The notes under the pieces were generated by a model, which saw nothing but the letters and a program-made list of their open reading frames with translations, ran no database searches and was not told where the DNA came from. This document shows, piece after piece, positions 1 to 54,633 of a stretch of DNA of 54,633 nt. The stretch spans positions 1 to 54,633 of the forward strand of contig NZ_NFHZ01000019.1 of the NCBI RefSeq assembly GCF_002161555.1, given 5' to 3'. The position numbers and the translations under genes were made by a program. Every line of letters starts with the position of its first letter. Position 1 is the stretch's first letter. Source of the DNA: Barnesiella sp. An55. GTDB lineage: Bacteria > Bacteroidota > Bacteroidia > Bacteroidales > Barnesiellaceae.

Positions 1-163
1 TTCCAGAGGGCGGATATCCGTGAAATTTATAATCAGCCGACAACTCCCGTTTGTGTTCCGGAGGCGGGTTCTGTCGAGCAACCTACTTTATGGTAAAATT
101 TCTCCGGACAGCAGTGTTTTAGATATAAAATTAATGATTGTTTATAATAGCCATCTACAATTA

Positions 164-1522
164 TCAGACAATTTCCAGAGATGCAAAATCCTCTTTCAGA
201 CGAGCCACTTCCGCCGACAGCGTTTCGGGCAGGAATTTGGCATATACCTTTTCGGTGACATCCGTACTTCCATGGCCGAGCAAACGACTGACAACCGACA
301 TGGAAAGTCCATTGTTCAGTGCAAAGACCGCAAACGAATGCCGGGCCACATGCATTGAGAGGGTAAACGGAAGCCCTATCTGTCCTCCGACAACCGCCAG
401 CGACTGATTGATACATTTCGTTGCATTGTTACGGGCTTTGTACAGAGCCTCCGCATCATCAAGATCCAGATCATCCTTTACTAAGTTGAATACATACCGG
501 CATCCGGCACGTTTCTCCTGCCACCGATGTAGTATATGCAAGGCAGGTTCTGTAAGAGGAATTACATGGCGCTTGTTCGTCTTGATCATGATTTTTCTCA
601 GTTCCTTCTTCTCAAAATTGACATGGCCCCACTGCAATGTCATCACATCGACAACACGGAGTCCACAGGCATGGAAGGCAAAGAAGAACATTTCCAAAAA
701 TTCCTTACGGCGCGGTTCTGTACAGGTATTGTAATATTCCAACAGCGCAGACATCTGTTCCTTTGAAAGGTACTTGCCATCAAACTCGTTGTCTTCGTCC
801 GAAAGAGATATCTTAGAGGTGATACGCATATCCTGAATCCTCGCATTGACGGCATGGTCTATCATCTTCATTTCGGAAGCATAGGCACACGCCTTCAGAA
901 TCGGAGTCAAAGCATGGTTGATTGTTGCATCGCTATTCTGTTTTATCTCGCGGCGCCACCTGATGTATTCGTCAATCAGTTCAACCGATATTTCACCTAA
1001 ATAGATACTGTCCGGCTTATAGGTACCGTTCTTTGTTGCACGGAGAAAGATACGGAAAATATTCATGCCGCTCTTGCCGTTCTCATAGCGGCTGCGTCCG
1101 ATTCGGTTTCTCGAATAATCGGATTCAAGCCTTTCCTGAACAAACTCGATAAAATCCTTTCCTTTGTCCTCCCGTGTGAGCGGTTTGTCGGCCAAAAGAT
1201 CTGATATTACCTGCTCCGTAATCTGGTTTGGATGTTTCTGCTGAAACTCGGCCAAAAGGCTGTCAATCTTATCTACCCTGGCAAGCAACAGACTGTTGAT
1301 ACGGTTGGCTTCCGGGCCATAGCTCGCCCTGACTCCGCCACGTCCCTTGTTGGCTTTCTCGTTCCAGTCTCCCAACCGGACAAAGATATTCATACCCTTG
1401 CGTATCACCTGCCGGTTCCAGGTGTATTCAAGCTGGACAAGATACTGTTTGGCAGGATCGATCTCACCCCGGATATGCAGGCGATAGCGTCCCAATGGAT
1501 ATAGTCGTTTCGGTCGTCCCAT
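164..1522 (-). CDS. Tyrosine recombinase (integrase) of a mobile element
   Basis: This is a site-specific DNA recombinase of the phage-integrase fold, of the kind that moves Bacteroidales integrative elements. The 452-residue protein opens with an arm-binding-like domain rich in basic and aromatic residues (about 1-90), then a SAM-like core-binding domain (about 110-220) and a catalytic domain. The catalytic set is complete: R289 (GLRVVDV), H391-x-x-R394, H417 (LLGHGS) and nucleophile Y427 (VYAKF). I chose the ATG at 1522 because the upstream in-frame residues look non-coding and run into repeats. No other gene is seen in bases 1-163, so the rest of the element presumably lies left of the window. 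The family is certain; the identity of the element is not. Confidence 0.93.
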   Translation of the reverse strand: MGRPKRLYPLGRYRLHIRGEIDPAKQYLVQLEYTWNRQVIRKGMNIFVRLGDWNEKANKGRGGVRASYGPEANRINSLLLARVDKIDSLLAEFQQKHPNQITEQVISDLLADKPLTREDKGKDFIEFVQERLESDYSRNRIGRSRYENGKSGMNIFRIFLRATKNGTYKPDSIYLGEISVELIDEYIRWRREIKQNSDATINHALTPILKACAYASEMKMIDHAVNARIQDMRITSKISLSDEDNEFDGKYLSKEQMSALLEYYNTCTEPRRKEFLEMFFFAFHACGLRVVDVMTLQWGHVNFEKKELRKIMIKTNKRHVIPLTEPALHILHRWQEKRAGCRYVFNLVKDDLDLDDAEALYKARNNATKCINQSLAVVGGQIGLPFTLSMHVARHSFAVFALNNGLSMSVVSRLLGHGSTDVTEKVYAKFLPETLSAEVARLKEDFASLEIV

Positions 1523-1548
1523 ACTGGAGATGTTTGAAATTAAAAAAA

Positions 1549-1579
1549 CAGAGGTTGCGGTAATACTCACAAACCTCTG
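1549..1579 (-). repeat. Inverted repeat in the integrase leader
   Basis: The 8-bp arms CAGAGGTT (1549-1556) and AACCTCTG (1572-1579) flank 15 bases, just upstream of the integrase start. A possible -7 box TACCTTTA (minus strand, 1580-1587) lies directly beside the right arm, so the repeat would fall in the start region of the integrase transcript. It could be an operator, an mRNA hairpin or a recombinase binding site. Confidence 0.45.
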
Positions 1580-1592
1580 TAAAGGTAATGAA

Positions 1593-1690
1593 TTTTGTCC
1601 AAACAAATCCCGATTTTTTCCCGAAAAAACGTATTTTGTCCAAATAAACCGCGCCATTTGAGGCGGTCAGACGCTGTTGTCCAAACAAAT
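1593..1690. repeat. Three 16-bp direct repeats phased at 41 bp
   Basis: Near-identical units occupy 1593-1608, 1634-1649 and 1675-1690. They share the core TTGTCCAAAnAAA, and their starts are exactly 41 bp apart, close to four helical turns. They lie between the integrase and the putative host junction. Phased direct repeats here are typical of arm-type integrase or excisionase binding sites, but an operator role is equally possible because the first unit lies just upstream of the likely integrase promoter. Confidence 0.7.
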
Positions 1691-1729
1691 TAAATCCCCG
1701 TCAATCTTATTGATTGACAGGGATTTAAT
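1689..1729 (-). terminator. Hairpin terminator downstream of the DUF2795 gene
   Basis: The 18-bp arms 1689-1706 and 1712-1729 are complementary except at one position and enclose a 5-base loop. The hairpin follows the minus-strand DUF2795 gene by 24 bases and is followed on that strand by a T-rich stretch. Its left arm touches the last 41-bp-phased repeat, so it also marks the probable boundary between host and mobile element. Confidence 0.7.
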
Positions 1730-1753
1730 AGCTGTTTTGTGCTTAAAATCGCG

Positions 1754-1975
1754 CTAATATTCTTCCTCGTTGAAGAAGAAATCTTCTTTGCTGGGGTAGT
1801 CGGGCCAGATGTCTTCGATACATTCATAAGTTTCCCCTTCGTCTTCCATCTCCTGCAGGTTTTCGATAACCTCAAGAGGTGCCCCGGAACGCATAGCGTA
1901 GTCGATCAACTCCTCTTTTGTTGCAGGCCAAGGTGCGTCTTCGAGTTTCGATGCTAATTCCAATGTCCAGTACAT
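1754..1975 (-). CDS. DUF2795-type small protein
   Basis: This is a 73-residue acidic protein of unknown function. The segment ATKEELIDYAMRSGAPLEVI, followed by an acidic tail ending FFFNEEEY, matches the small DUF2795 proteins that I recall as widespread in Bacteroidetes. There is no signal peptide or membrane segment, so it should be cytoplasmic. It is a single-gene unit, ATG at 1975, followed by the hairpin at 1689-1729. It is the first gene beside the integrase and therefore probably the host gene next to which the element inserted. No biochemical role can be read from the sequence. Confidence 0.8.
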   Translation of the reverse strand: MYWTLELASKLEDAPWPATKEELIDYAMRSGAPLEVIENLQEMEDEGETYECIEDIWPDYPSKEDFFFNEEEY

Positions 1976-2045
1976 AGTGTTAAAATTTTAACTTGTTGAT
2001 AGGTCTTTCTATAAAATGTTCGCAAAAATAGCTCATTTATTTTCA

Positions 2046-2606
2046 TTAGCAATCTTTATCCCAGAAAATTTCGTCCTGTTTTTTGACATAATTGTTAAAT
2101 CGCGCTAAAACAAAGAAGTAGTCGGAGAGACGATTGACAAATTTCATGATGTTTTCATCGACCAATACCTCTTGGGCTACCTGGCAAATGCGGCGTTCGG
2201 CTCGTCGGCATACGGTGCGGCACACATGGGCTTGGGCGGCGGCAGCTGTCCCGCCGGGTAACAGGAAGGCATGGAGCGGTGGCACGATGGAGTCGAGGGT
2301 GTCGATGCGATTCTCGATGCGGGCGATGTCGTCGGGGTGCAGTCGGCTGGCCTCGCGCAACTGGGTGAACGAGGTGTCGGTGGCCAGGTAGGAGCCTACG
2401 ACAAAGAGTTTGTTCTGGATGAAGAGGAGCAGGGCGTCGTCGTCGGGATCGTTGCCCATCTGGCGCAGCAGACCGATGTGGGCGTTGAGTTCGTCGATGG
2501 TACCGTAGGCTTCGAGCCGCGGGTCGTTTTTCGAGATGCGCAGGCCTCCCACCAGAGAGGTGGTGCCTTTGTCGCCGGTGAGGGTGTAGAGGTTGCTTTT
2601 TTTCAT
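2046..2606 (-). CDS. PduO-type cob(I)alamin adenosyltransferase
   Basis: This enzyme transfers the adenosyl group of ATP to reduced cobalamin, making adenosylcobalamin (coenzyme B12). The 186-residue protein has the PduO-type layout: an N-terminal ATP-binding segment TGDKGTTSLVGG, then YGTIDELNAH, and near the C-terminus CRRAERRI and NRLSDYFFVLAR. It is an all-alpha, trimer-forming cytoplasmic family. I start it at the ATG at 2606. An open frame continues upstream, but there it only shadows the next gene. It follows the LOG-family gene by 20 bases on the same strand, so the two form an operon driven from the promoter repeats near 3191. Confidence 0.93.
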   Translation of the reverse strand: MKKSNLYTLTGDKGTTSLVGGLRISKNDPRLEAYGTIDELNAHIGLLRQMGNDPDDDALLLFIQNKLFVVGSYLATDTSFTQLREASRLHPDDIARIENRIDTLDSIVPPLHAFLLPGGTAAAAQAHVCRTVCRRAERRICQVAQEVLVDENIMKFVNRLSDYFFVLARFNNYVKKQDEIFWDKDC

Positions 2607-2626
2607 ATCGTTGGCAGTTTGGGTTA

Positions 2627-3172
2627 TTAACGGATTTGTTGCGCGAGAAGTTCGCAGCAGGCTCGGGCATCGGGCACTACCTGGTAGAGGTCGGGACGAT
2701 CGTAACGCAGGAAGCCTTGCTGGCGCAGCAGGTCGAGCTGTTGCACGAGAGGGGCGAACAGGCCTCGGGTATTGCAGATGACGATGGGCTTGTCGTGGTG
2801 GCCGAGCATCTTGGTGGTGATGGCGTCGAAGAGTTCGTCGATGGTACCGATGCCGCCGGGCAGGGCTACGATGATGTCGCCCCGTTCGATGAGGAGCCGT
2901 TTGCGCTCGCCCATATTGTCGGTGGTAATGAGCTCGGTGGGCTGTTGGCTCGATCGCCCTAACCGGACGATGTGGCTGGTGATGACTCCCAGTACGGGGC
3001 TTCCGTTGTCGCGGGCGCACCGGGCTACAATCTCCATGAGTCCACCATTGGCCCCGCCATAGACCAGCCGGTAGCCGTGGGTGCCTATCCATTGGCCCAG
3101 CACCTCGGCCTCGTGCTTGTAGTCGGGGGCGATGGCATCGGAAGCCGAGCAAAATACGGTAATGCTTTGCAT
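2627..3172 (-). CDS. LOG family protein (TIGR00730), nucleotide phosphoribohydrolase-like
   Basis: The product is a 181-residue LONELY GUY-family protein. Members hydrolyse nucleoside 5'-monophosphates to the base and ribose 5-phosphate; the best known make free cytokinins. The sequence shows the family signatures GGANGGLM (near residue 40) and PGGIGTIDELFDAIT (near residue 105), with the conserved ERK before the latter. The ATG at 3172 is preferred over an upstream in-frame start because a clear promoter (-7 box at 3191-3198 on this strand) lies just in front and would be inside a longer gene. It is the first gene of an operon with the cobalamin adenosyltransferase. The physiological substrate in Bacteroidales is unknown. 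Confidence 0.9.
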   Translation of the reverse strand: MQSITVFCSASDAIAPDYKHEAEVLGQWIGTHGYRLVYGGANGGLMEIVARCARDNGSPVLGVITSHIVRLGRSSQQPTELITTDNMGERKRLLIERGDIIVALPGGIGTIDELFDAITTKMLGHHDKPIVICNTRGLFAPLVQQLDLLRQQGFLRYDRPDLYQVVPDARACCELLAQQIR

Positions 3173-3190
3173 AGTGTCGTTCGTTTTTTC

Positions 3191-3222
3191 AAAGATAGTG
3201 AAAGGTGAGCGCAGAGGCAAAT
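3191..3222 (-). promoter_or_regulatory. Promoter of the LOG/adenosyltransferase operon
   Basis: Read on the minus strand, TTTG (3219-3222) and TATCTTTG (3191-3198) are separated by exactly 20 bases, matching the Bacteroidetes housekeeping consensus. Transcription would begin about 10 bases before the ATG at 3172, giving a very short leader. It lies inside the dispersed repeat at 3191-3312. Confidence 0.75.
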
Positions 3223-3312
3223 GAAAACCATGTTTTCAAATTTGACTATGCCGAACTGCATCCTATCTTATCCAAAGATAGTGAAAGGTGGCTATCGAGA
3301 CAAATAGAAAAT
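3191..3312. repeat. Two tandem copies of a promoter-bearing dispersed repeat
   Basis: The first copy (3191-3270) starts CAAAGATAGTGAAAGGTG and ends in CTATCTTA, so its ends are roughly inverted. The second copy starts at 3273 with the same 18 bases and is shorter. On the minus strand each copy contains TTTG-N20-TATCTTTG (3219-3222/3191-3198 and 3301-3304/3273-3280), and both spacers end in CTTTCAC next to the -7 box. Related copies lie at 51331-51362 (plus strand) and 51982-52060. Confidence 0.8.
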
Positions 3313-3453
3313 GAAATTTTCGATATATGGTCTCTTGTTTTATAAACGAGAATAAGAGGCGAGATTATAAATTGCGCTACAAGGTGTGGGGAAAATTCAG
3401 GATTTGCATATATTTGCCACAGATGATTCTAGAACGAGTTGTATATAATTGTT

Positions 3454-4155
3454 ATGAGATTGAGCCGGTATATGACGCTTTTATTTGTTTCCGTATGGTG
3501 CTGTGGACCTGCAGGGGTGTATGCGCAAGACAAGGCTCCGGCTTTTACGGCCGACTTGTACGGAGGAGTGTACCTGAACAATGAACAAGCCTGGCAATTA
3601 GAACCTTCCGTCAGCTGGCTTTTCCATAAGCATCTCGGTGTGGCGCTTGGGTTGGAGTTGACGGGTCAATATAATCAACCGAGCCGTCAGACTGTGGTTG
3701 ACGGGCATGAAGCCGAGCTTGCCGACAATGAGCGAAACATCGGGTGGCTGATATTGAAGCCGTCGTTGGTCATTAAATCTCCAGCTATCTGGGCGAGTGC
3801 GGATAACGACTGTCGTCTTTGGGTTCAGGCTGAGCCGGGGCTCAGTTTGGCGTGCCCTTTCCGAAACTCTTTGACCTATGAAATCAAGCAGTTTTCGGGA
3901 GCTGTCAGCCAGACCGTAGATTATCGCACATTTCCCAATAAAGGGCTCCAATGGTTCTACTGGAATGCAAGGGTTTCGATCAACTTTGCCATTGATCGTT
4001 TTATATTCAGGGGCGGGTATTCTGTCTCGAATCTGGACTATTATTCCGGGCGGAGGAATATTACGTTGGATAATGGGCAGAAGTTTTATGTGCCCAAGCG
4101 AGAGTTGAGCCAGAGTATCTTCTTGTCAATCGGTTATGTGTTTCATTACTTTTGA
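3454..4155 (+). CDS. Predicted outer-membrane beta-barrel protein, unknown function
   Basis: The product is a 233-residue exported protein. The start at 3454 gives a signal peptide (MRLSRYMTLLFVSVWCCG...VYAQ) ending about residue 25. The rest alternates short polar and aromatic segments (for example LYGGVYLNN, LGVALGLELTG, FIFRGGYSVSNLDYYSG) and ends in aromatic YVFHYF, the usual end of a Gram-negative outer-membrane barrel. A -7 box TATATTTG lies at 3409-3416. It stands alone between divergent and co-directional units. I do not recognise a specific family; porin-like or assembly roles are both possible. Confidence 0.7.
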   Translation: MRLSRYMTLLFVSVWCCGPAGVYAQDKAPAFTADLYGGVYLNNEQAWQLEPSVSWLFHKHLGVALGLELTGQYNQPSRQTVVDGHEAELADNERNIGWLILKPSLVIKSPAIWASADNDCRLWVQAEPGLSLACPFRNSLTYEIKQFSGAVSQTVDYRTFPNKGLQWFYWNARVSINFAIDRFIFRGGYSVSNLDYYSGRRNITLDNGQKFYVPKRELSQSIFLSIGYVFHYF

Positions 4156-4262
4156 AGACCGATGATAAATCTCTCCCTACGAACAATTTCTTGTCTTTCT
4201 TATTCAAAAAAGGATACGGAAAGAGGGTCCACCTGTATGGGGACAGAATAATATCGCCGTTT

Positions 4263-4294
4263 TTTGTGGAACGGGCGGGAATGTCGTATTTTTG
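4263..4294 (+). promoter_or_regulatory. Promoter of the M16 peptidase gene
   Basis: TTTG (4263-4266) and TATTTTTG (4287-4294) are separated by exactly 20 bases and lie 27 bases before the ATG at 4322. This position also rules out an in-frame upstream start inside the -7 box. Confidence 0.7.
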
Positions 4295-4321
4295 CAGCTT
4301 CTAACAGAGGACGGTTTATTT

Positions 4322-5545
4322 ATGGAAGAATATCAGATTTGTACCTTGTCCAACGGGCTGCGTCTCATTCACCGACCCACACGGTCGGCCGTCTCGTATT
4401 GTGGCTTTACGGTCAATGCCGGTACTCGCGACGAAGGTGAGGCCTACAACGGCCTGGCTCATTTTGTAGAACACACGCTGTTCAAGGGTACGACTCACCG
4501 GCGGGCGTCGCATATCCTCAACCGCATGGAAGTGGTGGGGGGCGAGCTGAATGCCTACACGGCCAAGGAGGAGACGGTGGTCTATTCGATTTTCCCGGGT
4601 GTGCATCTGCCCCGGGCCATGGAGCTGTTGGGCGACCTGGTAGCCAACTCGCAATTCCCTGAGCGGGAGCTGAACAAGGAGCGCGAGGTGGTGGCCGACG
4701 AGATAAACCTCTATCTCGATACTCCTGCCGAACTGATTTACGATGAGTTTGAGTCGTTGCTTTTCGAGGGGTGTGCATTGGGCCGCAATATCCTGGGGTC
4801 GGTCGAGTCGCTCGATCGTATGACTTCTGCCGTGGCCCGGCAGTTCCTCACCGACTACTATACGCCCGGGAATATGGTTTTCTTCTCTATGGGAGCTACT
4901 CCTTTCGACCGGGTCAAAGCCTTGGCCGAGCGCTATCTGGGTGGATTGTCCCGCCCCACGAAGCCGATGAACCGGCAGCTGCCATCCGCCGGCCCGTCGT
5001 TTACCCGCACGATCGATCGCGATACGCACCAGTCGCACGTCATTATCGGGGCACGGGCCTACGACCTGCACGATAAGCGTCGCCGCGCCTTGCTGCTCCT
5101 GAACAACCTGCTGGGCGGTCCCGGCATGAACAGTGTGCTGAATGTGAGTCTGCGCGAGAAGCGGGGCTATGTCTATACGGTAGAGTCGTCGGTTACCTCT
5201 TATACCGATACCGGTCTGTTTACCATCTACTTCGGTACCGATCATCACGATACCCGACGCTGCATCGACCTGGTGCGACGAGAGTTGAAGCGGATGCGCG
5301 AGCAGCGTCTCTCGACCTCGAAACTGGCTGCGGCCAAGCGTCAGTTTATCGGGCAGATAGAGGTATCGACCGACAACTCGGAGAATGTAGCGCTGGCCTT
5401 GGGCAAGAGCTTCCTACGCTATGGACAGTTCGACTCGCTGGAGGAGATAGCCCGCCGGGTCGAGCAGATTACGGCCGACGACCTGCTGGCGATTGCCAAT
5501 GAGGTGCTGGCCGAAGACAGACTGTCTATGTTAATTTGCGAATAG
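4322..5545 (+). CDS. M16 family (pitrilysin-like) zinc peptidase
   Basis: The product is a 407-residue zinc metallopeptidase of the processing-peptidase type. The inverted zinc motif H47-F-V-E50-H51 is intact, and the downstream glutamate-rich segment REVVADEINLYLD supplies the third ligand. The second half carries the family's substrate-binding half-domain with LREKRGYVYTVESSV. Such single-subunit proteins act on peptides or short unfolded segments; no signal peptide is visible, so it is probably cytoplasmic. The start at 4322 is fixed by the promoter at 4263-4294. It is followed at 80 bases by dusB. The substrate is unknown. Confidence 0.93.
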   Translation: MEEYQICTLSNGLRLIHRPTRSAVSYCGFTVNAGTRDEGEAYNGLAHFVEHTLFKGTTHRRASHILNRMEVVGGELNAYTAKEETVVYSIFPGVHLPRAMELLGDLVANSQFPERELNKEREVVADEINLYLDTPAELIYDEFESLLFEGCALGRNILGSVESLDRMTSAVARQFLTDYYTPGNMVFFSMGATPFDRVKALAERYLGGLSRPTKPMNRQLPSAGPSFTRTIDRDTHQSHVIIGARAYDLHDKRRRALLLLNNLLGGPGMNSVLNVSLREKRGYVYTVESSVTSYTDTGLFTIYFGTDHHDTRRCIDLVRRELKRMREQRLSTSKLAAAKRQFIGQIEVSTDNSENVALALGKSFLRYGQFDSLEEIARRVEQITADDLLAIANEVLAEDRLSMLICE

Positions 5546-5625
5546 AATATTTGTTAATTTTTATAACCTTATGGCTGCGAGGCCGATAGTTTTTTGTATA
5601 TTCGTATTCTCAATAAGCAACAGGT

Positions 5626-6618
5626 ATGAAGATAGGTAATCTCGATTTTGGCCGGTATCCGTTGTTTCTGGCGCCGATGGAGGATGTGACGGACGAGTCG
5701 TTCCGCCTCATGTGCAAGGAGTTTGGCGCCGATATGGTCTATACCGAGTTTGTGTCGAGCGATGCGCTGGTGCGCAATATCAACAGCACCACCCGCAAAC
5801 TGAACATACACGACGAGGAGCGTCCCGTGGCCATACAGATTTACGGGCGCTTTGTCGATGCTATGGTCGAGGCCGCCCGCATGTGCGAAGAGGCTCACCC
5901 TGATGTGCTCGATATCAACTTCGGTTGCCCGGTGAAGAAGGTAGCCGGCAAAGGGGCCGGAGCCGGCATGTTGCGCGACGTGCCGCTGATGTTGAAAATC
6001 ACCCGGGCCGTAGTCGATGCCGTGAAGATACCCGTTACGGTGAAGACCCGCCTGGGGTGGGACCAGGAGTCGCGCATCATTGTCGAACTGGCCGAGCAGT
6101 TGCAGGATTGCGGCATTGCCGCCCTCACCATACACGGGCGTACCCGCAGCCAGATGTACACCGGCGAGGCCGACTGGACCCTCATCGGGGAGGTGAAGAA
6201 CAATCCCCGCATGCACATTCCCATCATCGGGAATGGCGATGTGACCACCCCGCAGATAGCCAAGGAGAAGTTCGACCGCTACGGAGTCGATGCCGTGATG
6301 GTAGGGCGGGCCAGTTTCGGTTGCCCTTGGATTTTCAAGGAGATGAAACACTATCTGCTCACGGGCGAAGAGTTGCCACCGCTCTCGATTCACGAGAAGA
6401 TGTCGGCCCTGCGCCGGCAGATGCTCGAGAGTGTGGCCCGGCTCGACGAGCACCGGGGCATCCTGCACATACGCCGGCACTTGGCAGCCACCCCGCTGTT
6501 CAAGGGTATCCCCAACTTCAGGGAGACGCGCATTGCCATGTTGCGGGCCGACAGTGTAGAGGAGCTCACGGCTATCCTCGACAAGATTGAATATGAAATA
6601 TTACCCAACCAAGTATAA
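5626..6618 (+). CDS. dusB: tRNA-dihydrouridine synthase (DusB-like)
   Basis: This FMN- and NADPH-dependent enzyme reduces uridine to dihydrouridine in the tRNA D-loop. The 330-residue protein has the full TIM-barrel signature: LAPMEDVTD at residues 14-22, the catalytic cysteine in INFGCPVKKVAGKGAGAGML, VKTRLGW, and the FMN phosphate-binding stretch IIGNGDV followed by GVDAVMVGRASFGCPWIF. A helical tRNA-binding C-terminal domain is present. Length is normal for the family. The DusB subtype is my reading of the catalytic segment. The gene is 11 bases ahead of the GIN-domain gene and probably co-transcribed with it. Confidence 0.92.
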   Translation: MKIGNLDFGRYPLFLAPMEDVTDESFRLMCKEFGADMVYTEFVSSDALVRNINSTTRKLNIHDEERPVAIQIYGRFVDAMVEAARMCEEAHPDVLDINFGCPVKKVAGKGAGAGMLRDVPLMLKITRAVVDAVKIPVTVKTRLGWDQESRIIVELAEQLQDCGIAALTIHGRTRSQMYTGEADWTLIGEVKNNPRMHIPIIGNGDVTTPQIAKEKFDRYGVDAVMVGRASFGCPWIFKEMKHYLLTGEELPPLSIHEKMSALRRQMLESVARLDEHRGILHIRRHLAATPLFKGIPNFRETRIAMLRADSVEELTAILDKIEYEILPNQV

Positions 6619-6629
6619 AACACGAAAAG

Positions 6630-7340
6630 ATGATGAAGAAGATATTCGGTATGTTGGCCGTGTGCCTTGTTTCTGTTATGGGGGCGCAGGCCGTGGAGAC
6701 TTCGGTAAAACAGATTGCGGTCGATGATTTTTACAAGATGAAGGTGTATAACAACTTCGACGTGTCGTACAGGCAGAATGCCGACTCGGCCGGAGTCATC
6801 GTGATTATGGCGGCTACCGCCGATATCGACAAGATCGAGTGCGTGGCCAAGAAGGGACAGCTCACCATCAAGTATAAGGGGGCCTGCGACAAGGAGCAGA
6901 TGCAAGGCTCGATCATTGTCTATTCCACCGCCTTGGAGTATGTTGAGAACAACGGCCTGGGTGTGGTGCAGATTGCATCGCCCATATCGGGCGCGGCTTT
7001 CCAGGCCAAGGTGATAGGCAACGGCTCGATTATGGGCCGCCAGATCGATTATGGTATCGTGAAGGCTTCGGTGTTGACCGGTAGCGGCAAGGTTTCGCTC
7101 ACGGGGAAATGCCGCGAGGCCGAACTCTCGGTAACTGGTACGGGTCAAGTCGAGGCCGACGGGCTGGTCGCTCGCGATGTGACTTGCCGCATCACGGGCA
7201 ACGGAGTCATCGGGTGTCATGCCACCCAAAAACTGTCGGCTTGGGCTACGGGTAATGGCGAGGTTTATTACCGGGGAACTCCCGAGATTAAGAAAAATTC
7301 GTTGGGCGAACTCTCGGTCCGCTCGCTCGAGGGGAAATAA
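6630..7340 (+). CDS. GIN domain protein (DUF2807, putative auto-transporter adhesin head)
   Basis: The product is a 236-residue exported protein with a signal peptide (about residues 1-22, ending VMGAQA). The mature part is the right-handed beta-helix-like GIN domain: an N-terminal KQIAVDDFYKMKVYNNFDVSYRQ segment and then repeated glycine-rich turns (VIGNGSIMGR, LTGSGKVSLTG, VTGTGQVEADG, ITGNGVIG, ATGNGEVYYRG). The family is common in Bacteroidetes periplasm or on the outer surface. Its role is unknown. It lies 11 bases after dusB. The facing WG-repeat gene ends 30 bases away, with only a weak GGGAAA/TTTCCC hairpin between. Confidence 0.85.
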   Translation: MMKKIFGMLAVCLVSVMGAQAVETSVKQIAVDDFYKMKVYNNFDVSYRQNADSAGVIVIMAATADIDKIECVAKKGQLTIKYKGACDKEQMQGSIIVYSTALEYVENNGLGVVQIASPISGAAFQAKVIGNGSIMGRQIDYGIVKASVLTGSGKVSLTGKCREAELSVTGTGQVEADGLVARDVTCRITGNGVIGCHATQKLSAWATGNGEVYYRGTPEIKKNSLGELSVRSLEGK

Positions 7341-7370
7341 TCGTCTCCTTTCCCGGGCTTCTCTTCTGTC

Positions 7371-8474
7371 TTACTTGTATCGAGCGTGGTCGCTTTTGAC
7401 TGTGGTGAAGGCGCTGCCTGCTCCACGGGCCTGCTGCAGGTAATCATCGGCCACACGGTCGTATTGCGGATTGATGCGGTAGCGCCCTTTGGTATCGATA
7501 AATCCATATAGGGTACCGGCCTCTACCAGGGCCAATCCGTCGAAGAAGGGGAGGGCATCGGTAAATTGTCGTTTGATTTTCCACTGGCCCTGACGGTCGA
7601 TATAGCCCCATTTGCCTTGCCATTTTACGGGAGCCAGTTCGGCCTGGCCGAAGGCTCGGCTATCGTCGAAGGCGGGCTCGATGAGCATCTTTCCCTGTGG
7701 GTCGCACCAGCCCCATTTCTCCTCTATCTGGATGCGAAAGAGGGTACCGTCTGAGACAAGAGCTTCGCAGTCGGTTTGCCAAATCGAGTCGCCCTGCAAC
7801 CCGATGACGCGGAACGTTCCCGGTTTTACCTGCACCACGGCCTGCTGCTGGGGCGAGAACGACTCGGCCGATTCGTAGCAGGGAGCTATCTTCTCCACCC
7901 CTTGGGCATCGATGTATCCCCACAATCCCTCTTCGTTTTTGACAGCGGCCACTCCTTGGGCAAAGGGTTTCACTTCGCGATAAATAGGTTTGATAATCAC
8001 GTTGCCGCTCTTGTCGATAAATCCCCACCGTTCGCCATCCTTCTCCTTTTGGGCAAAAGCCGCCATCCCTTCGCAGAAGATCATCACTTGCGAGGCTTGG
8101 GTGAGGGTGAGCTGCAGCCGGCCTTTGGTGTCGATGGCACAGGGAGCCTCGTTGGGGCGCACCACCCAGGCGCGGTTTTCGTGAAAGATGGTAGCCGCGG
8201 TATAGACGGCGGGATAGACGAGTTCGCCCTTGTCGTCGATATATCCCCATTTATCATCGGCCTGGTTGCGCACCAGAGCCATATCGTCGTAGAAGAGCGA
8301 GGCACTGGTGTAGGGGCCTACGAAGCGAGGTTCGTCGTCGCGGTCGATATAGAGACAGGAGTCGCCGGCGAAAACCGGGATATAGTCGGTCTCGGTGAGT
8401 ATATACGAGGTGTTGCCACTGCATTGACACAGCAGAAGCATGAGCGCAGCGGGCAGGAGAAAACTATATTTCAT
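7371..8474 (-). CDS. WG-repeat protein, predicted lipoprotein
   Basis: The product is a 367-residue exported protein. A hydrophobic signal (residues 3-15) ends in two cysteines (C16, C18) that resemble a lax Bacteroidetes lipobox. The mature part is a string of WG repeats with the core WGYIDxxG: KWGYIDDKG, RWGFIDKSG, LWGYIDAQG, KWGWCDPQG, KWGYIDRQG and the variant LYGFIDTKG, each separated by about 40-60 residues and containing I/YxxAxxFxxGLA elements. WG repeats form small beta domains of unknown role, often on the cell surface. It lies 45 bases downstream of glsB and may be part of that operon. Confidence 0.88.
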   Translation of the reverse strand: MKYSFLLPAALMLLLCQCSGNTSYILTETDYIPVFAGDSCLYIDRDDEPRFVGPYTSASLFYDDMALVRNQADDKWGYIDDKGELVYPAVYTAATIFHENRAWVVRPNEAPCAIDTKGRLQLTLTQASQVMIFCEGMAAFAQKEKDGERWGFIDKSGNVIIKPIYREVKPFAQGVAAVKNEEGLWGYIDAQGVEKIAPCYESAESFSPQQQAVVQVKPGTFRVIGLQGDSIWQTDCEALVSDGTLFRIQIEEKWGWCDPQGKMLIEPAFDDSRAFGQAELAPVKWQGKWGYIDRQGQWKIKRQFTDALPFFDGLALVEAGTLYGFIDTKGRYRINPQYDRVADDYLQQARGAGSAFTTVKSDHARYK

Positions 8475-8519
8475 GCGAGTATAAGTATGTTTTCTCCGAT
8501 AAAAAAGACGGTGGCGCCG

Positions 8520-9467
8520 TTACGATATTTTTATCGGAGGCAGTTTGTCGTAGGTCTCGATATACCGGCTTCGCTTCTCTGCGATGATATCCTTTATGGC
8601 GATGAGGATACCCGACTCCTCCACGTTGCCGAATTCGTCGTTGATGGCCGTGCCAAACATCTTCATCGTGGGCGAGAGTCCCATGTAGGCGTTGACCAGC
8701 GGGGGTATGTTGTACCCGAGTTTGCGCACCTCCTGGTTCAGAATCTTGTAATCCTCCTTGAAGTCGTCGTGAATGAAAAGCCGGCTCATCTTCTCTTCGT
8801 CGGTATTGGTCTGGAGCGGATGACGCGGCCATACGAGGTGCTCGGGGTCGGGGAAGTGTTTGTTCAGGAAATAGAGAATCATGTTGCGCCCCTCGTGCGA
8901 GTAGGTGGGATACATGGTTACCTTCCCGAAGAAGTATTCGATTTGCGGATAATCGACCGTGAGAGCCCCCAGTCCGTCCCACAGGTTGTCGAGAGCAAAG
9001 AGCCCTTTGGCTCCGGCGCGCGACGACTGGTACTCGAGGGTAACAAACGAGCGACCCAACTCGATGGTGTGGGGCAGGTAGTCATGCAAAAACTTGTCGG
9101 AGAAGTCGAAGAGGTGCGAGGTGGCGATGCGGGGGCGACCCTGTTCGTCGGTGCGAATGTTCTCGCCCAGGATGAACCGATAGCCGCCGATAATCTCTTC
9201 GGCTTCGGGGTTCCACACAATAAGTTGCTGGCACGGTGGGTCCATCGTGTCGAATTCGTCGATGTCGAGGGCGAGGCCGGTGCCACCACCGGGGTAACGA
9301 AAAGCGATTTCGCGCAGCCTTCCTATTTCGCGCATCACGTGGGGTGCATTGTTACAATCGACGATGTATATCTTGTTTCCGCCCTTACGGGTATCTCGCA
9401 TAAATCGGTCGGGGGTAAGTTCCGACTTGATGAGTTCTTTGTCAACGGGCGCAATAATCGGTTCCAT
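8520..9467 (-). CDS. glsB: Glycine (ornithine-type) lipid N-acyltransferase GlsB-like
   Basis: The product is a 315-residue GNAT-fold acyltransferase of the OlsB/GlsB type, which puts a 3-hydroxyacyl chain on the amino group of glycine (or ornithine), the first step of aminolipid synthesis. Visible family segments are LREIAFRYPGGGTGLALDIDEFD, QLIVWNPEAEEIIGGYRFILG and ELGRSFVTLEYQ. I recall that in Bacteroides thetaiotaomicron an adjacent glsB-glsA pair makes glycine lipids, and the same pair is present here: glsA ends one base before the glsB ATG. Assignment to glycine rather than ornithine rests on that parallel, not on a residue I can read. Confidence 0.85.
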   Translation of the reverse strand: MEPIIAPVDKELIKSELTPDRFMRDTRKGGNKIYIVDCNNAPHVMREIGRLREIAFRYPGGGTGLALDIDEFDTMDPPCQQLIVWNPEAEEIIGGYRFILGENIRTDEQGRPRIATSHLFDFSDKFLHDYLPHTIELGRSFVTLEYQSSRAGAKGLFALDNLWDGLGALTVDYPQIEYFFGKVTMYPTYSHEGRNMILYFLNKHFPDPEHLVWPRHPLQTNTDEEKMSRLFIHDDFKEDYKILNQEVRKLGYNIPPLVNAYMGLSPTMKMFGTAINDEFGNVEESGILIAIKDIIAEKRSRYIETYDKLPPIKIS

Positions 9468-9468
9468 G

Positions 9469-10293
9469 CTATTGATTTTTAATCTGATAGACTTTCTCTT
9501 TTACAACCTGGGCCCACTCTTGAAGACTTTTTGACTTGTCGAATGTCTGCCAGGGGATAGGTTTGCCGATGTATATGTTGAACGTTTTGTTTTTACTGTT
9601 GAACATTTCATCGGGCAAATATATCAATTCTATATTAAATTTTATGCCGAGAGTTTTACGTATTTTAGCAAATCGGTAAAAAAAAGCCGAGTTCTGTCCC
9701 TCGAAATAGATGGGGATTACATCGCGTTGCGACTGGATGGCTTTGGCAATAAAGGTTTTTTTCCACTCCAGGTCGCATATTTTCCCGTGTTGCAGGCGAG
9801 AGCAGAGACCGGCGGGGAAGATGAGCATCTGCTCGTCGGACTCATAGGCCTTGTTTATCTGTATGCTCGACTCCTTGGCCTGCGACCCGTACTTGTTGAT
9901 AGGCAGGAATACGGGGGCCAACGGCTTGATATTCATGAGCAAGTCGTTGACGAGAAATTTTATTTTTCCGTTGTAGTAGTGGCCGAAGAAACGGATGAGC
10001 GTGACCCCGTCGAGCGCGCCCAGGGGGTGGTTCGAGGCGAAGATAAAGCGGCCCTCGGCCGGAATGTTCTCGATGCCGATGACGTTGGCGTGAACATTCA
10101 TGTAGTCGAGCAGGTCGTCGGCAAACTTCACGCCGGTGCTATCCTTGTAGGTACTGAGAACGTAGTTTATCTCGTCCTGGTGGATGGTCCGCTTGAGATA
10201 GCGAAACAAGAATCCCGGGATTCGTTTTGCATATTTGGGCGTTTTCTCCCTGACTACCTTCTCAATATCGATTTTCAGAGGTTCGGAACTCAT
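9469..10293 (-). CDS. glsA: Aminolipid O-acyltransferase GlsA-like (PlsC superfamily)
   Basis: The product is a 274-residue lysophospholipid-type acyltransferase, expected to add the second fatty acid to N-acylglycine. The catalytic block reads SNHPLGALDG, a histidine-to-aspartate spacing longer than the classical HX4D but, as I recall, usual for Bacteroidetes members. The acceptor block reads IFPAGLCSR. The C-terminal half contains PIYFEGQNSAFFYR. Membrane association is likely. It is the promoter-proximal gene of glsA-glsB and is divergent from the dcw cluster, separated by 226 bases. The start is the ATG at 10293. Confidence 0.85.
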   Translation of the reverse strand: MSSEPLKIDIEKVVREKTPKYAKRIPGFLFRYLKRTIHQDEINYVLSTYKDSTGVKFADDLLDYMNVHANVIGIENIPAEGRFIFASNHPLGALDGVTLIRFFGHYYNGKIKFLVNDLLMNIKPLAPVFLPINKYGSQAKESSIQINKAYESDEQMLIFPAGLCSRLQHGKICDLEWKKTFIAKAIQSQRDVIPIYFEGQNSAFFYRFAKIRKTLGIKFNIELIYLPDEMFNSKNKTFNIYIGKPIPWQTFDKSKSLQEWAQVVKEKVYQIKNQ

Positions 10294-10475
10294 GACTAAC
10301 CATAAAAAGTGTGTACAAAAGTAAGCTATTTTTTTTATTTTTACAGACAGGAATATGCTTTTTATTACAGAATGATACAGTATCTCTCATTCACGGGCCT
10401 CTGATTTTTGTGTCGTGACAGAAAAAAATAGAGAAAAAAGTGAAAAAGTGCACTGCGGGATTAGCGATTAATGCC

Positions 10476-10483
10476 TATCTTTA
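10476..10483 (+). promoter_or_regulatory. Candidate -7 box for the dcw cluster
   Basis: TATCTTTA lies 36 bases before the rsmH ATG. I see no good TTTG at the usual distance upstream, so the assignment is weaker than for other promoters here. If correct, it would be the main entry point for the long rsmH-ftsZ unit. Confidence 0.45.
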
Positions 10484-10519
10484 CCCTGCAAAAATGTAAA
10501 GTTGGAGGACGAGGATCGA

Positions 10520-11434
10520 ATGGAATTGCAATCGCCTGTGTATCATATACCTGCACTACTCGAGGAGTGTATCGACGGATTGGCGGTCAAACCCGATGGT
10601 ACCTATGTCGATGTGACCTTTGGCGGGGGTGGACACTCGCGGGCCATTTTGGAACATCTGGGCGAGGGGGGACGGCTTTTTTCGCTCGACCAGGACGAGG
10701 ATGCCCGGCGCAACAGTTTGGACGACGATCGCTTTACGTTTGTGCATAGCAACTTCAGGTATCTGAAAAACTTCATGCGCTATTATGGCGTAGAGCAGGT
10801 CGATGGCATTTTGGCCGATTTGGGGGTCTCGTTTCACCATTTCGACGACTCGGAGCGAGGTTTTTCGTTTCGCTTCGAAGGCCCGCTCGACATGCGCATG
10901 AACCAGCGGGCTTTACAGACTGCCGCCCAGGTGGTAGCCTCGTATAGCGAAGAGCAGTTGGCCAATCTCTTCTTCTTGTATGGCGAGTTGAAGAGTGCGC
11001 GTCGCATTGCCTCGGCGTTGGTCTCGGCGCGGGCTTCGTCGCCCATCACAACGACCGAGCAGTTGCTCGAGGTGGTGCGGCCCTATGTCAATCGCAAGCA
11101 AGAGAAAAAAGAGTTGGCGCAACTGTTTCAGGCCCTGCGCATCGAGGTCAACCGCGAGATGGAGAGCCTGCGTCGGTTGCTCGAGCAGTCGGTCGAGTTG
11201 CTTGCCCCCGGTGGCAGGCTGGTGATACTCACCTACCATTCGCTCGAAGATCGCATGGTCAAGAACTTCATACGCACGGGCAATGTCGAAGGGCGTGCCG
11301 AGCAGGATTTCTTCGGCCGCATAGAGACCCCGTTCAGGGCTGTCAACCACAAGGTGATTGTCCCCGATGAGGCCGAGATTGAGCGGAATCCCCGGTCGCG
11401 CAGCGCCAAGTTGAGAATAGCAGAGAGGGTATAG
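10520..11434 (+). CDS. rsmH: 16S rRNA (cytosine1402-N4)-methyltransferase RsmH (MraW)
   Basis: This SAM-dependent enzyme methylates N4 of C1402 in the ribosomal P site. The 304-residue protein shows the SAM-binding loop YVDVTFGGGGHSRAIL near residue 37, DGILADLGVSFHHFDDSERGFSF, and the C-terminal VILTYHSLEDRMVKNFIR, all diagnostic. I use the ATG at 10520, since the in-frame TTG at 10502 has no support. It opens the dcw cluster and is followed by ftsL after 4 bases. The gene mraZ, which usually precedes rsmH, is absent from the 226-base gap before it. Confidence 0.95.
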   Translation: MELQSPVYHIPALLEECIDGLAVKPDGTYVDVTFGGGGHSRAILEHLGEGGRLFSLDQDEDARRNSLDDDRFTFVHSNFRYLKNFMRYYGVEQVDGILADLGVSFHHFDDSERGFSFRFEGPLDMRMNQRALQTAAQVVASYSEEQLANLFFLYGELKSARRIASALVSARASSPITTTEQLLEVVRPYVNRKQEKKELAQLFQALRIEVNREMESLRRLLEQSVELLAPGGRLVILTYHSLEDRMVKNFIRTGNVEGRAEQDFFGRIETPFRAVNHKVIVPDEAEIERNPRSRSAKLRIAERV

Positions 11435-11438
11435 AATA

Positions 11439-11801
11439 ATGGCAAAGAAGACAAAAAACGAAAAGATAGGATTCATTAAATATCTGAAAATGGTTATCCA
11501 GGGGCGTATTTTTTCGCTCGATTTTTTCAGATCGCACTGGGGCTTTATCGCTTCGGTGGTTTTTCTTTTTTGCCTGTCGATAGCCAACCGCTATGTGTGT
11601 CAAACCAAGTTGGAGACTATCAAGGAGTTGCGCTTTGAGTTGACCAATGCAAAGACCGAGCGGGTGCGTGCTGCTGCCCGCTACATGGGGTTGGTGCGCC
11701 ACTCGAGAATCATGACGCTCGTCAACGAAAATCATTTGGGACTCGAGATACCCGATACTCCTCCTGTAAAACTGATGCAGACCGATGGAGACAAGGAATA
11801 G
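11439..11801 (+). CDS. ftsL: FtsL-like division protein
   Basis: The product is a 120-residue bitopic membrane protein. A basic N-terminal tail (about 1-34) precedes one membrane helix (WGFIASVVFLFCLSIANRY, about 35-54). A periplasmic helix with leucine-zipper character follows (LETIKELRFELTNAKTERVRAAARYMGL). FtsL proteins bridge FtsQ/FtsB-type partners to FtsWI and help activate septal synthesis. Sequence conservation is low, so the call rests on topology, length and its position between rsmH and ftsI. It overlaps the ftsI start by 17 bases, implying translational coupling. No separate ftsB-like gene is visible in this cluster. Confidence 0.85.
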   Translation: MAKKTKNEKIGFIKYLKMVIQGRIFSLDFFRSHWGFIASVVFLFCLSIANRYVCQTKLETIKELRFELTNAKTERVRAAARYMGLVRHSRIMTLVNENHLGLEIPDTPPVKLMQTDGDKE

Positions 11802-13854
11802 GAATCACATATTGTTGCGGTATGCCCTGGTAATCGTAGGGGTGCTCTTGTTCAGTATCGCCATTATCAAGAAGGCGGCCGATACGTGCATTATTCATGC
11901 CGACAAGTGGAACGAGAAGGCAGCCCAAATGCTCTCGATTACCCACGAGGTGATGCCCGAGCGTGGCGATATCCTGGCTCAGAACGGCGAGGTGCTGGCT
12001 ACCAACATGACTTATTATCGGGCTATCATCGACTTTGGCGTGCCCAAGTTCAAGGCCGAGGAGTTTAACGATAGCGTGGCGATTCTGAGCCGTATGCTGG
12101 CCAAATATTTCCCTTCGAAGACAGCGACCGCCTATGAGAAGGGGATGCGCAAGGCCTTTTTGGAGAAGAAGCGCTACTTCGTGCTGGTGCGCGAGGTTAC
12201 CGGCCACGATTATAAGTTGTTGAAGACATTCCCCTTTTTGAACTACCCGACACCCTACTCGGGTTTCTATATCAACCCCAACCGCGAGAAGATTATCAAG
12301 CGTGAGAAACCTTATGGTACCATGGCCTCGAGAGCCATTGGCGGACTCGACGAGACCTTCCACGGCAACAGCGGCCTGGAAAAGGCGCTCGACTCCCTGT
12401 TGTATGGTGTGCCGGGACGGACCATCAAGAAACAGATTCCGTCGGGCATTGTCGATTGGGTTTCCGATCCGCCGCAAAGAGGGCTCGATGTGAAGACGAC
12501 AATCGATATCGATATACAGGATATTACCGAGCAGGCTCTGCTCGAGACCATCGAAGAGACGCAACCCGAGTTTGCCGTGGCGATTGTCATGGAGGTGGCC
12601 ACGGGCGAAATCAAGGCCATGTCTAACCTCTCGCGACTGCCCAACGGAGAGTATCTCGAGACGGTGAACAACGCTGTGCAGGGGTATGAACCGGGTTCGG
12701 TGGTGAAACCGTTGTCGATGATGATTGCTCTCGACGACGGCGTGATTCACCCCAATGATGTCATCAACGGTCACAACGGGGTGTTCCGTTATCCGGCCGG
12801 AGTCAAGGTGCGTCCCATTACCGACACCCACGGCCGGGCTTCGATGACGGCCACCGAGGCAATGAAGTATTCGTCGAACATTGGTTTGTCTGAAATCATT
12901 CTGCGGGGTTACGAGCGTGACCCCGACCGTTTCGTGCAGCGCATCTACGAAGTGGGCTTCATGGAGCCTTTCGACCTCGGCATCCCCGGTACGGCACGTC
13001 CTACCATACGTCACCTGAAGCCCACCGTGCAAGATCGCATCAACCTCACGCGTATGTCTTATGGCTATACGACCAAGATACCGCCCATCTATACCCTGGC
13101 TCTCTATAACACCATTGCCAACGACGGCAAGTTTGTAAAGCCCCGTTTGGTTAAAGAGCTGTTGCGCGACGGGAAACCCGATACTGTGTTTAACATCAGT
13201 TACATCAGAGAGCAGGCTTGCAAGCCCGAGACGGCCCGGCAGTTGAGAGCGATGCTCTATGCCGTGGTGAACGACAACGACGGTACGGGACGGCGCGCCC
13301 GATCGACCAAGGTCTCGATTGCCGGCAAGACGGGTACGGTGCGTGTGATTGGTGCCGATGGCAAATATGAGAGCCGTTACCGCATTACCTTCTGTGGTTT
13401 CTTCCCCTATGAGAAACCGCAGTACTCGTGTATCGTGCTGTTGGGAAAACCCAATCTGCCGGGTATGCCTTCGGCCGGACATTATTGCGGCGGTGTGCTG
13501 AAGAAGATTGCCGAAACGCTCTACTCGATGGGGCGCCTCGATATGCCCATGACCTTGCCTTCCGACTCGACCCTGACCTTTGCTCCCACCGTGAAGCGAG
13601 GCGATGCCACCGAGACGCGTGAGGTACTGCAGCAATTGGGTGTGCGGGGCGACATGAGCGGTTGCTGCGACATTGAAACCTATTGCGACAGTATGCCCGA
13701 TGTGATAGGTATGGGTGCACGCGATGCTCTATATATGCTCGAGCGGGCCGGACTGAATGTGAATATTCAGGGCCGGGGTCGGGTCTATGAGCAGTCGATA
13801 CCCCGTGGTGCGGCATTGCAGCCGGGAACAACGGTGATTTTAAGATTGAAATAG
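11785..13854 (+). CDS. ftsI: Septal peptidoglycan transpeptidase FtsI (PBP3) with PASTA domain
   Basis: This class B penicillin-binding protein crosslinks septal peptidoglycan. The 689-residue protein has an N-terminal membrane anchor (about 10-28), a dimerisation/pedestal domain and a transpeptidase domain with all three catalytic motifs: S305-V-V-K308, S363-S-N365 and K515-T-G517. A single C-terminal PASTA domain (about 630-689, MPDVIGMGARDALYMLERAGL) is present, as in many Bacteroidetes. The start overlaps the end of ftsL. It works with FtsW, encoded 4 kb downstream in the same unit. All motifs look active. Confidence 0.96.
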   Translation: METRNRNHILLRYALVIVGVLLFSIAIIKKAADTCIIHADKWNEKAAQMLSITHEVMPERGDILAQNGEVLATNMTYYRAIIDFGVPKFKAEEFNDSVAILSRMLAKYFPSKTATAYEKGMRKAFLEKKRYFVLVREVTGHDYKLLKTFPFLNYPTPYSGFYINPNREKIIKREKPYGTMASRAIGGLDETFHGNSGLEKALDSLLYGVPGRTIKKQIPSGIVDWVSDPPQRGLDVKTTIDIDIQDITEQALLETIEETQPEFAVAIVMEVATGEIKAMSNLSRLPNGEYLETVNNAVQGYEPGSVVKPLSMMIALDDGVIHPNDVINGHNGVFRYPAGVKVRPITDTHGRASMTATEAMKYSSNIGLSEIILRGYERDPDRFVQRIYEVGFMEPFDLGIPGTARPTIRHLKPTVQDRINLTRMSYGYTTKIPPIYTLALYNTIANDGKFVKPRLVKELLRDGKPDTVFNISYIREQACKPETARQLRAMLYAVVNDNDGTGRRARSTKVSIAGKTGTVRVIGADGKYESRYRITFCGFFPYEKPQYSCIVLLGKPNLPGMPSAGHYCGGVLKKIAETLYSMGRLDMPMTLPSDSTLTFAPTVKRGDATETREVLQQLGVRGDMSGCCDIETYCDSMPDVIGMGARDALYMLERAGLNVNIQGRGRVYEQSIPRGAALQPGTTVILRLK

Positions 13855-13869
13855 AAAGAATACGATGAT

Positions 13870-15333
13870 ATGAGAAGTGTAGAAGAGTTATTATCGGAAA
13901 TTGTAGTGGCAGAGCGCAAAGGCGCTGTCGTTACAGAAGTGTCGGGCGTGGAGTCTGATTCGCGCCAGGTAAAGGAGGGCTACCTTTTTGTAGCCGTGCG
14001 AGGTGTCTCGGTCGATGGCCACACCTTCATACCCCAGGCCATAGCACAAGGGGCCAAGGTGGTGGTATGCGAAGAGTTTCCCGCCGAGCTGAACAGCGAG
14101 GTGATGTATGTCAGGGTCGATGACAGTTCGATTGCTTTCGGTCTGTTGGCTTCGGCCTGGTATGGGAATCCGTCGCGCGAACTCACCCTGGTGGGGGTAA
14201 CCGGTACCAACGGCAAAACCACCACGGCTACCCTGCTGTACGAGATGTTCCGTTCGCTGGGCTACAAGGCCGGTCTGCTCTCGACCGTGTGCAACTATAT
14301 CGACGAGGTGCGGGAGCCTGCCACTCACACCACTCCCGACCCGTTGCATCTGCATCGCATGCTGCGCGAGATGGTCGATGCCGGTTGTCAGTATGCCTTT
14401 ATGGAGGTGAGCTCACACTCGGCTGCACAGCACCGCATTGCCGGGCTCGACTTCGACGGAGCCATTTTCACCAACCTCACCCGCGATCATATCGATTATC
14501 ATAAGACCTTCGAAGCCTATCTCAAAGCCAAGAAGTCGTTCTTCGACGGGCTGCCCAAAGGCTCTTTTGCCTTGACCAATATCGACGACAAGGCCGGAAT
14601 GGTGATGCTGCAAAATACCCGGGCCGAGAAACACACCTACTCGTTGCGCACGATGGCCGACTTCAGGGTGCGCATCATCGAGAGCCGCATCGACGGCATG
14701 GCCCTCGAGATAAACGGCAAGGAGGTCGAGGTGCGCTTTGTGGGCAAATTCAATGCCTATAACCTGCTGGCCGTGTATGGAGCCACCTGTCTGCTGGGAC
14801 AGGACCCCGACGAGGTGCTGCGCCGGATGAGTCTGCTGGTACCGGTAGCCGGCCGCTTCCAGACGTTGCACTCTTCGCGCGGATATACCGTCATCGTGGA
14901 CTATGCTCACACTCCCGATGCGTTGAACAATGTGCTCACCTCCATTCGCGAGGTACTGGGCAACCGGGGGCACATCATCACCGTGGTGGGTGCCGGCGGT
15001 AACCGCGACAAGGGCAAACGTCCCATGATGGCCCGCGAGGCGGTGAACCTGAGCGATCGGGTTATTCTCACCTCCGACAATCCTCGGTTCGAAAATCCCA
15101 ACGATATCTTGAACGACATGCTGGCCGGGCTCGATGCCGAGCAGCGTCGCAAGACTCTCACTCAGGTCGATCGTCGTGAAGCGATTCGTACCGCTACCCA
15201 GTTTGCCAATCCCGGCGATGTGATTCTCGTGGCCGGCAAGGGGCATGAGGATTACCAGGAAATCGAGGGTGTGAAACACCACTTCGACGACAAGGAAGAG
15301 GTAGAGAAACTGTTTGCCGAGGAGCAGGCTTGA
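13870..15333 (+). CDS. murE: UDP-MurNAc-tripeptide synthetase MurE (meso-DAP type)
   Basis: This cytoplasmic ligase adds the third amino acid to UDP-MurNAc-L-Ala-D-Glu. The ATP-binding loop [11 protein letters not shown] (residues 109-119) and the substrate motif D403-N-P-R406 are visible; DNPR is the known marker for meso-diaminopimelate rather than lysine specificity. The 487-residue length is normal. It follows ftsI by 15 bases and precedes mraY by 27 bases in the dcw unit, so precursor synthesis and septal crosslinking genes are co-transcribed. The C-terminal ligase domain is complete through [10 protein letters not shown]. Confidence 0.97.
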
Positions 15334-15360
15334 TATTAACCCCGAAACTCAAAGACCAAT

Positions 15361-16626
15361 ATGTTATACTATCTATTCCAATATCTCGAATCGATGTTCG
15401 ATATTCCGGGTGCGCGGTTGTTCTCCTACATCTCGTTCCGGTCGGTAGTCGCCTTTATCCTGTCGTTGTTTATCGCCACCATCATCGGCCGGCGCATCAT
15501 CAACCGGTTGCAGATACGGCAAATCGGTGAGCTGGTACGCGACCTGGGTCTGGAGGGGCAGATGGCCAAGAAGGGTACACCCACGATGGGAGGGGTGATT
15601 ATCATCATTGCCATCCTGGTACCCTGCCTGCTGGTGGGCCGGTTGGGCAACATCTACATGATACTCATGCTCATCACGACCGTGTGGCTGGGTGCCATCG
15701 GTTTCCTCGACGACTCGATCAAGGTGTTTAAGAAAGATAAGGAGGGGCTGCACGGACGATTCAAGATTGTAGGTCAGGTGGGCCTTGGTCTCATCGTGGG
15801 CCTCACGCTCTACCTGAGCCCCGATGTGGTTATCCGCGAGAATGTGGCCGTGCAGGCTCCCGGTAGCGATACCGAGGTGGTGAAGTATGAGTCGGAGAAT
15901 ATCAAATCGACCCAGACTACCATCCCCTTCTTCAAGAACAACAACCTCGACTATGCCGACTTGGTCCCCTTCCTGGGCGAGCATGCACAAACCGGTGGAT
16001 GGATTATCTTCATCCTGCTCACCATATTCGTGGTGACCGCCGTCTCCAACGGCGCCAATCTGACCGATGGACTCGATGGCCTGGCTACGGGCACCTCGGC
16101 GATTATCGGTCTCACATTGGGTATTCTGGCCTATCTGTCGGGACACATAGCCTATGCTTCTTATTTAAATATAATGTATATCCCGGGCAGTGAAGAGCTG
16201 GTGGTCTTTGCCAGCGCCTTCATGGGAGCCACCATCGGGTTCCTGTGGTACAATGCCTATCCCGCCCAGGTATTCATGGGCGACACGGGCAGCTTGACCT
16301 TGGGCGGTATTATTGCCGTCTTTGCCCTGTGCATCCACAAGGAGCTGCTCATTCCCATCTTGTGTGCCATTTTCTTTGCCGAGGATTTGTCGGTAATGTT
16401 GCAGGTGGCCTACTTCAAGATAACCAAGCGCAAGTATGGCGAGGGTCGCCGTATATTCAAGATGACACCGTTGCACCACCATTTCCAGAAACCGGGGAAT
16501 GCAGGTATCAACGCTTTAATACAAAAACCGCTGCAGGCCGTGCCCGAGTCTAAAATCGTTGTCCGTTTTTGGATCGTCGGTCTCATGCTGGCAGCTATTA
16601 CCATAATTACGCTGAAAATGCGTTAG
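15361..16626 (+). CDS. mraY: Phospho-MurNAc-pentapeptide transferase MraY
   Basis: This polytopic inner-membrane enzyme joins phospho-MurNAc-pentapeptide to undecaprenyl phosphate, making lipid I. The 421-residue protein shows TPTMGG, the aspartate-rich [42 protein letters not shown] and MTPLHHHF, all family signatures. It is about 60 residues longer than the E. coli protein, because of an insertion near residues 160-205 ([18 protein letters not shown]...) between membrane helices. As I recall, this insertion is usual for Bacteroidetes. It sits between murE and murD with gaps of 27 and 15 bases. Confidence 0.97.
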
Positions 16627-16641
16627 AAAGGTTGTTTCGAT

Positions 16642-17985
16642 ATGGAAAAGAAAAAGAGAATTGTCGTGTTGGGGGCTGGCGAGAGCGGTGCCGGAGCCGC
16701 CGTGTTGGCCCAAGTGAAAGGTTTCGACGTGTTCGTTTCGGACATGTCGTCGATTCAAGACAAATATAAAGAGCAGCTCGACCGGTATGGAATTGCCTGG
16801 GAAGAAGGGCATCACACCCCCGAGTTGATTTTGAATGCCGACGAGGTGATCAAGAGCCCCGGTATCCCGACCAATGCTCCCATGATTGTGGCTTTGCGGG
16901 AAAGGAATATCCCCGTTATCTCCGAAATCGAGTTTGCCGGTCGCTATACCCATGCCCGCATGATCTGCATTACCGGTAGCAACGGCAAGACCACCACGAC
17001 CCTGCTCACCTATCATATCTTGAAGAGTGCCGGTTTGAAAGTGGGTTTGGCCGGCAACGTGGGGAAGAGTCTGGCCTTGCAGGTAGCAACTTGCGACTAC
17101 GACTACTATGTGATCGAGTTGAGCAGTTTCCAACTCGACAACATGTATGACTTCAAGGCCAATATTGCCGTGCTGCTCAACATTACTCCCGACCATCTCG
17201 ATCGCTACGATTACAAGATGGAGAATTATGTCGATGCCAAGTTCCGCATCATCCGCAACCAGACCGAGGACGATGCCTTCATCTATTGGAACGACGACCC
17301 CGTCATCAACGAAAAGCTGTCAACGATAACCCTCAAGTCGCAGCGCTATCCGTTTGCCGAGACTCACGAGCCCGGCACCCAGGCCTATACCGATCATGGA
17401 GAGCTCACCATCGACACGCCCGAGGAGAAACTCACCATGAATACCGACGAACTCTCGCTGCATGGCCGCCACAACCTTTACAACTCGATGGCTGCCGGGC
17501 TTTCGGCCTGCTTGTTGAATGTGAAAAAAGAGGCCATCCGCAAGGCTTTGAGCGACTTCGAGTCGGTAGAGCATCGGCTCGAACGGGTTGCATCGGTGCG
17601 GGGTGTGCAGTTTATCAACGATTCCAAGGCAACGAATGTCAACTCGTGCTGGTATGCGCTGGAGAGTATGAAGACTCCCGTGGTGCTCATCCTGGGCGGG
17701 AAAGACAAAGGAAACGACTATACCGAAATCGAACAACTCGTGCGCGACAAGGTGAAGGCACTGGTATTCCTTGGTGTCGATAACAGCAAGCTGCACGCCT
17801 TCTTCGAGGGCAAGGTGCCCTACATAACCGAGGCGCGCTCGATGAAAGAGGCGGTGGACAAGTCATATGCCCTCGCTTCGCCGGGCGATACGGTATTGCT
17901 GTCGCCCTGTTGCGCCAGCTTCGACCTGTTCAAGAGCTACGAAGATAGAGGCGACCAGTTCAAGGCTTGTGTAAGAGCATTATAA
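16642..17985 (+). CDS. murD: UDP-MurNAc-L-Ala:D-Glu ligase MurD
   Basis: This enzyme adds D-glutamate to UDP-MurNAc-L-alanine in the cytoplasm. The 447-residue protein begins with the Rossmann-like nucleotide-sugar segment VVLGAGESGAGAA. It has the ATP loop ITGSNGKTTTT near residue 112, the central NITPDHLDRY, and the C-terminal ligase domain with NDSKATN, LILGGKDKGNDY and LLSPCCASFDLFKSYEDRG. It is complete and of usual length. It is 15 bases after mraY and 21 bases before ftsW. Nothing odd is seen. Confidence 0.97.
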   Translation: MEKKKRIVVLGAGESGAGAAVLAQVKGFDVFVSDMSSIQDKYKEQLDRYGIAWEEGHHTPELILNADEVIKSPGIPTNAPMIVALRERNIPVISEIEFAGRYTHARMICITGSNGKTTTTLLTYHILKSAGLKVGLAGNVGKSLALQVATCDYDYYVIELSSFQLDNMYDFKANIAVLLNITPDHLDRYDYKMENYVDAKFRIIRNQTEDDAFIYWNDDPVINEKLSTITLKSQRYPFAETHEPGTQAYTDHGELTIDTPEEKLTMNTDELSLHGRHNLYNSMAAGLSACLLNVKKEAIRKALSDFESVEHRLERVASVRGVQFINDSKATNVNSCWYALESMKTPVVLILGGKDKGNDYTEIEQLVRDKVKALVFLGVDNSKLHAFFEGKVPYITEARSMKEAVDKSYALASPGDTVLLSPCCASFDLFKSYEDRGDQFKACVRAL

Positions 17986-18006
17986 GAAAAAGAGGAACAG
18001 ACGCTT

Positions 18007-19287
18007 ATGAAAGTCGATACAGTGGAGAATACCAAGAGGAGCGATCCCTACATTTGGGGGATTATCATCATCCTGTATATCGTGTCGGTAGTCGAGGTTT
18101 ACAGTGCGATAAGCCGCGAGATTACGGGTGGCGATGTCTATTCTCCTATCATCAAGCATGTGATGCTCCTCTTCTCGGGCTTCCTCATCACCTACTTCAC
18201 CTCGAAGATTCATTACAAGTGGTTCAAGATGGTGGCCTATCTGATGATACCGCTGGCCATCGTGCTGCTGGTGAGTATCCTCTTTTGGGGCGAGACCATC
18301 AATGGAGCCAAGCGTACCATCCCGATAATGGGTATCTCGCTGCAAGGCTCGGAGGTGGCCAAGGTAACGATTGTATTGGCGATGGCTACCGTCTTGGCCA
18401 AGAACCAGATTAAGCGAGGGGTGAATATGAAGGGTGTTATATGGGTGGTTGCGCTGGTTACCATCTTCAGCGGCCTGCTGTTTACCCAGGGCCTTACCAA
18501 CACGCTGCTCTTTATCGGGATAAGCGTGTGCATGATGCTTATCGGCGGGGTGGAGTTGTATAAACTGCTGGGTATCTTTTTGGTCTATGCCATCCTGGCG
18601 CTGGCGGTGATGCAGGCCAAGGACCTGATTACCGAGGCCAAGGCATCGCCTGAGACCCAGGAGGTCGTGACGCAGAATGGAGGAAAAGAGAAAAGGGTGA
18701 TTGCCCGCTCCTCGACGTGGAAGAGCCGCTTGGACGACTTTTTCGACCCTACGCCCGAGTATGAGAAGCCTACCACCCCTGACAATCTGCAAGAGCATCG
18801 GGCCGCCATGGCCATGGCACACGGAGGCATTACCGGTGTGGGGCCCGGCAACAGTCGGGAGTCGTCGCGGTTGCCGTTGGCCTTCTCCGACTACATCTAT
18901 GCCATCATTATCGAAGACTTGGGCTTTGTAGTCGGCGGGGTAGGGCTTTTGCTGGTCTATCTCATGATACTGGCGCGGGCGGGGCTCATAGCCCGGCGCT
19001 GTACCAAAGCCTTCCCGGCCCTGCTGGTCATGGGTATGGCGGTGATGATTGTGTTGCAGGCCCTCTTCAACATGGCCATTGTGGTAGGGGTGTTCCCCGT
19101 TTCGGGACAGCCGCTGCCGCTCATCAGTAAGGGAGGAACCTCGATTTGGATGATGAGTTTCGGTTTCGGAGTCATGCTCAGCGTGAGCCGGTATGCCGTA
19201 AAAGATACAGGTAGTAACATCAAGTCGGAGCGGGAGAGCGACTTGCCCGAAGATTTGCAGGCCGCCAATCCCACCAATTTAGCATAA
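18007..19287 (+). CDS. ftsW: Septal peptidoglycan polymerase FtsW (SEDS family)
   Basis: This multi-spanning inner-membrane glycosyltransferase polymerises lipid II at the septum together with FtsI. The 426-residue protein shows the SEDS pattern: many hydrophobic helices, the conserved NGAKRTIPIMGISLQGSEVAK, then a large extracytoplasmic loop with RAAMAMAHGGITGVGPGNS and SRLPLAFSDYIYAIIIEDLG, and the C-terminal GQPLPLISKGGTS. A charged insertion (about residues 215-265, including EKRVIARSSTWKSRLDDFF) lengthens the central loop relative to E. coli. Spacing to murG is 10 bases. Confidence 0.95.
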   Translation: MKVDTVENTKRSDPYIWGIIIILYIVSVVEVYSAISREITGGDVYSPIIKHVMLLFSGFLITYFTSKIHYKWFKMVAYLMIPLAIVLLVSILFWGETINGAKRTIPIMGISLQGSEVAKVTIVLAMATVLAKNQIKRGVNMKGVIWVVALVTIFSGLLFTQGLTNTLLFIGISVCMMLIGGVELYKLLGIFLVYAILALAVMQAKDLITEAKASPETQEVVTQNGGKEKRVIARSSTWKSRLDDFFDPTPEYEKPTTPDNLQEHRAAMAMAHGGITGVGPGNSRESSRLPLAFSDYIYAIIIEDLGFVVGGVGLLLVYLMILARAGLIARRCTKAFPALLVMGMAVMIVLQALFNMAIVVGVFPVSGQPLPLISKGGTSIWMMSFGFGVMLSVSRYAVKDTGSNIKSERESDLPEDLQAANPTNLA

Positions 19288-19297
19288 GGAGGCAATT

Positions 19298-20410
19298 ATG
19301 AAACGACCCATAAGAGTATTGATAAGCGGTGGCGGTACGGGGGGACACATCTTCCCCGCCATCTCCATCGCTAACGCGATAAAGGCCCGGTGCCCCGAGG
19401 CCGACATTCTGTTTGTAGGGGCCGAGAACCGCATGGAGATGGAGAAGGTGCCGGCGGCCGGATACCCCATCGAGGGGCTTCCCGTGAGCGGCTTCAACCG
19501 CAGTAATCTGCTGGCCAACTTCAAGGTGCTGTGGCGACTGGGCAAGAGCTTGAGGATGGCGCGCGGTATTGTGCGTCGGTTCAACCCCGACGTGGCCGTG
19601 GGGGTAGGCGGATATGCCAGTGGCCCCACGTTGTGGGCGGCTGCCCATCGGGGGGTGCCCACCCTCATCCAGGAGCAGAACTCCTATGCGGGGGTCACCA
19701 ATAAACTGCTGGCCTCGAAGGCGCACACCATCTGTGTGGCCTACGAGGGGATGGAGCGCTTCTTCCCGGCCGATAAAATCGTGCTCACGGGAAATCCCGT
19801 GCGACAGGACTTGTGTAACGACAGGCTCACTCGCGACGAGGCTTTCGAGTTTTTCGGACTCGACCCTCACAAGAAAACCATTCTGCTCATTGGGGGTAGT
19901 CTGGGTGCCCTCACCCTCAATACCGCCGTGGTAGAGTCGATACCCGAGATTGTGAAGAGCGGCGTACAGCTCATCTGGCAGTGTGGTAAACGGTTTGACG
20001 AGCGGGCTCGGGCGGCCATGGAAGCGGCCGGCAATCCGGCCTGCATCAAGCAGATGCCTTTTATCGCCCGCATGGACCTGGCCTACAAGGCTGCCGACCT
20101 GGTAATCTCGCGTGCCGGAGCCAGTTCCATTTCGGAGCTTTGCCTGCTGGGCAAGCCTGCCATTCTGGTACCGTCGCCCAATGTGGCCGAGGACCATCAG
20201 ACCAAGAATGCCGAGGCCCTCTCTTCGAAAGGGGCCGCCATACTGGTGCGTGATGCCGAGGCTCGTCAGCGGTTGATGCCCTGTGCCCTCTCGGTGGTTC
20301 ACGACGAGGAGGCACTCCAGTCGATGAGCCGGCAGATATCGCTGCTGGCCCAGCGCGATTCGGCTGCGCGTATTGCCGATATAATTTTTGATATAGTCGA
20401 TAAGCAATGA
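19298..20410 (+). CDS. murG: Lipid II synthase MurG
   Basis: This GT28 glycosyltransferase moves GlcNAc from UDP-GlcNAc to lipid I on the inner face of the membrane. The 370-residue protein shows the glycine loop ISGGGTGGHIFPAISIA at residues 8-24, VGVGGYASGP, LIQEQNSYAGVTNK, GGSLGA and the UDP-binding SRAGASSISEL near residue 275. Length is typical. Its stop overlaps the murC start (ATGA at 20407-20410), indicating translational coupling. Confidence 0.97.
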   Translation: MKRPIRVLISGGGTGGHIFPAISIANAIKARCPEADILFVGAENRMEMEKVPAAGYPIEGLPVSGFNRSNLLANFKVLWRLGKSLRMARGIVRRFNPDVAVGVGGYASGPTLWAAAHRGVPTLIQEQNSYAGVTNKLLASKAHTICVAYEGMERFFPADKIVLTGNPVRQDLCNDRLTRDEAFEFFGLDPHKKTILLIGGSLGALTLNTAVVESIPEIVKSGVQLIWQCGKRFDERARAAMEAAGNPACIKQMPFIARMDLAYKAADLVISRAGASSISELCLLGKPAILVPSPNVAEDHQTKNAEALSSKGAAILVRDAEARQRLMPCALSVVHDEEALQSMSRQISLLAQRDSAARIADIIFDIVDKQ

Positions 20411-21777
20411 AAAACTATACATCACTCTATTTCATAGGTGCCGGCGGCATAGGCATGAGCGCGCTGGTACGCTATTTCCTGGCCAAGGGCTATCGGGTGG
20501 CCGGCTACGACCGCACCCCTTCGCCCCTTACCGAAGCACTCCAGTCCGAGGGGTTGGAGATTGTCTATGACGAGTCGGTTGCTCTCATCCCCGACTATTG
20601 TCGCGATGCGGCTACCACGCTGGTGGTCTATACTCCGGCCATTCCGGCCACACACGCCGGGTTGGTCTATTTCAGAGAGCAGGGCTTCAAGGTCGTGAAA
20701 CGGGCCGAGTTGCTGGGGCTCATTACCCAGTCGAGCAAGGGCCTCTGTTTCTCGGGAACGCATGGCAAGACCACGACTTCGAGCATGGCTGCCCACATCT
20801 TCCACGAGTCGCCCATTGGCTGCAACGCTTTCCTGGGCGGTATTCTGCGCAACTACAACAGCAACCTCATCCTGTCGGACCACTCACCATTCACGGTCAT
20901 CGAGGCCGACGAGTATGACCGTTCGTTCCACTGGTTGCATCCCTATATGGCCGTGGTGACGGCTACCGATCCCGACCACCTCGATATCTACGGGACCGAG
21001 GAGGCCTATCTCGAGAGCTTTGCCCACTTCACCTCGCTCATCCAGCCGGGCGGTTGCCTGGTTATCAAGAAGGGTATCAAGCTGGTGCCCCGTGTGCAGG
21101 AGGGGGTGAAGGTCTATACCTATTCGGCCTGCGACGGCGGTGATTTCCATGCTGAGAACATACGGGTGGGCAACGGCACGATTGTGTTCGATTTCGTGGC
21201 CCCCGACGGCGTGGTGGCCGATGTCGAGTTGGGAGTCCCCGTCGATATCAACATCGAGAACGCCGTGGCCGCCATGGCGATTGCCCGGTTGAACGGAGTA
21301 GCCGACGACGATATGCGGCGGGCCATGGCCTCGTTCAAAGGCGCAAAACGCCGGTTTGAGTTTTGGGTAAAACGCAACGACCGGGTGATGATTGACGATT
21401 ATGCCCATCACCCCGACGAATTGAAGGCCAGCATCCGCTCGGTGCGGGCCCTCTATCCCGGTCGCAAGCTCACGGTAATCTTCCAGCCGCACCTGTACAG
21501 TCGCACGCGGGATTTCGCCCCCCAGTTTGCCGAGGCGCTCTCGATGGCCAACCAGGTGATTCTGCTCGATATCTATCCGGCTCGCGAGCAGCCCATACCG
21601 GGAGTCACCTCGCAACTTATTTTTGACAAGATAACGTGCAGAGATAAAGAACTTTGTTTGCGCGAAAAGTTGTTAGAACGGATAAAAGAGTGTAACTTTG
21701 ACATTTTATTGACGATGGGGGCCGGTGACATAGACCGGTTGCTCCCCCAAATAGCGTCAATCGTGGAGGCGAAATGA
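20407..21777 (+). CDS. murC: UDP-N-acetylmuramate:L-alanine ligase MurC
   Basis: This enzyme adds L-alanine to UDP-MurNAc, the first step in building the peptide stem. The 456-residue protein has FIGAGGIGMSALVRYFLAKG at its N-terminus, the ATP loop SGTHGKTTTSSM near residue 117, EADEYDRSFHWLHP, and the C-terminal DDYAHHPDELKA and IFQPHLYSRTRDF. It is complete. Both ends overlap neighbours by four bases (murG and ftsQ), so translation of the three genes is coupled. This places the first peptide-stem enzyme late in the cluster, the usual Bacteroidetes order. Confidence 0.97.
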   Translation: MKNYTSLYFIGAGGIGMSALVRYFLAKGYRVAGYDRTPSPLTEALQSEGLEIVYDESVALIPDYCRDAATTLVVYTPAIPATHAGLVYFREQGFKVVKRAELLGLITQSSKGLCFSGTHGKTTTSSMAAHIFHESPIGCNAFLGGILRNYNSNLILSDHSPFTVIEADEYDRSFHWLHPYMAVVTATDPDHLDIYGTEEAYLESFAHFTSLIQPGGCLVIKKGIKLVPRVQEGVKVYTYSACDGGDFHAENIRVGNGTIVFDFVAPDGVVADVELGVPVDINIENAVAAMAIARLNGVADDDMRRAMASFKGAKRRFEFWVKRNDRVMIDDYAHHPDELKASIRSVRALYPGRKLTVIFQPHLYSRTRDFAPQFAEALSMANQVILLDIYPAREQPIPGVTSQLIFDKITCRDKELCLREKLLERIKECNFDILLTMGAGDIDRLLPQIASIVEAK

Positions 21778-22511
21778 AGGCATTGTTGAGATTTTTGTTC
21801 ATGGTAGTGCTGGTAGCCTACCTGTTTGTCTCGTTCTTTATTCTCCGCTCCCAAGCGGCAGAGGACAAGTGCATAGACTTGCAGGTCGAGGTCTTGGACA
21901 GCACTGCGCGGCATTATATCTCGCCGGCTGACATATATGGCTATATCGAGGAGTACGATCTGGATCCTTGCGGGAAACCCATGGGCGAGATCGACACCGA
22001 GAAGATAGAACGAACCCTCATGCTGAACGGTGTGCTGGGTTCGGTCGAGTGTTATAAACGGGCGGGAGGAACCCTGTATGTGGGGGTAACCCAGCGCGTC
22101 CCCGTGATGCGGGTGATGGCCAACGGCAGTAACTATTATGTCGATACCGAGGGCCAGCGCATGGCTGCCGGGGGACAATATCGGGCGCATCTGCCGTTGG
22201 TGACGGGCCAGTTGGACAGTGTATTTACCTATCGTGAGCTGTTGCCGATAGCCCGGTATGTATATGAGCACCCCTTCTGGAATGCCCAGATTGAACAAAT
22301 TTATGTCAATGAGCGTCATGAGATAGAACTGGTGCCCCGGGTAGGCGATCAGACGATTCTGCTGGGGTCGGCTCAAGACTATGAAACGAAGTTCGACAAC
22401 CTGATGTTGGTCTATAAGAAGGTTTTCAACGAGACCGGTTGGTCGATGTACGACACCGTTTCGTTGAAGTTCAAAGACCAGGTAGTTTGTACTCGTAGGA
22501 AAAAGTGGTGA
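21774..22511 (+). CDS. ftsQ: Division protein FtsQ (DivIB)
   Basis: The product is a 245-residue bitopic division protein. One membrane helix lies near the N-terminus (LLRFLFMVVLVAYLFVSFFIL, about 3-23). It is followed by a POTRA-like segment (LQVEVLDSTARHYISPADIYGYIEEY to LGSVECYKRAGGTLYVGVTQRVPVMRV) and a beta domain ending near the C-terminus. FtsQ scaffolds FtsL/FtsB-type proteins at the septum. Sequence similarity is low in this phylum; topology and position between murC and ftsA decide the call. It overlaps murC by four bases. Confidence 0.9.
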   Translation: MKALLRFLFMVVLVAYLFVSFFILRSQAAEDKCIDLQVEVLDSTARHYISPADIYGYIEEYDLDPCGKPMGEIDTEKIERTLMLNGVLGSVECYKRAGGTLYVGVTQRVPVMRVMANGSNYYVDTEGQRMAAGGQYRAHLPLVTGQLDSVFTYRELLPIARYVYEHPFWNAQIEQIYVNERHEIELVPRVGDQTILLGSAQDYETKFDNLMLVYKKVFNETGWSMYDTVSLKFKDQVVCTRRKKW

Positions 22512-22530
22512 AATAAAAAACAATTGAGAT

Positions 22531-23961
22531 ATGGATACGGAGAGATACATAGTAGCTATTGAGATCGGGAGCTCGAAAATAAGAGGAGCCATAGGAACCC
22601 GCTCTCTGAAAGGGGTCGTTACTGTGCTTGGCGTAGATACCGAACCGTTGAACGGAAGCGTAAAACGGGGATTCGTGGTGCGACCCGATGAGGTGTCGGC
22701 GAAAATCAAACGCTTGATATTTAAGTTGAGCAACCGCATAGGGACTTCGAAAAAGATAAAACAAGTATATGTCGGCATCAGCGGTCAATCGCTCCATGCC
22801 GAAGAGCACATGATAAGTCGTGATTTCCCCGAGGGAACTCTCATCACCGAGGATATTATCAAACACTTGCAGGAAGAGGCCCGCGAGATGCCTATCGCCG
22901 GCGCCGATATTCTGGAGGTGGTGCGTACCGAGGTAACGGTCGATGGCCGCCTGCGCACCGGTAGAGACGAGTTGATGGGCTCGAGCCTGAAGATGGGCGT
23001 GAAACTGATAGTGGCCCGCGACGAGCTTAAGCGAAGCGCCGCCCGTTGTTTCCAGGGAGGTCTTGGTGTTGTGCATTACATCCCCACGGCCCTCTCGACA
23101 GCCTATGTGGCTTTGAGCAACGAAGACCGCCAGGCCGGTGTGATGTTGGTCGATTTTGGGGCCGACACCACTTCGGTATCGATCTATAAAGATGGCTTTT
23201 TGCGCTATCTCTCTACCATACCGCTGGGCGGGCAGAATATTACACGCGACATTATGACGCTGAATGTAACCGCTGCCGAGGCCGAATCGTTCAAGGTGCG
23301 CCTGGGATCGGCCAAGGTGATGGGCGATGAGTCGAATATCACGTTGCGTGGCGAGAATAACTCCGAGATCAAGAGCCTCGATCTTTCCAAGGTGGTCAAG
23401 GCTCGTATCGAGGAGATTGTAGCCAATGTCAATGCCCACTTCGATTATGCCAAGTGCGACCGCAAGAGCCTGGGTGCCGGGATGGTGATTGTGGGTGGAG
23501 CCTCTAAGCTCTCCAACCTCACCGAGCTGTTGGCCGAAAAATGCGACATCAAGGTGCGCAAGGGTGCACTTCGTCAGGATATGTTGCTCGATGTGGCCTC
23601 TCAATCGAAAAGTTCCGACTATCTGCAGATTCTGGGCCTGCTCTATTCGGGTCGCGAGAACTGCGTCGAGACCGAGGCATCGTCGATCGACGACGAGGAG
23701 AAAGAACCCGTTGTGGAAGAGGTGCCCGTAGATCCGAGAGAACAGAAAGCTCGAGAGAAAGAGGAGCAGGAGCGTCGCAAACGTGCCGAAAAAGAGCGTC
23801 GCAAACGCGAGGCCGAAGAGGCCAAGAAGCGTGAGAAAGAGCGCAAGGAGAAAGAGAAGGAGGAGAAGGAAAAATCCAAAGGCCCCGGTCTTTTTGGCAA
23901 GGTGAAAGATATGCTCAGGAAGGCCGAGACTCTGCTCGATGATGAAAACGATAACTATTAA
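22531..23961 (+). CDS. ftsA: Division protein FtsA with charged C-terminal extension
   Basis: This actin-like ATPase anchors FtsZ filaments to the membrane. The 476-residue protein has the ATPase fold with IEIGSSKIRGAIG at residues 10-22, an SHS2-type insert, LVDFGADTTSVSIY and VIVGGASKL. It is about 50 residues longer than usual. Residues about 395-452 are almost entirely K, E and R (a likely single charged helix or coiled coil). They lead to GPGLFGKVKDMLRKAETLL, a plausible amphipathic membrane-targeting helix. The charged linker would place the membrane anchor far from the ATPase core. It lies 12 bases before ftsZ. Confidence 0.95.
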   Translation: MDTERYIVAIEIGSSKIRGAIGTRSLKGVVTVLGVDTEPLNGSVKRGFVVRPDEVSAKIKRLIFKLSNRIGTSKKIKQVYVGISGQSLHAEEHMISRDFPEGTLITEDIIKHLQEEAREMPIAGADILEVVRTEVTVDGRLRTGRDELMGSSLKMGVKLIVARDELKRSAARCFQGGLGVVHYIPTALSTAYVALSNEDRQAGVMLVDFGADTTSVSIYKDGFLRYLSTIPLGGQNITRDIMTLNVTAAEAESFKVRLGSAKVMGDESNITLRGENNSEIKSLDLSKVVKARIEEIVANVNAHFDYAKCDRKSLGAGMVIVGGASKLSNLTELLAEKCDIKVRKGALRQDMLLDVASQSKSSDYLQILGLLYSGRENCVETEASSIDDEEKEPVVEEVPVDPREQKAREKEEQERRKRAEKERRKREAEEAKKREKERKEKEKEEKEKSKGPGLFGKVKDMLRKAETLLDDENDNY

Positions 23962-23973
23962 AAGAAGAACGTC

Positions 23974-25203
23974 ATGAACGAATTGGATATCAACAACGCT
24001 CAGTTGCCCGACTTCATCGTTCCCGGAGCCGATGCAAGAAAAGATGAGCCTATCAAGATAAAGGTAGTAGGTGTAGGTGGCGGTGGAGGTAATGCCGTCA
24101 ACTACATGTACCGTCAGAATATCCAGGGGGTGAGTCTGGCCCTCTGCAATACCGACCCTCAAGCCATGAGCGATTCGCTGGTGCCTATCAAGGTGGCTAT
24201 CGGCGACGAAGGAGCCGGAGGCGAGCCCGAGGAGGGCAAGCGCCTGGCCGAGGAGTATGAGCAGAAGGACGGCCGCATCTCGGCCCTCTTCGAAGACGAG
24301 ACCCGCATGGTATTCATCACTGCCGGGATGGGAGGTGGCACCGGTACGGGTGCCGGCCCGGTCGTGGCGCGCATTGCCAAGGAGAAGGGTATGCTCACGG
24401 TGGGTATCGTCACCATCCCGTTCCTCTTCGAGGGTGAGCCCAAGATCTTGCAGGCCTTTGCCGGTGTCGAGGAGATGCGTAAACACGTCGATGCGCTGCT
24501 GGTGATCAACAACGAACGGTTGTGTAAGATTTATCCCGACCTCTCGTGGACCAACGCCTTCTCCAAGGCCGATGATGCCTTGGCCAACGCCGCCCGCAGC
24601 ATTGCCGAACTGGTGTCGAAGAACGGTAAGATAAACCTCGACTTTGCCGATGTGCGCACTACTCTCAAGAATGGTGGCGCCGCCGTGATCAGTACCGGTG
24701 AAGGCGAAGGCGAGCACCGTATGAGCAAAGCCATACAGAATGCCCTCATCTCGCCGTTGCTCAAGGAGAGCGATATCTATGACTCGGAGCGGGTATTGTT
24801 CAACCTTTATTTCTCGCCCGAGGAGTCGGACGAGCTTCGCATCGAGGAGTCGAAAGAGTTGAGCGCCTTTATGACCCGCTTCAAGAAACGGGTAAAGGTA
24901 ATTTGGGGTTACACCCACGACTCGTCGCTGGGCAAGAAGGTGAAGATTACCATTCTGGCTACCGGATTCGAGGTGTCGGACCTCACCTTCAAGGGCGAAT
25001 ACGGAGGCGATGCCGACGAGCACATTGCCCAGTCGCAGTACATTGTGCTGCGTCCCGACCAGCTCGACAACAACGAGCTCATCGACAAACTCGAGAATGC
25101 GCCGGCCTATGACCGTCCCAAAGACTTCCGCGACAACTTCGAGGGCGGCGAAAAGCAGCGTCACGAGGAGAGCGGGAGCAGCCGTCGCTCCATAAAATTT
25201 TGA
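23974..25203 (+). CDS. ftsZ: Division GTPase FtsZ
   Basis: This tubulin-like GTPase forms the Z ring. The 409-residue protein shows VGVGGGGGNAVNYM near residue 33, the tubulin signature GMGGGTGTGAGPVVA near residue 120, and the T7-loop region NLDFADVRTTLKNGGAAVIS. The linker after the globular core is short (about residues 355-400). The extreme C-terminus SSRRSIKF is basic, as expected for the peptide that binds FtsA. It is the last gene of the dcw order and is followed by yqeY after 26 bases. Confidence 0.97.
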   Translation: MNELDINNAQLPDFIVPGADARKDEPIKIKVVGVGGGGGNAVNYMYRQNIQGVSLALCNTDPQAMSDSLVPIKVAIGDEGAGGEPEEGKRLAEEYEQKDGRISALFEDETRMVFITAGMGGGTGTGAGPVVARIAKEKGMLTVGIVTIPFLFEGEPKILQAFAGVEEMRKHVDALLVINNERLCKIYPDLSWTNAFSKADDALANAARSIAELVSKNGKINLDFADVRTTLKNGGAAVISTGEGEGEHRMSKAIQNALISPLLKESDIYDSERVLFNLYFSPEESDELRIEESKELSAFMTRFKKRVKVIWGYTHDSSLGKKVKITILATGFEVSDLTFKGEYGGDADEHIAQSQYIVLRPDQLDNNELIDKLENAPAYDRPKDFRDNFEGGEKQRHEESGSSRRSIKF

Positions 25204-25229
25204 TTGAAACCTGTAAAATAGTATAGATT

Positions 25230-25679
25230 ATGAATTTATTTGATCAGGTCAGCAACGACATCAAAAGTGCCATGCTGGCAAAAGACAAAGTAAGACTCGA
25301 AGCCCTGCGGGGTATCAAGAAAGAGTTTCTCGAAGCAAAGACCGCCAAAGGGGCCGATGGTGAACTGTCGGACGAGACGGCGATGAAGATATTGGCCAAG
25401 ATGGTGAAACAACGCAAGGAGAGCGCTCAAATCTACTCGGAGCAAAATCGCCCCGATTTGGCCGAACCCGAACTGGCCGAAGCTGCCGTGATAGAGACCT
25501 ATCTGCCCAAGCAGATGACCGACGAGGAGCTGACGGCTGCCCTCAAGGCTATTATTGCCCAGGTGGGAGCCACCACACCGCAGGAGATGGGCAAGGTGAT
25601 GGGTGTGGCCACCAAGCAGTTGGCCGGGCGTGCCGACGGTCGTGCCATCTCGACCAAAGTAAAAGAACTGTTGTCTTAA
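25230..25679 (+). CDS. GatB/YqeY domain protein
   Basis: The product is a 149-residue cytoplasmic protein corresponding to the helical tail domain of GatB, found alone. Matching segments are KDKVRLEALRGIKKEFLEAKTAK, AEAAVIETYLPKQMTDEEL and MGKVMGVATKQLAGRADGRAISTKVKELL. In GatB this domain contacts tRNA, so a tRNA-linked role is plausible but unproven for the stand-alone form. It sits 26 bases after ftsZ and 31 before serS, so it may ride on the dcw transcript. Length is normal for the family. Confidence 0.92.
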   Translation: MNLFDQVSNDIKSAMLAKDKVRLEALRGIKKEFLEAKTAKGADGELSDETAMKILAKMVKQRKESAQIYSEQNRPDLAEPELAEAAVIETYLPKQMTDEELTAALKAIIAQVGATTPQEMGKVMGVATKQLAGRADGRAISTKVKELLS

Positions 25680-25710
25680 AAACAAGAATACAATATACCA
25701 ACATTAGACT

Positions 25711-26982
25711 ATGCTTACACTAAGTGTCATTAAAGAGAATCCCGAAGAGGTGATACGCCGGTTGGCTATCAAGCAATTCGACGGGCGAGAGGCCATAACC
25801 CGGGTACTCGAACTGGATAAAATACGTCGCGCTTCGCAAGCCGAGCTCGATGGCAAACTGGCCGAACTCAAGCGGTTGGCTGCTCAAACCGGACAATTGA
25901 TGAAAGCCGGTAAAAAAGAGGAAGCCGAGGCTGTGAAGGCCCAGACGGCTGCCCTGAAAGAATCGACAAAGGCTCTTGAGGATTCGATGGTATCGGCCGA
26001 GAAAGAGATTACCGATATTTTGTTGACAGTCCCCAACCTGCCTTATGCCGGTGTGCCCGAGGGTCGTACCGCCGCCGATAACATTGTCGAGAAGACTGGT
26101 GGTGTCATGCCCAATCTGCCTGAGGATGCACTGCCCCACTGGGAGTTGGCCAAGAAATATGACTTGATCGACTTTGAACTGGGTGTGAAGATTACCGGTG
26201 CCGGTTTCCCCGTTTACAAGGGTAAGGGTGCCCGGTTGCAACGTGCCTTGATTTCGTTTTTCCTCGATGCTGCCCGCGAGGCCGGATACCTCGAGATACA
26301 ACCTCCCTATGTGGTAAATGCCGCATCGGGTTACGGAACGGGACAATTGCCCGATAAAGAGGGTCAGATGTACCACTGCAACGAGGATGACCTCTACCTG
26401 ATTCCTACCGCCGAGGTACCGGTGACCAACCTCTACCGCGATGTGATTTTCAATGAGAGCGATCTGCCCATCAAGAATACGGCCTATTCGGCCTGCTTCC
26501 GTCGCGAAGCCGGCTCATACGGCAAGGACGTGCGTGGCTTGAACCGTCTGCACCAGTTCGACAAGGTGGAGATTGTGCAAATACAGCACCCCGACCACTC
26601 CTACGAGGCTCTCGAGGAGATGAAAGATCATGTGCAGAGTCTGGTAGAGCGCCTCGAATTGCCTTGGCACATTCTGCGTCTGTGTGGCGGCGATATGAGT
26701 TTCACCTCGGCCATTACGTTCGACTTCGAGGTATTCTCGGCCGCTCAGAAACGCTGGCTCGAGGTTAGCTCGGTATCCAACTTCGAGAGCTACCAGGCCA
26801 ACCGTCTGCACTGTCGTTATCGTGGTGCCGACAAGAAGATGCACCTGTGCCACACCCTCAACGGTAGTGCATTGGCTTTGCCTCGTATTGTCGCTGCATT
26901 GCTCGAGAACAACCAAACCCCCGAAGGTATCAAGATTCCTAAAGTGCTGGTACCTTACTGCGGTTTCGATATCATCGACTGA
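25711..26982 (+). CDS. serS: Seryl-tRNA synthetase
   Basis: This class II aminoacyl-tRNA synthetase charges tRNA-Ser. The 423-residue protein has an N-terminal coiled-coil arm (about residues 30-105, rich in K, E and A) that grips the tRNA. A catalytic core follows with motif 1 (GYLEIQPPYVVN), motif 2 (YSACFRREAGSYGKDVRGLNRLHQF) and motif 3 (ALALPRIVAALLEN). It also has the serine-binding TAEVPVTN segment. All motifs are intact and length is normal. The gene ends 20 bases before a perfect hairpin terminator at 27003-27034. Confidence 0.97.
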   Translation: MLTLSVIKENPEEVIRRLAIKQFDGREAITRVLELDKIRRASQAELDGKLAELKRLAAQTGQLMKAGKKEEAEAVKAQTAALKESTKALEDSMVSAEKEITDILLTVPNLPYAGVPEGRTAADNIVEKTGGVMPNLPEDALPHWELAKKYDLIDFELGVKITGAGFPVYKGKGARLQRALISFFLDAAREAGYLEIQPPYVVNAASGYGTGQLPDKEGQMYHCNEDDLYLIPTAEVPVTNLYRDVIFNESDLPIKNTAYSACFRREAGSYGKDVRGLNRLHQFDKVEIVQIQHPDHSYEALEEMKDHVQSLVERLELPWHILRLCGGDMSFTSAITFDFEVFSAAQKRWLEVSSVSNFESYQANRLHCRYRGADKKMHLCHTLNGSALALPRIVAALLENNQTPEGIKIPKVLVPYCGFDIID

Positions 26983-27002
26983 TCGAGAAATACCTATATA
27001 TG

Positions 27003-27034
27003 AACAGGGGCTGCCCATGCGGGCAGCCCCTGTT
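27003..27034. terminator. Bidirectional hairpin terminator after serS
   Basis: The perfect 14-bp arms 27003-27016 and 27021-27034 (core CAGGGGCTGCCC) enclose the loop ATGC. They lie between the converging serS and LPP20 lipoprotein genes, so one hairpin serves both. A near twin lies at 35832-35863. Confidence 0.85.
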
Positions 27035-27070
27035 GCTTTGTTATACGTTAAGTCCCCTGTGGAATCGAGA

Positions 27071-27610
27071 TTATTGTACGCCCGACTTAGCAATCGTTTC
27101 GTCGGCTACTTTGTCAAATTGAGCCTGTTGGTAGTCGAGTTTCAGTTTCTCGTCTTCCAGAATGGCTTTCTCGATGGCATCGGTGATTTCTGTTTTGGAG
27201 AGACCTACCGAGATGTAAGCTCTGTATTTACCGTCGGCGGTGCGCACGATGCGGTCGCATACGATTGTCGAACCCGAAAGAGTCTGTTTGGTGATAAGTT
27301 GCAGACGCTCTTCGGTCTTTTCGTTCAGTTCGGTGTTGATATCATTGCGGTAGCGTTTGGAGAAGTTTTCTACGGCGGTCGAGATCGACGATGCGATAGA
27401 GGCACGAGCCGAGTTCACGGCTTTGTCCTTGGCCATTTGCATATCGGTACTCTCGGCCGTGGCATTGGCATAGAAATACTCTTCGCTGGTGAGGAAGTGG
27501 CACAGTTGTTCAACCTCCTGCTCGCCGCTATTGGCCGCTTGTTTGGTCGATGAACATGATGCCAGCGATATCACGCCCAGTGATATCAGTAACAGTTTGA
27601 TTGCTTTCAT
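27071..27610 (-). CDS. LPP20-family lipoprotein
   Basis: The product is a 179-residue lipoprotein. With the start at 27610, a signal peptide of 18 residues ends in the lipobox LASC19. The mature part reads as an LPP20-like domain: MAKDKAVNSARASIASSISTAVENFSKRY and DRIVRTADGKYRAYISVGLSKTEI. LPP20 domains occur in FlgP and related outer-membrane assembly lipoproteins. It is the last gene of a four-gene minus-strand unit of exported proteins, 40 bases after its neighbour, and is followed by the terminator at 27003-27034. The likely location is the inner leaflet of the outer membrane. The function is unknown. Confidence 0.8.
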   Translation of the reverse strand: MKAIKLLLISLGVISLASCSSTKQAANSGEQEVEQLCHFLTSEEYFYANATAESTDMQMAKDKAVNSARASIASSISTAVENFSKRYRNDINTELNEKTEERLQLITKQTLSGSTIVCDRIVRTADGKYRAYISVGLSKTEITDAIEKAILEDEKLKLDYQQAQFDKVADETIAKSGVQ

Positions 27611-27650
27611 TTTCAATAAAGTTTTAGTGTTAATAATGATGTGAATGTGT

Positions 27651-29075
27651 CTATTCTATGATTTCGGGCATCGACGTGTCGTCGTCGGCTTCGTTGTCAA
27701 TCGCGTTGCTGTTTTGTTGAGCTTTGCGGGAGAAGTGAGCGTTTTTCAAGTTGCGTTCGAGCATGGGCCGCAGTTCCTTGAACAGGTCGCGTTGCACGGT
27801 GGCCTGTATCTTGGAGTTGGAGCTGTTGACCGGGAGCAGCGAACGGACGTCTTGTGGCCCGAAGTTGGCAACGGTGTTGCCTGTACTCAAATCGATAATG
27901 GAGATGTTGCAGGAGGCGAAAACCTCGATGAGGTCATACATCTCGCTCGGGATGATACCGCCTTTGCGAATCGACGAGTTGACAGTGACCGAGAGGTCGG
28001 CGCTGTCTTTCTCGTGAACGATATCGAAGTAGTCGTTCAGGTAGCTCGAGATGTTGTTCGACAGTCCCGATATGCGGTTGTCCTGAGTATAGAGTATCGC
28101 TTTGAGAGGCGCTTGCTCGACCACTACAGGCAACTTGATGACCGGGATGTGGTCAAACAGGTCGGCCGTCAACCGCTTCATGTAGTCGGTGTTGAATTTT
28201 GCAGGAGCCGATACATCGACCCGCAACTCAATCTCTTGGTAGGGCTGTTTCGAGGTGACATTGGTGATGGTGAGCGTGGCTGTCCCGTTGCTTTGGGTCT
28301 TGGCGTCGAGCGACACTGAGCCTTCGCCAATCGAGAAGCGAGCTTTCAAGGGGATGCCTATTGCGGGCGTCCCGTTTGATAGCACTTCGATTTGTGCCAG
28401 AGTGGCCTCTTTGCTGAAGGCCTGGGCCGTAATCTTCTGCGGGGTGGTGAGAATCGACAGGTCGGCAAAGAGAGCCTTGAGCGAATTGTATAGCTCGATG
28501 CCGATATCGATGGTGCGACCCTGATGATCGACCGTGAGATGGCGGTTGGCATAGGCTTCGACCGATGCAAGCCCCGACAGGTAGAGGTCCATGGCGTCGG
28601 TGAGACGGCCCGAGTCTTCGGCCTGGACGCCTTTTACCCAATAGTCATAGGCTCGGGTGGTGGCTTCGGACAGACGCTTTTGCATCAGCAGTTCATACTC
28701 TTTCTTGTTCAGTCGATAATATACCCAGTACCGTTCACCGTCGTTGTAACTATCGACCAGTTCGTGTCCTTCGAGTTGAGCGATGGCCGTGCTCTTGATG
28801 TCCTGGTTGAACGACTCGCTATACACGCTGTTGATATCCTGTTGATTGAGCAGCGACGTGCTTTCGATTTCGATGTTGATTTCGCCGATGAGGTCGCCCA
28901 GCGCCTTGTCGCGGGCTACTTGCTGGAAATTGTTCTCGGTAACCAATGCCGAGCTAATGCCTATATAATAGTCGTTGTCGATGGGCTTGGCTTTGACCCA
29001 TGCCGGTGTAGTGCCGGCAAAGGTCGCAACCATCCCGATAAACAAGGATATAGATGATACGAGAATACGTTTCAT
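27651..29075 (-). CDS. Exported LPP20-like/CsgG-like multidomain protein, unknown function
   Basis: The product is a 474-residue periplasmic or surface protein. After a signal peptide (about 1-20, ending ATFAG) comes an LPP20-like domain (TPAWVKAKPIDNDYYIGISSA, then a conserved A-rich helix). A helical segment with an AxxYWxxGxxAEDSGR motif follows. An Ig-like beta module (about 230-310, IPLKARFSIGEGSVSLDAKT) comes next. Last is a C-terminal alpha/beta module (SYLNDYFDIVHEKDSADLSVTV, ASCNISIIDLSTGNTV) that resembles the CsgG/TolB-N fold. The ATG at 29075 lies two bases after the upstream gene's stop. Domain calls are by eye and could be wrong in detail. Confidence 0.7.
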   Translation of the reverse strand: MKRILVSSISLFIGMVATFAGTTPAWVKAKPIDNDYYIGISSALVTENNFQQVARDKALGDLIGEINIEIESTSLLNQQDINSVYSESFNQDIKSTAIAQLEGHELVDSYNDGERYWVYYRLNKKEYELLMQKRLSEATTRAYDYWVKGVQAEDSGRLTDAMDLYLSGLASVEAYANRHLTVDHQGRTIDIGIELYNSLKALFADLSILTTPQKITAQAFSKEATLAQIEVLSNGTPAIGIPLKARFSIGEGSVSLDAKTQSNGTATLTITNVTSKQPYQEIELRVDVSAPAKFNTDYMKRLTADLFDHIPVIKLPVVVEQAPLKAILYTQDNRISGLSNNISSYLNDYFDIVHEKDSADLSVTVNSSIRKGGIIPSEMYDLIEVFASCNISIIDLSTGNTVANFGPQDVRSLLPVNSSNSKIQATVQRDLFKELRPMLERNLKNAHFSRKAQQNSNAIDNEADDDTSMPEIIE

Positions 29076-29077
29076 GG

Positions 29078-30343
29078 TCAATCGTCTATGGTTATGTAAA
29101 TGGTATTACCGTCGAGCCGGTTGGAGGCGTTGATACCCTGTTTCTTCAGGTAGCGGGTGAGGCGTACGGCAAAGTCGTTGGCATCTTGCAGCGCCCCGTT
29201 TTCGTCTTTGTTGGGAATTTGTACGCTATCGAGAATCAGCAGCACATCGGTTTTGCCTTGTTGGTGGAATCGTCCGCCGACGGCATTTTTGCGAACCCAC
29301 GAGCGTATGTAGTCCGAGATGCCAAAGCCCGCCGTTCCCACCTCGTCGTCGAGGGTCTTGTAGGATGTGCCGGCGATGCTTACGCGCAGGGTAACGGACG
29401 TACCCCGATCGATACTCTTGGCCAGACTCTCAACTACCTCGCCGATGAACTCTTCGGAGACCTTGTGTATGGCTCCTACGCACAGACGGTCGAATGTGGT
29501 CGAGCCCGAGAAGGATGAGTTTTTGGTAGAGAGCAGGTTACCTGTGGCGGTTTCGTAGGCCTTGAGGGCGAGCGATACGCTGCCTTTTGAGCCGGTCATC
29601 CGCTTGGTGATATCGACACTCACATAGATGTCGGCGCCGCTGCTTCGAATGAGTTGGGCGTCGAACGTGTTGGCATTGTCATATTCAAATTCGTTGGAGC
29701 GGAGGGCGGCATTGTAGCGGGCCTCGAAGTCGATGGTGGTGACACCTATCTCGCGGAACTCTTCCTGCACCTTGCTGATGGCGATACGCTTGTCGGCATC
29801 GCTCGAGAGAATCTCTTTGTAGCTTTCGCCGTCCTGTTTGTAGGGAACCACCATGATAGTGGGGTTGATACCGCTGTCCGATACCTCTTCGGCACTCATC
29901 TCCGAAGCCTCGGGAGCCCGCAGGTCGTTTTGCAGCAGGTCGCGGTCAAAGGCATCCTTGTAGAGTTGCACGGTGACGGTGACCTCCCACAACCCGAGGT
30001 AGTTTTTCTTGGGTTTGGGGTCGTCGAGAGCCTTGGCAAACACGGCATATCGGTTGTTGTCGTAGAGGCGTGTAAAGTAATAGGAGTGAGCCGTGCGGTC
30101 TGCTTCCTTCAGGATGGGTTTGCCGTTGTCCACTCCCTGGATACCGGCAAACAAATAGGTGTCGATAGCCGATTTTACGGCCATCGGGATGGCTTGTTTC
30201 TTCTCGGTCGAAGTGGCGGTGGACTTCAGGGTTATGGTAGGTCCCTCACCCCCGAGGTATATGACATCCCTTGAAAAGTAATCTTCTGCATGTAGAGCCA
30301 CCATTGAGGTGAGAAGCAGGAGTAACCATGTAATTCTTTTCAT
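29078..30343 (-). CDS. DUF6175-like exported protein with CsgG/TolB-N-like core
   Basis: The product is a 421-residue exported protein with a signal peptide (residues 1-19, ending VALHA). The first part (AIPMAVKSAIDTYLFAGIQGVDNGKPIL) and the region PTIMVVPYKQDGESYKEILSSDADKRIAISKVQEEF fit what I recall as DUF6175. The middle has the CsgG/FlgO-type plan: a conserved strand, a long helix, V-T-T-I-D-F, then SSGADIYVSVDITKRM and LKAYETATGNLLSTKNSSF. A final domain (about 340-421) is separate. It is the second gene of the four-gene unit; its stop is two bases before the next start. The function is unknown. Confidence 0.7.
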   Translation of the reverse strand: MKRITWLLLLLTSMVALHAEDYFSRDVIYLGGEGPTITLKSTATSTEKKQAIPMAVKSAIDTYLFAGIQGVDNGKPILKEADRTAHSYYFTRLYDNNRYAVFAKALDDPKPKKNYLGLWEVTVTVQLYKDAFDRDLLQNDLRAPEASEMSAEEVSDSGINPTIMVVPYKQDGESYKEILSSDADKRIAISKVQEEFREIGVTTIDFEARYNAALRSNEFEYDNANTFDAQLIRSSGADIYVSVDITKRMTGSKGSVSLALKAYETATGNLLSTKNSSFSGSTTFDRLCVGAIHKVSEEFIGEVVESLAKSIDRGTSVTLRVSIAGTSYKTLDDEVGTAGFGISDYIRSWVRKNAVGGRFHQQGKTDVLLILDSVQIPNKDENGALQDANDFAVRLTRYLKKQGINASNRLDGNTIYITIDD

Positions 30344-30369
30344 TAGACCTGTGATAAATGGTTATTACC

Positions 30370-30405
30370 CGTTAAGGGTGAGATTGTCATATCTCACCCT
30401 TAACG
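30370..30405 (-). terminator. Perfect 15-bp hairpin inside the four-gene operon
   Basis: The arms 30370-30384 and 30391-30405 are perfectly complementary around a 6-base loop. They lie between the stop of the first gene (30426) and the start of the second (30343). No T-run follows on the minus strand, so it is more likely an attenuator or an mRNA-stabilising stem than a full stop. It would let the first gene be expressed above the rest. Confidence 0.65.
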
Positions 30406-30425
30406 AGATAAGTAAAATAGAGATC

Positions 30426-31202
30426 TTAGAGACCAAAAATATTGGTGTTTACTTTGGTGACAACCGTTACGGCGTCGGGGGTTTCGAGCATGGCTTTTTG
30501 AATTTCCTTACCCTCTTTGGTTACTTTGCAGAGCGAGATGTCGGCACCTTCTACCGATTCTACCTTGATTTCGCCGATTACTTTGTTGATGGTGCGGCCA
30601 CCGATTGTCTTCTCAACACGTACATCGAGTTTCTGGCCTTTGAGGATTCCGTCTTCGCTGCCGAGCGAGATATAAACTTTCTTGGCGGCATCTTTCTTCA
30701 CTTCGGCTACTTCGATGACGGTACCGTAGGATTTGAATACCTCGTCCACGAAGTCGGGAATTTGGGCGTCGATGAAGTCAACGGCCGAGTTGACGGCGTC
30801 GAGTTTGGTATAGAATGTCGAGAAGAGTGTCGAGCTTGTGGCTTCGAATGTTTTATTGGCAATGATTTCGTTGTCGCTGATGCGAGTAACTTTCAATTGA
30901 TAGTTGATTTTGGCCGAGTAGGTGGTACCCTTGTCGTTGCGCCCCGTGGTGTAGGTGATGGAGACTACTTGTCCGTCGAGCGTGTAGTCGGCTTCGGCAC
31001 CGTCGTCGGTAGCACTGTCGAGCACTTTGACACGGCCTTTGTTGTTGATGCCTTCCATAACTTTGTTGCGTACAGAGTTGCAATAAGTCTGGCTGACAGA
31101 GGTGCTGTGGGTGAACGGTTTTACAAGTACACTTTCGCGAGCGGCGTAGGTTGAAAGAGAAAACAGAGCCAATACCACTAACAATAATACGTTTTTCATC
31201 AT
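30426..31202 (-). CDS. Exported CsgG/FlgO-like protein with FlgT-C-like tail
   Basis: The product is a 258-residue exported protein starting at 31202 (MMKNVLLLVVLALFSLSTYAA is the signal region). The mature N-terminal domain follows the CsgG/FlgO/TolB-N plan: VLVKPFTHSTSVSQTYCNSV, a helix, VKVLDS, then ADYTLDGQVVSITYTTGR and YQLKVTRISDNEII. The C-terminal part (KKVYISLGSEDGILKGQKLDV, GEIKVESVEGADISLCKV) resembles the small beta barrel at the end of FlgT. Both halves suggest an outer-membrane assembly role. It is the first gene of the four-gene unit. The assignment is by pattern, not alignment. Confidence 0.7.
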   Translation of the reverse strand: MMKNVLLLVVLALFSLSTYAARESVLVKPFTHSTSVSQTYCNSVRNKVMEGINNKGRVKVLDSATDDGAEADYTLDGQVVSITYTTGRNDKGTTYSAKINYQLKVTRISDNEIIANKTFEATSSTLFSTFYTKLDAVNSAVDFIDAQIPDFVDEVFKSYGTVIEVAEVKKDAAKKVYISLGSEDGILKGQKLDVRVEKTIGGRTINKVIGEIKVESVEGADISLCKVTKEGKEIQKAMLETPDAVTVVTKVNTNIFGL

Positions 31203-31261
31203 GTGAAGAATTTTGTGCGTCTTGAAAGGTCCCCCCTCTTTCAATAAAATATATTATCCCT

Positions 31262-31552
31262 ATAAAAACAAAAGACGTGGGAGTCTGTACCTGTTACTCG
31301 TCCCACAATCCTAGGCTCTCGCATTGCCATTCCTGTCGGGACTCGCAACACAGAAACCCACGCCGATATGTATATAGTATCTGAAAAATCCGATACCATA
31401 ACATATCAGCCGGGCATCTACTGTTGCTCTCTCTTGGACAGGTGATGAATTTGCGAGATTCAGGATTGTCAAGATCAATAGCGCAAAGTAAACGCCTTTT
31501 GATATGTTAGCCCCCTTCTGGCCGGATTGAAATCAATCGGCACAGTGGCAAT
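31262..31552 (-). ncRNA. Candidate structured non-coding RNA, about 290 nt
   Basis: On the minus strand a full promoter (31559-31589) is followed by about 290 bases with no credible reading frame, ending in a large stem and a T-rich run (rc of 31262-31275). The terminal element pairs 31276-31281 (CGTGGG) with 31357-31362 (CCCACG). Inside it are TCTGT/ACAGA and GTCCC/GGGAC pairings. A second long-range stem pairs 31400-31408 with 31500-31508 (9 bp, perfect). A small hairpin GTATC/GATAC lies between. I considered tmRNA, RNase P RNA and SRP RNA and saw none of their core sequences. A Bacteroidales-1 or 6S-type RNA remains possible. It lies upstream of the exported-protein operon. Confidence 0.5.
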
Positions 31553-31558
31553 TCATGG

Positions 31559-31589
31559 CAAAAGTATAAATAAAAATTAAAGAATCAAA
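31559..31589 (-). promoter_or_regulatory. Promoter of the candidate ncRNA
   Basis: On the minus strand TTTG (31586-31589) and TACTTTTG (31559-31566) are separated by exactly 19 bases. No coding gene starts within 350 bases downstream, which is why an RNA product is proposed. The gap between 31203 and 32010 holds this promoter, the ncRNA candidate, the rnhA remnant, and the upstream region of the GH84 gene. Confidence 0.65.
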
Positions 31590-31692
31590 TAATTCGCTAT
31601 ATAAATTTAGAGCCTCGCACAGTCCTTTTCATCCCTGTTCTTTTTGATTGTGAGGCTCATATCAGGCTTTTTGGGGAGGCTTTTCGGGAGCC

Positions 31693-31809
31693 TTATTTGC
31701 GGCCGAAGTTGGCTGGAATCTCTCTCCATTTTCCGGCTTTCCACCTGATGATGGGATTGGTATAGGTGTGGGTTTGCAACCAGCGTTCGGTCCGGGCGAT
31801 GAGATCGAA
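31693..31809 (-). pseudogene. Remnant of a second rnhA 3' end
   Basis: These 117 bases align without gaps to the last 39 codons (stop included) of the rnhA gene at 35895-36011. By hand alignment about 97 of 117 positions match, and the peptide differs at about 8 of 38 residues (for example ...TYTNPIIRWKAGKWREIPA). The frame is open and ends in its own TAA. The rest of the gene is missing. The remnant and the intact gene have the same orientation and bracket the GH84 gene, so the segment between was probably placed by recombination with related DNA. Confidence 0.85.
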
Positions 31810-32010
31810 CTGCTCATCATGGTGTCAAAAAAATTATCGAAGTTATTACCCATATAAAATAATTCATTAACTTTGGCTTCAGTGATTATAGCGGACTTTA
31901 CTCATATAGCTTTGGCTATCAATATAATATAAGTGTAATAATTCTGCTGATCATCAAATTTGCAGATATATGTAACTGGCTAATACATGTTAACCTAATT
32001 CTATAATCCA

Positions 32011-35000
32011 ATGAGAAAAATCTTATTACTAATTGCATGTTTGATTGGTATGACTGTGGTTAATGCCCAGACCTATTCCATTTATCCTATCCCCCAGCGG
32101 GTTACCGAGGGTAGTGGTACGGTGGAGCTGACGCAGACCATCAACGTGGTGTGCGGCTCTGGCATTGGCCATGTGACCAAGGAACGTATTCAGGAGGTGC
32201 TGGAGGAGGCTGGCTACGTCTGCCAACTGGGTGAGTCGGCTTCGTCCGAGTTGACCAATCTGTATGTGGGCGTGGCTGGTTCTGGCGACGTGGCAGATAC
32301 CTATGCCACGAGTCAAGGTGTCTCCAAGGAGGTGTTCACCGAGGCGCCTAACCGTTTTGACGCTCATGTGATGCAGATTGCCGACGGTAATATTGTGGTG
32401 CTGGGCAATGGCGAGCGTTCGGAATACTATGCCTTCGCCACTCTGGAGCAGATTCTGGAGCAGGCCGCAGGGGCTGCGCTGCACGAGGTGACTTATGAGG
32501 ATTACTCACACTGCCAGTGGCGTGGTGCAATCGAGGGATTCTATGGCAATCCTTATTCGGTGGATGCTCACTGCAGTCTGTTCGAGTTCTTCAAACGTTT
32601 CAAGATGAACGTCTTCATCTATGCTCCCAAGATGGACCCTTATCACTTGGGCTATTGGACCGAGGAGTATCCGACAGAGATCAGTGAAGAGCAACGTCGC
32701 ATGGGATGGATTACTCAAGATGACGTGCGCCGCATGGCCGAGACCGCCCGTGCTTGCAATGTGCACTTTGTTTGGGCAGCCCATCCGGGGCTTGCTCCCG
32801 GCGGTCAAGTGTCGATGGATTTCTCCAGCACGGCGACGGTGAATGAAGGTGTCGAGCTGCTGATGCAGAAATATCACCACATGTATGACCTTGGCGTGCG
32901 TGCTTTCAGTGTATGTATCGACGACATGGAGCGCAATCCGTCGGCGCAGATGCAGGCGCATTTGCCAGACCAGACGCAGAAGCGGCTGAAGGAGGAATTT
33001 CCCAGCCAGGCCGAGGACGAGAAGATAGCTCCCCTTTTCTATGTTCCTGCGACATACGCTCTGATGTATTCAGGAGCGGCTTCTTATTTGAGTCAGATGG
33101 CAAGTGTTGACAAAGACGTAGTCATCGGCTTTACCGGTTATGCCGTGTGTGGCGACCTTGACAAGAAGGACTGTGATGCGATGGCGGGCTACATAGGGCG
33201 CAACCCGTTGTTCTGGTGGAACGCGACGGTCAACGACAACAACGACGACCGCCTCTATATGCGTGAACTCACGGCTCACTATGCCCTCGTTCCCGAGAAG
33301 GGAGGCATCGGCACGTTAGGCGGTGTCATCCTCAACCCCGAGAAGCAGTCGCAGGCTGCCAAGGTGGGCCTGTTCGGTTTGGCAGATTATTGCTGGAATC
33401 CCGATCAGTTTGACGTGATGCAGAACTGGAACGACTGTTTCGACTACCTCGCCAAGGCTGGCGATATGGAGACGGCCAAGCAGATGCGACTGTTTGCCCG
33501 CTATACGGATGCCATCTATGAGGATCAGGAGATTATTGACCTCTACGAGGCATTTAAGACAAAATATAGCGAAGGGAACTTCCCCACAGAGGGCTCTGCC
33601 ATTCGTGAGGAGATGGCCCGGTTGCAAACCGCTTGTGAATATATCGAGACCGTGATGGCAAACAGTGACAACATCGACTACCGCTTGTTTGCCACCGATG
33701 TCAAGGCATGGTGTGCAAAGTTGAAGGCTTACGCTATCCTCATTCAGAAGTCGCTCGACCTGCTCGAGAACGGTGACTCGATGAGTCGCTCCGAGTCTTG
33801 GTCGTCGTTTGCGAGCATCATTTCGCTCTACACGGGTTTGGGTATCGAGCCGCAGTACTTTATCTCCGAACTTGAGGGTTACGGCACCGACTCGCATGTG
33901 GTGAGCTATGAGGTGCATCCTGCCAACTCCTACACTCGGCCGTTTGTGGACTATCTGTATGAGACGCTGGGCGCTAAACTTCCCGGTGACTGGCCGGAAC
34001 CCGAGCAACCGCAAGTTGTCACCAACTTGGACCCGGCGGTATTCAACCTGACCGTGACGGATGCCGCAGCCACCCTCACGGGGTTGAGTGGTGTCGAGTT
34101 GGCCGACGGCGATTATGTGGGTCTCTACCTGGGATCGATTGAGAAGGTATCGGTGGACGAGATGACTTTGCCAGAAGGCGTGACCCTGGAGACTTCGATC
34201 AATGGTAAGATATGGACTCCTGCCACTTTGCCCATGTCGTCGCAGAATGCGGCTTACGTTCGTCTGATTCGCAGCAGTACCGACGGCGAGGCTGGTGCGC
34301 TCGATTTTGATGTGTTGACAGTATCTTTCTCGTCGGGTTCAGTCGTCGTACCTACCCCCACAATTTCGTCCAACCTGAAGGTTTACACCGATGGCAATGT
34401 CTCTTATCCTCTCAATCTGGCTGTCGATGGCAATACCGAAACTTTCTTCTGGAGTGGTGAAAACACAGCAAAGGGTCATTACATTCAACTTGACTATGGC
34501 GATGTTTTCTCCATCGACAATGTTACCCTCGTCTTTACAGGCAAGGATATCCTTTCCGGAACGGCAGATATCCAACTCTCGACCGATGCAAACGATTGGA
34601 CTACCATAGCTCAATACAGCCACGGAAGCCTGGTCAATAATCGTTATACTTGTGCCGCCAATGGTGCCAACGCTCGTTATGTGCGACTGATGGTGACTAG
34701 TGTCGAGGGGTCGTTCTGGTTGCAGTTGGCCGAATTCTCCTGCTCCGTGGCGGGTGCCGTAGCCGAGATAGGCACACCCACACCCAGTACTTCGCTTGGT
34801 ACCTACCAGACCTACAATATCGGCAATATCGTGGACGGTAACCCCAGTACGCACTTCTGGAGCAACACCGAGCCGCAGGTGGGCGATTGGTTGCAACTCG
34901 AGTATGCCGAGCCTCATTCGATCTTTGAGATAACGGTTACCTTCATGGAGAACGACCAGCTCATCGGTAGTGGAGAGTTCCAGGTGTCGTTGGACGGGAA

Positions 35001-35793
35001 AAACTGGACGAAGGTGGCCGCCTACGACAGTGGCGGCATCAACGCCAACACCCGCACTTTCACCACCAACGCCAATGGCGTTACGGGTAAGTATCTCCGC
35101 CTGTATATCACCAATGTTGTCGGTAGTTATTGGCTCAAAGTCGCAGAGTTCAGTTGTGTCATGGCCGATCGTGTGACACAGACTACCGACCATAACCAGG
35201 CGATGATTTCGGCGTTGTCCGACAAGAACATGATTACAAGCTATCGTGCCGAAGAGGCGGGTTACGTGGAGCACACGTTCATCGAGAATATAGACATTGA
35301 GGCTGTGGAGATCTATCACAACACGACCTTTGATAACAACTACGAATTGCCCACTGTCTCGCTCTATGATGGTACTCAATGGGTGGAAGCAGGCACACTC
35401 GACCGCCTGGGCACGGTTATCGACACGCGTGACTACGAGATGGTGACTGCCGTGCGCATTGAGTGGAACGAGCACAATATCCCGACCCTCTATGAGATTA
35501 TCCCGGCAGGTGAGTATGAAGACCCGCAAGCCAGCGGTCGTATAGAGTTGACCGAGGAGAGTGATGACGCTGCTGTCCGTGTCTATACCTATGACAGTCA
35601 ACTTGTCGTGCGTAGCCATGCGATGCTAAGCGCCGTCTGCGTCTATGATCTTTACGGGCGCTTGCTCCATCAGTCGGCTCCAGATGCGACCTATTTCACG
35701 CTCGACCTCGGTGCTTCTGCTCCGGCAATCATGGTTGTCCAGGTTGTCGATGAGTCGGGCACTATGACTACTGCCAAGGTTGTGAGACGCTGA
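32011..35793 (+). CDS. GH84 beta-N-acetylglucosaminidase with two discoidin domains and sorting-type tail
   Basis: This is a large exported glycosidase (1260 residues) expected to cleave terminal beta-linked GlcNAc, as from mucin or O-GlcNAc glycans. Order: signal peptide (1-19, VVNA), GH20b-like N-domain (about 20-150), GH84 catalytic barrel (about 165-460) beginning WRGAIEGFYGNPYS with the catalytic pair D304-D305 in FSVCIDDMERN, then a helical region (to about 660). Two F5/8-type (discoidin/CBM32) domains follow (about 790-915 and 920-1055, both ending LAEFSC or VAEFSC), and finally a C-terminal module (about 1175-1260, VCVYDLYGRLLHQS ... AKVVRR) resembling a type IX secretion sorting domain. 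All elements look intact. It is flanked by rnhA and an rnhA remnant. Confidence 0.92.
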   Translation: MRKILLLIACLIGMTVVNAQTYSIYPIPQRVTEGSGTVELTQTINVVCGSGIGHVTKERIQEVLEEAGYVCQLGESASSELTNLYVGVAGSGDVADTYATSQGVSKEVFTEAPNRFDAHVMQIADGNIVVLGNGERSEYYAFATLEQILEQAAGAALHEVTYEDYSHCQWRGAIEGFYGNPYSVDAHCSLFEFFKRFKMNVFIYAPKMDPYHLGYWTEEYPTEISEEQRRMGWITQDDVRRMAETARACNVHFVWAAHPGLAPGGQVSMDFSSTATVNEGVELLMQKYHHMYDLGVRAFSVCIDDMERNPSAQMQAHLPDQTQKRLKEEFPSQAEDEKIAPLFYVPATYALMYSGAASYLSQMASVDKDVVIGFTGYAVCGDLDKKDCDAMAGYIGRNPLFWWNATVNDNNDDRLYMRELTAHYALVPEKGGIGTLGGVILNPEKQSQAAKVGLFGLADYCWNPDQFDVMQNWNDCFDYLAKAGDMETAKQMRLFARYTDAIYEDQEIIDLYEAFKTKYSEGNFPTEGSAIREEMARLQTACEYIETVMANSDNIDYRLFATDVKAWCAKLKAYAILIQKSLDLLENGDSMSRSESWSSFASIISLYTGLGIEPQYFISELEGYGTDSHVVSYEVHPANSYTRPFVDYLYETLGAKLPGDWPEPEQPQVVTNLDPAVFNLTVTDAAATLTGLSGVELADGDYVGLYLGSIEKVSVDEMTLPEGVTLETSINGKIWTPATLPMSSQNAAYVRLIRSSTDGEAGALDFDVLTVSFSSGSVVVPTPTISSNLKVYTDGNVSYPLNLAVDGNTETFFWSGENTAKGHYIQLDYGDVFSIDNVTLVFTGKDILSGTADIQLSTDANDWTTIAQYSHGSLVNNRYTCAANGANARYVRLMVTSVEGSFWLQLAEFSCSVAGAVAEIGTPTPSTSLGTYQTYNIGNIVDGNPSTHFWSNTEPQVGDWLQLEYAEPHSIFEITVTFMENDQLIGSGEFQVSLDGKNWTKVAAYDSGGINANTRTFTTNANGVTGKYLRLYITNVVGSYWLKVAEFSCVMADRVTQTTDHNQAMISALSDKNMITSYRAEEAGYVEHTFIENIDIEAVEIYHNTTFDNNYELPTVSLYDGTQWVEAGTLDRLGTVIDTRDYEMVTAVRIEWNEHNIPTLYEIIPAGEYEDPQASGRIELTEESDDAAVRVYTYDSQLVVRSHAMLSAVCVYDLYGRLLHQSAPDATYFTLDLGASAPAIMVVQVVDESGTMTTAKVVRR

Positions 35794-35831
35794 CCCTGCG
35801 GCCCTTGGGCCGGATGAAAATATAAAATGAG

Positions 35832-35863
35832 CAGGGGCTGCCTCAATGCGGAGGCGGCCCCTG
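35832..35863. terminator. Bidirectional hairpin terminator between the GH84 gene and rnhA
   Basis: The 13-bp arms 35832-35844 and 35851-35863 pair with one G-T mismatch around a 6-base loop. The core CAGGGGCTGCC and the loop bases AATGC recall the terminator at 27003-27034. It serves the converging GH84 and rnhA genes. Confidence 0.8.
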
Positions 35864-35894
35864 TTGTATTAGAGATGGAGAATATTGAAACGGT

Positions 35895-36536
35895 CTATTT
35901 CCGCCCGAAGTCGGCGGGAATTTCGCCCCACCGCTCGGTCTCCCACTTGATGATGGGATTGGTATAGGTGTGGGTTTGCAGCCAGCGTTCGGCCCGGGCG
36001 ATGAGGTCGAATATGGGAGCATTGGCTGCGGTGGGGGCCAGCTTGGTTTTGCATTTCTTTTGCTTCACCCAGGCGATGGCGTTGCGGCTGTCGGAGTAGA
36101 TGGGGACCGTCGAGCCCCGTTGTTGCAGATAGGCGAGGCCGTGTACCAGGGCCAAAAACTCGCCTATGTTGTTGGTGCCTTGCGCCATGGGGCCTACATG
36201 AAACAGTTCGATTCCCGATTTCGTATCTACTCCACGGTATTCCATATGGCCGGGGTTCCCGCTACAGGCGGCATCGACCGACAGGCTGTCGGCGATGACG
36301 GTCGAGGGCAGGGCGGGCGCCGAGAGCTTCTCGCGCGAGTGGTCGCCGATTTTGCGCAGCACGTCGAAGTAGTCGTCGGGGGCATTGCGAAAGGCTTCGG
36401 TCGCCGTCTCGAGGTCGTCGAAACTCTTGTATTTGGCTCCTTTGAAATTTTCGACCTGCTCTTTGCACTCTTCCCACGAGTTGAAGATGCCCCGGGCTCG
36501 ACCTTCCCACACGACATAATATTTGTATTTGGCCAT
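35895..36536 (-). CDS. rnhA: Ribonuclease HI with viroplasmin-type N-domain
   Basis: This enzyme cleaves the RNA strand of RNA-DNA hybrids. The 213-residue protein starts with the small hybrid-binding domain (KYYVVWEGRARGIFNSWEECKEQVENFKGAKYKSF, residues 4-40) and continues with an RNase H domain. The acidic catalytic residues are visible in SVDAACSGNPG, NNIGEFLAL, IYSDSRNAIAWV and PADFGRK. This two-domain form is the common Bacteroidetes type. The start at 36536 has a -7 box TATTTTTG (minus strand, 36565-36572) upstream. A diverged duplicate of its 3' end lies at 31693-31809. Confidence 0.95.
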   Translation of the reverse strand: MAKYKYYVVWEGRARGIFNSWEECKEQVENFKGAKYKSFDDLETATEAFRNAPDDYFDVLRKIGDHSREKLSAPALPSTVIADSLSVDAACSGNPGHMEYRGVDTKSGIELFHVGPMAQGTNNIGEFLALVHGLAYLQQRGSTVPIYSDSRNAIAWVKQKKCKTKLAPTAANAPIFDLIARAERWLQTHTYTNPIIKWETERWGEIPADFGRK

Positions 36537-36689
36537 AATTGTGTTATCGTTTGGTTGACGGGTGCAAAAATAACGAAATTTGTCGTATCTTTACACGACT
36601 TAGCCCCAATAGGAGAGGAAGTGCCGCTGTGCTCGTTGTGCGGGTAGGGCTGCTTGCTTTTCGGGGTGGGGCATAAAGAGGAGAAGAAG

Positions 36690-37382
36690 ATGAAGAAAAT
36701 CGTGATGTGTGGCGTCCTGTCGGTCGTGTTGTGTGGGCTTGTGGCTTGTGCCCCCGGGAAGAGCGACCGCGAGGAGAGTAACCGCCTGTATAACGAGGCG
36801 GTGTCGCTGCTGGCCGGCGACGATGTGTCGATTGCCGATTGTATGGCTGCTCAGGGATTGCTGGAGCAGGCTATTGAGGCCGACGACGAGAATATCGATG
36901 TCTATTTCGGGAAGGTGCTCAACGAGTTGAACTTGTGGCGCCCCGATAGTGCCTACCATACCGCCTCGGTCGCTATCGAGAAGATTGGCCCCGAAGGGAA
37001 GAATCGGTTGAAAGCCTACTTCTATACCGTGAAGGGATTCATCGCCTATGACCGGGGCGACGAGGCTGAAACCCGTGAACAGTTGTCGCAGGCGCTGGCC
37101 CTTTACGAGTCGTATTTGCAGGAGGAGCCGGCCAATCTGGATTATCTGCTCAACAAGACCGTTTTGGTGGCGGGCCTCGAAGGCAAGGAAAAGGCCCTCG
37201 AGTTTATCGCGGGTCTGCCGGTGAAGGAGACCGACAGGCAGATGCTCACCGAAAGTCTGGCCAGTTTCGAGCTCAGCCAGTTCGGCGAGACGTGGCGAGC
37301 CAAGCACGAGGCTCTGGTGGGTGGCGGGCAGAGTGCTGCCGAAGCCCCGGCCGATAGTACTTCTAATACCACGCAGTCATGA
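36690..37382 (+). CDS. TPR-like lipoprotein, unknown function
   Basis: The product is a 230-residue lipoprotein. From the ATG at 36690 a short signal ends in the lipobox LVAC20. The mature protein is helical with TPR-like pairs: LYNEAVSLLAGDDVSIADCMAAQGLLEQAIEADDENIDVYFG, then AYHTASVAIEKIG and AYFYTVKGFIAYDRGDEAETREQLSQALALYESYL. The C-terminus is low-complexity (A, S, T rich). The start has a good leader AAAGAGGAGAAG and a -7 box TATCTTTA at 36586-36593. It overlaps aroK by four bases, so both are translated together; no functional link to shikimate metabolism is evident. Confidence 0.8.
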   Translation: MKKIVMCGVLSVVLCGLVACAPGKSDREESNRLYNEAVSLLAGDDVSIADCMAAQGLLEQAIEADDENIDVYFGKVLNELNLWRPDSAYHTASVAIEKIGPEGKNRLKAYFYTVKGFIAYDRGDEAETREQLSQALALYESYLQEEPANLDYLLNKTVLVAGLEGKEKALEFIAGLPVKETDRQMLTESLASFELSQFGETWRAKHEALVGGGQSAAEAPADSTSNTTQS

Positions 37383-37930
37383 AACCTGTTTTCCTCGTCG
37401 GATATATGGCCGCCGGCAAGACCACGCTGGGTCGGCGGGCGGCACAACTCCTCAATGTGGAGTTTATCGACCTCGATGCCTATATCGAGGAACGGTATCG
37501 CAAGCGGGTCTCCGACCTTTTTGCCGAGCGAGGCGAAGCGGGTTTCCGCGATATCGAGCGGCGCATGCTGCACGAGGTGGCCGAGTTTGACAACGTGTTG
37601 GTGGCTACGGGCGGGGGTACCCCCTGCTTCTTCGACAACATGGCATACATGCGCAGCCGGGGCGTCACGGTCTATCTGTCGGCCTCGGTACCTACATTGA
37701 GCCGGCGGTTGTTGCGGGCGCGGGTCAAGCGTCCGCTGGTAGCCGGCAAGACGGCCGAAGAGCTGGACGATTGCATCGCCGGGATGCTGGCGCAGCGTGA
37801 ACCCTACTATCGGCAGGCCGATTATACGTTCGAGGCCGACCGTTACGAATCGGCCCCCTCGGTCGATGAGGCGGTGCAACGACTCTCGCAACTGATGCGG
37901 GGAGAGGCCGGCGATGAGCCTGTCGAATAA
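37379..37930 (+). CDS. aroK: Shikimate kinase
   Basis: This enzyme phosphorylates shikimate at O3 in aromatic amino acid synthesis. The 183-residue protein begins with the Walker A loop GYMAAGKTT (residues 8-16), followed by the shikimate-binding IDLDAYIEERYRKRVSDLFAERGEAGFRDIERR, the glycine-rich ATGGGTPC, and an LID-region arginine in KRPLVAG. It is complete and of normal length. It starts inside the stop of the TPR lipoprotein gene (ATGA, 37379-37382). Confidence 0.95.
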   Translation: MKPVFLVGYMAAGKTTLGRRAAQLLNVEFIDLDAYIEERYRKRVSDLFAERGEAGFRDIERRMLHEVAEFDNVLVATGGGTPCFFDNMAYMRSRGVTVYLSASVPTLSRRLLRARVKRPLVAGKTAEELDDCIAGMLAQREPYYRQADYTFEADRYESAPSVDEAVQRLSQLMRGEAGDEPVE

Positions 37931-38005
37931 ATATCGCGAGGCAAACCGGTTTTTACCAAAGTATATTTGTATATTAGTCCCGATAAATCTAAAAACGAAT
38001 CACGT

Positions 38006-39202
38006 ATGGCTGGTGGTATTGCTTGCGAATCGAAGGTGGGGGTGGCGCTTCAGGAACAGTTGCTGGGCGTCAAACCCGGTGGCCGACATTTGTCGATAGG
38101 GTTGCCGGCCGAGCATAATGGTGGAGAGAAGCGTTTTCCCCTGACTCCCGAGGGGGTGGCCCTGCTCACCCGACAGGGGTTTGTCGTGCTGGTCGAGGGC
38201 GGTGCGGGCGAAGGTATCAAATACAGCGACCTGCACTATACCGAAGCGGGGGCCCAGGCGGTCGAGGCTGCCGAGGTGTTCCAATGCGACGTGGTGCTTA
38301 AGATTACCCCGTTGAACGGCGATGAGGCGGCTCTCATTCGGCCGGGCGTGCTGCTGCTCACCCTTCTGCAACCCCAATACCAGTCGGCTTCGGTACTCAA
38401 GGTGCTGATGCAGAAACGGGTCACGGCCGTAGCTATCGATCGGGTTACCGACGAGCAGGGCCGTTATCTTTTTGCCGACATTCTGGCCGAGATTGACGGT
38501 CGGGCCGCCATCGTGCTGGCCTCGGAGCTGCTGAGCAACCGCAGCGGCGGCAAAGGTGTGCTGCTGGGTGGTGTGCCCGGGGTGGCTGCCTCCGAGGTGC
38601 TGATTATCGGGGGCGGATTGGCCGGCCGCGCGGCAGCTCGTGCCGCCAGTGGATTAGGGGCACTGGTGCGTATCTTCGACAACGATTTCTATCGGCTGCG
38701 GGCCACTCAGCTCGAGGTGGGTCCGTCGCTGTTCACCTCCAATATGCATCCTCATGTACTGGAGAATGCCATGCGTTCGGCCGACGTCGTGATTGGTACC
38801 GAGGTGCCCGAACAGGGACGGCTGGGCATGAACTATGTCGAGATGATGAAACGGGGAGCCCTGCTCTTCGACCTGTGCATGGACAAGGGAGGCTGCTTCG
38901 AAACTTCGAGTTGCAGCGAGGCTCCCTGCAACAAGGTGTATGAACAGTGCGGCGTGCTGCACTACTGCCTCTCGAGTGTGGGGAGCGCCGTGGCCCGCAC
39001 GGCCTCGATGGCGCTGAGCAACCTGCTGGTGCCCCTGCTGGTTTCGCTGAACGACCCCGCCATGATTTATGGACACATCAAGAGCGACGACCGGTTGCGC
39101 AACGCCGTCTATCTGTTTGGTGGGAAACTTACCCATAAAGAGTTGAGCATACGACTGGGGCTGCCCTATTACGACATGGCACTTTTCATGGCCATGTTTT
39201 AA
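38006..39202 (+). CDS. Alanine dehydrogenase / pyridine nucleotide transhydrogenase family protein
   Basis: The product is a 398-residue NAD-dependent oxidoreductase, probably interconverting alanine and pyruvate with ammonia. It shows an N-terminal substrate domain (IGLPAEHNGGEKRFPLTPEGVALLTRQGFVVLVEGGAGEG) and a Rossmann domain (VLIIGGGLAGRAAARAASGLGALVRIFDND). The start at 38006 is chosen because a -7 box TATATTTG occupies 37962-37969 and overlaps the earlier in-frame start at 37967. A cysteine-rich stretch (DKGGCFETSSCSEAPC) precedes the C-terminus. The sequence diverges from typical Ald proteins, so the exact substrate is not certain. Confidence 0.85.
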   Translation: MAGGIACESKVGVALQEQLLGVKPGGRHLSIGLPAEHNGGEKRFPLTPEGVALLTRQGFVVLVEGGAGEGIKYSDLHYTEAGAQAVEAAEVFQCDVVLKITPLNGDEAALIRPGVLLLTLLQPQYQSASVLKVLMQKRVTAVAIDRVTDEQGRYLFADILAEIDGRAAIVLASELLSNRSGGKGVLLGGVPGVAASEVLIIGGGLAGRAAARAASGLGALVRIFDNDFYRLRATQLEVGPSLFTSNMHPHVLENAMRSADVVIGTEVPEQGRLGMNYVEMMKRGALLFDLCMDKGGCFETSSCSEAPCNKVYEQCGVLHYCLSSVGSAVARTASMALSNLLVPLLVSLNDPAMIYGHIKSDDRLRNAVYLFGGKLTHKELSIRLGLPYYDMALFMAMF

Positions 39203-39243
39203 ATAGAAAGAGGTAAGGATACTTACACATTTCTATGAAAATA

Positions 39244-39275
39244 TTTCAAATGCTTACAAAAAAACACTATCTTTG
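39244..39275 (+). promoter_or_regulatory. Promoter of korAB
   Basis: TTTC (39244-39247) and TATCTTTG (39268-39275) are separated by 20 bases. The -7 box fits the Bacteroidetes consensus exactly and lies about 60 bases before the korA ATG. Confidence 0.65.
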
Positions 39276-39336
39276 TCAAAATGATTTTAATATAAAATCA
39301 AAAACAGCTCTGTTGAATTAAAAATGTAATCTAAAC

Positions 39337-41184
39337 ATGACAGAAAAAACGAAAGTGAAAGTATTGGAAGAAGTCGTAGTACGATTTTCCGGCGATTCTG
39401 GCGATGGCATGCAGCTGGCCGGAAATATTTTTTCCAATGTTTCGGCCGGTATCGGAGATGAAATTTCGACCTTCCCCGACTATCCGGCAGAGATTCGGGC
39501 CCCGCAAGGTACGCTGGGAGGGGTATCCGGTTTTCAAGTTCATATAGGACGGGGCGTTCATACGCCGGGCGATTTGGCCGATGTGCTGGTGGCCATGAAC
39601 CCTGCCGCCTTGAAGACAAACGCCCGCCATGTAAAGCGGGGGGGAGTGGTCATTATCGACTCGGACAGTTTCCGGGCCAGCGATTTGGAGAAAGCGGCCT
39701 TCAAGACCGACGATCCCATCCAGGAGGCCGGGCTGTCACATGCACAGGTGGTGCCGGTGCCCATTACCCAGATGGTGAAAGATTCGTTGGCCGACTCGGG
39801 CCTCGACAACAAGTCGATTGTGCGGTGCAAAAACATGTTTGCACTGGGTCTCGTGTGCTGGTTGTTTGACCGTCCGCTGGAGCAGGCTCAACATTTGCTG
39901 AAGAACAAGTTTGCCAAGAAACCGGCCATCTACGAGGCCAATGCCAAAGTGATGCGCGACGGTTACAACTATGGCCACAACATACATGCATCGGTATCGA
40001 CCTATCGGGTAGAGTCGGCACAGGTTCGCCCCGGTATCTATACCGACGTAAACGGCAACACGGCTACGGCTTGGGGCTTGATTGCCGCTTCGGAGAAATC
40101 GGGGCTCCCCCTCTTCCTGGGCAGTTACCCCATTACTCCTGCTACCGATATCTTGCACGAGCTGGCCAAGCGTAAGGACCTGGGTGTGAAAGCCATTCAG
40201 GTAGAGGACGAGATTGCCGGCGTATGTACCGCTATCGGTGCCTCGTTTGCCTGTAATCTGGCCGTAACCTCAACCTCGGGTCCCGGTTTGGCGCTGAAGA
40301 GCGAGGGTATCGGTTTGGCCGTGATGTCGGAGTTGCCGCTGGTAGTTATCGACGTTCAGCGTGGTGGACCTTCGACCGGTCTGCCTACCAAGACCGAGCA
40401 GACCGACCTGTTGCAGGCGCTCTATGGTCGCAACGGCGAGAGCCCCGTGGTTGTGGTGGCCGCTTCGACGCCGACCAACTGCTTCGACATGGCCTTCCAG
40501 GCTGCCAAGATTGCGCTCGAGCATATGACGCCAGTCATCCTGCTTACCGACGGTTTCATCGGCAACGGCTCTTCGGCCTGGCGTATCCCCGACATGGACG
40601 AGTATCCCGAGATAAAACCCAACTATGTGAAACCCGAGCAACTGGGTGCCTGGAAACCCTACGACCGCGACGAGCGTTCGGTGCGCTACTGGGCCAAACC
40701 CGGTATCGAGGGATTCATGCACCGCCTGGGCGGTCTCGAAAAAGACAGCAAGACCAGTGCCATCTCTACCGACCCCGTGAACCACGAGAAGATGGTGCGG
40801 GCCCGTCAGCAAAAGGTCGATAACATTGCCAACGACCTGCCGCTGCTCAAGGTACAGGGCAACCCCGATGCCGACCTCCTGGTAGTGGGCTGGGGCGGAA
40901 CCTACGGTCATCTCTATTCGGCTGTTGAGGCCATGAACGCCGCCGGCAAACCGGTAGCATTCGTCCACTTTAACTATATCAATCCTCTGCCCTTGAATAC
41001 CGAGGAGATTCTCCGCCGGTACAAACGGGTGGTTGTGTGTGAACTGAACAACGGTCAGTTTGCCGCCTATCTGTCGGGCAAAGTTCCCGGCAAGACCTTC
41101 CTGCGGTACAACAAGATTCAGGCACAACCCTTTATGGTGAGCGAGTTGATTGACCATTTTACAAAGCTTTTGGAGGAGGAATAA
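39337..41184 (+). CDS. korA: 2-oxoacid:ferredoxin oxidoreductase, fused gamma-alpha subunit
   Basis: This is the larger subunit of an anaerobic 2-oxoacid (probably 2-oxoglutarate) oxidoreductase that makes acyl-CoA and reduced ferredoxin. The 615-residue protein carries an N-terminal gamma domain (VRFSGDSGDGMQLAGNIF at about 12-29). An alpha domain follows with ATAWGLIAASEKSGLPLFLGSYPITPATDILHELA, the IQVEDEIAGVC active-site stretch, and TSTSGPGLALKSEGIGLAVMSELPLVVIDVQRGGPSTGLPTKTEQTDL. Fusion of gamma and alpha is normal for this type. It is three bases ahead of korB, forming the complete enzyme. Confidence 0.93.
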   Translation: MTEKTKVKVLEEVVVRFSGDSGDGMQLAGNIFSNVSAGIGDEISTFPDYPAEIRAPQGTLGGVSGFQVHIGRGVHTPGDLADVLVAMNPAALKTNARHVKRGGVVIIDSDSFRASDLEKAAFKTDDPIQEAGLSHAQVVPVPITQMVKDSLADSGLDNKSIVRCKNMFALGLVCWLFDRPLEQAQHLLKNKFAKKPAIYEANAKVMRDGYNYGHNIHASVSTYRVESAQVRPGIYTDVNGNTATAWGLIAASEKSGLPLFLGSYPITPATDILHELAKRKDLGVKAIQVEDEIAGVCTAIGASFACNLAVTSTSGPGLALKSEGIGLAVMSELPLVVIDVQRGGPSTGLPTKTEQTDLLQALYGRNGESPVVVVAASTPTNCFDMAFQAAKIALEHMTPVILLTDGFIGNGSSAWRIPDMDEYPEIKPNYVKPEQLGAWKPYDRDERSVRYWAKPGIEGFMHRLGGLEKDSKTSAISTDPVNHEKMVRARQQKVDNIANDLPLLKVQGNPDADLLVVGWGGTYGHLYSAVEAMNAAGKPVAFVHFNYINPLPLNTEEILRRYKRVVVCELNNGQFAAYLSGKVPGKTFLRYNKIQAQPFMVSELIDHFTKLLEEE

Positions 41185-41187
41185 GAT

Positions 41188-42204
41188 ATGGAAGAACAAA
41201 AAGAATATACGGCAAAAGATTATAAGAGCGATCAGTATGTGCGCTGGTGTCCCGGCTGTGGAGACCACTCGATCGTAAACGTGTTGCAGAAGGCGATGGC
41301 CACCTTGGGCATACCGCCGCACAAGACCGTCGTCGTGTCGGGTATCGGCTGCTCGTCGCGCTTGCCCTACTACATGAATACCTACGGCTTCCACACCATT
41401 CACGGGCGTGCCGCTGCTGTGGCTACCGGCGTGAAGACGGCCAACCCCGACCTGACCGTGTGGCAGGTGTCGGGCGATGGCGACTGCCTGGCCATCGGTG
41501 GTAACCACTTTATCCACTCGGTGCGCCGTAATGTCGATATCAACGTGGTGCTGATGAACAACAAAATCTATGGCCTCACCAAAGGACAGTATTCTCCTAC
41601 GAGCGACCGTGGTTTCGTGACCAAGTCGTCGCCTTACGGTACGGTAGAAGATCCCTTCATTCCCGCCGAGCTCGTCTTTGGTGCCCGGGGTACCTTCTTC
41701 GCCCGGTCGCTCGACGTGGAGCTGCCGGTTTCTCAGGAGGTGCTGGTCGAGGCTGCCCGTCACAAAGGCACCTCGGTCGTAGAGCTGTTGCAGAATTGCG
41801 TGATATTCAACAACAATATTCATAGCTATGTGGCCGACAAGGAGTTCCGTGCCGATCGTACCATCCATCTGCGCCACGGCGAGAAGATGATTTTCGGCAA
41901 GGATCACAACCGGGGGCTTGTACTCGACGGTTATAAACTTAAGGCAGTAACCATTGGCGAGAACGGCGTTACGCTCGATGATATTCTGGTACACGATGCC
42001 AAGTCGCCCGGCAACTTCCTGCACCAGAGTCTGGCCATGATGGACGGCCATGACCTGCCGCTGGCCATCGGCGTGATACGCAATGTCGATGCTCCCGCCT
42101 ACGACGAGGAGGTGGCTCGCCAGGTGAAAGAGGTAACCGCCAAGGTTCCCTACAAGTCGCTGCATGAATTCCTGTTGAGCGGAGAGACCTGGGAGGTGAA
42201 GTAA
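41188..42204 (+). CDS. korB: 2-oxoacid:ferredoxin oxidoreductase, beta subunit
   Basis: This is the thiamine pyrophosphate-binding subunit of the enzyme encoded with korA. The 338-residue protein begins with the cysteine motif WCPGCGDHSI (an iron-sulphur ligand region), then GIGCSSRLPYYMNTYGFHTIHGRAAAVATGVK. The TPP/Mg motif is GDGDCLAIGGNHFIHSVRRNVDINVVLMNN. The pair matches 2-oxoglutarate-type enzymes best, but pyruvate or branched-chain substrates cannot be excluded. A hairpin terminator follows at 42228-42270. Confidence 0.93.
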   Translation: MEEQKEYTAKDYKSDQYVRWCPGCGDHSIVNVLQKAMATLGIPPHKTVVVSGIGCSSRLPYYMNTYGFHTIHGRAAAVATGVKTANPDLTVWQVSGDGDCLAIGGNHFIHSVRRNVDINVVLMNNKIYGLTKGQYSPTSDRGFVTKSSPYGTVEDPFIPAELVFGARGTFFARSLDVELPVSQEVLVEAARHKGTSVVELLQNCVIFNNNIHSYVADKEFRADRTIHLRHGEKMIFGKDHNRGLVLDGYKLKAVTIGENGVTLDDILVHDAKSPGNFLHQSLAMMDGHDLPLAIGVIRNVDAPAYDEEVARQVKEVTAKVPYKSLHEFLLSGETWEVK

Positions 42205-42227
42205 TTCCCGGTTTCCACAAACCCTAT

Positions 42228-42270
42228 ATGGCGCTCGAACCGACGGTATGACCGACTCTTTGAGCGCCAT
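42228..42270 (+). terminator. Hairpin terminator after korB
   Basis: The 9-bp perfect arms ATGGCGCTC (42228-42236) and GAGCGCCAT (42262-42270) close a 25-base loop and are followed by TTTTC. This separates korAB from purN. Confidence 0.65.
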
Positions 42271-42305
42271 TTTCAATTTCTATAATCAAGAAAGGATAGT
42301 CCAAT

Positions 42306-42884
42306 ATGTCTCAGAAAAAACGTCTTGCTATATTTGCCAGTGGCACCGGCACCAACTTCGAAGCGATAGCGGCGGCCTGTGAATCGGGTCGCATCGACGC
42401 CGAGGTGGCCCTGCTGGTTTGCGACAAACCGGCCGCGGCCGTGGTCGAACGGGCTGCCCGCCATGGCATCGAGTGCTTTGCTTTCCAGCCCAAGTCTTTT
42501 GCCACGAAGGCCGATATGGAGAGTGCCATTGCCGACCGTCTCGACGAGGCCGGCATCGACCTGGTGTGTCTGTCCGGCTATATGCGCATCATCACCGATA
42601 CGCTGCTGTCGCGCTACGGCGGACGCATCATCAACATTCACCCTTCGTTGTTGCCCGCGTTCCCCGGAGCCCGGGCGGTGGAGCAGGCTATGGCCTATGG
42701 GGTGAAGGTCTATGGCGTGACCATCCACTATGTCGATCAGACGGTCGATGGCGGGCGTATCATCGCCCAGCGGGCCGTGCCCTATGAGGGGAAGGATATC
42801 GATGAGCTCTTCACGCTGGTGCATGCTGCCGAGCATGAGCTCTATCCGGCTACGATAGCGCGTTTGCTGGCCGGCGAGGCATAA
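42306..42884 (+). CDS. purN: Phosphoribosylglycinamide formyltransferase PurN
   Basis: This enzyme formylates GAR with 10-formyl-tetrahydrofolate in purine synthesis. The 192-residue protein has LAIFASGTGTNFEAI at residues 7-21, the catalytic asparagine and histidine in INIHPSLLPAFPGARA, and the catalytic aspartate in TIHYVDQTVDGGRIIAQR. All three catalytic residues are present and length is normal. It is a single gene between the korB terminator and the MITE-like element that begins 24 bases after its stop; that element may now supply its transcription end. Confidence 0.95.
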   Translation: MSQKKRLAIFASGTGTNFEAIAAACESGRIDAEVALLVCDKPAAAVVERAARHGIECFAFQPKSFATKADMESAIADRLDEAGIDLVCLSGYMRIITDTLLSRYGGRIINIHPSLLPAFPGARAVEQAMAYGVKVYGVTIHYVDQTVDGGRIIAQRAVPYEGKDIDELFTLVHAAEHELYPATIARLLAGEA

Positions 42885-42907
42885 TATAAGACAATGTAAA
42901 AAAACAG

Positions 42908-43094
42908 CAAGAGGCTGTCTCAAAATAGAAAATAGAGATAGGGTTACTTACAATCTATAAGCTACAACATAAAAATCTCCTGCTTTTAGTCCTATAATTG
43001 CAATAAACAAGGGCTAAAGCAGGAGATTTTTTACTTCTAGGTTTTAATCTATAAGATTTTTACTTTTGCAATTCTATTTTGAGACAGCCTCTTG
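42908..43094. mobile_element. MITE-like element with 23-bp terminal inverted repeats
   Basis: The 187-bp segment lies between purN and mrp. Its ends, 42908-42930 and 43072-43094, are perfect 23-bp inverted repeats beginning CAAGAGGCTGTCTCAAAATA, an insertion-sequence-like end. Inside is a second near-perfect inverted repeat, 42971-42992 with 43011-43032 (core TCTCCTGCTTTA, one indel). There is no transposase frame, and I see no clear target duplication. It is probably a non-autonomous element mobilised by a transposase elsewhere. It also forms a strong two-way hairpin between convergent genes. Confidence 0.75.
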
Positions 43095-43120
43095 TTTATA
43101 GGGTTACAGCTCGCAGGGAG

Positions 43121-44224
43121 TTACTTGTGAACCTCTACCCGTTGGGTCGAGGGGCGGGTGGCGTTGCGCTCGTCGGTAGCCTTGACCACAGCCTCGGCCA
43201 GCCGTTTGAAGGCCAGCCCGGTGACCGAGTCGTCGAGGGCTACGGGGTGTCCCGAGTCGCCGCTCTCACAGATGCTCTGCACGATGGGAATTTGTCCCAG
43301 CAGGGGTACGCCGGCCTCTTGGGCCAACCGCTTGCCGCCGTCTTTGCCGAAGAGGTAGTATTTGTTCTCGGGCAACTCGGCCGGGGTAAACCAACTCATG
43401 TTCTCGACCAGACCCAGGATGGGCACATTCACCTTGTCGCCGGTGAACATGCTGATGCCTTTGCGGGCATCGGCCAGAGCCACCTCTTGCGGGGTAGTCA
43501 CGACAATGGCGCCGGTAATGGCGAGTGTCTGCACGAGGGTGAGGTGTATGTCGCTGGTGCCCGGCGGCAGGTCGAGTACGAAGTAGTCGAGGTCGCCCCA
43601 GGCGCCGTCGGTGATGAGCTGCTTGAGGGCATTGCTGGCCATGCCGCCACGCCACAGCACGGCGTCGTTCTTCCGCACGAAGAAGCCGATGGAGAGAATC
43701 TTCACCCCATAGCGCTCGACGGGGAGGATGAGGTCGCGGCCGCCTATGTTCTCGGTATAGACATCGGTATCTTCGATATCGAACATGGTAGGTGCCGAGG
43801 GACCGAAGATATCGGCATCGAGCAGTCCTACCTTATAGCCCAGCCGGGCCAGAGCCACTGCCAGGTTCGAGGCGATGGTCGATTTGCCCACACCGCCTTT
43901 GCCCGACGATACGGCGATGATGTTCTTCACGCCGGGGAGCGGGTTCTCGGGGTTGGGTCGGGCTATCTGTTTGCTCTTGACGTTGATATTGCCTTTGATC
44001 TCCACGTCGGGGCTGACGAAGGTAAGGATGGCCGTCTCGGCGGCTTTTACGACCGAGCGGATGAAGGGGTCATTGGGCTTCTCGAAGATGATGGAGAAGC
44101 TCACCTTGTTGCCGTCGATGCGGATGTCGTCCTCGATCATACCATTGGCGACGAGGTCTTTTCCGTTGCCGGGATAACGCACCTTGGCCAGTGCGTCGAG
44201 TATCAGTTTAGGATATAGTTGCAT
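43121..44224 (-). CDS. mrp: Mrp/NBP35-family iron-sulphur cluster carrier ATPase
   Basis: This P-loop ATPase helps deliver Fe-S clusters to apo-proteins. The 367-residue protein has an N-terminal DUF59/MIP18-like domain (about 5-80), then the deviant Walker [19 protein letters not shown] (about 107-124), [13 protein letters not shown], and [15 protein letters not shown]. The C-terminal CXXC found in E. coli Mrp and Nbp35 after VENMSWF is absent here (it reads [14 protein letters not shown]), which I recall as usual in Bacteroidetes. How the cluster would bind is therefore open. It lies nine bases after trmB on the same strand. Confidence 0.93.
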
Positions 44225-44233
44225 GATATAAAG

Positions 44234-45010
44234 TTATTTTGAGGTTGTATCTTCTTGACTGCTCTGTTTGCCGCTGCGTTTCCCCCGGTTGAAGCTCCGG
44301 TAGGAGTCGTAGGGAATGTCAACGTCGGGCTCGACAAATTGTTCGCGAGGCTGGCACACAAACCGTATGTACTTGATGGTCATGCCCCGTTCGAGCCATT
44401 GTTGCTCATAGAAGGTTTTTATTTCGAGTATGTCGTCGGCGATACCCGAGTGATAGAGGTCGTCGGTGGCCACCTGCACGGGGTAGCCGTTGGCCTTGAC
44501 CATTTCGCAGGTATAGGTGTACATGAAGGGACTGTCGCTCTTGAGGTGGATGAGCCCGTCGGGGGTAAGAATCTGCTGGTAGAGCTGCATGAAGCGGGTC
44601 GAGGTGAGCCGCTTGCGCACCTTTTTCATCTGCGGGTCGGGGAAGGTAATCCATATCTCCGACACTTCGCCCGGGGCAAAGAAGCGATCGATGAGCTCGA
44701 TGTGGGTGCGCAGGAAGGCTACATTGGGGATACCTTCCTCGAGGGCCTGTTTGGCCCCGCTCCACATGCGGGCCCCCTTGATGTCGATGCCGATGAAGTT
44801 CTTTTGGGGGAATCGTTTGGCCAGCCCCACGGCATATTCGCCCTTGCCGCAGCCCAGCTCGAGCACGATGGGGTTGCTGTTCTTGAAGAAACTCTCGCCC
44901 CATTTGCCTCGCATCTCAAATTCCCGTTCCTTCAACAGGGCGAAGGGGTATTGGAATACGTGGGGGTAACCCTGCAGATCGTCAAATTTTTTCAGTTTGT
45001 TTTTTCCCAT
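44234..45010 (-). CDS. trmB: tRNA (guanine46-N7)-methyltransferase TrmB
   Basis: This SAM-dependent enzyme makes m7G46 in the variable loop of tRNA. The 258-residue protein shows the SAM loop [15 protein letters not shown] (near residue 50), the [16 protein letters not shown] segment, and the diagnostic [20 protein letters not shown] followed by [13 protein letters not shown]. The C-terminus is basic and low-complexity ([17 protein letters not shown]). It is 25 bases downstream of the BspA-like gene and nine bases before mrp, so all three may share a transcript. Confidence 0.95.
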
Positions 45011-45035
45011 ATTGAATTTAGCTCTTTTCGGCGGA

Positions 45036-46529
45036 TTATCGACCCACCTTCAGGTGATGGTATTTGCCCGATTGCATTTGTATGGAGAGGACAAACAGGC
45101 GCCCTGTGTATGGTGTCGTGTCGATGTTCCATTCGGTAGTCTCTCCCTCTCCGCGGTGTACAAGGCGCCCGTCGAGGGTGTAGAGGGCAACTTGCCGCAT
45201 GGGGGTGGTCGATTTGATTACGAGTGTTTCGTGTACGAAGTAGGCCTGGAGCGAGTTGTCGGCGGCTACCTCCTGCTTGTCGGAGAAGTGGCGGATGTCG
45301 AATTCCTGCCACTGAGGTGCCGTGCGATAGAGCTCGAAGCTCTCGTCGGGAGCTCCCAACTTGCAATTGGCTTGCGGCACCTGACAGAAGACCGCCTCGC
45401 CCAGCATCGGGGGCTCGGTGGGGTAGGCCATGAGCGCTGCCAGGCGTGTGCAGTTGTCGAACGCGTGGTCGCCAATGTAGGTTACCGTCGAGGGTATCGA
45501 GGCCGTGTAGAGCTGCCGCATTCCGTAGAAAGGCCATCGCCCTATCTGTTCGAGCCCCTCGGGCAGGAACGTGAGGTGTATCATGCGGCTGCATCCGGCA
45601 AAGGCATAGTCGCCAATCTGGCGCAGCGAGGCGGGCAGGCTGCACTCGACGAGAGCCGTGCAATAGTAGAAGGCCCCTTCGTCGATTCGTTCGATTGTCT
45701 GGGGAGCCGCTACCGAGGTGAGGCTCGTGCAGTGGTCGAAGGTGTAGGCCGGCAGGCTGGGCAGTGAGACTTGCTCCATCTCGACCTGTGTCAGCGAGGT
45801 GCAGTAGGCAAAGCAACTTTCGCCCAACTTTTGCAGGTTCGAGGGGAGTGTGATGGCTGTGAGCGATGAGCATCCGGCAAAACATTTGTCGCCAATCGTC
45901 TGCAACGAGGCGGGCAAGGTCGCCGAGGACAGGCGTGTGCAGTTTTGGAATGCGTTTGCTCCGATCGATTGCAGGGGAGCCTCCTCGAGGTCCAGACTGG
46001 TATAAGCGGTGCATTGGGCAAAACTGTATTCGCCTATGTGTTGCAGGGTGGCCGGGAGGGGCGAGTCGAGAGCCGAGCAGCCCGAGAAGGCCATGTCGCC
46101 TATTGTTTGCAGCTGGTCGCCCCATTCGACAGTAGTCAGGGCCGGGCATCCGGCGAAGGCAGCCGAGCCTATGGCTTGCGTGGATTGTGGTAATTTTACC
46201 GCTATGAGGGATTGGAATCCCATGAAGGTATAGCTTGGGAAGGCATTGGCCTCGAATCGCGATTGGTTGCCCAGGTAGGTGTCGCGGCTGTCGTAGGCGG
46301 CAATCGAGCACTCCCGCAGATCGATATCGGTCAAGTGGGTGAGCGAGTCGCTTATGTAGGTCAGGTCGCGTGCGTCGATGGTGCCCGAGACGGTGAGCTG
46401 GGTAATCGATTGGCCCGAGGTGGCGATGTGGCTTTGCAGTTCGCCCGCTTCGGTGCGGCAGGTGTAGGGGGCTGCCAGCAAACCGGGCCCGCAGAACAGT
46501 AGTAGTGTGATATATAGTAACTGTTTCAT
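45036..46529 (-). CDS. BspA-like leucine-rich repeat surface protein
   Basis: The product is a 497-residue exported protein. From the ATG at 46529, a signal peptide ends near residue 19 (GLLAA). The mature part carries about ten LRR_5 (BspA-type) repeats with the pattern LPxxLxxIGxxAFxxCxxL (for example [19 protein letters not shown] and [19 protein letters not shown]). A C-terminal module (about 425-497, [14 protein letters not shown] ... YHHLKVGR) resembles a type IX secretion sorting domain. BspA-like repeats mediate adhesion in related oral and gut species. The promoter -7 box TATCTTTG (minus strand) lies at 46560-46567, which excludes longer starts. Confidence 0.88.
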
Positions 46530-46665
46530 CCCTGTAATAAACCGCTCGTGATTTGGGTGCAAAGATAGCACAAAAAAGAGAGAGAAAAAAAGTTTTATTT
46601 GCCGGGGATTGTGCCCGGGTATGCCGCTATGTGTCGGGCCAACTTGCTCCTTTTCTCTATTGGTC

Positions 46666-47013
46666 TCACTCCCGGATGAGCCGGTAGCGGGCACCGTGGT
46701 CGAGGATAAAGTTGAGAATCTCCTCGAAGAGCGCTTCGACTCCCGAGGGTACGGACGTGTTGCTGGTGTCGCCATACCGGTCGAATAGCGTTTGGGGTAT
46801 GGCTTCGGGAGCAATTCCCAGACGGTCGGCCAGGAGGGTAGCTTCGCCTCGATCGAGCGTGGCCGTGATTTTGTGGTCTCGGGTGTGGTCGTCGTGGTCG
46901 ATAAACTCGAGCTGGATGGCCAGCTCGTGCCGCGGACCCTCCCATACGGTAATCGACGACCATAGTTCGATATCGTCGTTCGACTCGATGATAACCTGTT
47001 TTAAGGTGCGCAT
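46666..47013 (-). CDS. Hypothetical protein next to the S24 regulator
   Basis: The product is a 115-residue soluble protein that I do not recognise. It begins MRTLKQVIIESNDDIELWSS and contains charged segments (EFIDHDDHTRDHKITATLDRGEATLLADRLGIA) and a C-terminal helix (GVEALFEEILNFILDHGARYRL). No signal, membrane helix or known motif is visible. It starts 22 bases after the XRE-S24 regulator stop on the same strand and is probably co-transcribed and co-regulated with it. A partner, accessory or stress role could be imagined, but nothing in the sequence shows it. Confidence 0.65.
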   Translation of the reverse strand: MRTLKQVIIESNDDIELWSSITVWEGPRHELAIQLEFIDHDDHTRDHKITATLDRGEATLLADRLGIAPEAIPQTLFDRYGDTSNTSVPSGVEALFEEILNFILDHGARYRLIRE

Positions 47014-47035
47014 GATTCAGTCGTTTTACGGGTGG

Positions 47036-47746
47036 TTAAATGCGGTTATCGATGCGGATAATGTTCTCGACAATGAAGAGGTCGCGGATGTCGCGCTTCT
47101 CGATTTCGATATCGTCATACTCTTTGTTTTCACTGCGCAGGATTACCCGGTCGGGGTTCTCGTGCTTGCGCACATATTTGACCATGCGGTAGTCGTCGAG
47201 CAGCACGACGTAGATCTGACCCCAGAAGATGAGGTTGGGGTTCTTGATTTCGCGGATGGCAATCATGTCGCCGTTGTTGATGACCGGTTTCATGCTGTCG
47301 CCGCTTACCTTGACGATGCTGCAGTCGGGGTTGATGAAGGGAACGTCGATACTGCCGATAACCAGGTCGTCGGTGAACATGCGTTCGCGCCCCAGATTCC
47401 CGGCCGTGACGTCGAGTCCATATACTTTGGCCCCGTTGCGCACCTCGGGTACGATGGCCCCCGAGGGAAGGGTGAGGGTGCGTATGTGGGTGTGGGTGTC
47501 GTTACTCCCCGTATCAACTATGTTGGAGCTGTACATGGGGCCTGTTCCCGTACAGAGCCACTCTTTCGAGACCCCCAACTCGACTACGATTTTGTTGATA
47601 AGCGAGTCGCTTATGGGTAATTTACCAGTCAAATGCTTCGAAAAGTTGGATGCGTCGATGGCAATACGTTTGGCAAACTCCGATTGGGTGATTCCTTGAT
47701 TCTCGATTAAGGTTTTGATTCTGATTATTTTATCGTCATTCTTCAT
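47036..47746 (-). CDS. XRE-family regulator with S24 (LexA/CI-type) peptidase domain
   Basis: The product is a 236-residue repressor-like protein. Residues 7-65 form a helix-turn-helix of the XRE type (IKTLIENQGITQSEFAKRIAIDASNFSKHLTGK). The C-terminal S24 domain (about 125-236) has the catalytic serine S151 in VSGDSMKP and lysine K190 in YRMVKYVRK, so self-cleavage on a stress signal is possible. The cleavage site cannot be fixed by eye. It is divergent from the small gene at 48023, and a perfect 20-bp palindrome lies between the two promoters, a likely operator. No prophage genes surround it. Confidence 0.9.
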   Translation of the reverse strand: MKNDDKIIRIKTLIENQGITQSEFAKRIAIDASNFSKHLTGKLPISDSLINKIVVELGVSKEWLCTGTGPMYSSNIVDTGSNDTHTHIRTLTLPSGAIVPEVRNGAKVYGLDVTAGNLGRERMFTDDLVIGSIDVPFINPDCSIVKVSGDSMKPVINNGDMIAIREIKNPNLIFWGQIYVVLLDDYRMVKYVRKHENPDRVILRSENKEYDDIEIEKRDIRDLFIVENIIRIDNRI

Positions 47747-47785
47747 ACGGGTATAAATTTTAAATGGTAAAATTACCCTTAATAA

Positions 47786-47868
47786 TTTGCATACTGTGAT
47801 TTTATGTGGTATATTTGTGTGGTATTAATACCACACACAAAGGTATGAAACTTTTTTGGATAAACGAA
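47786..47868. promoter_or_regulatory. Divergent promoters around a 20-bp palindromic operator
   Basis: Rightward promoter: TTTG (47786-47789), 20-base spacer, TATATTTG (47810-47817). Leftward -7 box: TACCTTTG (minus strand, 47838-47845). A perfect 20-bp palindrome, GTGTGGTATTAATACCACAC (47817-47836), fits exactly between the two -7 boxes. A protein bound there would block both start sites. A partial half-site ATGTGGTAT precedes it (47804-47812). The XRE-S24 protein encoded next door is the obvious candidate ligand. Confidence 0.75.
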
Positions 47869-47900
47869 ATAATCGACTAATAATTAACATATTTGATGAT

Positions 47901-47996
47901 ATTCTGCCGGGGTATATTACCTATGTGATTTATAAACAGAGGGAGAGTTGCACAGGCAAAACAGGTAAAAGCAGTGTGAATATACCCTGGCAGAAT
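47901..47996 (+). other. Long-stem structure in the leader of the small divergent gene
   Basis: The 18-base arms 47901-47918 and 47979-47996 pair with a single G-T mismatch around a 60-base loop. They lie in the roughly 200-base untranslated leader between the rightward promoter and the ATG at 48023. The shape could be a regulatory RNA structure, a small RNA or a tiny MITE. I see no target duplication and no reading frame inside. Confidence 0.6.
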
Positions 47997-48022
47997 GGAT
48001 TCGAAAGAAAGGAGCAAATGAT

Positions 48023-48343
48023 ATGATGACGATTGAATGGGAAGCACCGGCCCTGGCAGCCCTGGCTGTATCGCACTGGCTGGTGGCCTATGAGCGCGAC
48101 GAGTCACCGCGGAAGCGGGTGCGGCATGAGACCGAGATTGAGTTTGACGGTGTGGCCTACATGCTGATGTGTGAGATTGGTTTGGCCGAGCGGGAGCATC
48201 GGGCCGTGTCGATGATTTGTGGCATTGAACCGCAATATACCGATATGCCGGTGCGTGTGACCGGCAACATGGGTAAGGCCGTGGGCGATATTTTGCCGGT
48301 GCTGAATAACTTTTTGTCGAGTTATGGTGTTGTATATGTGTGA
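48023..48343 (+). CDS. Hypothetical protein divergent from the S24 regulator
   Basis: The product is a 106-residue protein of unknown family. The start has a strong AAAGGAG eight bases upstream of the tandem ATGATG. The sequence (MMTIEWEAPALAALAVSHWLVAYERDESPRKRVRH ... MLMCEIGLAEREHRAVSMICGIEPQYTDMPVRV) shows no signal peptide or known motif. The C-terminus is hydrophobic (ILPVLNNFLSSYGVVYV). It is probably under control of the XRE-S24 protein through the palindrome at 47817-47836, and its mRNA would carry the structure at 47901-47996. An effector of that regulator is a reasonable guess only. Confidence 0.65.
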   Translation: MMTIEWEAPALAALAVSHWLVAYERDESPRKRVRHETEIEFDGVAYMLMCEIGLAEREHRAVSMICGIEPQYTDMPVRVTGNMGKAVGDILPVLNNFLSSYGVVYV

Positions 48344-48444
48344 ACGATGTGTTTTTGTGGTAAATCCGAGAGGTGTGGCGTGGCACAAAGAAGGATGCCT
48401 TTGAGGGTATATAGCGAGGGTGTACCTGTCGGATTGAGACAAAA

Positions 48445-48472
48445 AAAGCCGACCCAGCAGTGGGTCGGCTTT
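48445..48472. terminator. Hairpin terminator between gapA and the small divergent gene
   Basis: The perfect 12-bp arms AAAGCCGACCCA (48445-48456) and TGGGTCGGCTTT (48461-48472) enclose the loop GCAG. A-rich and T-containing flanks on the two sides let it work in both directions. Confidence 0.85.
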
Positions 48473-48498
48473 CTTGTGAATTATCTGTGAGATAATGA

Positions 48499-49521
<1,023 letters not shown>

Positions 49522-49610
49522 TTAAGTGTTTATTGAATAAAAATAATGTCTCGCGTTTTTTCTTCTCTTTTGCCTTGCTCTCTTAAAAACAATTGCTCTT
49601 GTCCTATTGT

Positions 49611-49685
49611 TTAACAACCGCATGGAGTTGCGCAACTGCTCATGAGGAGGAGCAAAACCAGCAAGAAGGCAATTTTATATTTCAT
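49611..49685 (-). CDS. Tiny 24-residue lipoprotein
   Basis: A complete small frame starts at the ATG at 49685 and ends TAA at 49611. The peptide starts MKYKIAFLLVLLLLMSSC and ends ATPCGC. This is a textbook lipoprotein signal with lipobox MSSC18, followed by only six residues, two of them cysteine. Support: AGGAG lies 12-16 bases upstream and a -7 box TACCTTTG (minus strand) lies at 49718-49725. It is 101 bases upstream of gapA on the same strand. Similar very short lipoproteins (entericidin-like) exist, but I recognise no family. Confidence 0.65.
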   Translation of the reverse strand: MKYKIAFLLVLLLLMSSCATPCGC

Positions 49686-49835
49686 AATTTTATACTTTAC
49701 TCCTAAAATTGCAGTGCAAAGGTATATATTTTTTTTGAATACAATGTATGCGAATGTGAAAATAAAAGAAAAATTTCTTTATTTGCATATCCTTGAATGT
49801 GAGTAATCTATCTGATCATACTAAATTGTACCGTT

Positions 49836-50279
49836 ATGAAAAGTTCTTTTTGGACCGACTTTAAAAATTTTGCGATGCGAGGCAACGTGATCGACCTGGC
49901 TGTGGGTGTGATTATTGGTGGGGCTTTTGGCAAAATAGTCTCGTCGCTGGTGGCCGATATCATCATGCCGGTTTTGGGCGTGCTGGTGGGGGGTATCAAC
50001 TTTACCGATTTGAAATGGGTGATGAAGGCTCCCCGCGAGGTCAACGGGGTGGAGCAGGCGGCTGTTACGCTCAACTATGGGAATTTCTTGCAGACGACGT
50101 TCGATTTTCTCATTATCGCTTTTTCGATATTCCTGTTTATCAAACTGGTAACTCGTATCACCGAGAAGCGTAAGGCTCAAGCAAAGGCCCAGGCTCAGGC
50201 GGCTCCTCCCGAGCCTTCGCCCGAGGTGAAATTGCTCACCGAGATCAGGGACCTGTTGAAGGCTCAGGAGTCCAAATAG
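49836..50279 (+). CDS. mscL: Large-conductance mechanosensitive channel MscL
   Basis: This inner-membrane channel opens under membrane tension to release solutes on osmotic downshock. The 147-residue protein shows the N-terminal amphipathic helix ([49 protein letters not shown]) leading into TM1. A periplasmic loop (residues about 50-75) follows, then TM2 ([20 protein letters not shown]) and a cytoplasmic helix ([17 protein letters not shown]). The usual hydrophobic gate residues in TM1 are present. It is a single gene, divergent from the gapA unit, followed by the terminator at 50295-50335. Confidence 0.95.
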
Positions 50280-50294
50280 CAGGGCTATGAAACA

Positions 50295-50335
50295 CCGAGA
50301 GAGACCTTCGCCGGGTGGCAGGAGGTCTCTCTCGG
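50295..50335. terminator. Hairpin terminator between mscL and panB
   Basis: The perfect 13-bp arms CCGAGAGAGACCT (50295-50307) and AGGTCTCTCTCGG (50323-50335) lie between converging mscL and panB. Confidence 0.8.
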
Positions 50336-50360
50336 GTATATGTGTTTGTCGCGTAGCGAT

Positions 50361-51179
50361 TTAATACTGCTCTTTCTCGTTGGGGAAGTCGCGGGTCTTT
50401 ACATCTTTGATATAGGCTTGTACGGCCTCGGTGATGGTGGTGCTCAAGTCGGCATACCGACGGAGGAACCGGGGCGAGAACCCTTTGTTGATACCCAACA
50501 TGTCGTGCATCACGAGCACTTGACCGTCCACACCGCCGCCGGCTCCGATGCCGATCACGGGGATAGTCAGCTCTTGAGCTACCCGGGCTGCCAGCGTGGC
50601 TGGAATCTTCTCGAGCACGAGGGCAAAGCAGCCAATCTCTTCGAGCAAGTGAGCATCCTCGATGAGCTTGTTGGCTTCGGCCTCTTCGCGAGCCCGCACG
50701 GTATAGGTGCCGAATTTGTTGATCGACTGGGGGGTGAGTCCCAGGTGACCCATGATGGGGATACCGGCACTGAGTATGCGCTCTACCGATTCGCGAATTT
50801 CGGCACCGCCTTCCATCTTCACGCAGTCGGCGTGTGTCTCTTTCATGATGCGGATGGCCGAAGCTACAGCCTCTTTCGAGTTACCTTGATACGACCCGAA
50901 AGGCATATCGACCACGACCAGGGCCCGTTTGACGGCGCGCACGACCGACTTGCCGTGGTAAATCATCTGGTCGAGGGTAATGGGCAGGGTGGTCACATTG
51001 CCCGCCATTACATTGGAGGCCGAGTCGCCTACCAGAATCACGTCGATTCCGGCCTGGTCTATAAGAGTCGCCATGGAAAAGTCATAGGCGGTCAACATCG
51101 AGATTTTTTCACCGCGGAGTTTCATCTCCATCAGGCGGTGAGTCGTTACTTTACGAGTGTCTTCGGTATAAGTTGACAT
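50361..51179 (-). CDS. panB: 3-methyl-2-oxobutanoate hydroxymethyltransferase PanB
   Basis: This enzyme makes ketopantoate from 2-oxoisovalerate and methylene-tetrahydrofolate, the first step of pantothenate (coenzyme A) synthesis. The 272-residue protein has [33 protein letters not shown], where D and the VGDS block bind magnesium and substrate. VKMEGG and [14 protein letters not shown], and [24 protein letters not shown], complete the signature. The start at 51179 ([11 protein letters not shown]) is preferred; the upstream in-frame start has no support. It is a single gene in this window; panC and panD are not seen. Confidence 0.95.
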
Positions 51180-51330
51180 AATTTTTTGTGTGTTTGAATT
51201 TGGGGGCAAAGGTACACCAAATTTTTATATTGACACCTTTTTTACTTTTTAATCTCAAATTTGTTAGTATTCGGGCGATGCCGATGTCGATGTGCTTGAG
51301 TCGTTTCCCTGCGTGAATCCTTTGTCTCGG

Positions 51331-51362
51331 TTTGTTTCTACACCGGCCTTTCACTATCTTTG
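51331..51362 (+). promoter_or_regulatory. Promoter of the TPR gene, copy of the dispersed promoter repeat
   Basis: TTTG (51331-51334), a 20-base spacer ending CTTTCAC, and TATCTTTG (51355-51362) lie 24 bases before the ATG at 51387. The spacer matches the spacers of the copies at 3191-3312 and 51982, so this is the same repeat in plus orientation. Confidence 0.75.
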
Positions 51363-51386
51363 CCGTATGATAAAACGAAAAAGGAT

Positions 51387-51659
51387 ATGATTTCAATCGA
51401 AGATATCAACAAGCTTATTGGCGAAAATAACTTGGAGCAGGCTCTCGTCCACCTCGAGGAACGCCTGGCCGGCAACCCGCAGGACGATGCCGCTTATTAC
51501 CTCAAAGGGTCGCTTTTCTGGAAACAGGGTAACTGGAAACTGGCTATCGAGAATTATCTGAAGGCTACCGAAATCAACCCCGAGAGCCCTGCCCGGCAAG
51601 CCTACGAGATGGTAATGGAGATTATCAACTTCTCCAATCCCGACCTCTATAACCCTTGA
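51387..51659 (+). CDS. Small TPR-repeat protein
   Basis: The product is a 90-residue protein containing about one and a half tetratricopeptide repeats: LEQALVHLEERLAGNPQDDAAYYLKGSLFWKQGNWKLAIENYLKATEINPESPARQAYEMV. There is no signal or membrane segment, so a cytoplasmic adaptor-like protein is likely. The start at 51387 has AAAAAGGAT upstream and a repeat-borne promoter at 51331-51362. The earlier in-frame start would begin inside the -7 box. Its partner is unknown. It faces the small membrane protein at 51670, only 10 bases away, with no hairpin between. Confidence 0.8.
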   Translation: MISIEDINKLIGENNLEQALVHLEERLAGNPQDDAAYYLKGSLFWKQGNWKLAIENYLKATEINPESPARQAYEMVMEIINFSNPDLYNP

Positions 51660-51669
51660 TCCCGAATCC

Positions 51670-51963
51670 CTATGCAACCAGCATGGCCATGGCTATGTAA
51701 ACCAGAATCTGGAGCCCCTGCAGAATCCACGATACCTCGCGGCGTGAAGCGTAAACTCGATAGCTAATCCAGGTAGAGAGTACCACATACAGCGGCAATA
51801 ACATGACAAATGCCCACGGCAGGCTGTTGTCGGTGCCGCTGTTGGTAAACGTTTCGGTAGCCCGGCTCATGAGCCAGGGCCAGGCGAAGATTGGCAAAGC
51901 GGTTATCAGTATCAATACTTTGAACCAGCCGGGCACTTTGCGTGAATAGTTTTCCTTTTCCAT
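51670..51963 (-). CDS. Small three-helix membrane protein, unknown function
   Basis: The product is a 97-residue integral membrane protein. Three hydrophobic segments are visible: VLILITALPIFAWPWLM (about 16-32), PWAFVMLLPLYVVLSTWISY (about 49-68) and WILQGLQILVYIAMAMLVA (about 79-97). A basic N-terminus (MEKENYSRKVPGW) suggests that end is cytoplasmic. No family is recognised. The start is the ATG at 51963, 18 bases after a repeat-borne -7 box TATCTTTA (minus strand, 51982-51989). Confidence 0.75.
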   Translation of the reverse strand: MEKENYSRKVPGWFKVLILITALPIFAWPWLMSRATETFTNSGTDNSLPWAFVMLLPLYVVLSTWISYRVYASRREVSWILQGLQILVYIAMAMLVA

Positions 51964-51981
51964 CGCTCAAATATTTTTTTG

Positions 51982-52060
51982 TAAAGATAGTGAAAGGCGA
52001 GTGCAGAGACAAACGAAATCCCTGTGGAATTTCGAGCTCGGATATGCCGGTTTGCCTTTC
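51982..52060. repeat. Promoter-bearing dispersed repeat, minus-facing copy
   Basis: This copy begins TAAAGATAGTGAAAGGCGAG and resembles the copy at 3191-3270 over about 80 bases. On the minus strand it holds TTTG (52010-52013), a 20-base spacer ending CTTTCAC, and TATCTTTA (51982-51989), a promoter for the membrane protein gene at 51670-51963. Confidence 0.75.
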
Positions 52061-52206
52061 CCTTCTATTTATATATAAGAGAAAGGCGGGGTTGAGGTAA
52101 ATGCTTCAGGGAATGTAAATTTGGACCCAATTGCCTCATTCCTTCTCAAAATAATATTACATTTGTGGGTCAAATTATTCATTGGATGAAATAAAGATTC
52201 GAGATT

Positions 52207-52575
52207 GTGCTGTTCAATTCCTTAGAATTTATTCTGTTTTTCCCCATAGTCTGTGTGGTCTATTTCCTGCTGCCGGGTCTCAAGTGGCGCACATATTCTC
52301 TTTCTTGTTGGGATATTTGTCAATTGGGGCATGGATTGTGGGCCTCGAGAAAACAGACTATCTCCGAATGTGAAAGCTCTTCGGGTGTTGTACGCCGTGG
52401 TAAATTGTGTGCTAATCTTTGTCTTTCCACGCAAAGGCCCGAGCTGTTTTACGACAACATGCACCTCAATGGCGATGGGGCTCGGCTCTTTACTGAGATG
52501 TTTATCAACCAGATTTTGAAAAGCGATTTTTATCGAAATGTAAAAAATAAGAACAATGAAACGGGTAAGGACTAA
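52207..52575 (+). pseudogene. Decayed MBOAT/SGNH remnant
   Basis: The frame opens with a typical start of an MBOAT (AlgI/DltB-like) O-acyltransferase, LFNSLEFILFFPIVCVVYFL (GTG at 52207). It then loses similarity after about 35 residues. Scraps of hydrophobic sequence continue in other frames (FSFLLGYLSIGAWIVGLE; ALRVLYAVVNCVLIFVFPR). The same frame ends in ELFYDNMHLNGDGARLFTEM, the usual C-terminal block of a partner SGNH/DltD-like hydrolase. So an MBOAT gene and its SGNH partner seem to have been collapsed by internal deletion and frameshift. The end overlaps the following SGNH gene by 20 bases. Confidence 0.7.
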
Positions 52576-53155
52576 AATTTGGGGAGCCATGCTGGCGATT
52601 TTAGCTCTCGTGACATCGTGCTCCGACGATGGCGTTTCCGAACTGTATTTTGTGGGCGATTCGCTGGTCGCCGGGTGGGATGTGAAGTCGTCGTTTCCCA
52701 CCTATCTCACCCATAACGACGGGGTGAGTGGTGCCAGAATAGAGGATATTCTCACCTGGAATCTCAACTATCGGGATAAAAACGTAGTCATGCTCATCGG
52801 TACAAACAATCTGGGCGGCGAACTTCTCAACGAAGAGACGCGCCCCCGGTTTATTGCCGATTTTGTGGCCGAGTATCGGCACACCATCGAGACGCTGGCA
52901 CCTCGTCGGGTCTTTGTTCTCTCGATTTTGCCCCGGAACTTCGAAGGCGACGACGAGTTTTTCAACACCTGCATCGAAGAGTTGAATACAGCGCTTGCCC
53001 AGATGGTTGCCTCATTGGGATATGGCGTATTTGTCGATGTCTATGATAGCTTTTTATACGAAGGTGCCTTGAACATGAACTATTCGCTCGACGGTCTCCA
53101 TTTGAATAATTTAGGATATAATATACTCAACGTAAGATTGTCGAAAGAGTTATGA
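52556..53155 (+). CDS. SGNH/GDSL-hydrolase lipoprotein
   Basis: The product is a 199-residue lipoprotein with a signal peptide ending in the lipobox VTSC22. It has the SGNH blocks: block I FVGDSLVAGWD with nucleophile S36, a glycine-bearing stretch GVSGARIEDILTW, block III IGTNNLGG, and block V DGLHLNNLGY with the catalytic D and H. These hydrolases remove or transfer O-acyl groups on glycans or lipids in the periplasm. It follows the MBOAT/SGNH remnant and overlaps the next gene by four bases (ATGA), so it is an intact survivor of an O-acylation-type locus. The substrate is unknown. Confidence 0.88.
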   Translation: MKRVRTKIWGAMLAILALVTSCSDDGVSELYFVGDSLVAGWDVKSSFPTYLTHNDGVSGARIEDILTWNLNYRDKNVVMLIGTNNLGGELLNEETRPRFIADFVAEYRHTIETLAPRRVFVLSILPRNFEGDDEFFNTCIEELNTALAQMVASLGYGVFVDVYDSFLYEGALNMNYSLDGLHLNNLGYNILNVRLSKEL

Positions 53156-53781
53156 AAACACGTCATCTGTTACTTCTTCTCGCCGCCCTTCTCTCGTGGA
53201 ACAGTTGGGCACAGACCGACTCCCTCTCCACAAAATCCATTTACGTAGGGCTGCGCAACAACGAGTATGCCTGCATCGGCTTCCAGTCAGGGTCGTGGTC
53301 GGTAGGACTCGAGAATACCTTGTGGACACGCACTCCCAAAGAGCAGTACATCCGGGCCACCGGAGGGTATCGGTTGAACACGGGGTTGTGGAACGTAATT
53401 TTCTCGGCCGACGCCTTTGCCGGCGTTAACTATGCCGGTCGTTTCTATGATGGCAGCTTAAAAGTCGGCCTCGACAAAACCCTGGGTCGATTCAGTTTCG
53501 GAGCCGGAGCCATGGCACTTTACGACTCCGAGATGGGCTACAACACCTGCTACACGGTGCATGCCGGCTGTCGCATCATTCAGGAGGCGTCGATTGTCGT
53601 AAACTTCACCAATATCCCCGAGTATCGTATGCCCGAGCACCGCATCGTACCCGGTCTCCTGTTTCGAGCCCGCAAGCTATGGGTGCGACCCGAACTATCC
53701 ATCCCGCTCAACGACAACATCCACTTTACCCGCGTGCTGCTCTCGTTTCGATACGACTTTTTGTTGAAATCCCCCAAATAA
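53152..53781 (+). CDS. Predicted outer-membrane protein coupled to the SGNH lipoprotein
   Basis: The product is a 209-residue exported protein with a signal peptide (about 1-20, ending NSWAQ). The mature sequence alternates short amphipathic strands (SIYVGLRNNEYACIGFQSGSWSVGLENTLW, FSFGAGAMALYDS, HFTRVLLSFRYDFLL) typical of a small beta-barrel or beta-sandwich. The C-terminus is FRYDFLLKSPK, with an aromatic residue close to the end. It starts within the stop of the SGNH gene, so the two are translated together and may act together. I recognise no named family. Confidence 0.7.
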   Translation: MKTRHLLLLLAALLSWNSWAQTDSLSTKSIYVGLRNNEYACIGFQSGSWSVGLENTLWTRTPKEQYIRATGGYRLNTGLWNVIFSADAFAGVNYAGRFYDGSLKVGLDKTLGRFSFGAGAMALYDSEMGYNTCYTVHAGCRIIQEASIVVNFTNIPEYRMPEHRIVPGLLFRARKLWVRPELSIPLNDNIHFTRVLLSFRYDFLLKSPK

Positions 53782-53793
53782 ATACATCCCCCT

Positions 53794-54255
53794 ATGGACA
53801 ATATACCCCAACTCAACGAGCATAACAAAGAAGAATATCCACCCATGCACACCACCGAGCACATCGTCAATCAGACGATGGTTCGCCTCTTCGGGTGTGG
53901 TCGTGCCGTATCGGCACATATCGAAAAGAAAAAGAGCAAACTCGATTTCAAGTTGTCTCAACCTCCCACAGAAGAACAGATACAGCAAATCGAGATCTGT
54001 GTCAATCGGATCATCCAGGAACATTTGCCCGTAACCACCCAATACATAACCCAGGCCGAAGCTCGCGATCGTTTCGATCTGGGACGCTTGCCTCAAAATG
54101 CATCCGAGACGGTGCGCGTAGTCAAGGTGGGCGATTACGACGAGTGCCTCTGCATCGGTCGCCATGTCGAGAATACCGCCGAGATAGGAACATTCAAAAT
54201 CATCAGTCACGACTACAACGACGGCATATTGCGGTTGCGATTCAAATTGCTATAA
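53794..54255 (+). CDS. AlaX-like tRNA editing domain protein
   Basis: The product is a 153-residue free-standing second additional domain (tRNA-SAD) protein, which hydrolyses mischarged tRNA (for example Ser-tRNA-Ala). The zinc motifs are intact: H19-T-T-E-H23 at the start and C120-I-G-R-H124 in the C-terminal half. A conserved GTFKI follows. It lacks the synthetase core, so it acts in trans. It is 12 bases after the outer-membrane-type gene, co-directional, and ends before the terminator at 54288-54321. The precise substrate cannot be decided by eye. Confidence 0.85.
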   Translation: MDNIPQLNEHNKEEYPPMHTTEHIVNQTMVRLFGCGRAVSAHIEKKKSKLDFKLSQPPTEEQIQQIEICVNRIIQEHLPVTTQYITQAEARDRFDLGRLPQNASETVRVVKVGDYDECLCIGRHVENTAEIGTFKIISHDYNDGILRLRFKLL

Positions 54256-54287
54256 ACAATAGGCTGTAATGCCCGAAAAAGATACAT

Positions 54288-54321
54288 AAACCCCTCTCTG
54301 GCTTTTGTCGGAGAGGGGTTT
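54288..54321 (+). terminator. Hairpin terminator after the AlaX-like gene
   Basis: The perfect 11-bp arms AAACCCCTCTC (54288-54298) and GAGAGGGGTTT (54311-54321) enclose a 12-base loop and end in T-rich sequence. It closes the SGNH-OMP-AlaX unit just before the rRNA-type promoter. Confidence 0.85.
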
Positions 54322-54431
54322 TGTATAAAAATGACAAACGACATAACTTTCTATAACAATCAGAGAATAAAAATGTTGTAGATTTTTTCAGAAAATGCTC
54401 GAAAATTTTTTGAAAAAAAGTTGGTAAAAAA

Positions 54432-54464
54432 TTTGGAGTGAAAGGGGAAAAGGGTGTACCTTTG
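54432..54464 (+). promoter_or_regulatory. Strong rRNA-type promoter
   Basis: TTTG (54432-54435) and TACCTTTG (54457-54464) are separated by 21 bases. They are preceded by about 70 bases of A- and T-tracts (54365-54430), the kind of upstream sequence that raises rRNA promoter activity. Confidence 0.65.
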
Positions 54465-54633
54465 CATCACTTTCGCCGCTGAAAAGGGGCCACGAAGCCC
54501 CGGGAAAGCGAGGGAGATAAAGTTCATTGACAAGACTGAAAAGAAGCAAGTGTAGTACAAGAGAGAAAAGAGAACGAAGTCAATTCGGCCGGGAGATCTT
54601 CGAAGGTATGAAAATAAATAAACAAGATATACA
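54465..54633 (+). other. Probable 16S rRNA operon leader
   Basis: After the promoter at 54432-54464 come about 170 bases with no reading frame. They include a stem (GGGGCC/CGAAGCCCC area, near 54487-54502) and the segment AAGTTCATTGACAAGACTGA, which recalls Bacteroidales rRNA leaders with a boxA-like TTGACA element. A purine-rich stretch follows to the window end. Mature 16S would begin just outside. The identity is inferred from layout and recalled leader sequences, as no rRNA base is visible. Confidence 0.6.

Follow-up and report, generated by a model that had tools for sequence, protein, structure and literature searches.

Four co-directional open reading frames, termed A, B, C and D, fill positions 27071-31202 on the minus strand of the window, by which is meant the whole 54,633-nucleotide stretch of Barnesiella sp. 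An55 DNA that was analysed (contig NZ_NFHZ01000019.1). Gene A is followed by 82 bases and then by B; C starts 2 bases past the stop codon of B, and D starts 40 bases past C. In the list of open reading frames C was given a TTG start at 29081 (476 aa), and the residue numbers of C used here follow that 476-aa frame. A first-pass annotation had described all four as minus-strand genes for exported proteins, and the description held: Sec-type signal peptides were recognised by eye in A, B and C, and a lipobox, LASC, was detected in D with a regular expression.

Table 1. Coordinates of the features of the A-D locus in the window.
Feature	Positions	Strand	Length and description
Gene A	30426..31202	minus	257-258 aa; signal peptide, CsgG/TolB-N-like domain and FlgT-C-like domain
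A-B intergenic stretch with strong hairpin	30344..30425	minus	
Gene B (DUF6175)	29078..30343	minus	421 aa
Gene C	27651..29075	minus	474 aa from ATG
Gene D	27071..27610	minus	179 aa; LPP20-family lipoprotein

A congener (G106) retains A-D together with the gene on either side, seryl-tRNA synthetase and beta-N-acetylglucosaminidase respectively. The amino acid identities between the two loci are 84% for A, 82% for B, 73% for C and 84% for D, and the corresponding dN/dS values are 0.090, 0.096, 0.141 and 0.080. Since dN/dS lies between 0.08 and 0.14, A-D behave as real proteins under purifying selection. The congener likewise has a hairpin between A and B, with a sequence that differs from that of the window. 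A search of the whole window against Rfam gave no match above the gathering score; the STnc320 match (E 0.0016, below gathering) was dismissed; it falls on a hairpin downstream of D that resembles a terminator. The set's neighbours in the window are genes for division and the cell wall, as far as FtsZ. Among the sequence stretches examined, FtsZ lies nearby elsewhere at one A-D locus only (L047) and at two C-like loci (L126 and L128).

Domain composition of the A-D proteins

Gene A had been read as a CsgG/FlgO-type domain followed by a FlgT-C-like one. When a 36-row profile of A was compared with the PDB, FlgT (3w1e) came first, with an E-value of 9.1e-5 for the whole sequence and 0.032 for the best single stretch, in agreement with that reading. 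FlgT occupied ranks 1, 2, 4 and 5 of 11, with a coiled-coil adhesin construct (2yny, E 0.0032) ranked in between. The single-sequence Pfam matches of A were all below cut-off. FlgT_C scored 12 bits against a gathering score of 27 (14.7 in the relative L039), and weak matches were seen to the LptE family and to an ABC-transport auxiliary lipoprotein; A itself is not a lipoprotein. At an E-value of 1, Pfam gave no match of A to LpoB (PF13036) and none of the window's A, B, C or D to CsgG (PF03783). Relatives in the A family lie close to some of these cut-offs. LpoB scored 22.3 against 22.3 bits, as printed, in L100 and 21.8 against 22.3 in L069; the latter also reached 21 bits for CsgG (gathering score 20.8) and matched TIGR02722 at E 1.4e-4, yet with 21.9 against 110.55 bits. 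Because defining features of these families were looked for and not found, A is not assigned to the FlgT, CsgG or LpoB family.

The assignment of B to DUF6175 (PF19672) was confirmed at 198.1 bits against a gathering score of 23 (E 2.3e-58). Its AlphaFold model comprises an SHS2-like domain at about residues 27-138, which the first-pass annotation had missed, the CsgG/TolB-N-like core that it had recognised (160-314) and an alpha/beta domain without an assigned family (315-420). FlgT is the best Foldseek match of the whole model, and CsgG residues 43-252 align to 127 residues within 152-308. The model and the FlgT match suggest the SHS2 reading of the first domain, and the reading rests on these two because hhalign gave no match of the N-terminal part of B to D or to the LPP20 domain of C. 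Lpp20 or any other single SHS2 chain was absent among the 50 matches listed for B, an absence that is not evidence. The insert in the SHS2 domain is mostly helical in the model, and a beta-hairpin of the FlgP type was not seen in it. Between cores, hhalign gave only 10-16% for A against B, and 15-20% for the last domain of C against the core of B. A Pfam-level survey for DUF6175 gave matches in 13 of 296 genomes sampled from the phylum and none in the 14 controls.

For C, the model bears out the proposed series of LPP20, Ig-like and CsgG-like modules: an LPP20 domain at about 38-125, helices, an Ig-like domain at 205-321 and a CsgG/LptE-like domain at 325-452. The LPP20 family (PF02169) scored 29.6 bits against a gathering score of 25.9, the profile of C matched the LPP20-family chain 4kzs, and hhalign gave 68.9% for the LPP20 domain of C against D. 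From region 325-452 of the model, 121 residues align with CsgG residues 48-252; matches to LptE, CsgG, PelC and TolB-N all fall on the same stretches. The insert in the LPP20 domain is modelled as mostly helical at pLDDT 59-76, and a FlgP-type hairpin was not seen at this low confidence.

The reading of D as an LPP20 lipoprotein is supported by the match of its profile to Lpp20 (5ok8, E 5e-5). The Pfam score of LPP20 in D was 24.2 bits by hmmscan, below the cut-off of 25.9, and 28.5 bits, above it, in the genome search. The lipobox expression was matched in 20 of 24 D genes; the other four are L037 and L046, which do have a suitably placed cysteine, and L060 and L061, which have none there. 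When B, C and D were each compared with the PDB as single sequences, chance matches alone were returned, and profiles were required.

Occurrence of the four-gene set in relatives

Relatives were collected by scanning genome contigs with a four-row alignment of B, which gave 97, and the best 80 loci were kept. The A-B-C-D synteny recurs in Odoribacter laneus, Bacteroides xylanisolvens and Marinifilum breve. A fused B is present at 25 loci. Gene A is in the cluster at all of them (22, together with the window, L043 and L036, where A comes after D), C adjoins B at 21, and D is then adjacent to C at 16 of the 25; in three of the nine loci where D does not follow C (L029, L049, L058), the sequence stretch runs out at this point. 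At the four loci where no C adjoins the fused B, either zinc-ribbon genes (L042, L054) or a gene termed X (L060, L061) are found instead. B is not fused in 55 of the 80 loci with B called (82 loci were examined, including the window and L029). Its N-terminal part is a separate gene in 45 of these 55, the usual form being A, B-N, B-C, X, where X and A have related cores (hhalign 89.8%). The window's genome carries a second cassette of this type on contig C47. Among the nine genomes covered for the family, all of one genus, C and a full-length one-piece B occur in the same two, and some match to B in four.

Among 393 genomes drawn independently from the window's order, B-type matches were found in 88 and C-type matches in 53. 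All five C matches of at least 340 bits adjoin a fused B; this line was drawn after a gap down to 288 bits had been seen. Inspection of 18 C regions below 340 bits (20 regions were retrieved; there were 62 C match rows overall) revealed no B within four genes on either side. D is the adjacent gene in three of them (L119, L120, L122). In 10 (L126-L131, L133-L136) C comes after a gene for a protein of about 450-510 aa, in most cases with a lipoprotein signal recognisable by eye. Even so, the strict set of four genes forms a recurrent unit, though a modular one, since C-like and B-like genes occur apart. Of the co-occurrence that had been put forward as a check on the four genes, recurrence of the unit was found, and strict linkage was not, in view of the 18 C-like regions without B and the fused B without C in 4 of 25 loci.

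Cell-wall hydrolase genes near the set

A gene for a peptidoglycan hydrolase, either an MltC-type transglycosylase or an M23 peptidase, is present in 11 of 23 C-bearing loci. In six the gene combines MltC_N with SLT (L043, where it is on the opposite strand, L047, L053, L055, L064 and L066), and in five it is an M23 gene (L038, L039 and L044 by Pfam; L050 and L051 by HMM). A related coiled-coil protein without a recognised Pfam domain is found in a further four (L037, L040, L041, L046). When the same HMMs were applied to the other 57 loci, one clear M23 (L101, E 4e-14), two marginal ones (L111, L112) and no SLT were detected, a control biased toward linkage because the positive loci supplied the sequences for these HMMs. 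In the draw of 393 genomes, seven have MltC_N anywhere in the genome; among the 14 controls E. coli alone has it. Two of these seven fall among the five genomes with a strict C (hypergeometric P 0.0027), and in both (G078, G118) MltC_N lies within about 8 kb of a fused B. MltC_N is near a D-type LPP20 gene in G275 (L143) and adjoins an LPP20-like gene in G076 (L140; D profile, E 3e-6); its surroundings in G109, G292 and G129 contain no convincing A-D member. The window's genome gave no match to MltC_N, and neither the window nor its nearest relative (L035) has a hydrolase or zinc-ribbon gene beside A-D.

Zinc-ribbon and C25 neighbours

At 10 of the 80 loci the first two of a group of zinc-ribbon genes lie within eight genes of B. 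The third accompanies them at nine, the stretch of L048 ending before it. Peptidase_C25 was above cut-off in seven of eight first members (seven from zinc-ribbon loci, leaving out L048, L054 and L055, plus L145); the first member of L052 gave no C25 match at E 0.01. No zinc ribbon was recognised by Pfam in the first member of L053, and at L043 the third member failed to reach the zinc-ribbon cut-offs. An MltC-type gene is also present at five of the 10 loci (L043, L053, L055, L064, L066) and at L145. PADLOC at E 0.1 gave no match for A, B or D and one chance-level match for C (Csa3, E 0.017). Of the three zinc-ribbon neighbours of one relative, one had weak LmuB/PbeC matches.

Comparison with known systems

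The absence of flagellar genes noted by the first-pass annotation extends to the whole genome in so far as no FHIPEP (FlhA family, PF00771) was found in it, while 4 of 14 control genomes match. The Vibrio H-ring is composed of the lipoproteins FlgO and FlgP together with FlgT (PMC7990780). An SHS2-like fold is common to FlgP, Lpp20 and FlgT, and a hairpin insert accompanies ring formation (PMC12222027). A-D resemble the H-ring in their SHS2/LPP20, TolB-N-like and FlgT-C modules and in combining an outer-membrane lipoprotein with periplasmic partners. They differ from it in an extra Ig domain in C and a third domain in B, in a genome without the flagellar export gene, and in the cell-wall hydrolases that are the companions in relatives. 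The N, M and C domains of FlgT are not in one chain here: SHS2 and TolB-N-like domains are in B, and TolB-N-like and FlgT-C-like domains in A. The comparison with FlgO, FlgP and FlgT drawn at first thus stands at the level of modules, A and B pointing to FlgT and D to Lpp20, and not at that of the defining features of FlgT, which are lacking.

Helicobacter pylori encodes HP1454, which begins with an Lpp20-like domain, in the same operon as HP1456 (Lpp20); when HP1456 was lost, no change was seen in motility, in the structure of the motor or in resistance to bacitracin (PMC11756786). HP1457 is called an LpoB homologue (PMC11394524). The likeness to A-D lies in a multi-domain protein that starts with an Lpp20-like domain, an Lpp20 lipoprotein and an LpoB-type protein, and HP1454-HP1457 are the closest precedents for a wall-linked, non-flagellar role. 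To judge from the locus numbers, hp1457 presumably adjoins hp1456. We know of no DUF6175 protein in the hp1454-hp1457 region. LpoB and A, which we take to belong to the same fold superfamily, differ in that A, with its FlgT-C-like part, is no lipoprotein and gives no LpoB match, its relatives being borderline. The TolB-N/CsgG-type core domain of B and C is shared with the CsgG channel and the PelC ring.

Discussion

A-D are tentatively read as a non-flagellar scaffold of FlgT/Lpp20 modules in the periplasm, tethered to the outer membrane and most likely positioning or controlling peptidoglycan cutting. In such a scaffold the D lipoprotein would be the anchor, probably in the inner leaflet. C and B each repeat the pattern of FlgT, an SHS2/LPP20 domain and then a TolB-N/CsgG-like domain, and A has the TolB-N-like and FlgT-C half. 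By analogy to the Vibrio H-ring, the four proteins may assemble under the outer membrane into an oligomeric collar, which could position, control or gate a wall hydrolase locally. Peptidoglycan cutting is proposed because a hydrolase gene is in the same cluster in many relatives. The window's copy has no adjacent hydrolase and therefore would need one encoded elsewhere.

An unlikely alternative, of the kind suggested for HP1457, is an LpoB-like regulator, in which one or more outer-membrane lipoproteins reach through the wall and activate a peptidoglycan synthase, with Lpp20-type partners. The A-family members L100 and L069 near the LpoB cut-offs, the C-D pairs that have as a neighbour a 196-aa lipoprotein matching the profile of A (L120, L122), and the H. 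pylori operon (PMC11756786) and HP1457 (PMC11394524) are in its favour. The window's A speaks against such a regulator, as it is not a lipoprotein, carries a FlgT-C-like part and has FlgT as its best PDB profile match; the enzymes nearby are hydrolases, not synthases, and the division and cell-wall neighbourhood of the window is common only to L047 among the A-D loci examined.

An apparatus for secretion or export, in which the CsgG/PelC-like domains form a pore or funnel for a substrate, is improbable. The aligned spans measure 205-210 residues in CsgG and 121-127 residues in C and B, and the transmembrane strands of CsgG seem to be without a counterpart in either model, which argues against a CsgG-type pore. 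Of the ring, anchor or secretion assembly envisaged by the first-pass annotation, an outer-membrane anchor or scaffold is the best reading, and secretion is disfavoured since the CsgG transmembrane stretch is mostly unmatched in B and C.

Conditional self-lysis or defence, in which the zinc-ribbon/C25 proteins signal, the transglycosylase cuts the wall and A-D couple these to the outer membrane, is judged highly improbable. It draws on the zinc-ribbon, C25 and MltC-type genes described above, but zinc-ribbon genes are missing from the window, from L035 and from most of the 80 loci, C25 was assigned by domain match only, with L052 unmatched, and PADLOC gave nothing for A-D beyond the chance-level match of C. 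A set for lipid or lipopolysaccharide handling is very improbable: the last domain of C resembles LptE and A shows the weak matches noted above, but the LptE match is unspecific, because CsgG, PelC and TolB-N match the same stretches, and neither an LptD nor an ABC partner was noticed among the cluster genes.

In the literature covered, for the most part outside subscription papers, no description of the four-gene combination, no mention of DUF6175 and no paper joining LPP20 and CsgG in Bacteroid- was found; among the matches listed for LPP20 and Bacteroid-, none looked relevant by title and start of abstract. The parts of A-D are known. What appears new is their combination and, in relatives, the linkage to hydrolase genes and to zinc-ribbon/C25 genes.

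Beyond the tentative scaffold, A-D might, though this is distinctly unlikely, be the outer half of a hitherto unrecognised envelope-spanning machine that opens the wall when triggered, be it for lysis, defence or extrusion. Its full form, in several uncultured Bacteroidales, would comprise apparently cytoplasmic zinc-ribbon proteins, one of the C25/caspase type, a periplasmic MltC-type enzyme (M23 in other lineages) and the FlgT/Lpp20-type collar. FlgP and FlgT modules are known chiefly from flagellar motors, in which they build a wide collar. As a recurrent set of these modules in bacteria that lack a flagellum, linked in relatives to cell-wall hydrolases, A-D would reveal the role of such collars in a non-flagellar setting, and the commensal Bacteroides xylanisolvens XB1A (L041) and Odoribacter laneus are tractable hosts for their study. 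DUF6175, a family of unknown function, gains a domain architecture.

Candidate RNA structures in and upstream of the A-D unit

The region upstream of A, the first of the four minus-strand exported-protein genes A-D, was found to contain a structured RNA candidate. Its rod hairpin is conserved in the congener, a second genome of the genus with A-D (L138), and partly at L139, from a genome of the same genus that lacks B or C matches. The consensus fold of the three sequences comprises 66 pairs, of which 15 are changed on both sides with pairing kept in at least one sequence and 23 are broken or gapped in one sequence, and its covariation term is +0.13. The Rfam search gave no match to the candidate, the shape of which we take to be reminiscent of 6S RNA. 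The hairpin between A and B is also present in the congener despite the differing sequence, and no T run lies 3' of it.

Features in the window and in a second contig of the same genome
Feature	Location	Strand	Description
Structured RNA candidate, ~200 nt	window 31275-31500	minus	upstream of A; long bulged rod hairpin
A-B intergenic hairpin	window 30344-30425		between A and B
Third domain of DUF6175 (B residues 315-420)	window ~29081-29401		predicted model
Division and cell-wall gene cluster, then SerS	window 11785-26982		convergent with A-D unit
Second, split cassette (L024)	contig C47, ~130-131.5 kb		A-like 278 aa; B-N 151 aa and B-C 292 aa (parts of unfused B); X 310 aa (core related to that of A)

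Gene organization and relatives

The predicted third domain of B has the fold order beta-alpha-beta-beta-alpha-beta-beta. The cluster beside A-D encodes a penicillin-binding protein, Mur ligases, an FtsW family protein, a glycosyltransferase of family 28, FtsA and FtsZ. Near A-D relatives at L042, L043, L045, L048, L052-L055, L064, L066 and also L145 lie two or three genes for zinc-ribbon proteins that show no clear signal peptide, the first usually matching Peptidase_C25.

At L120 and L122, a C-D pair is followed by genes for a 196-aa and a 468-aa lipoprotein, an arrangement similar to an LpoB/TPR gene pair; the 196-aa protein is matched by the profile built from A relatives. The split cassette form is also carried by Flavobacterium and Chitinophagaceae records.
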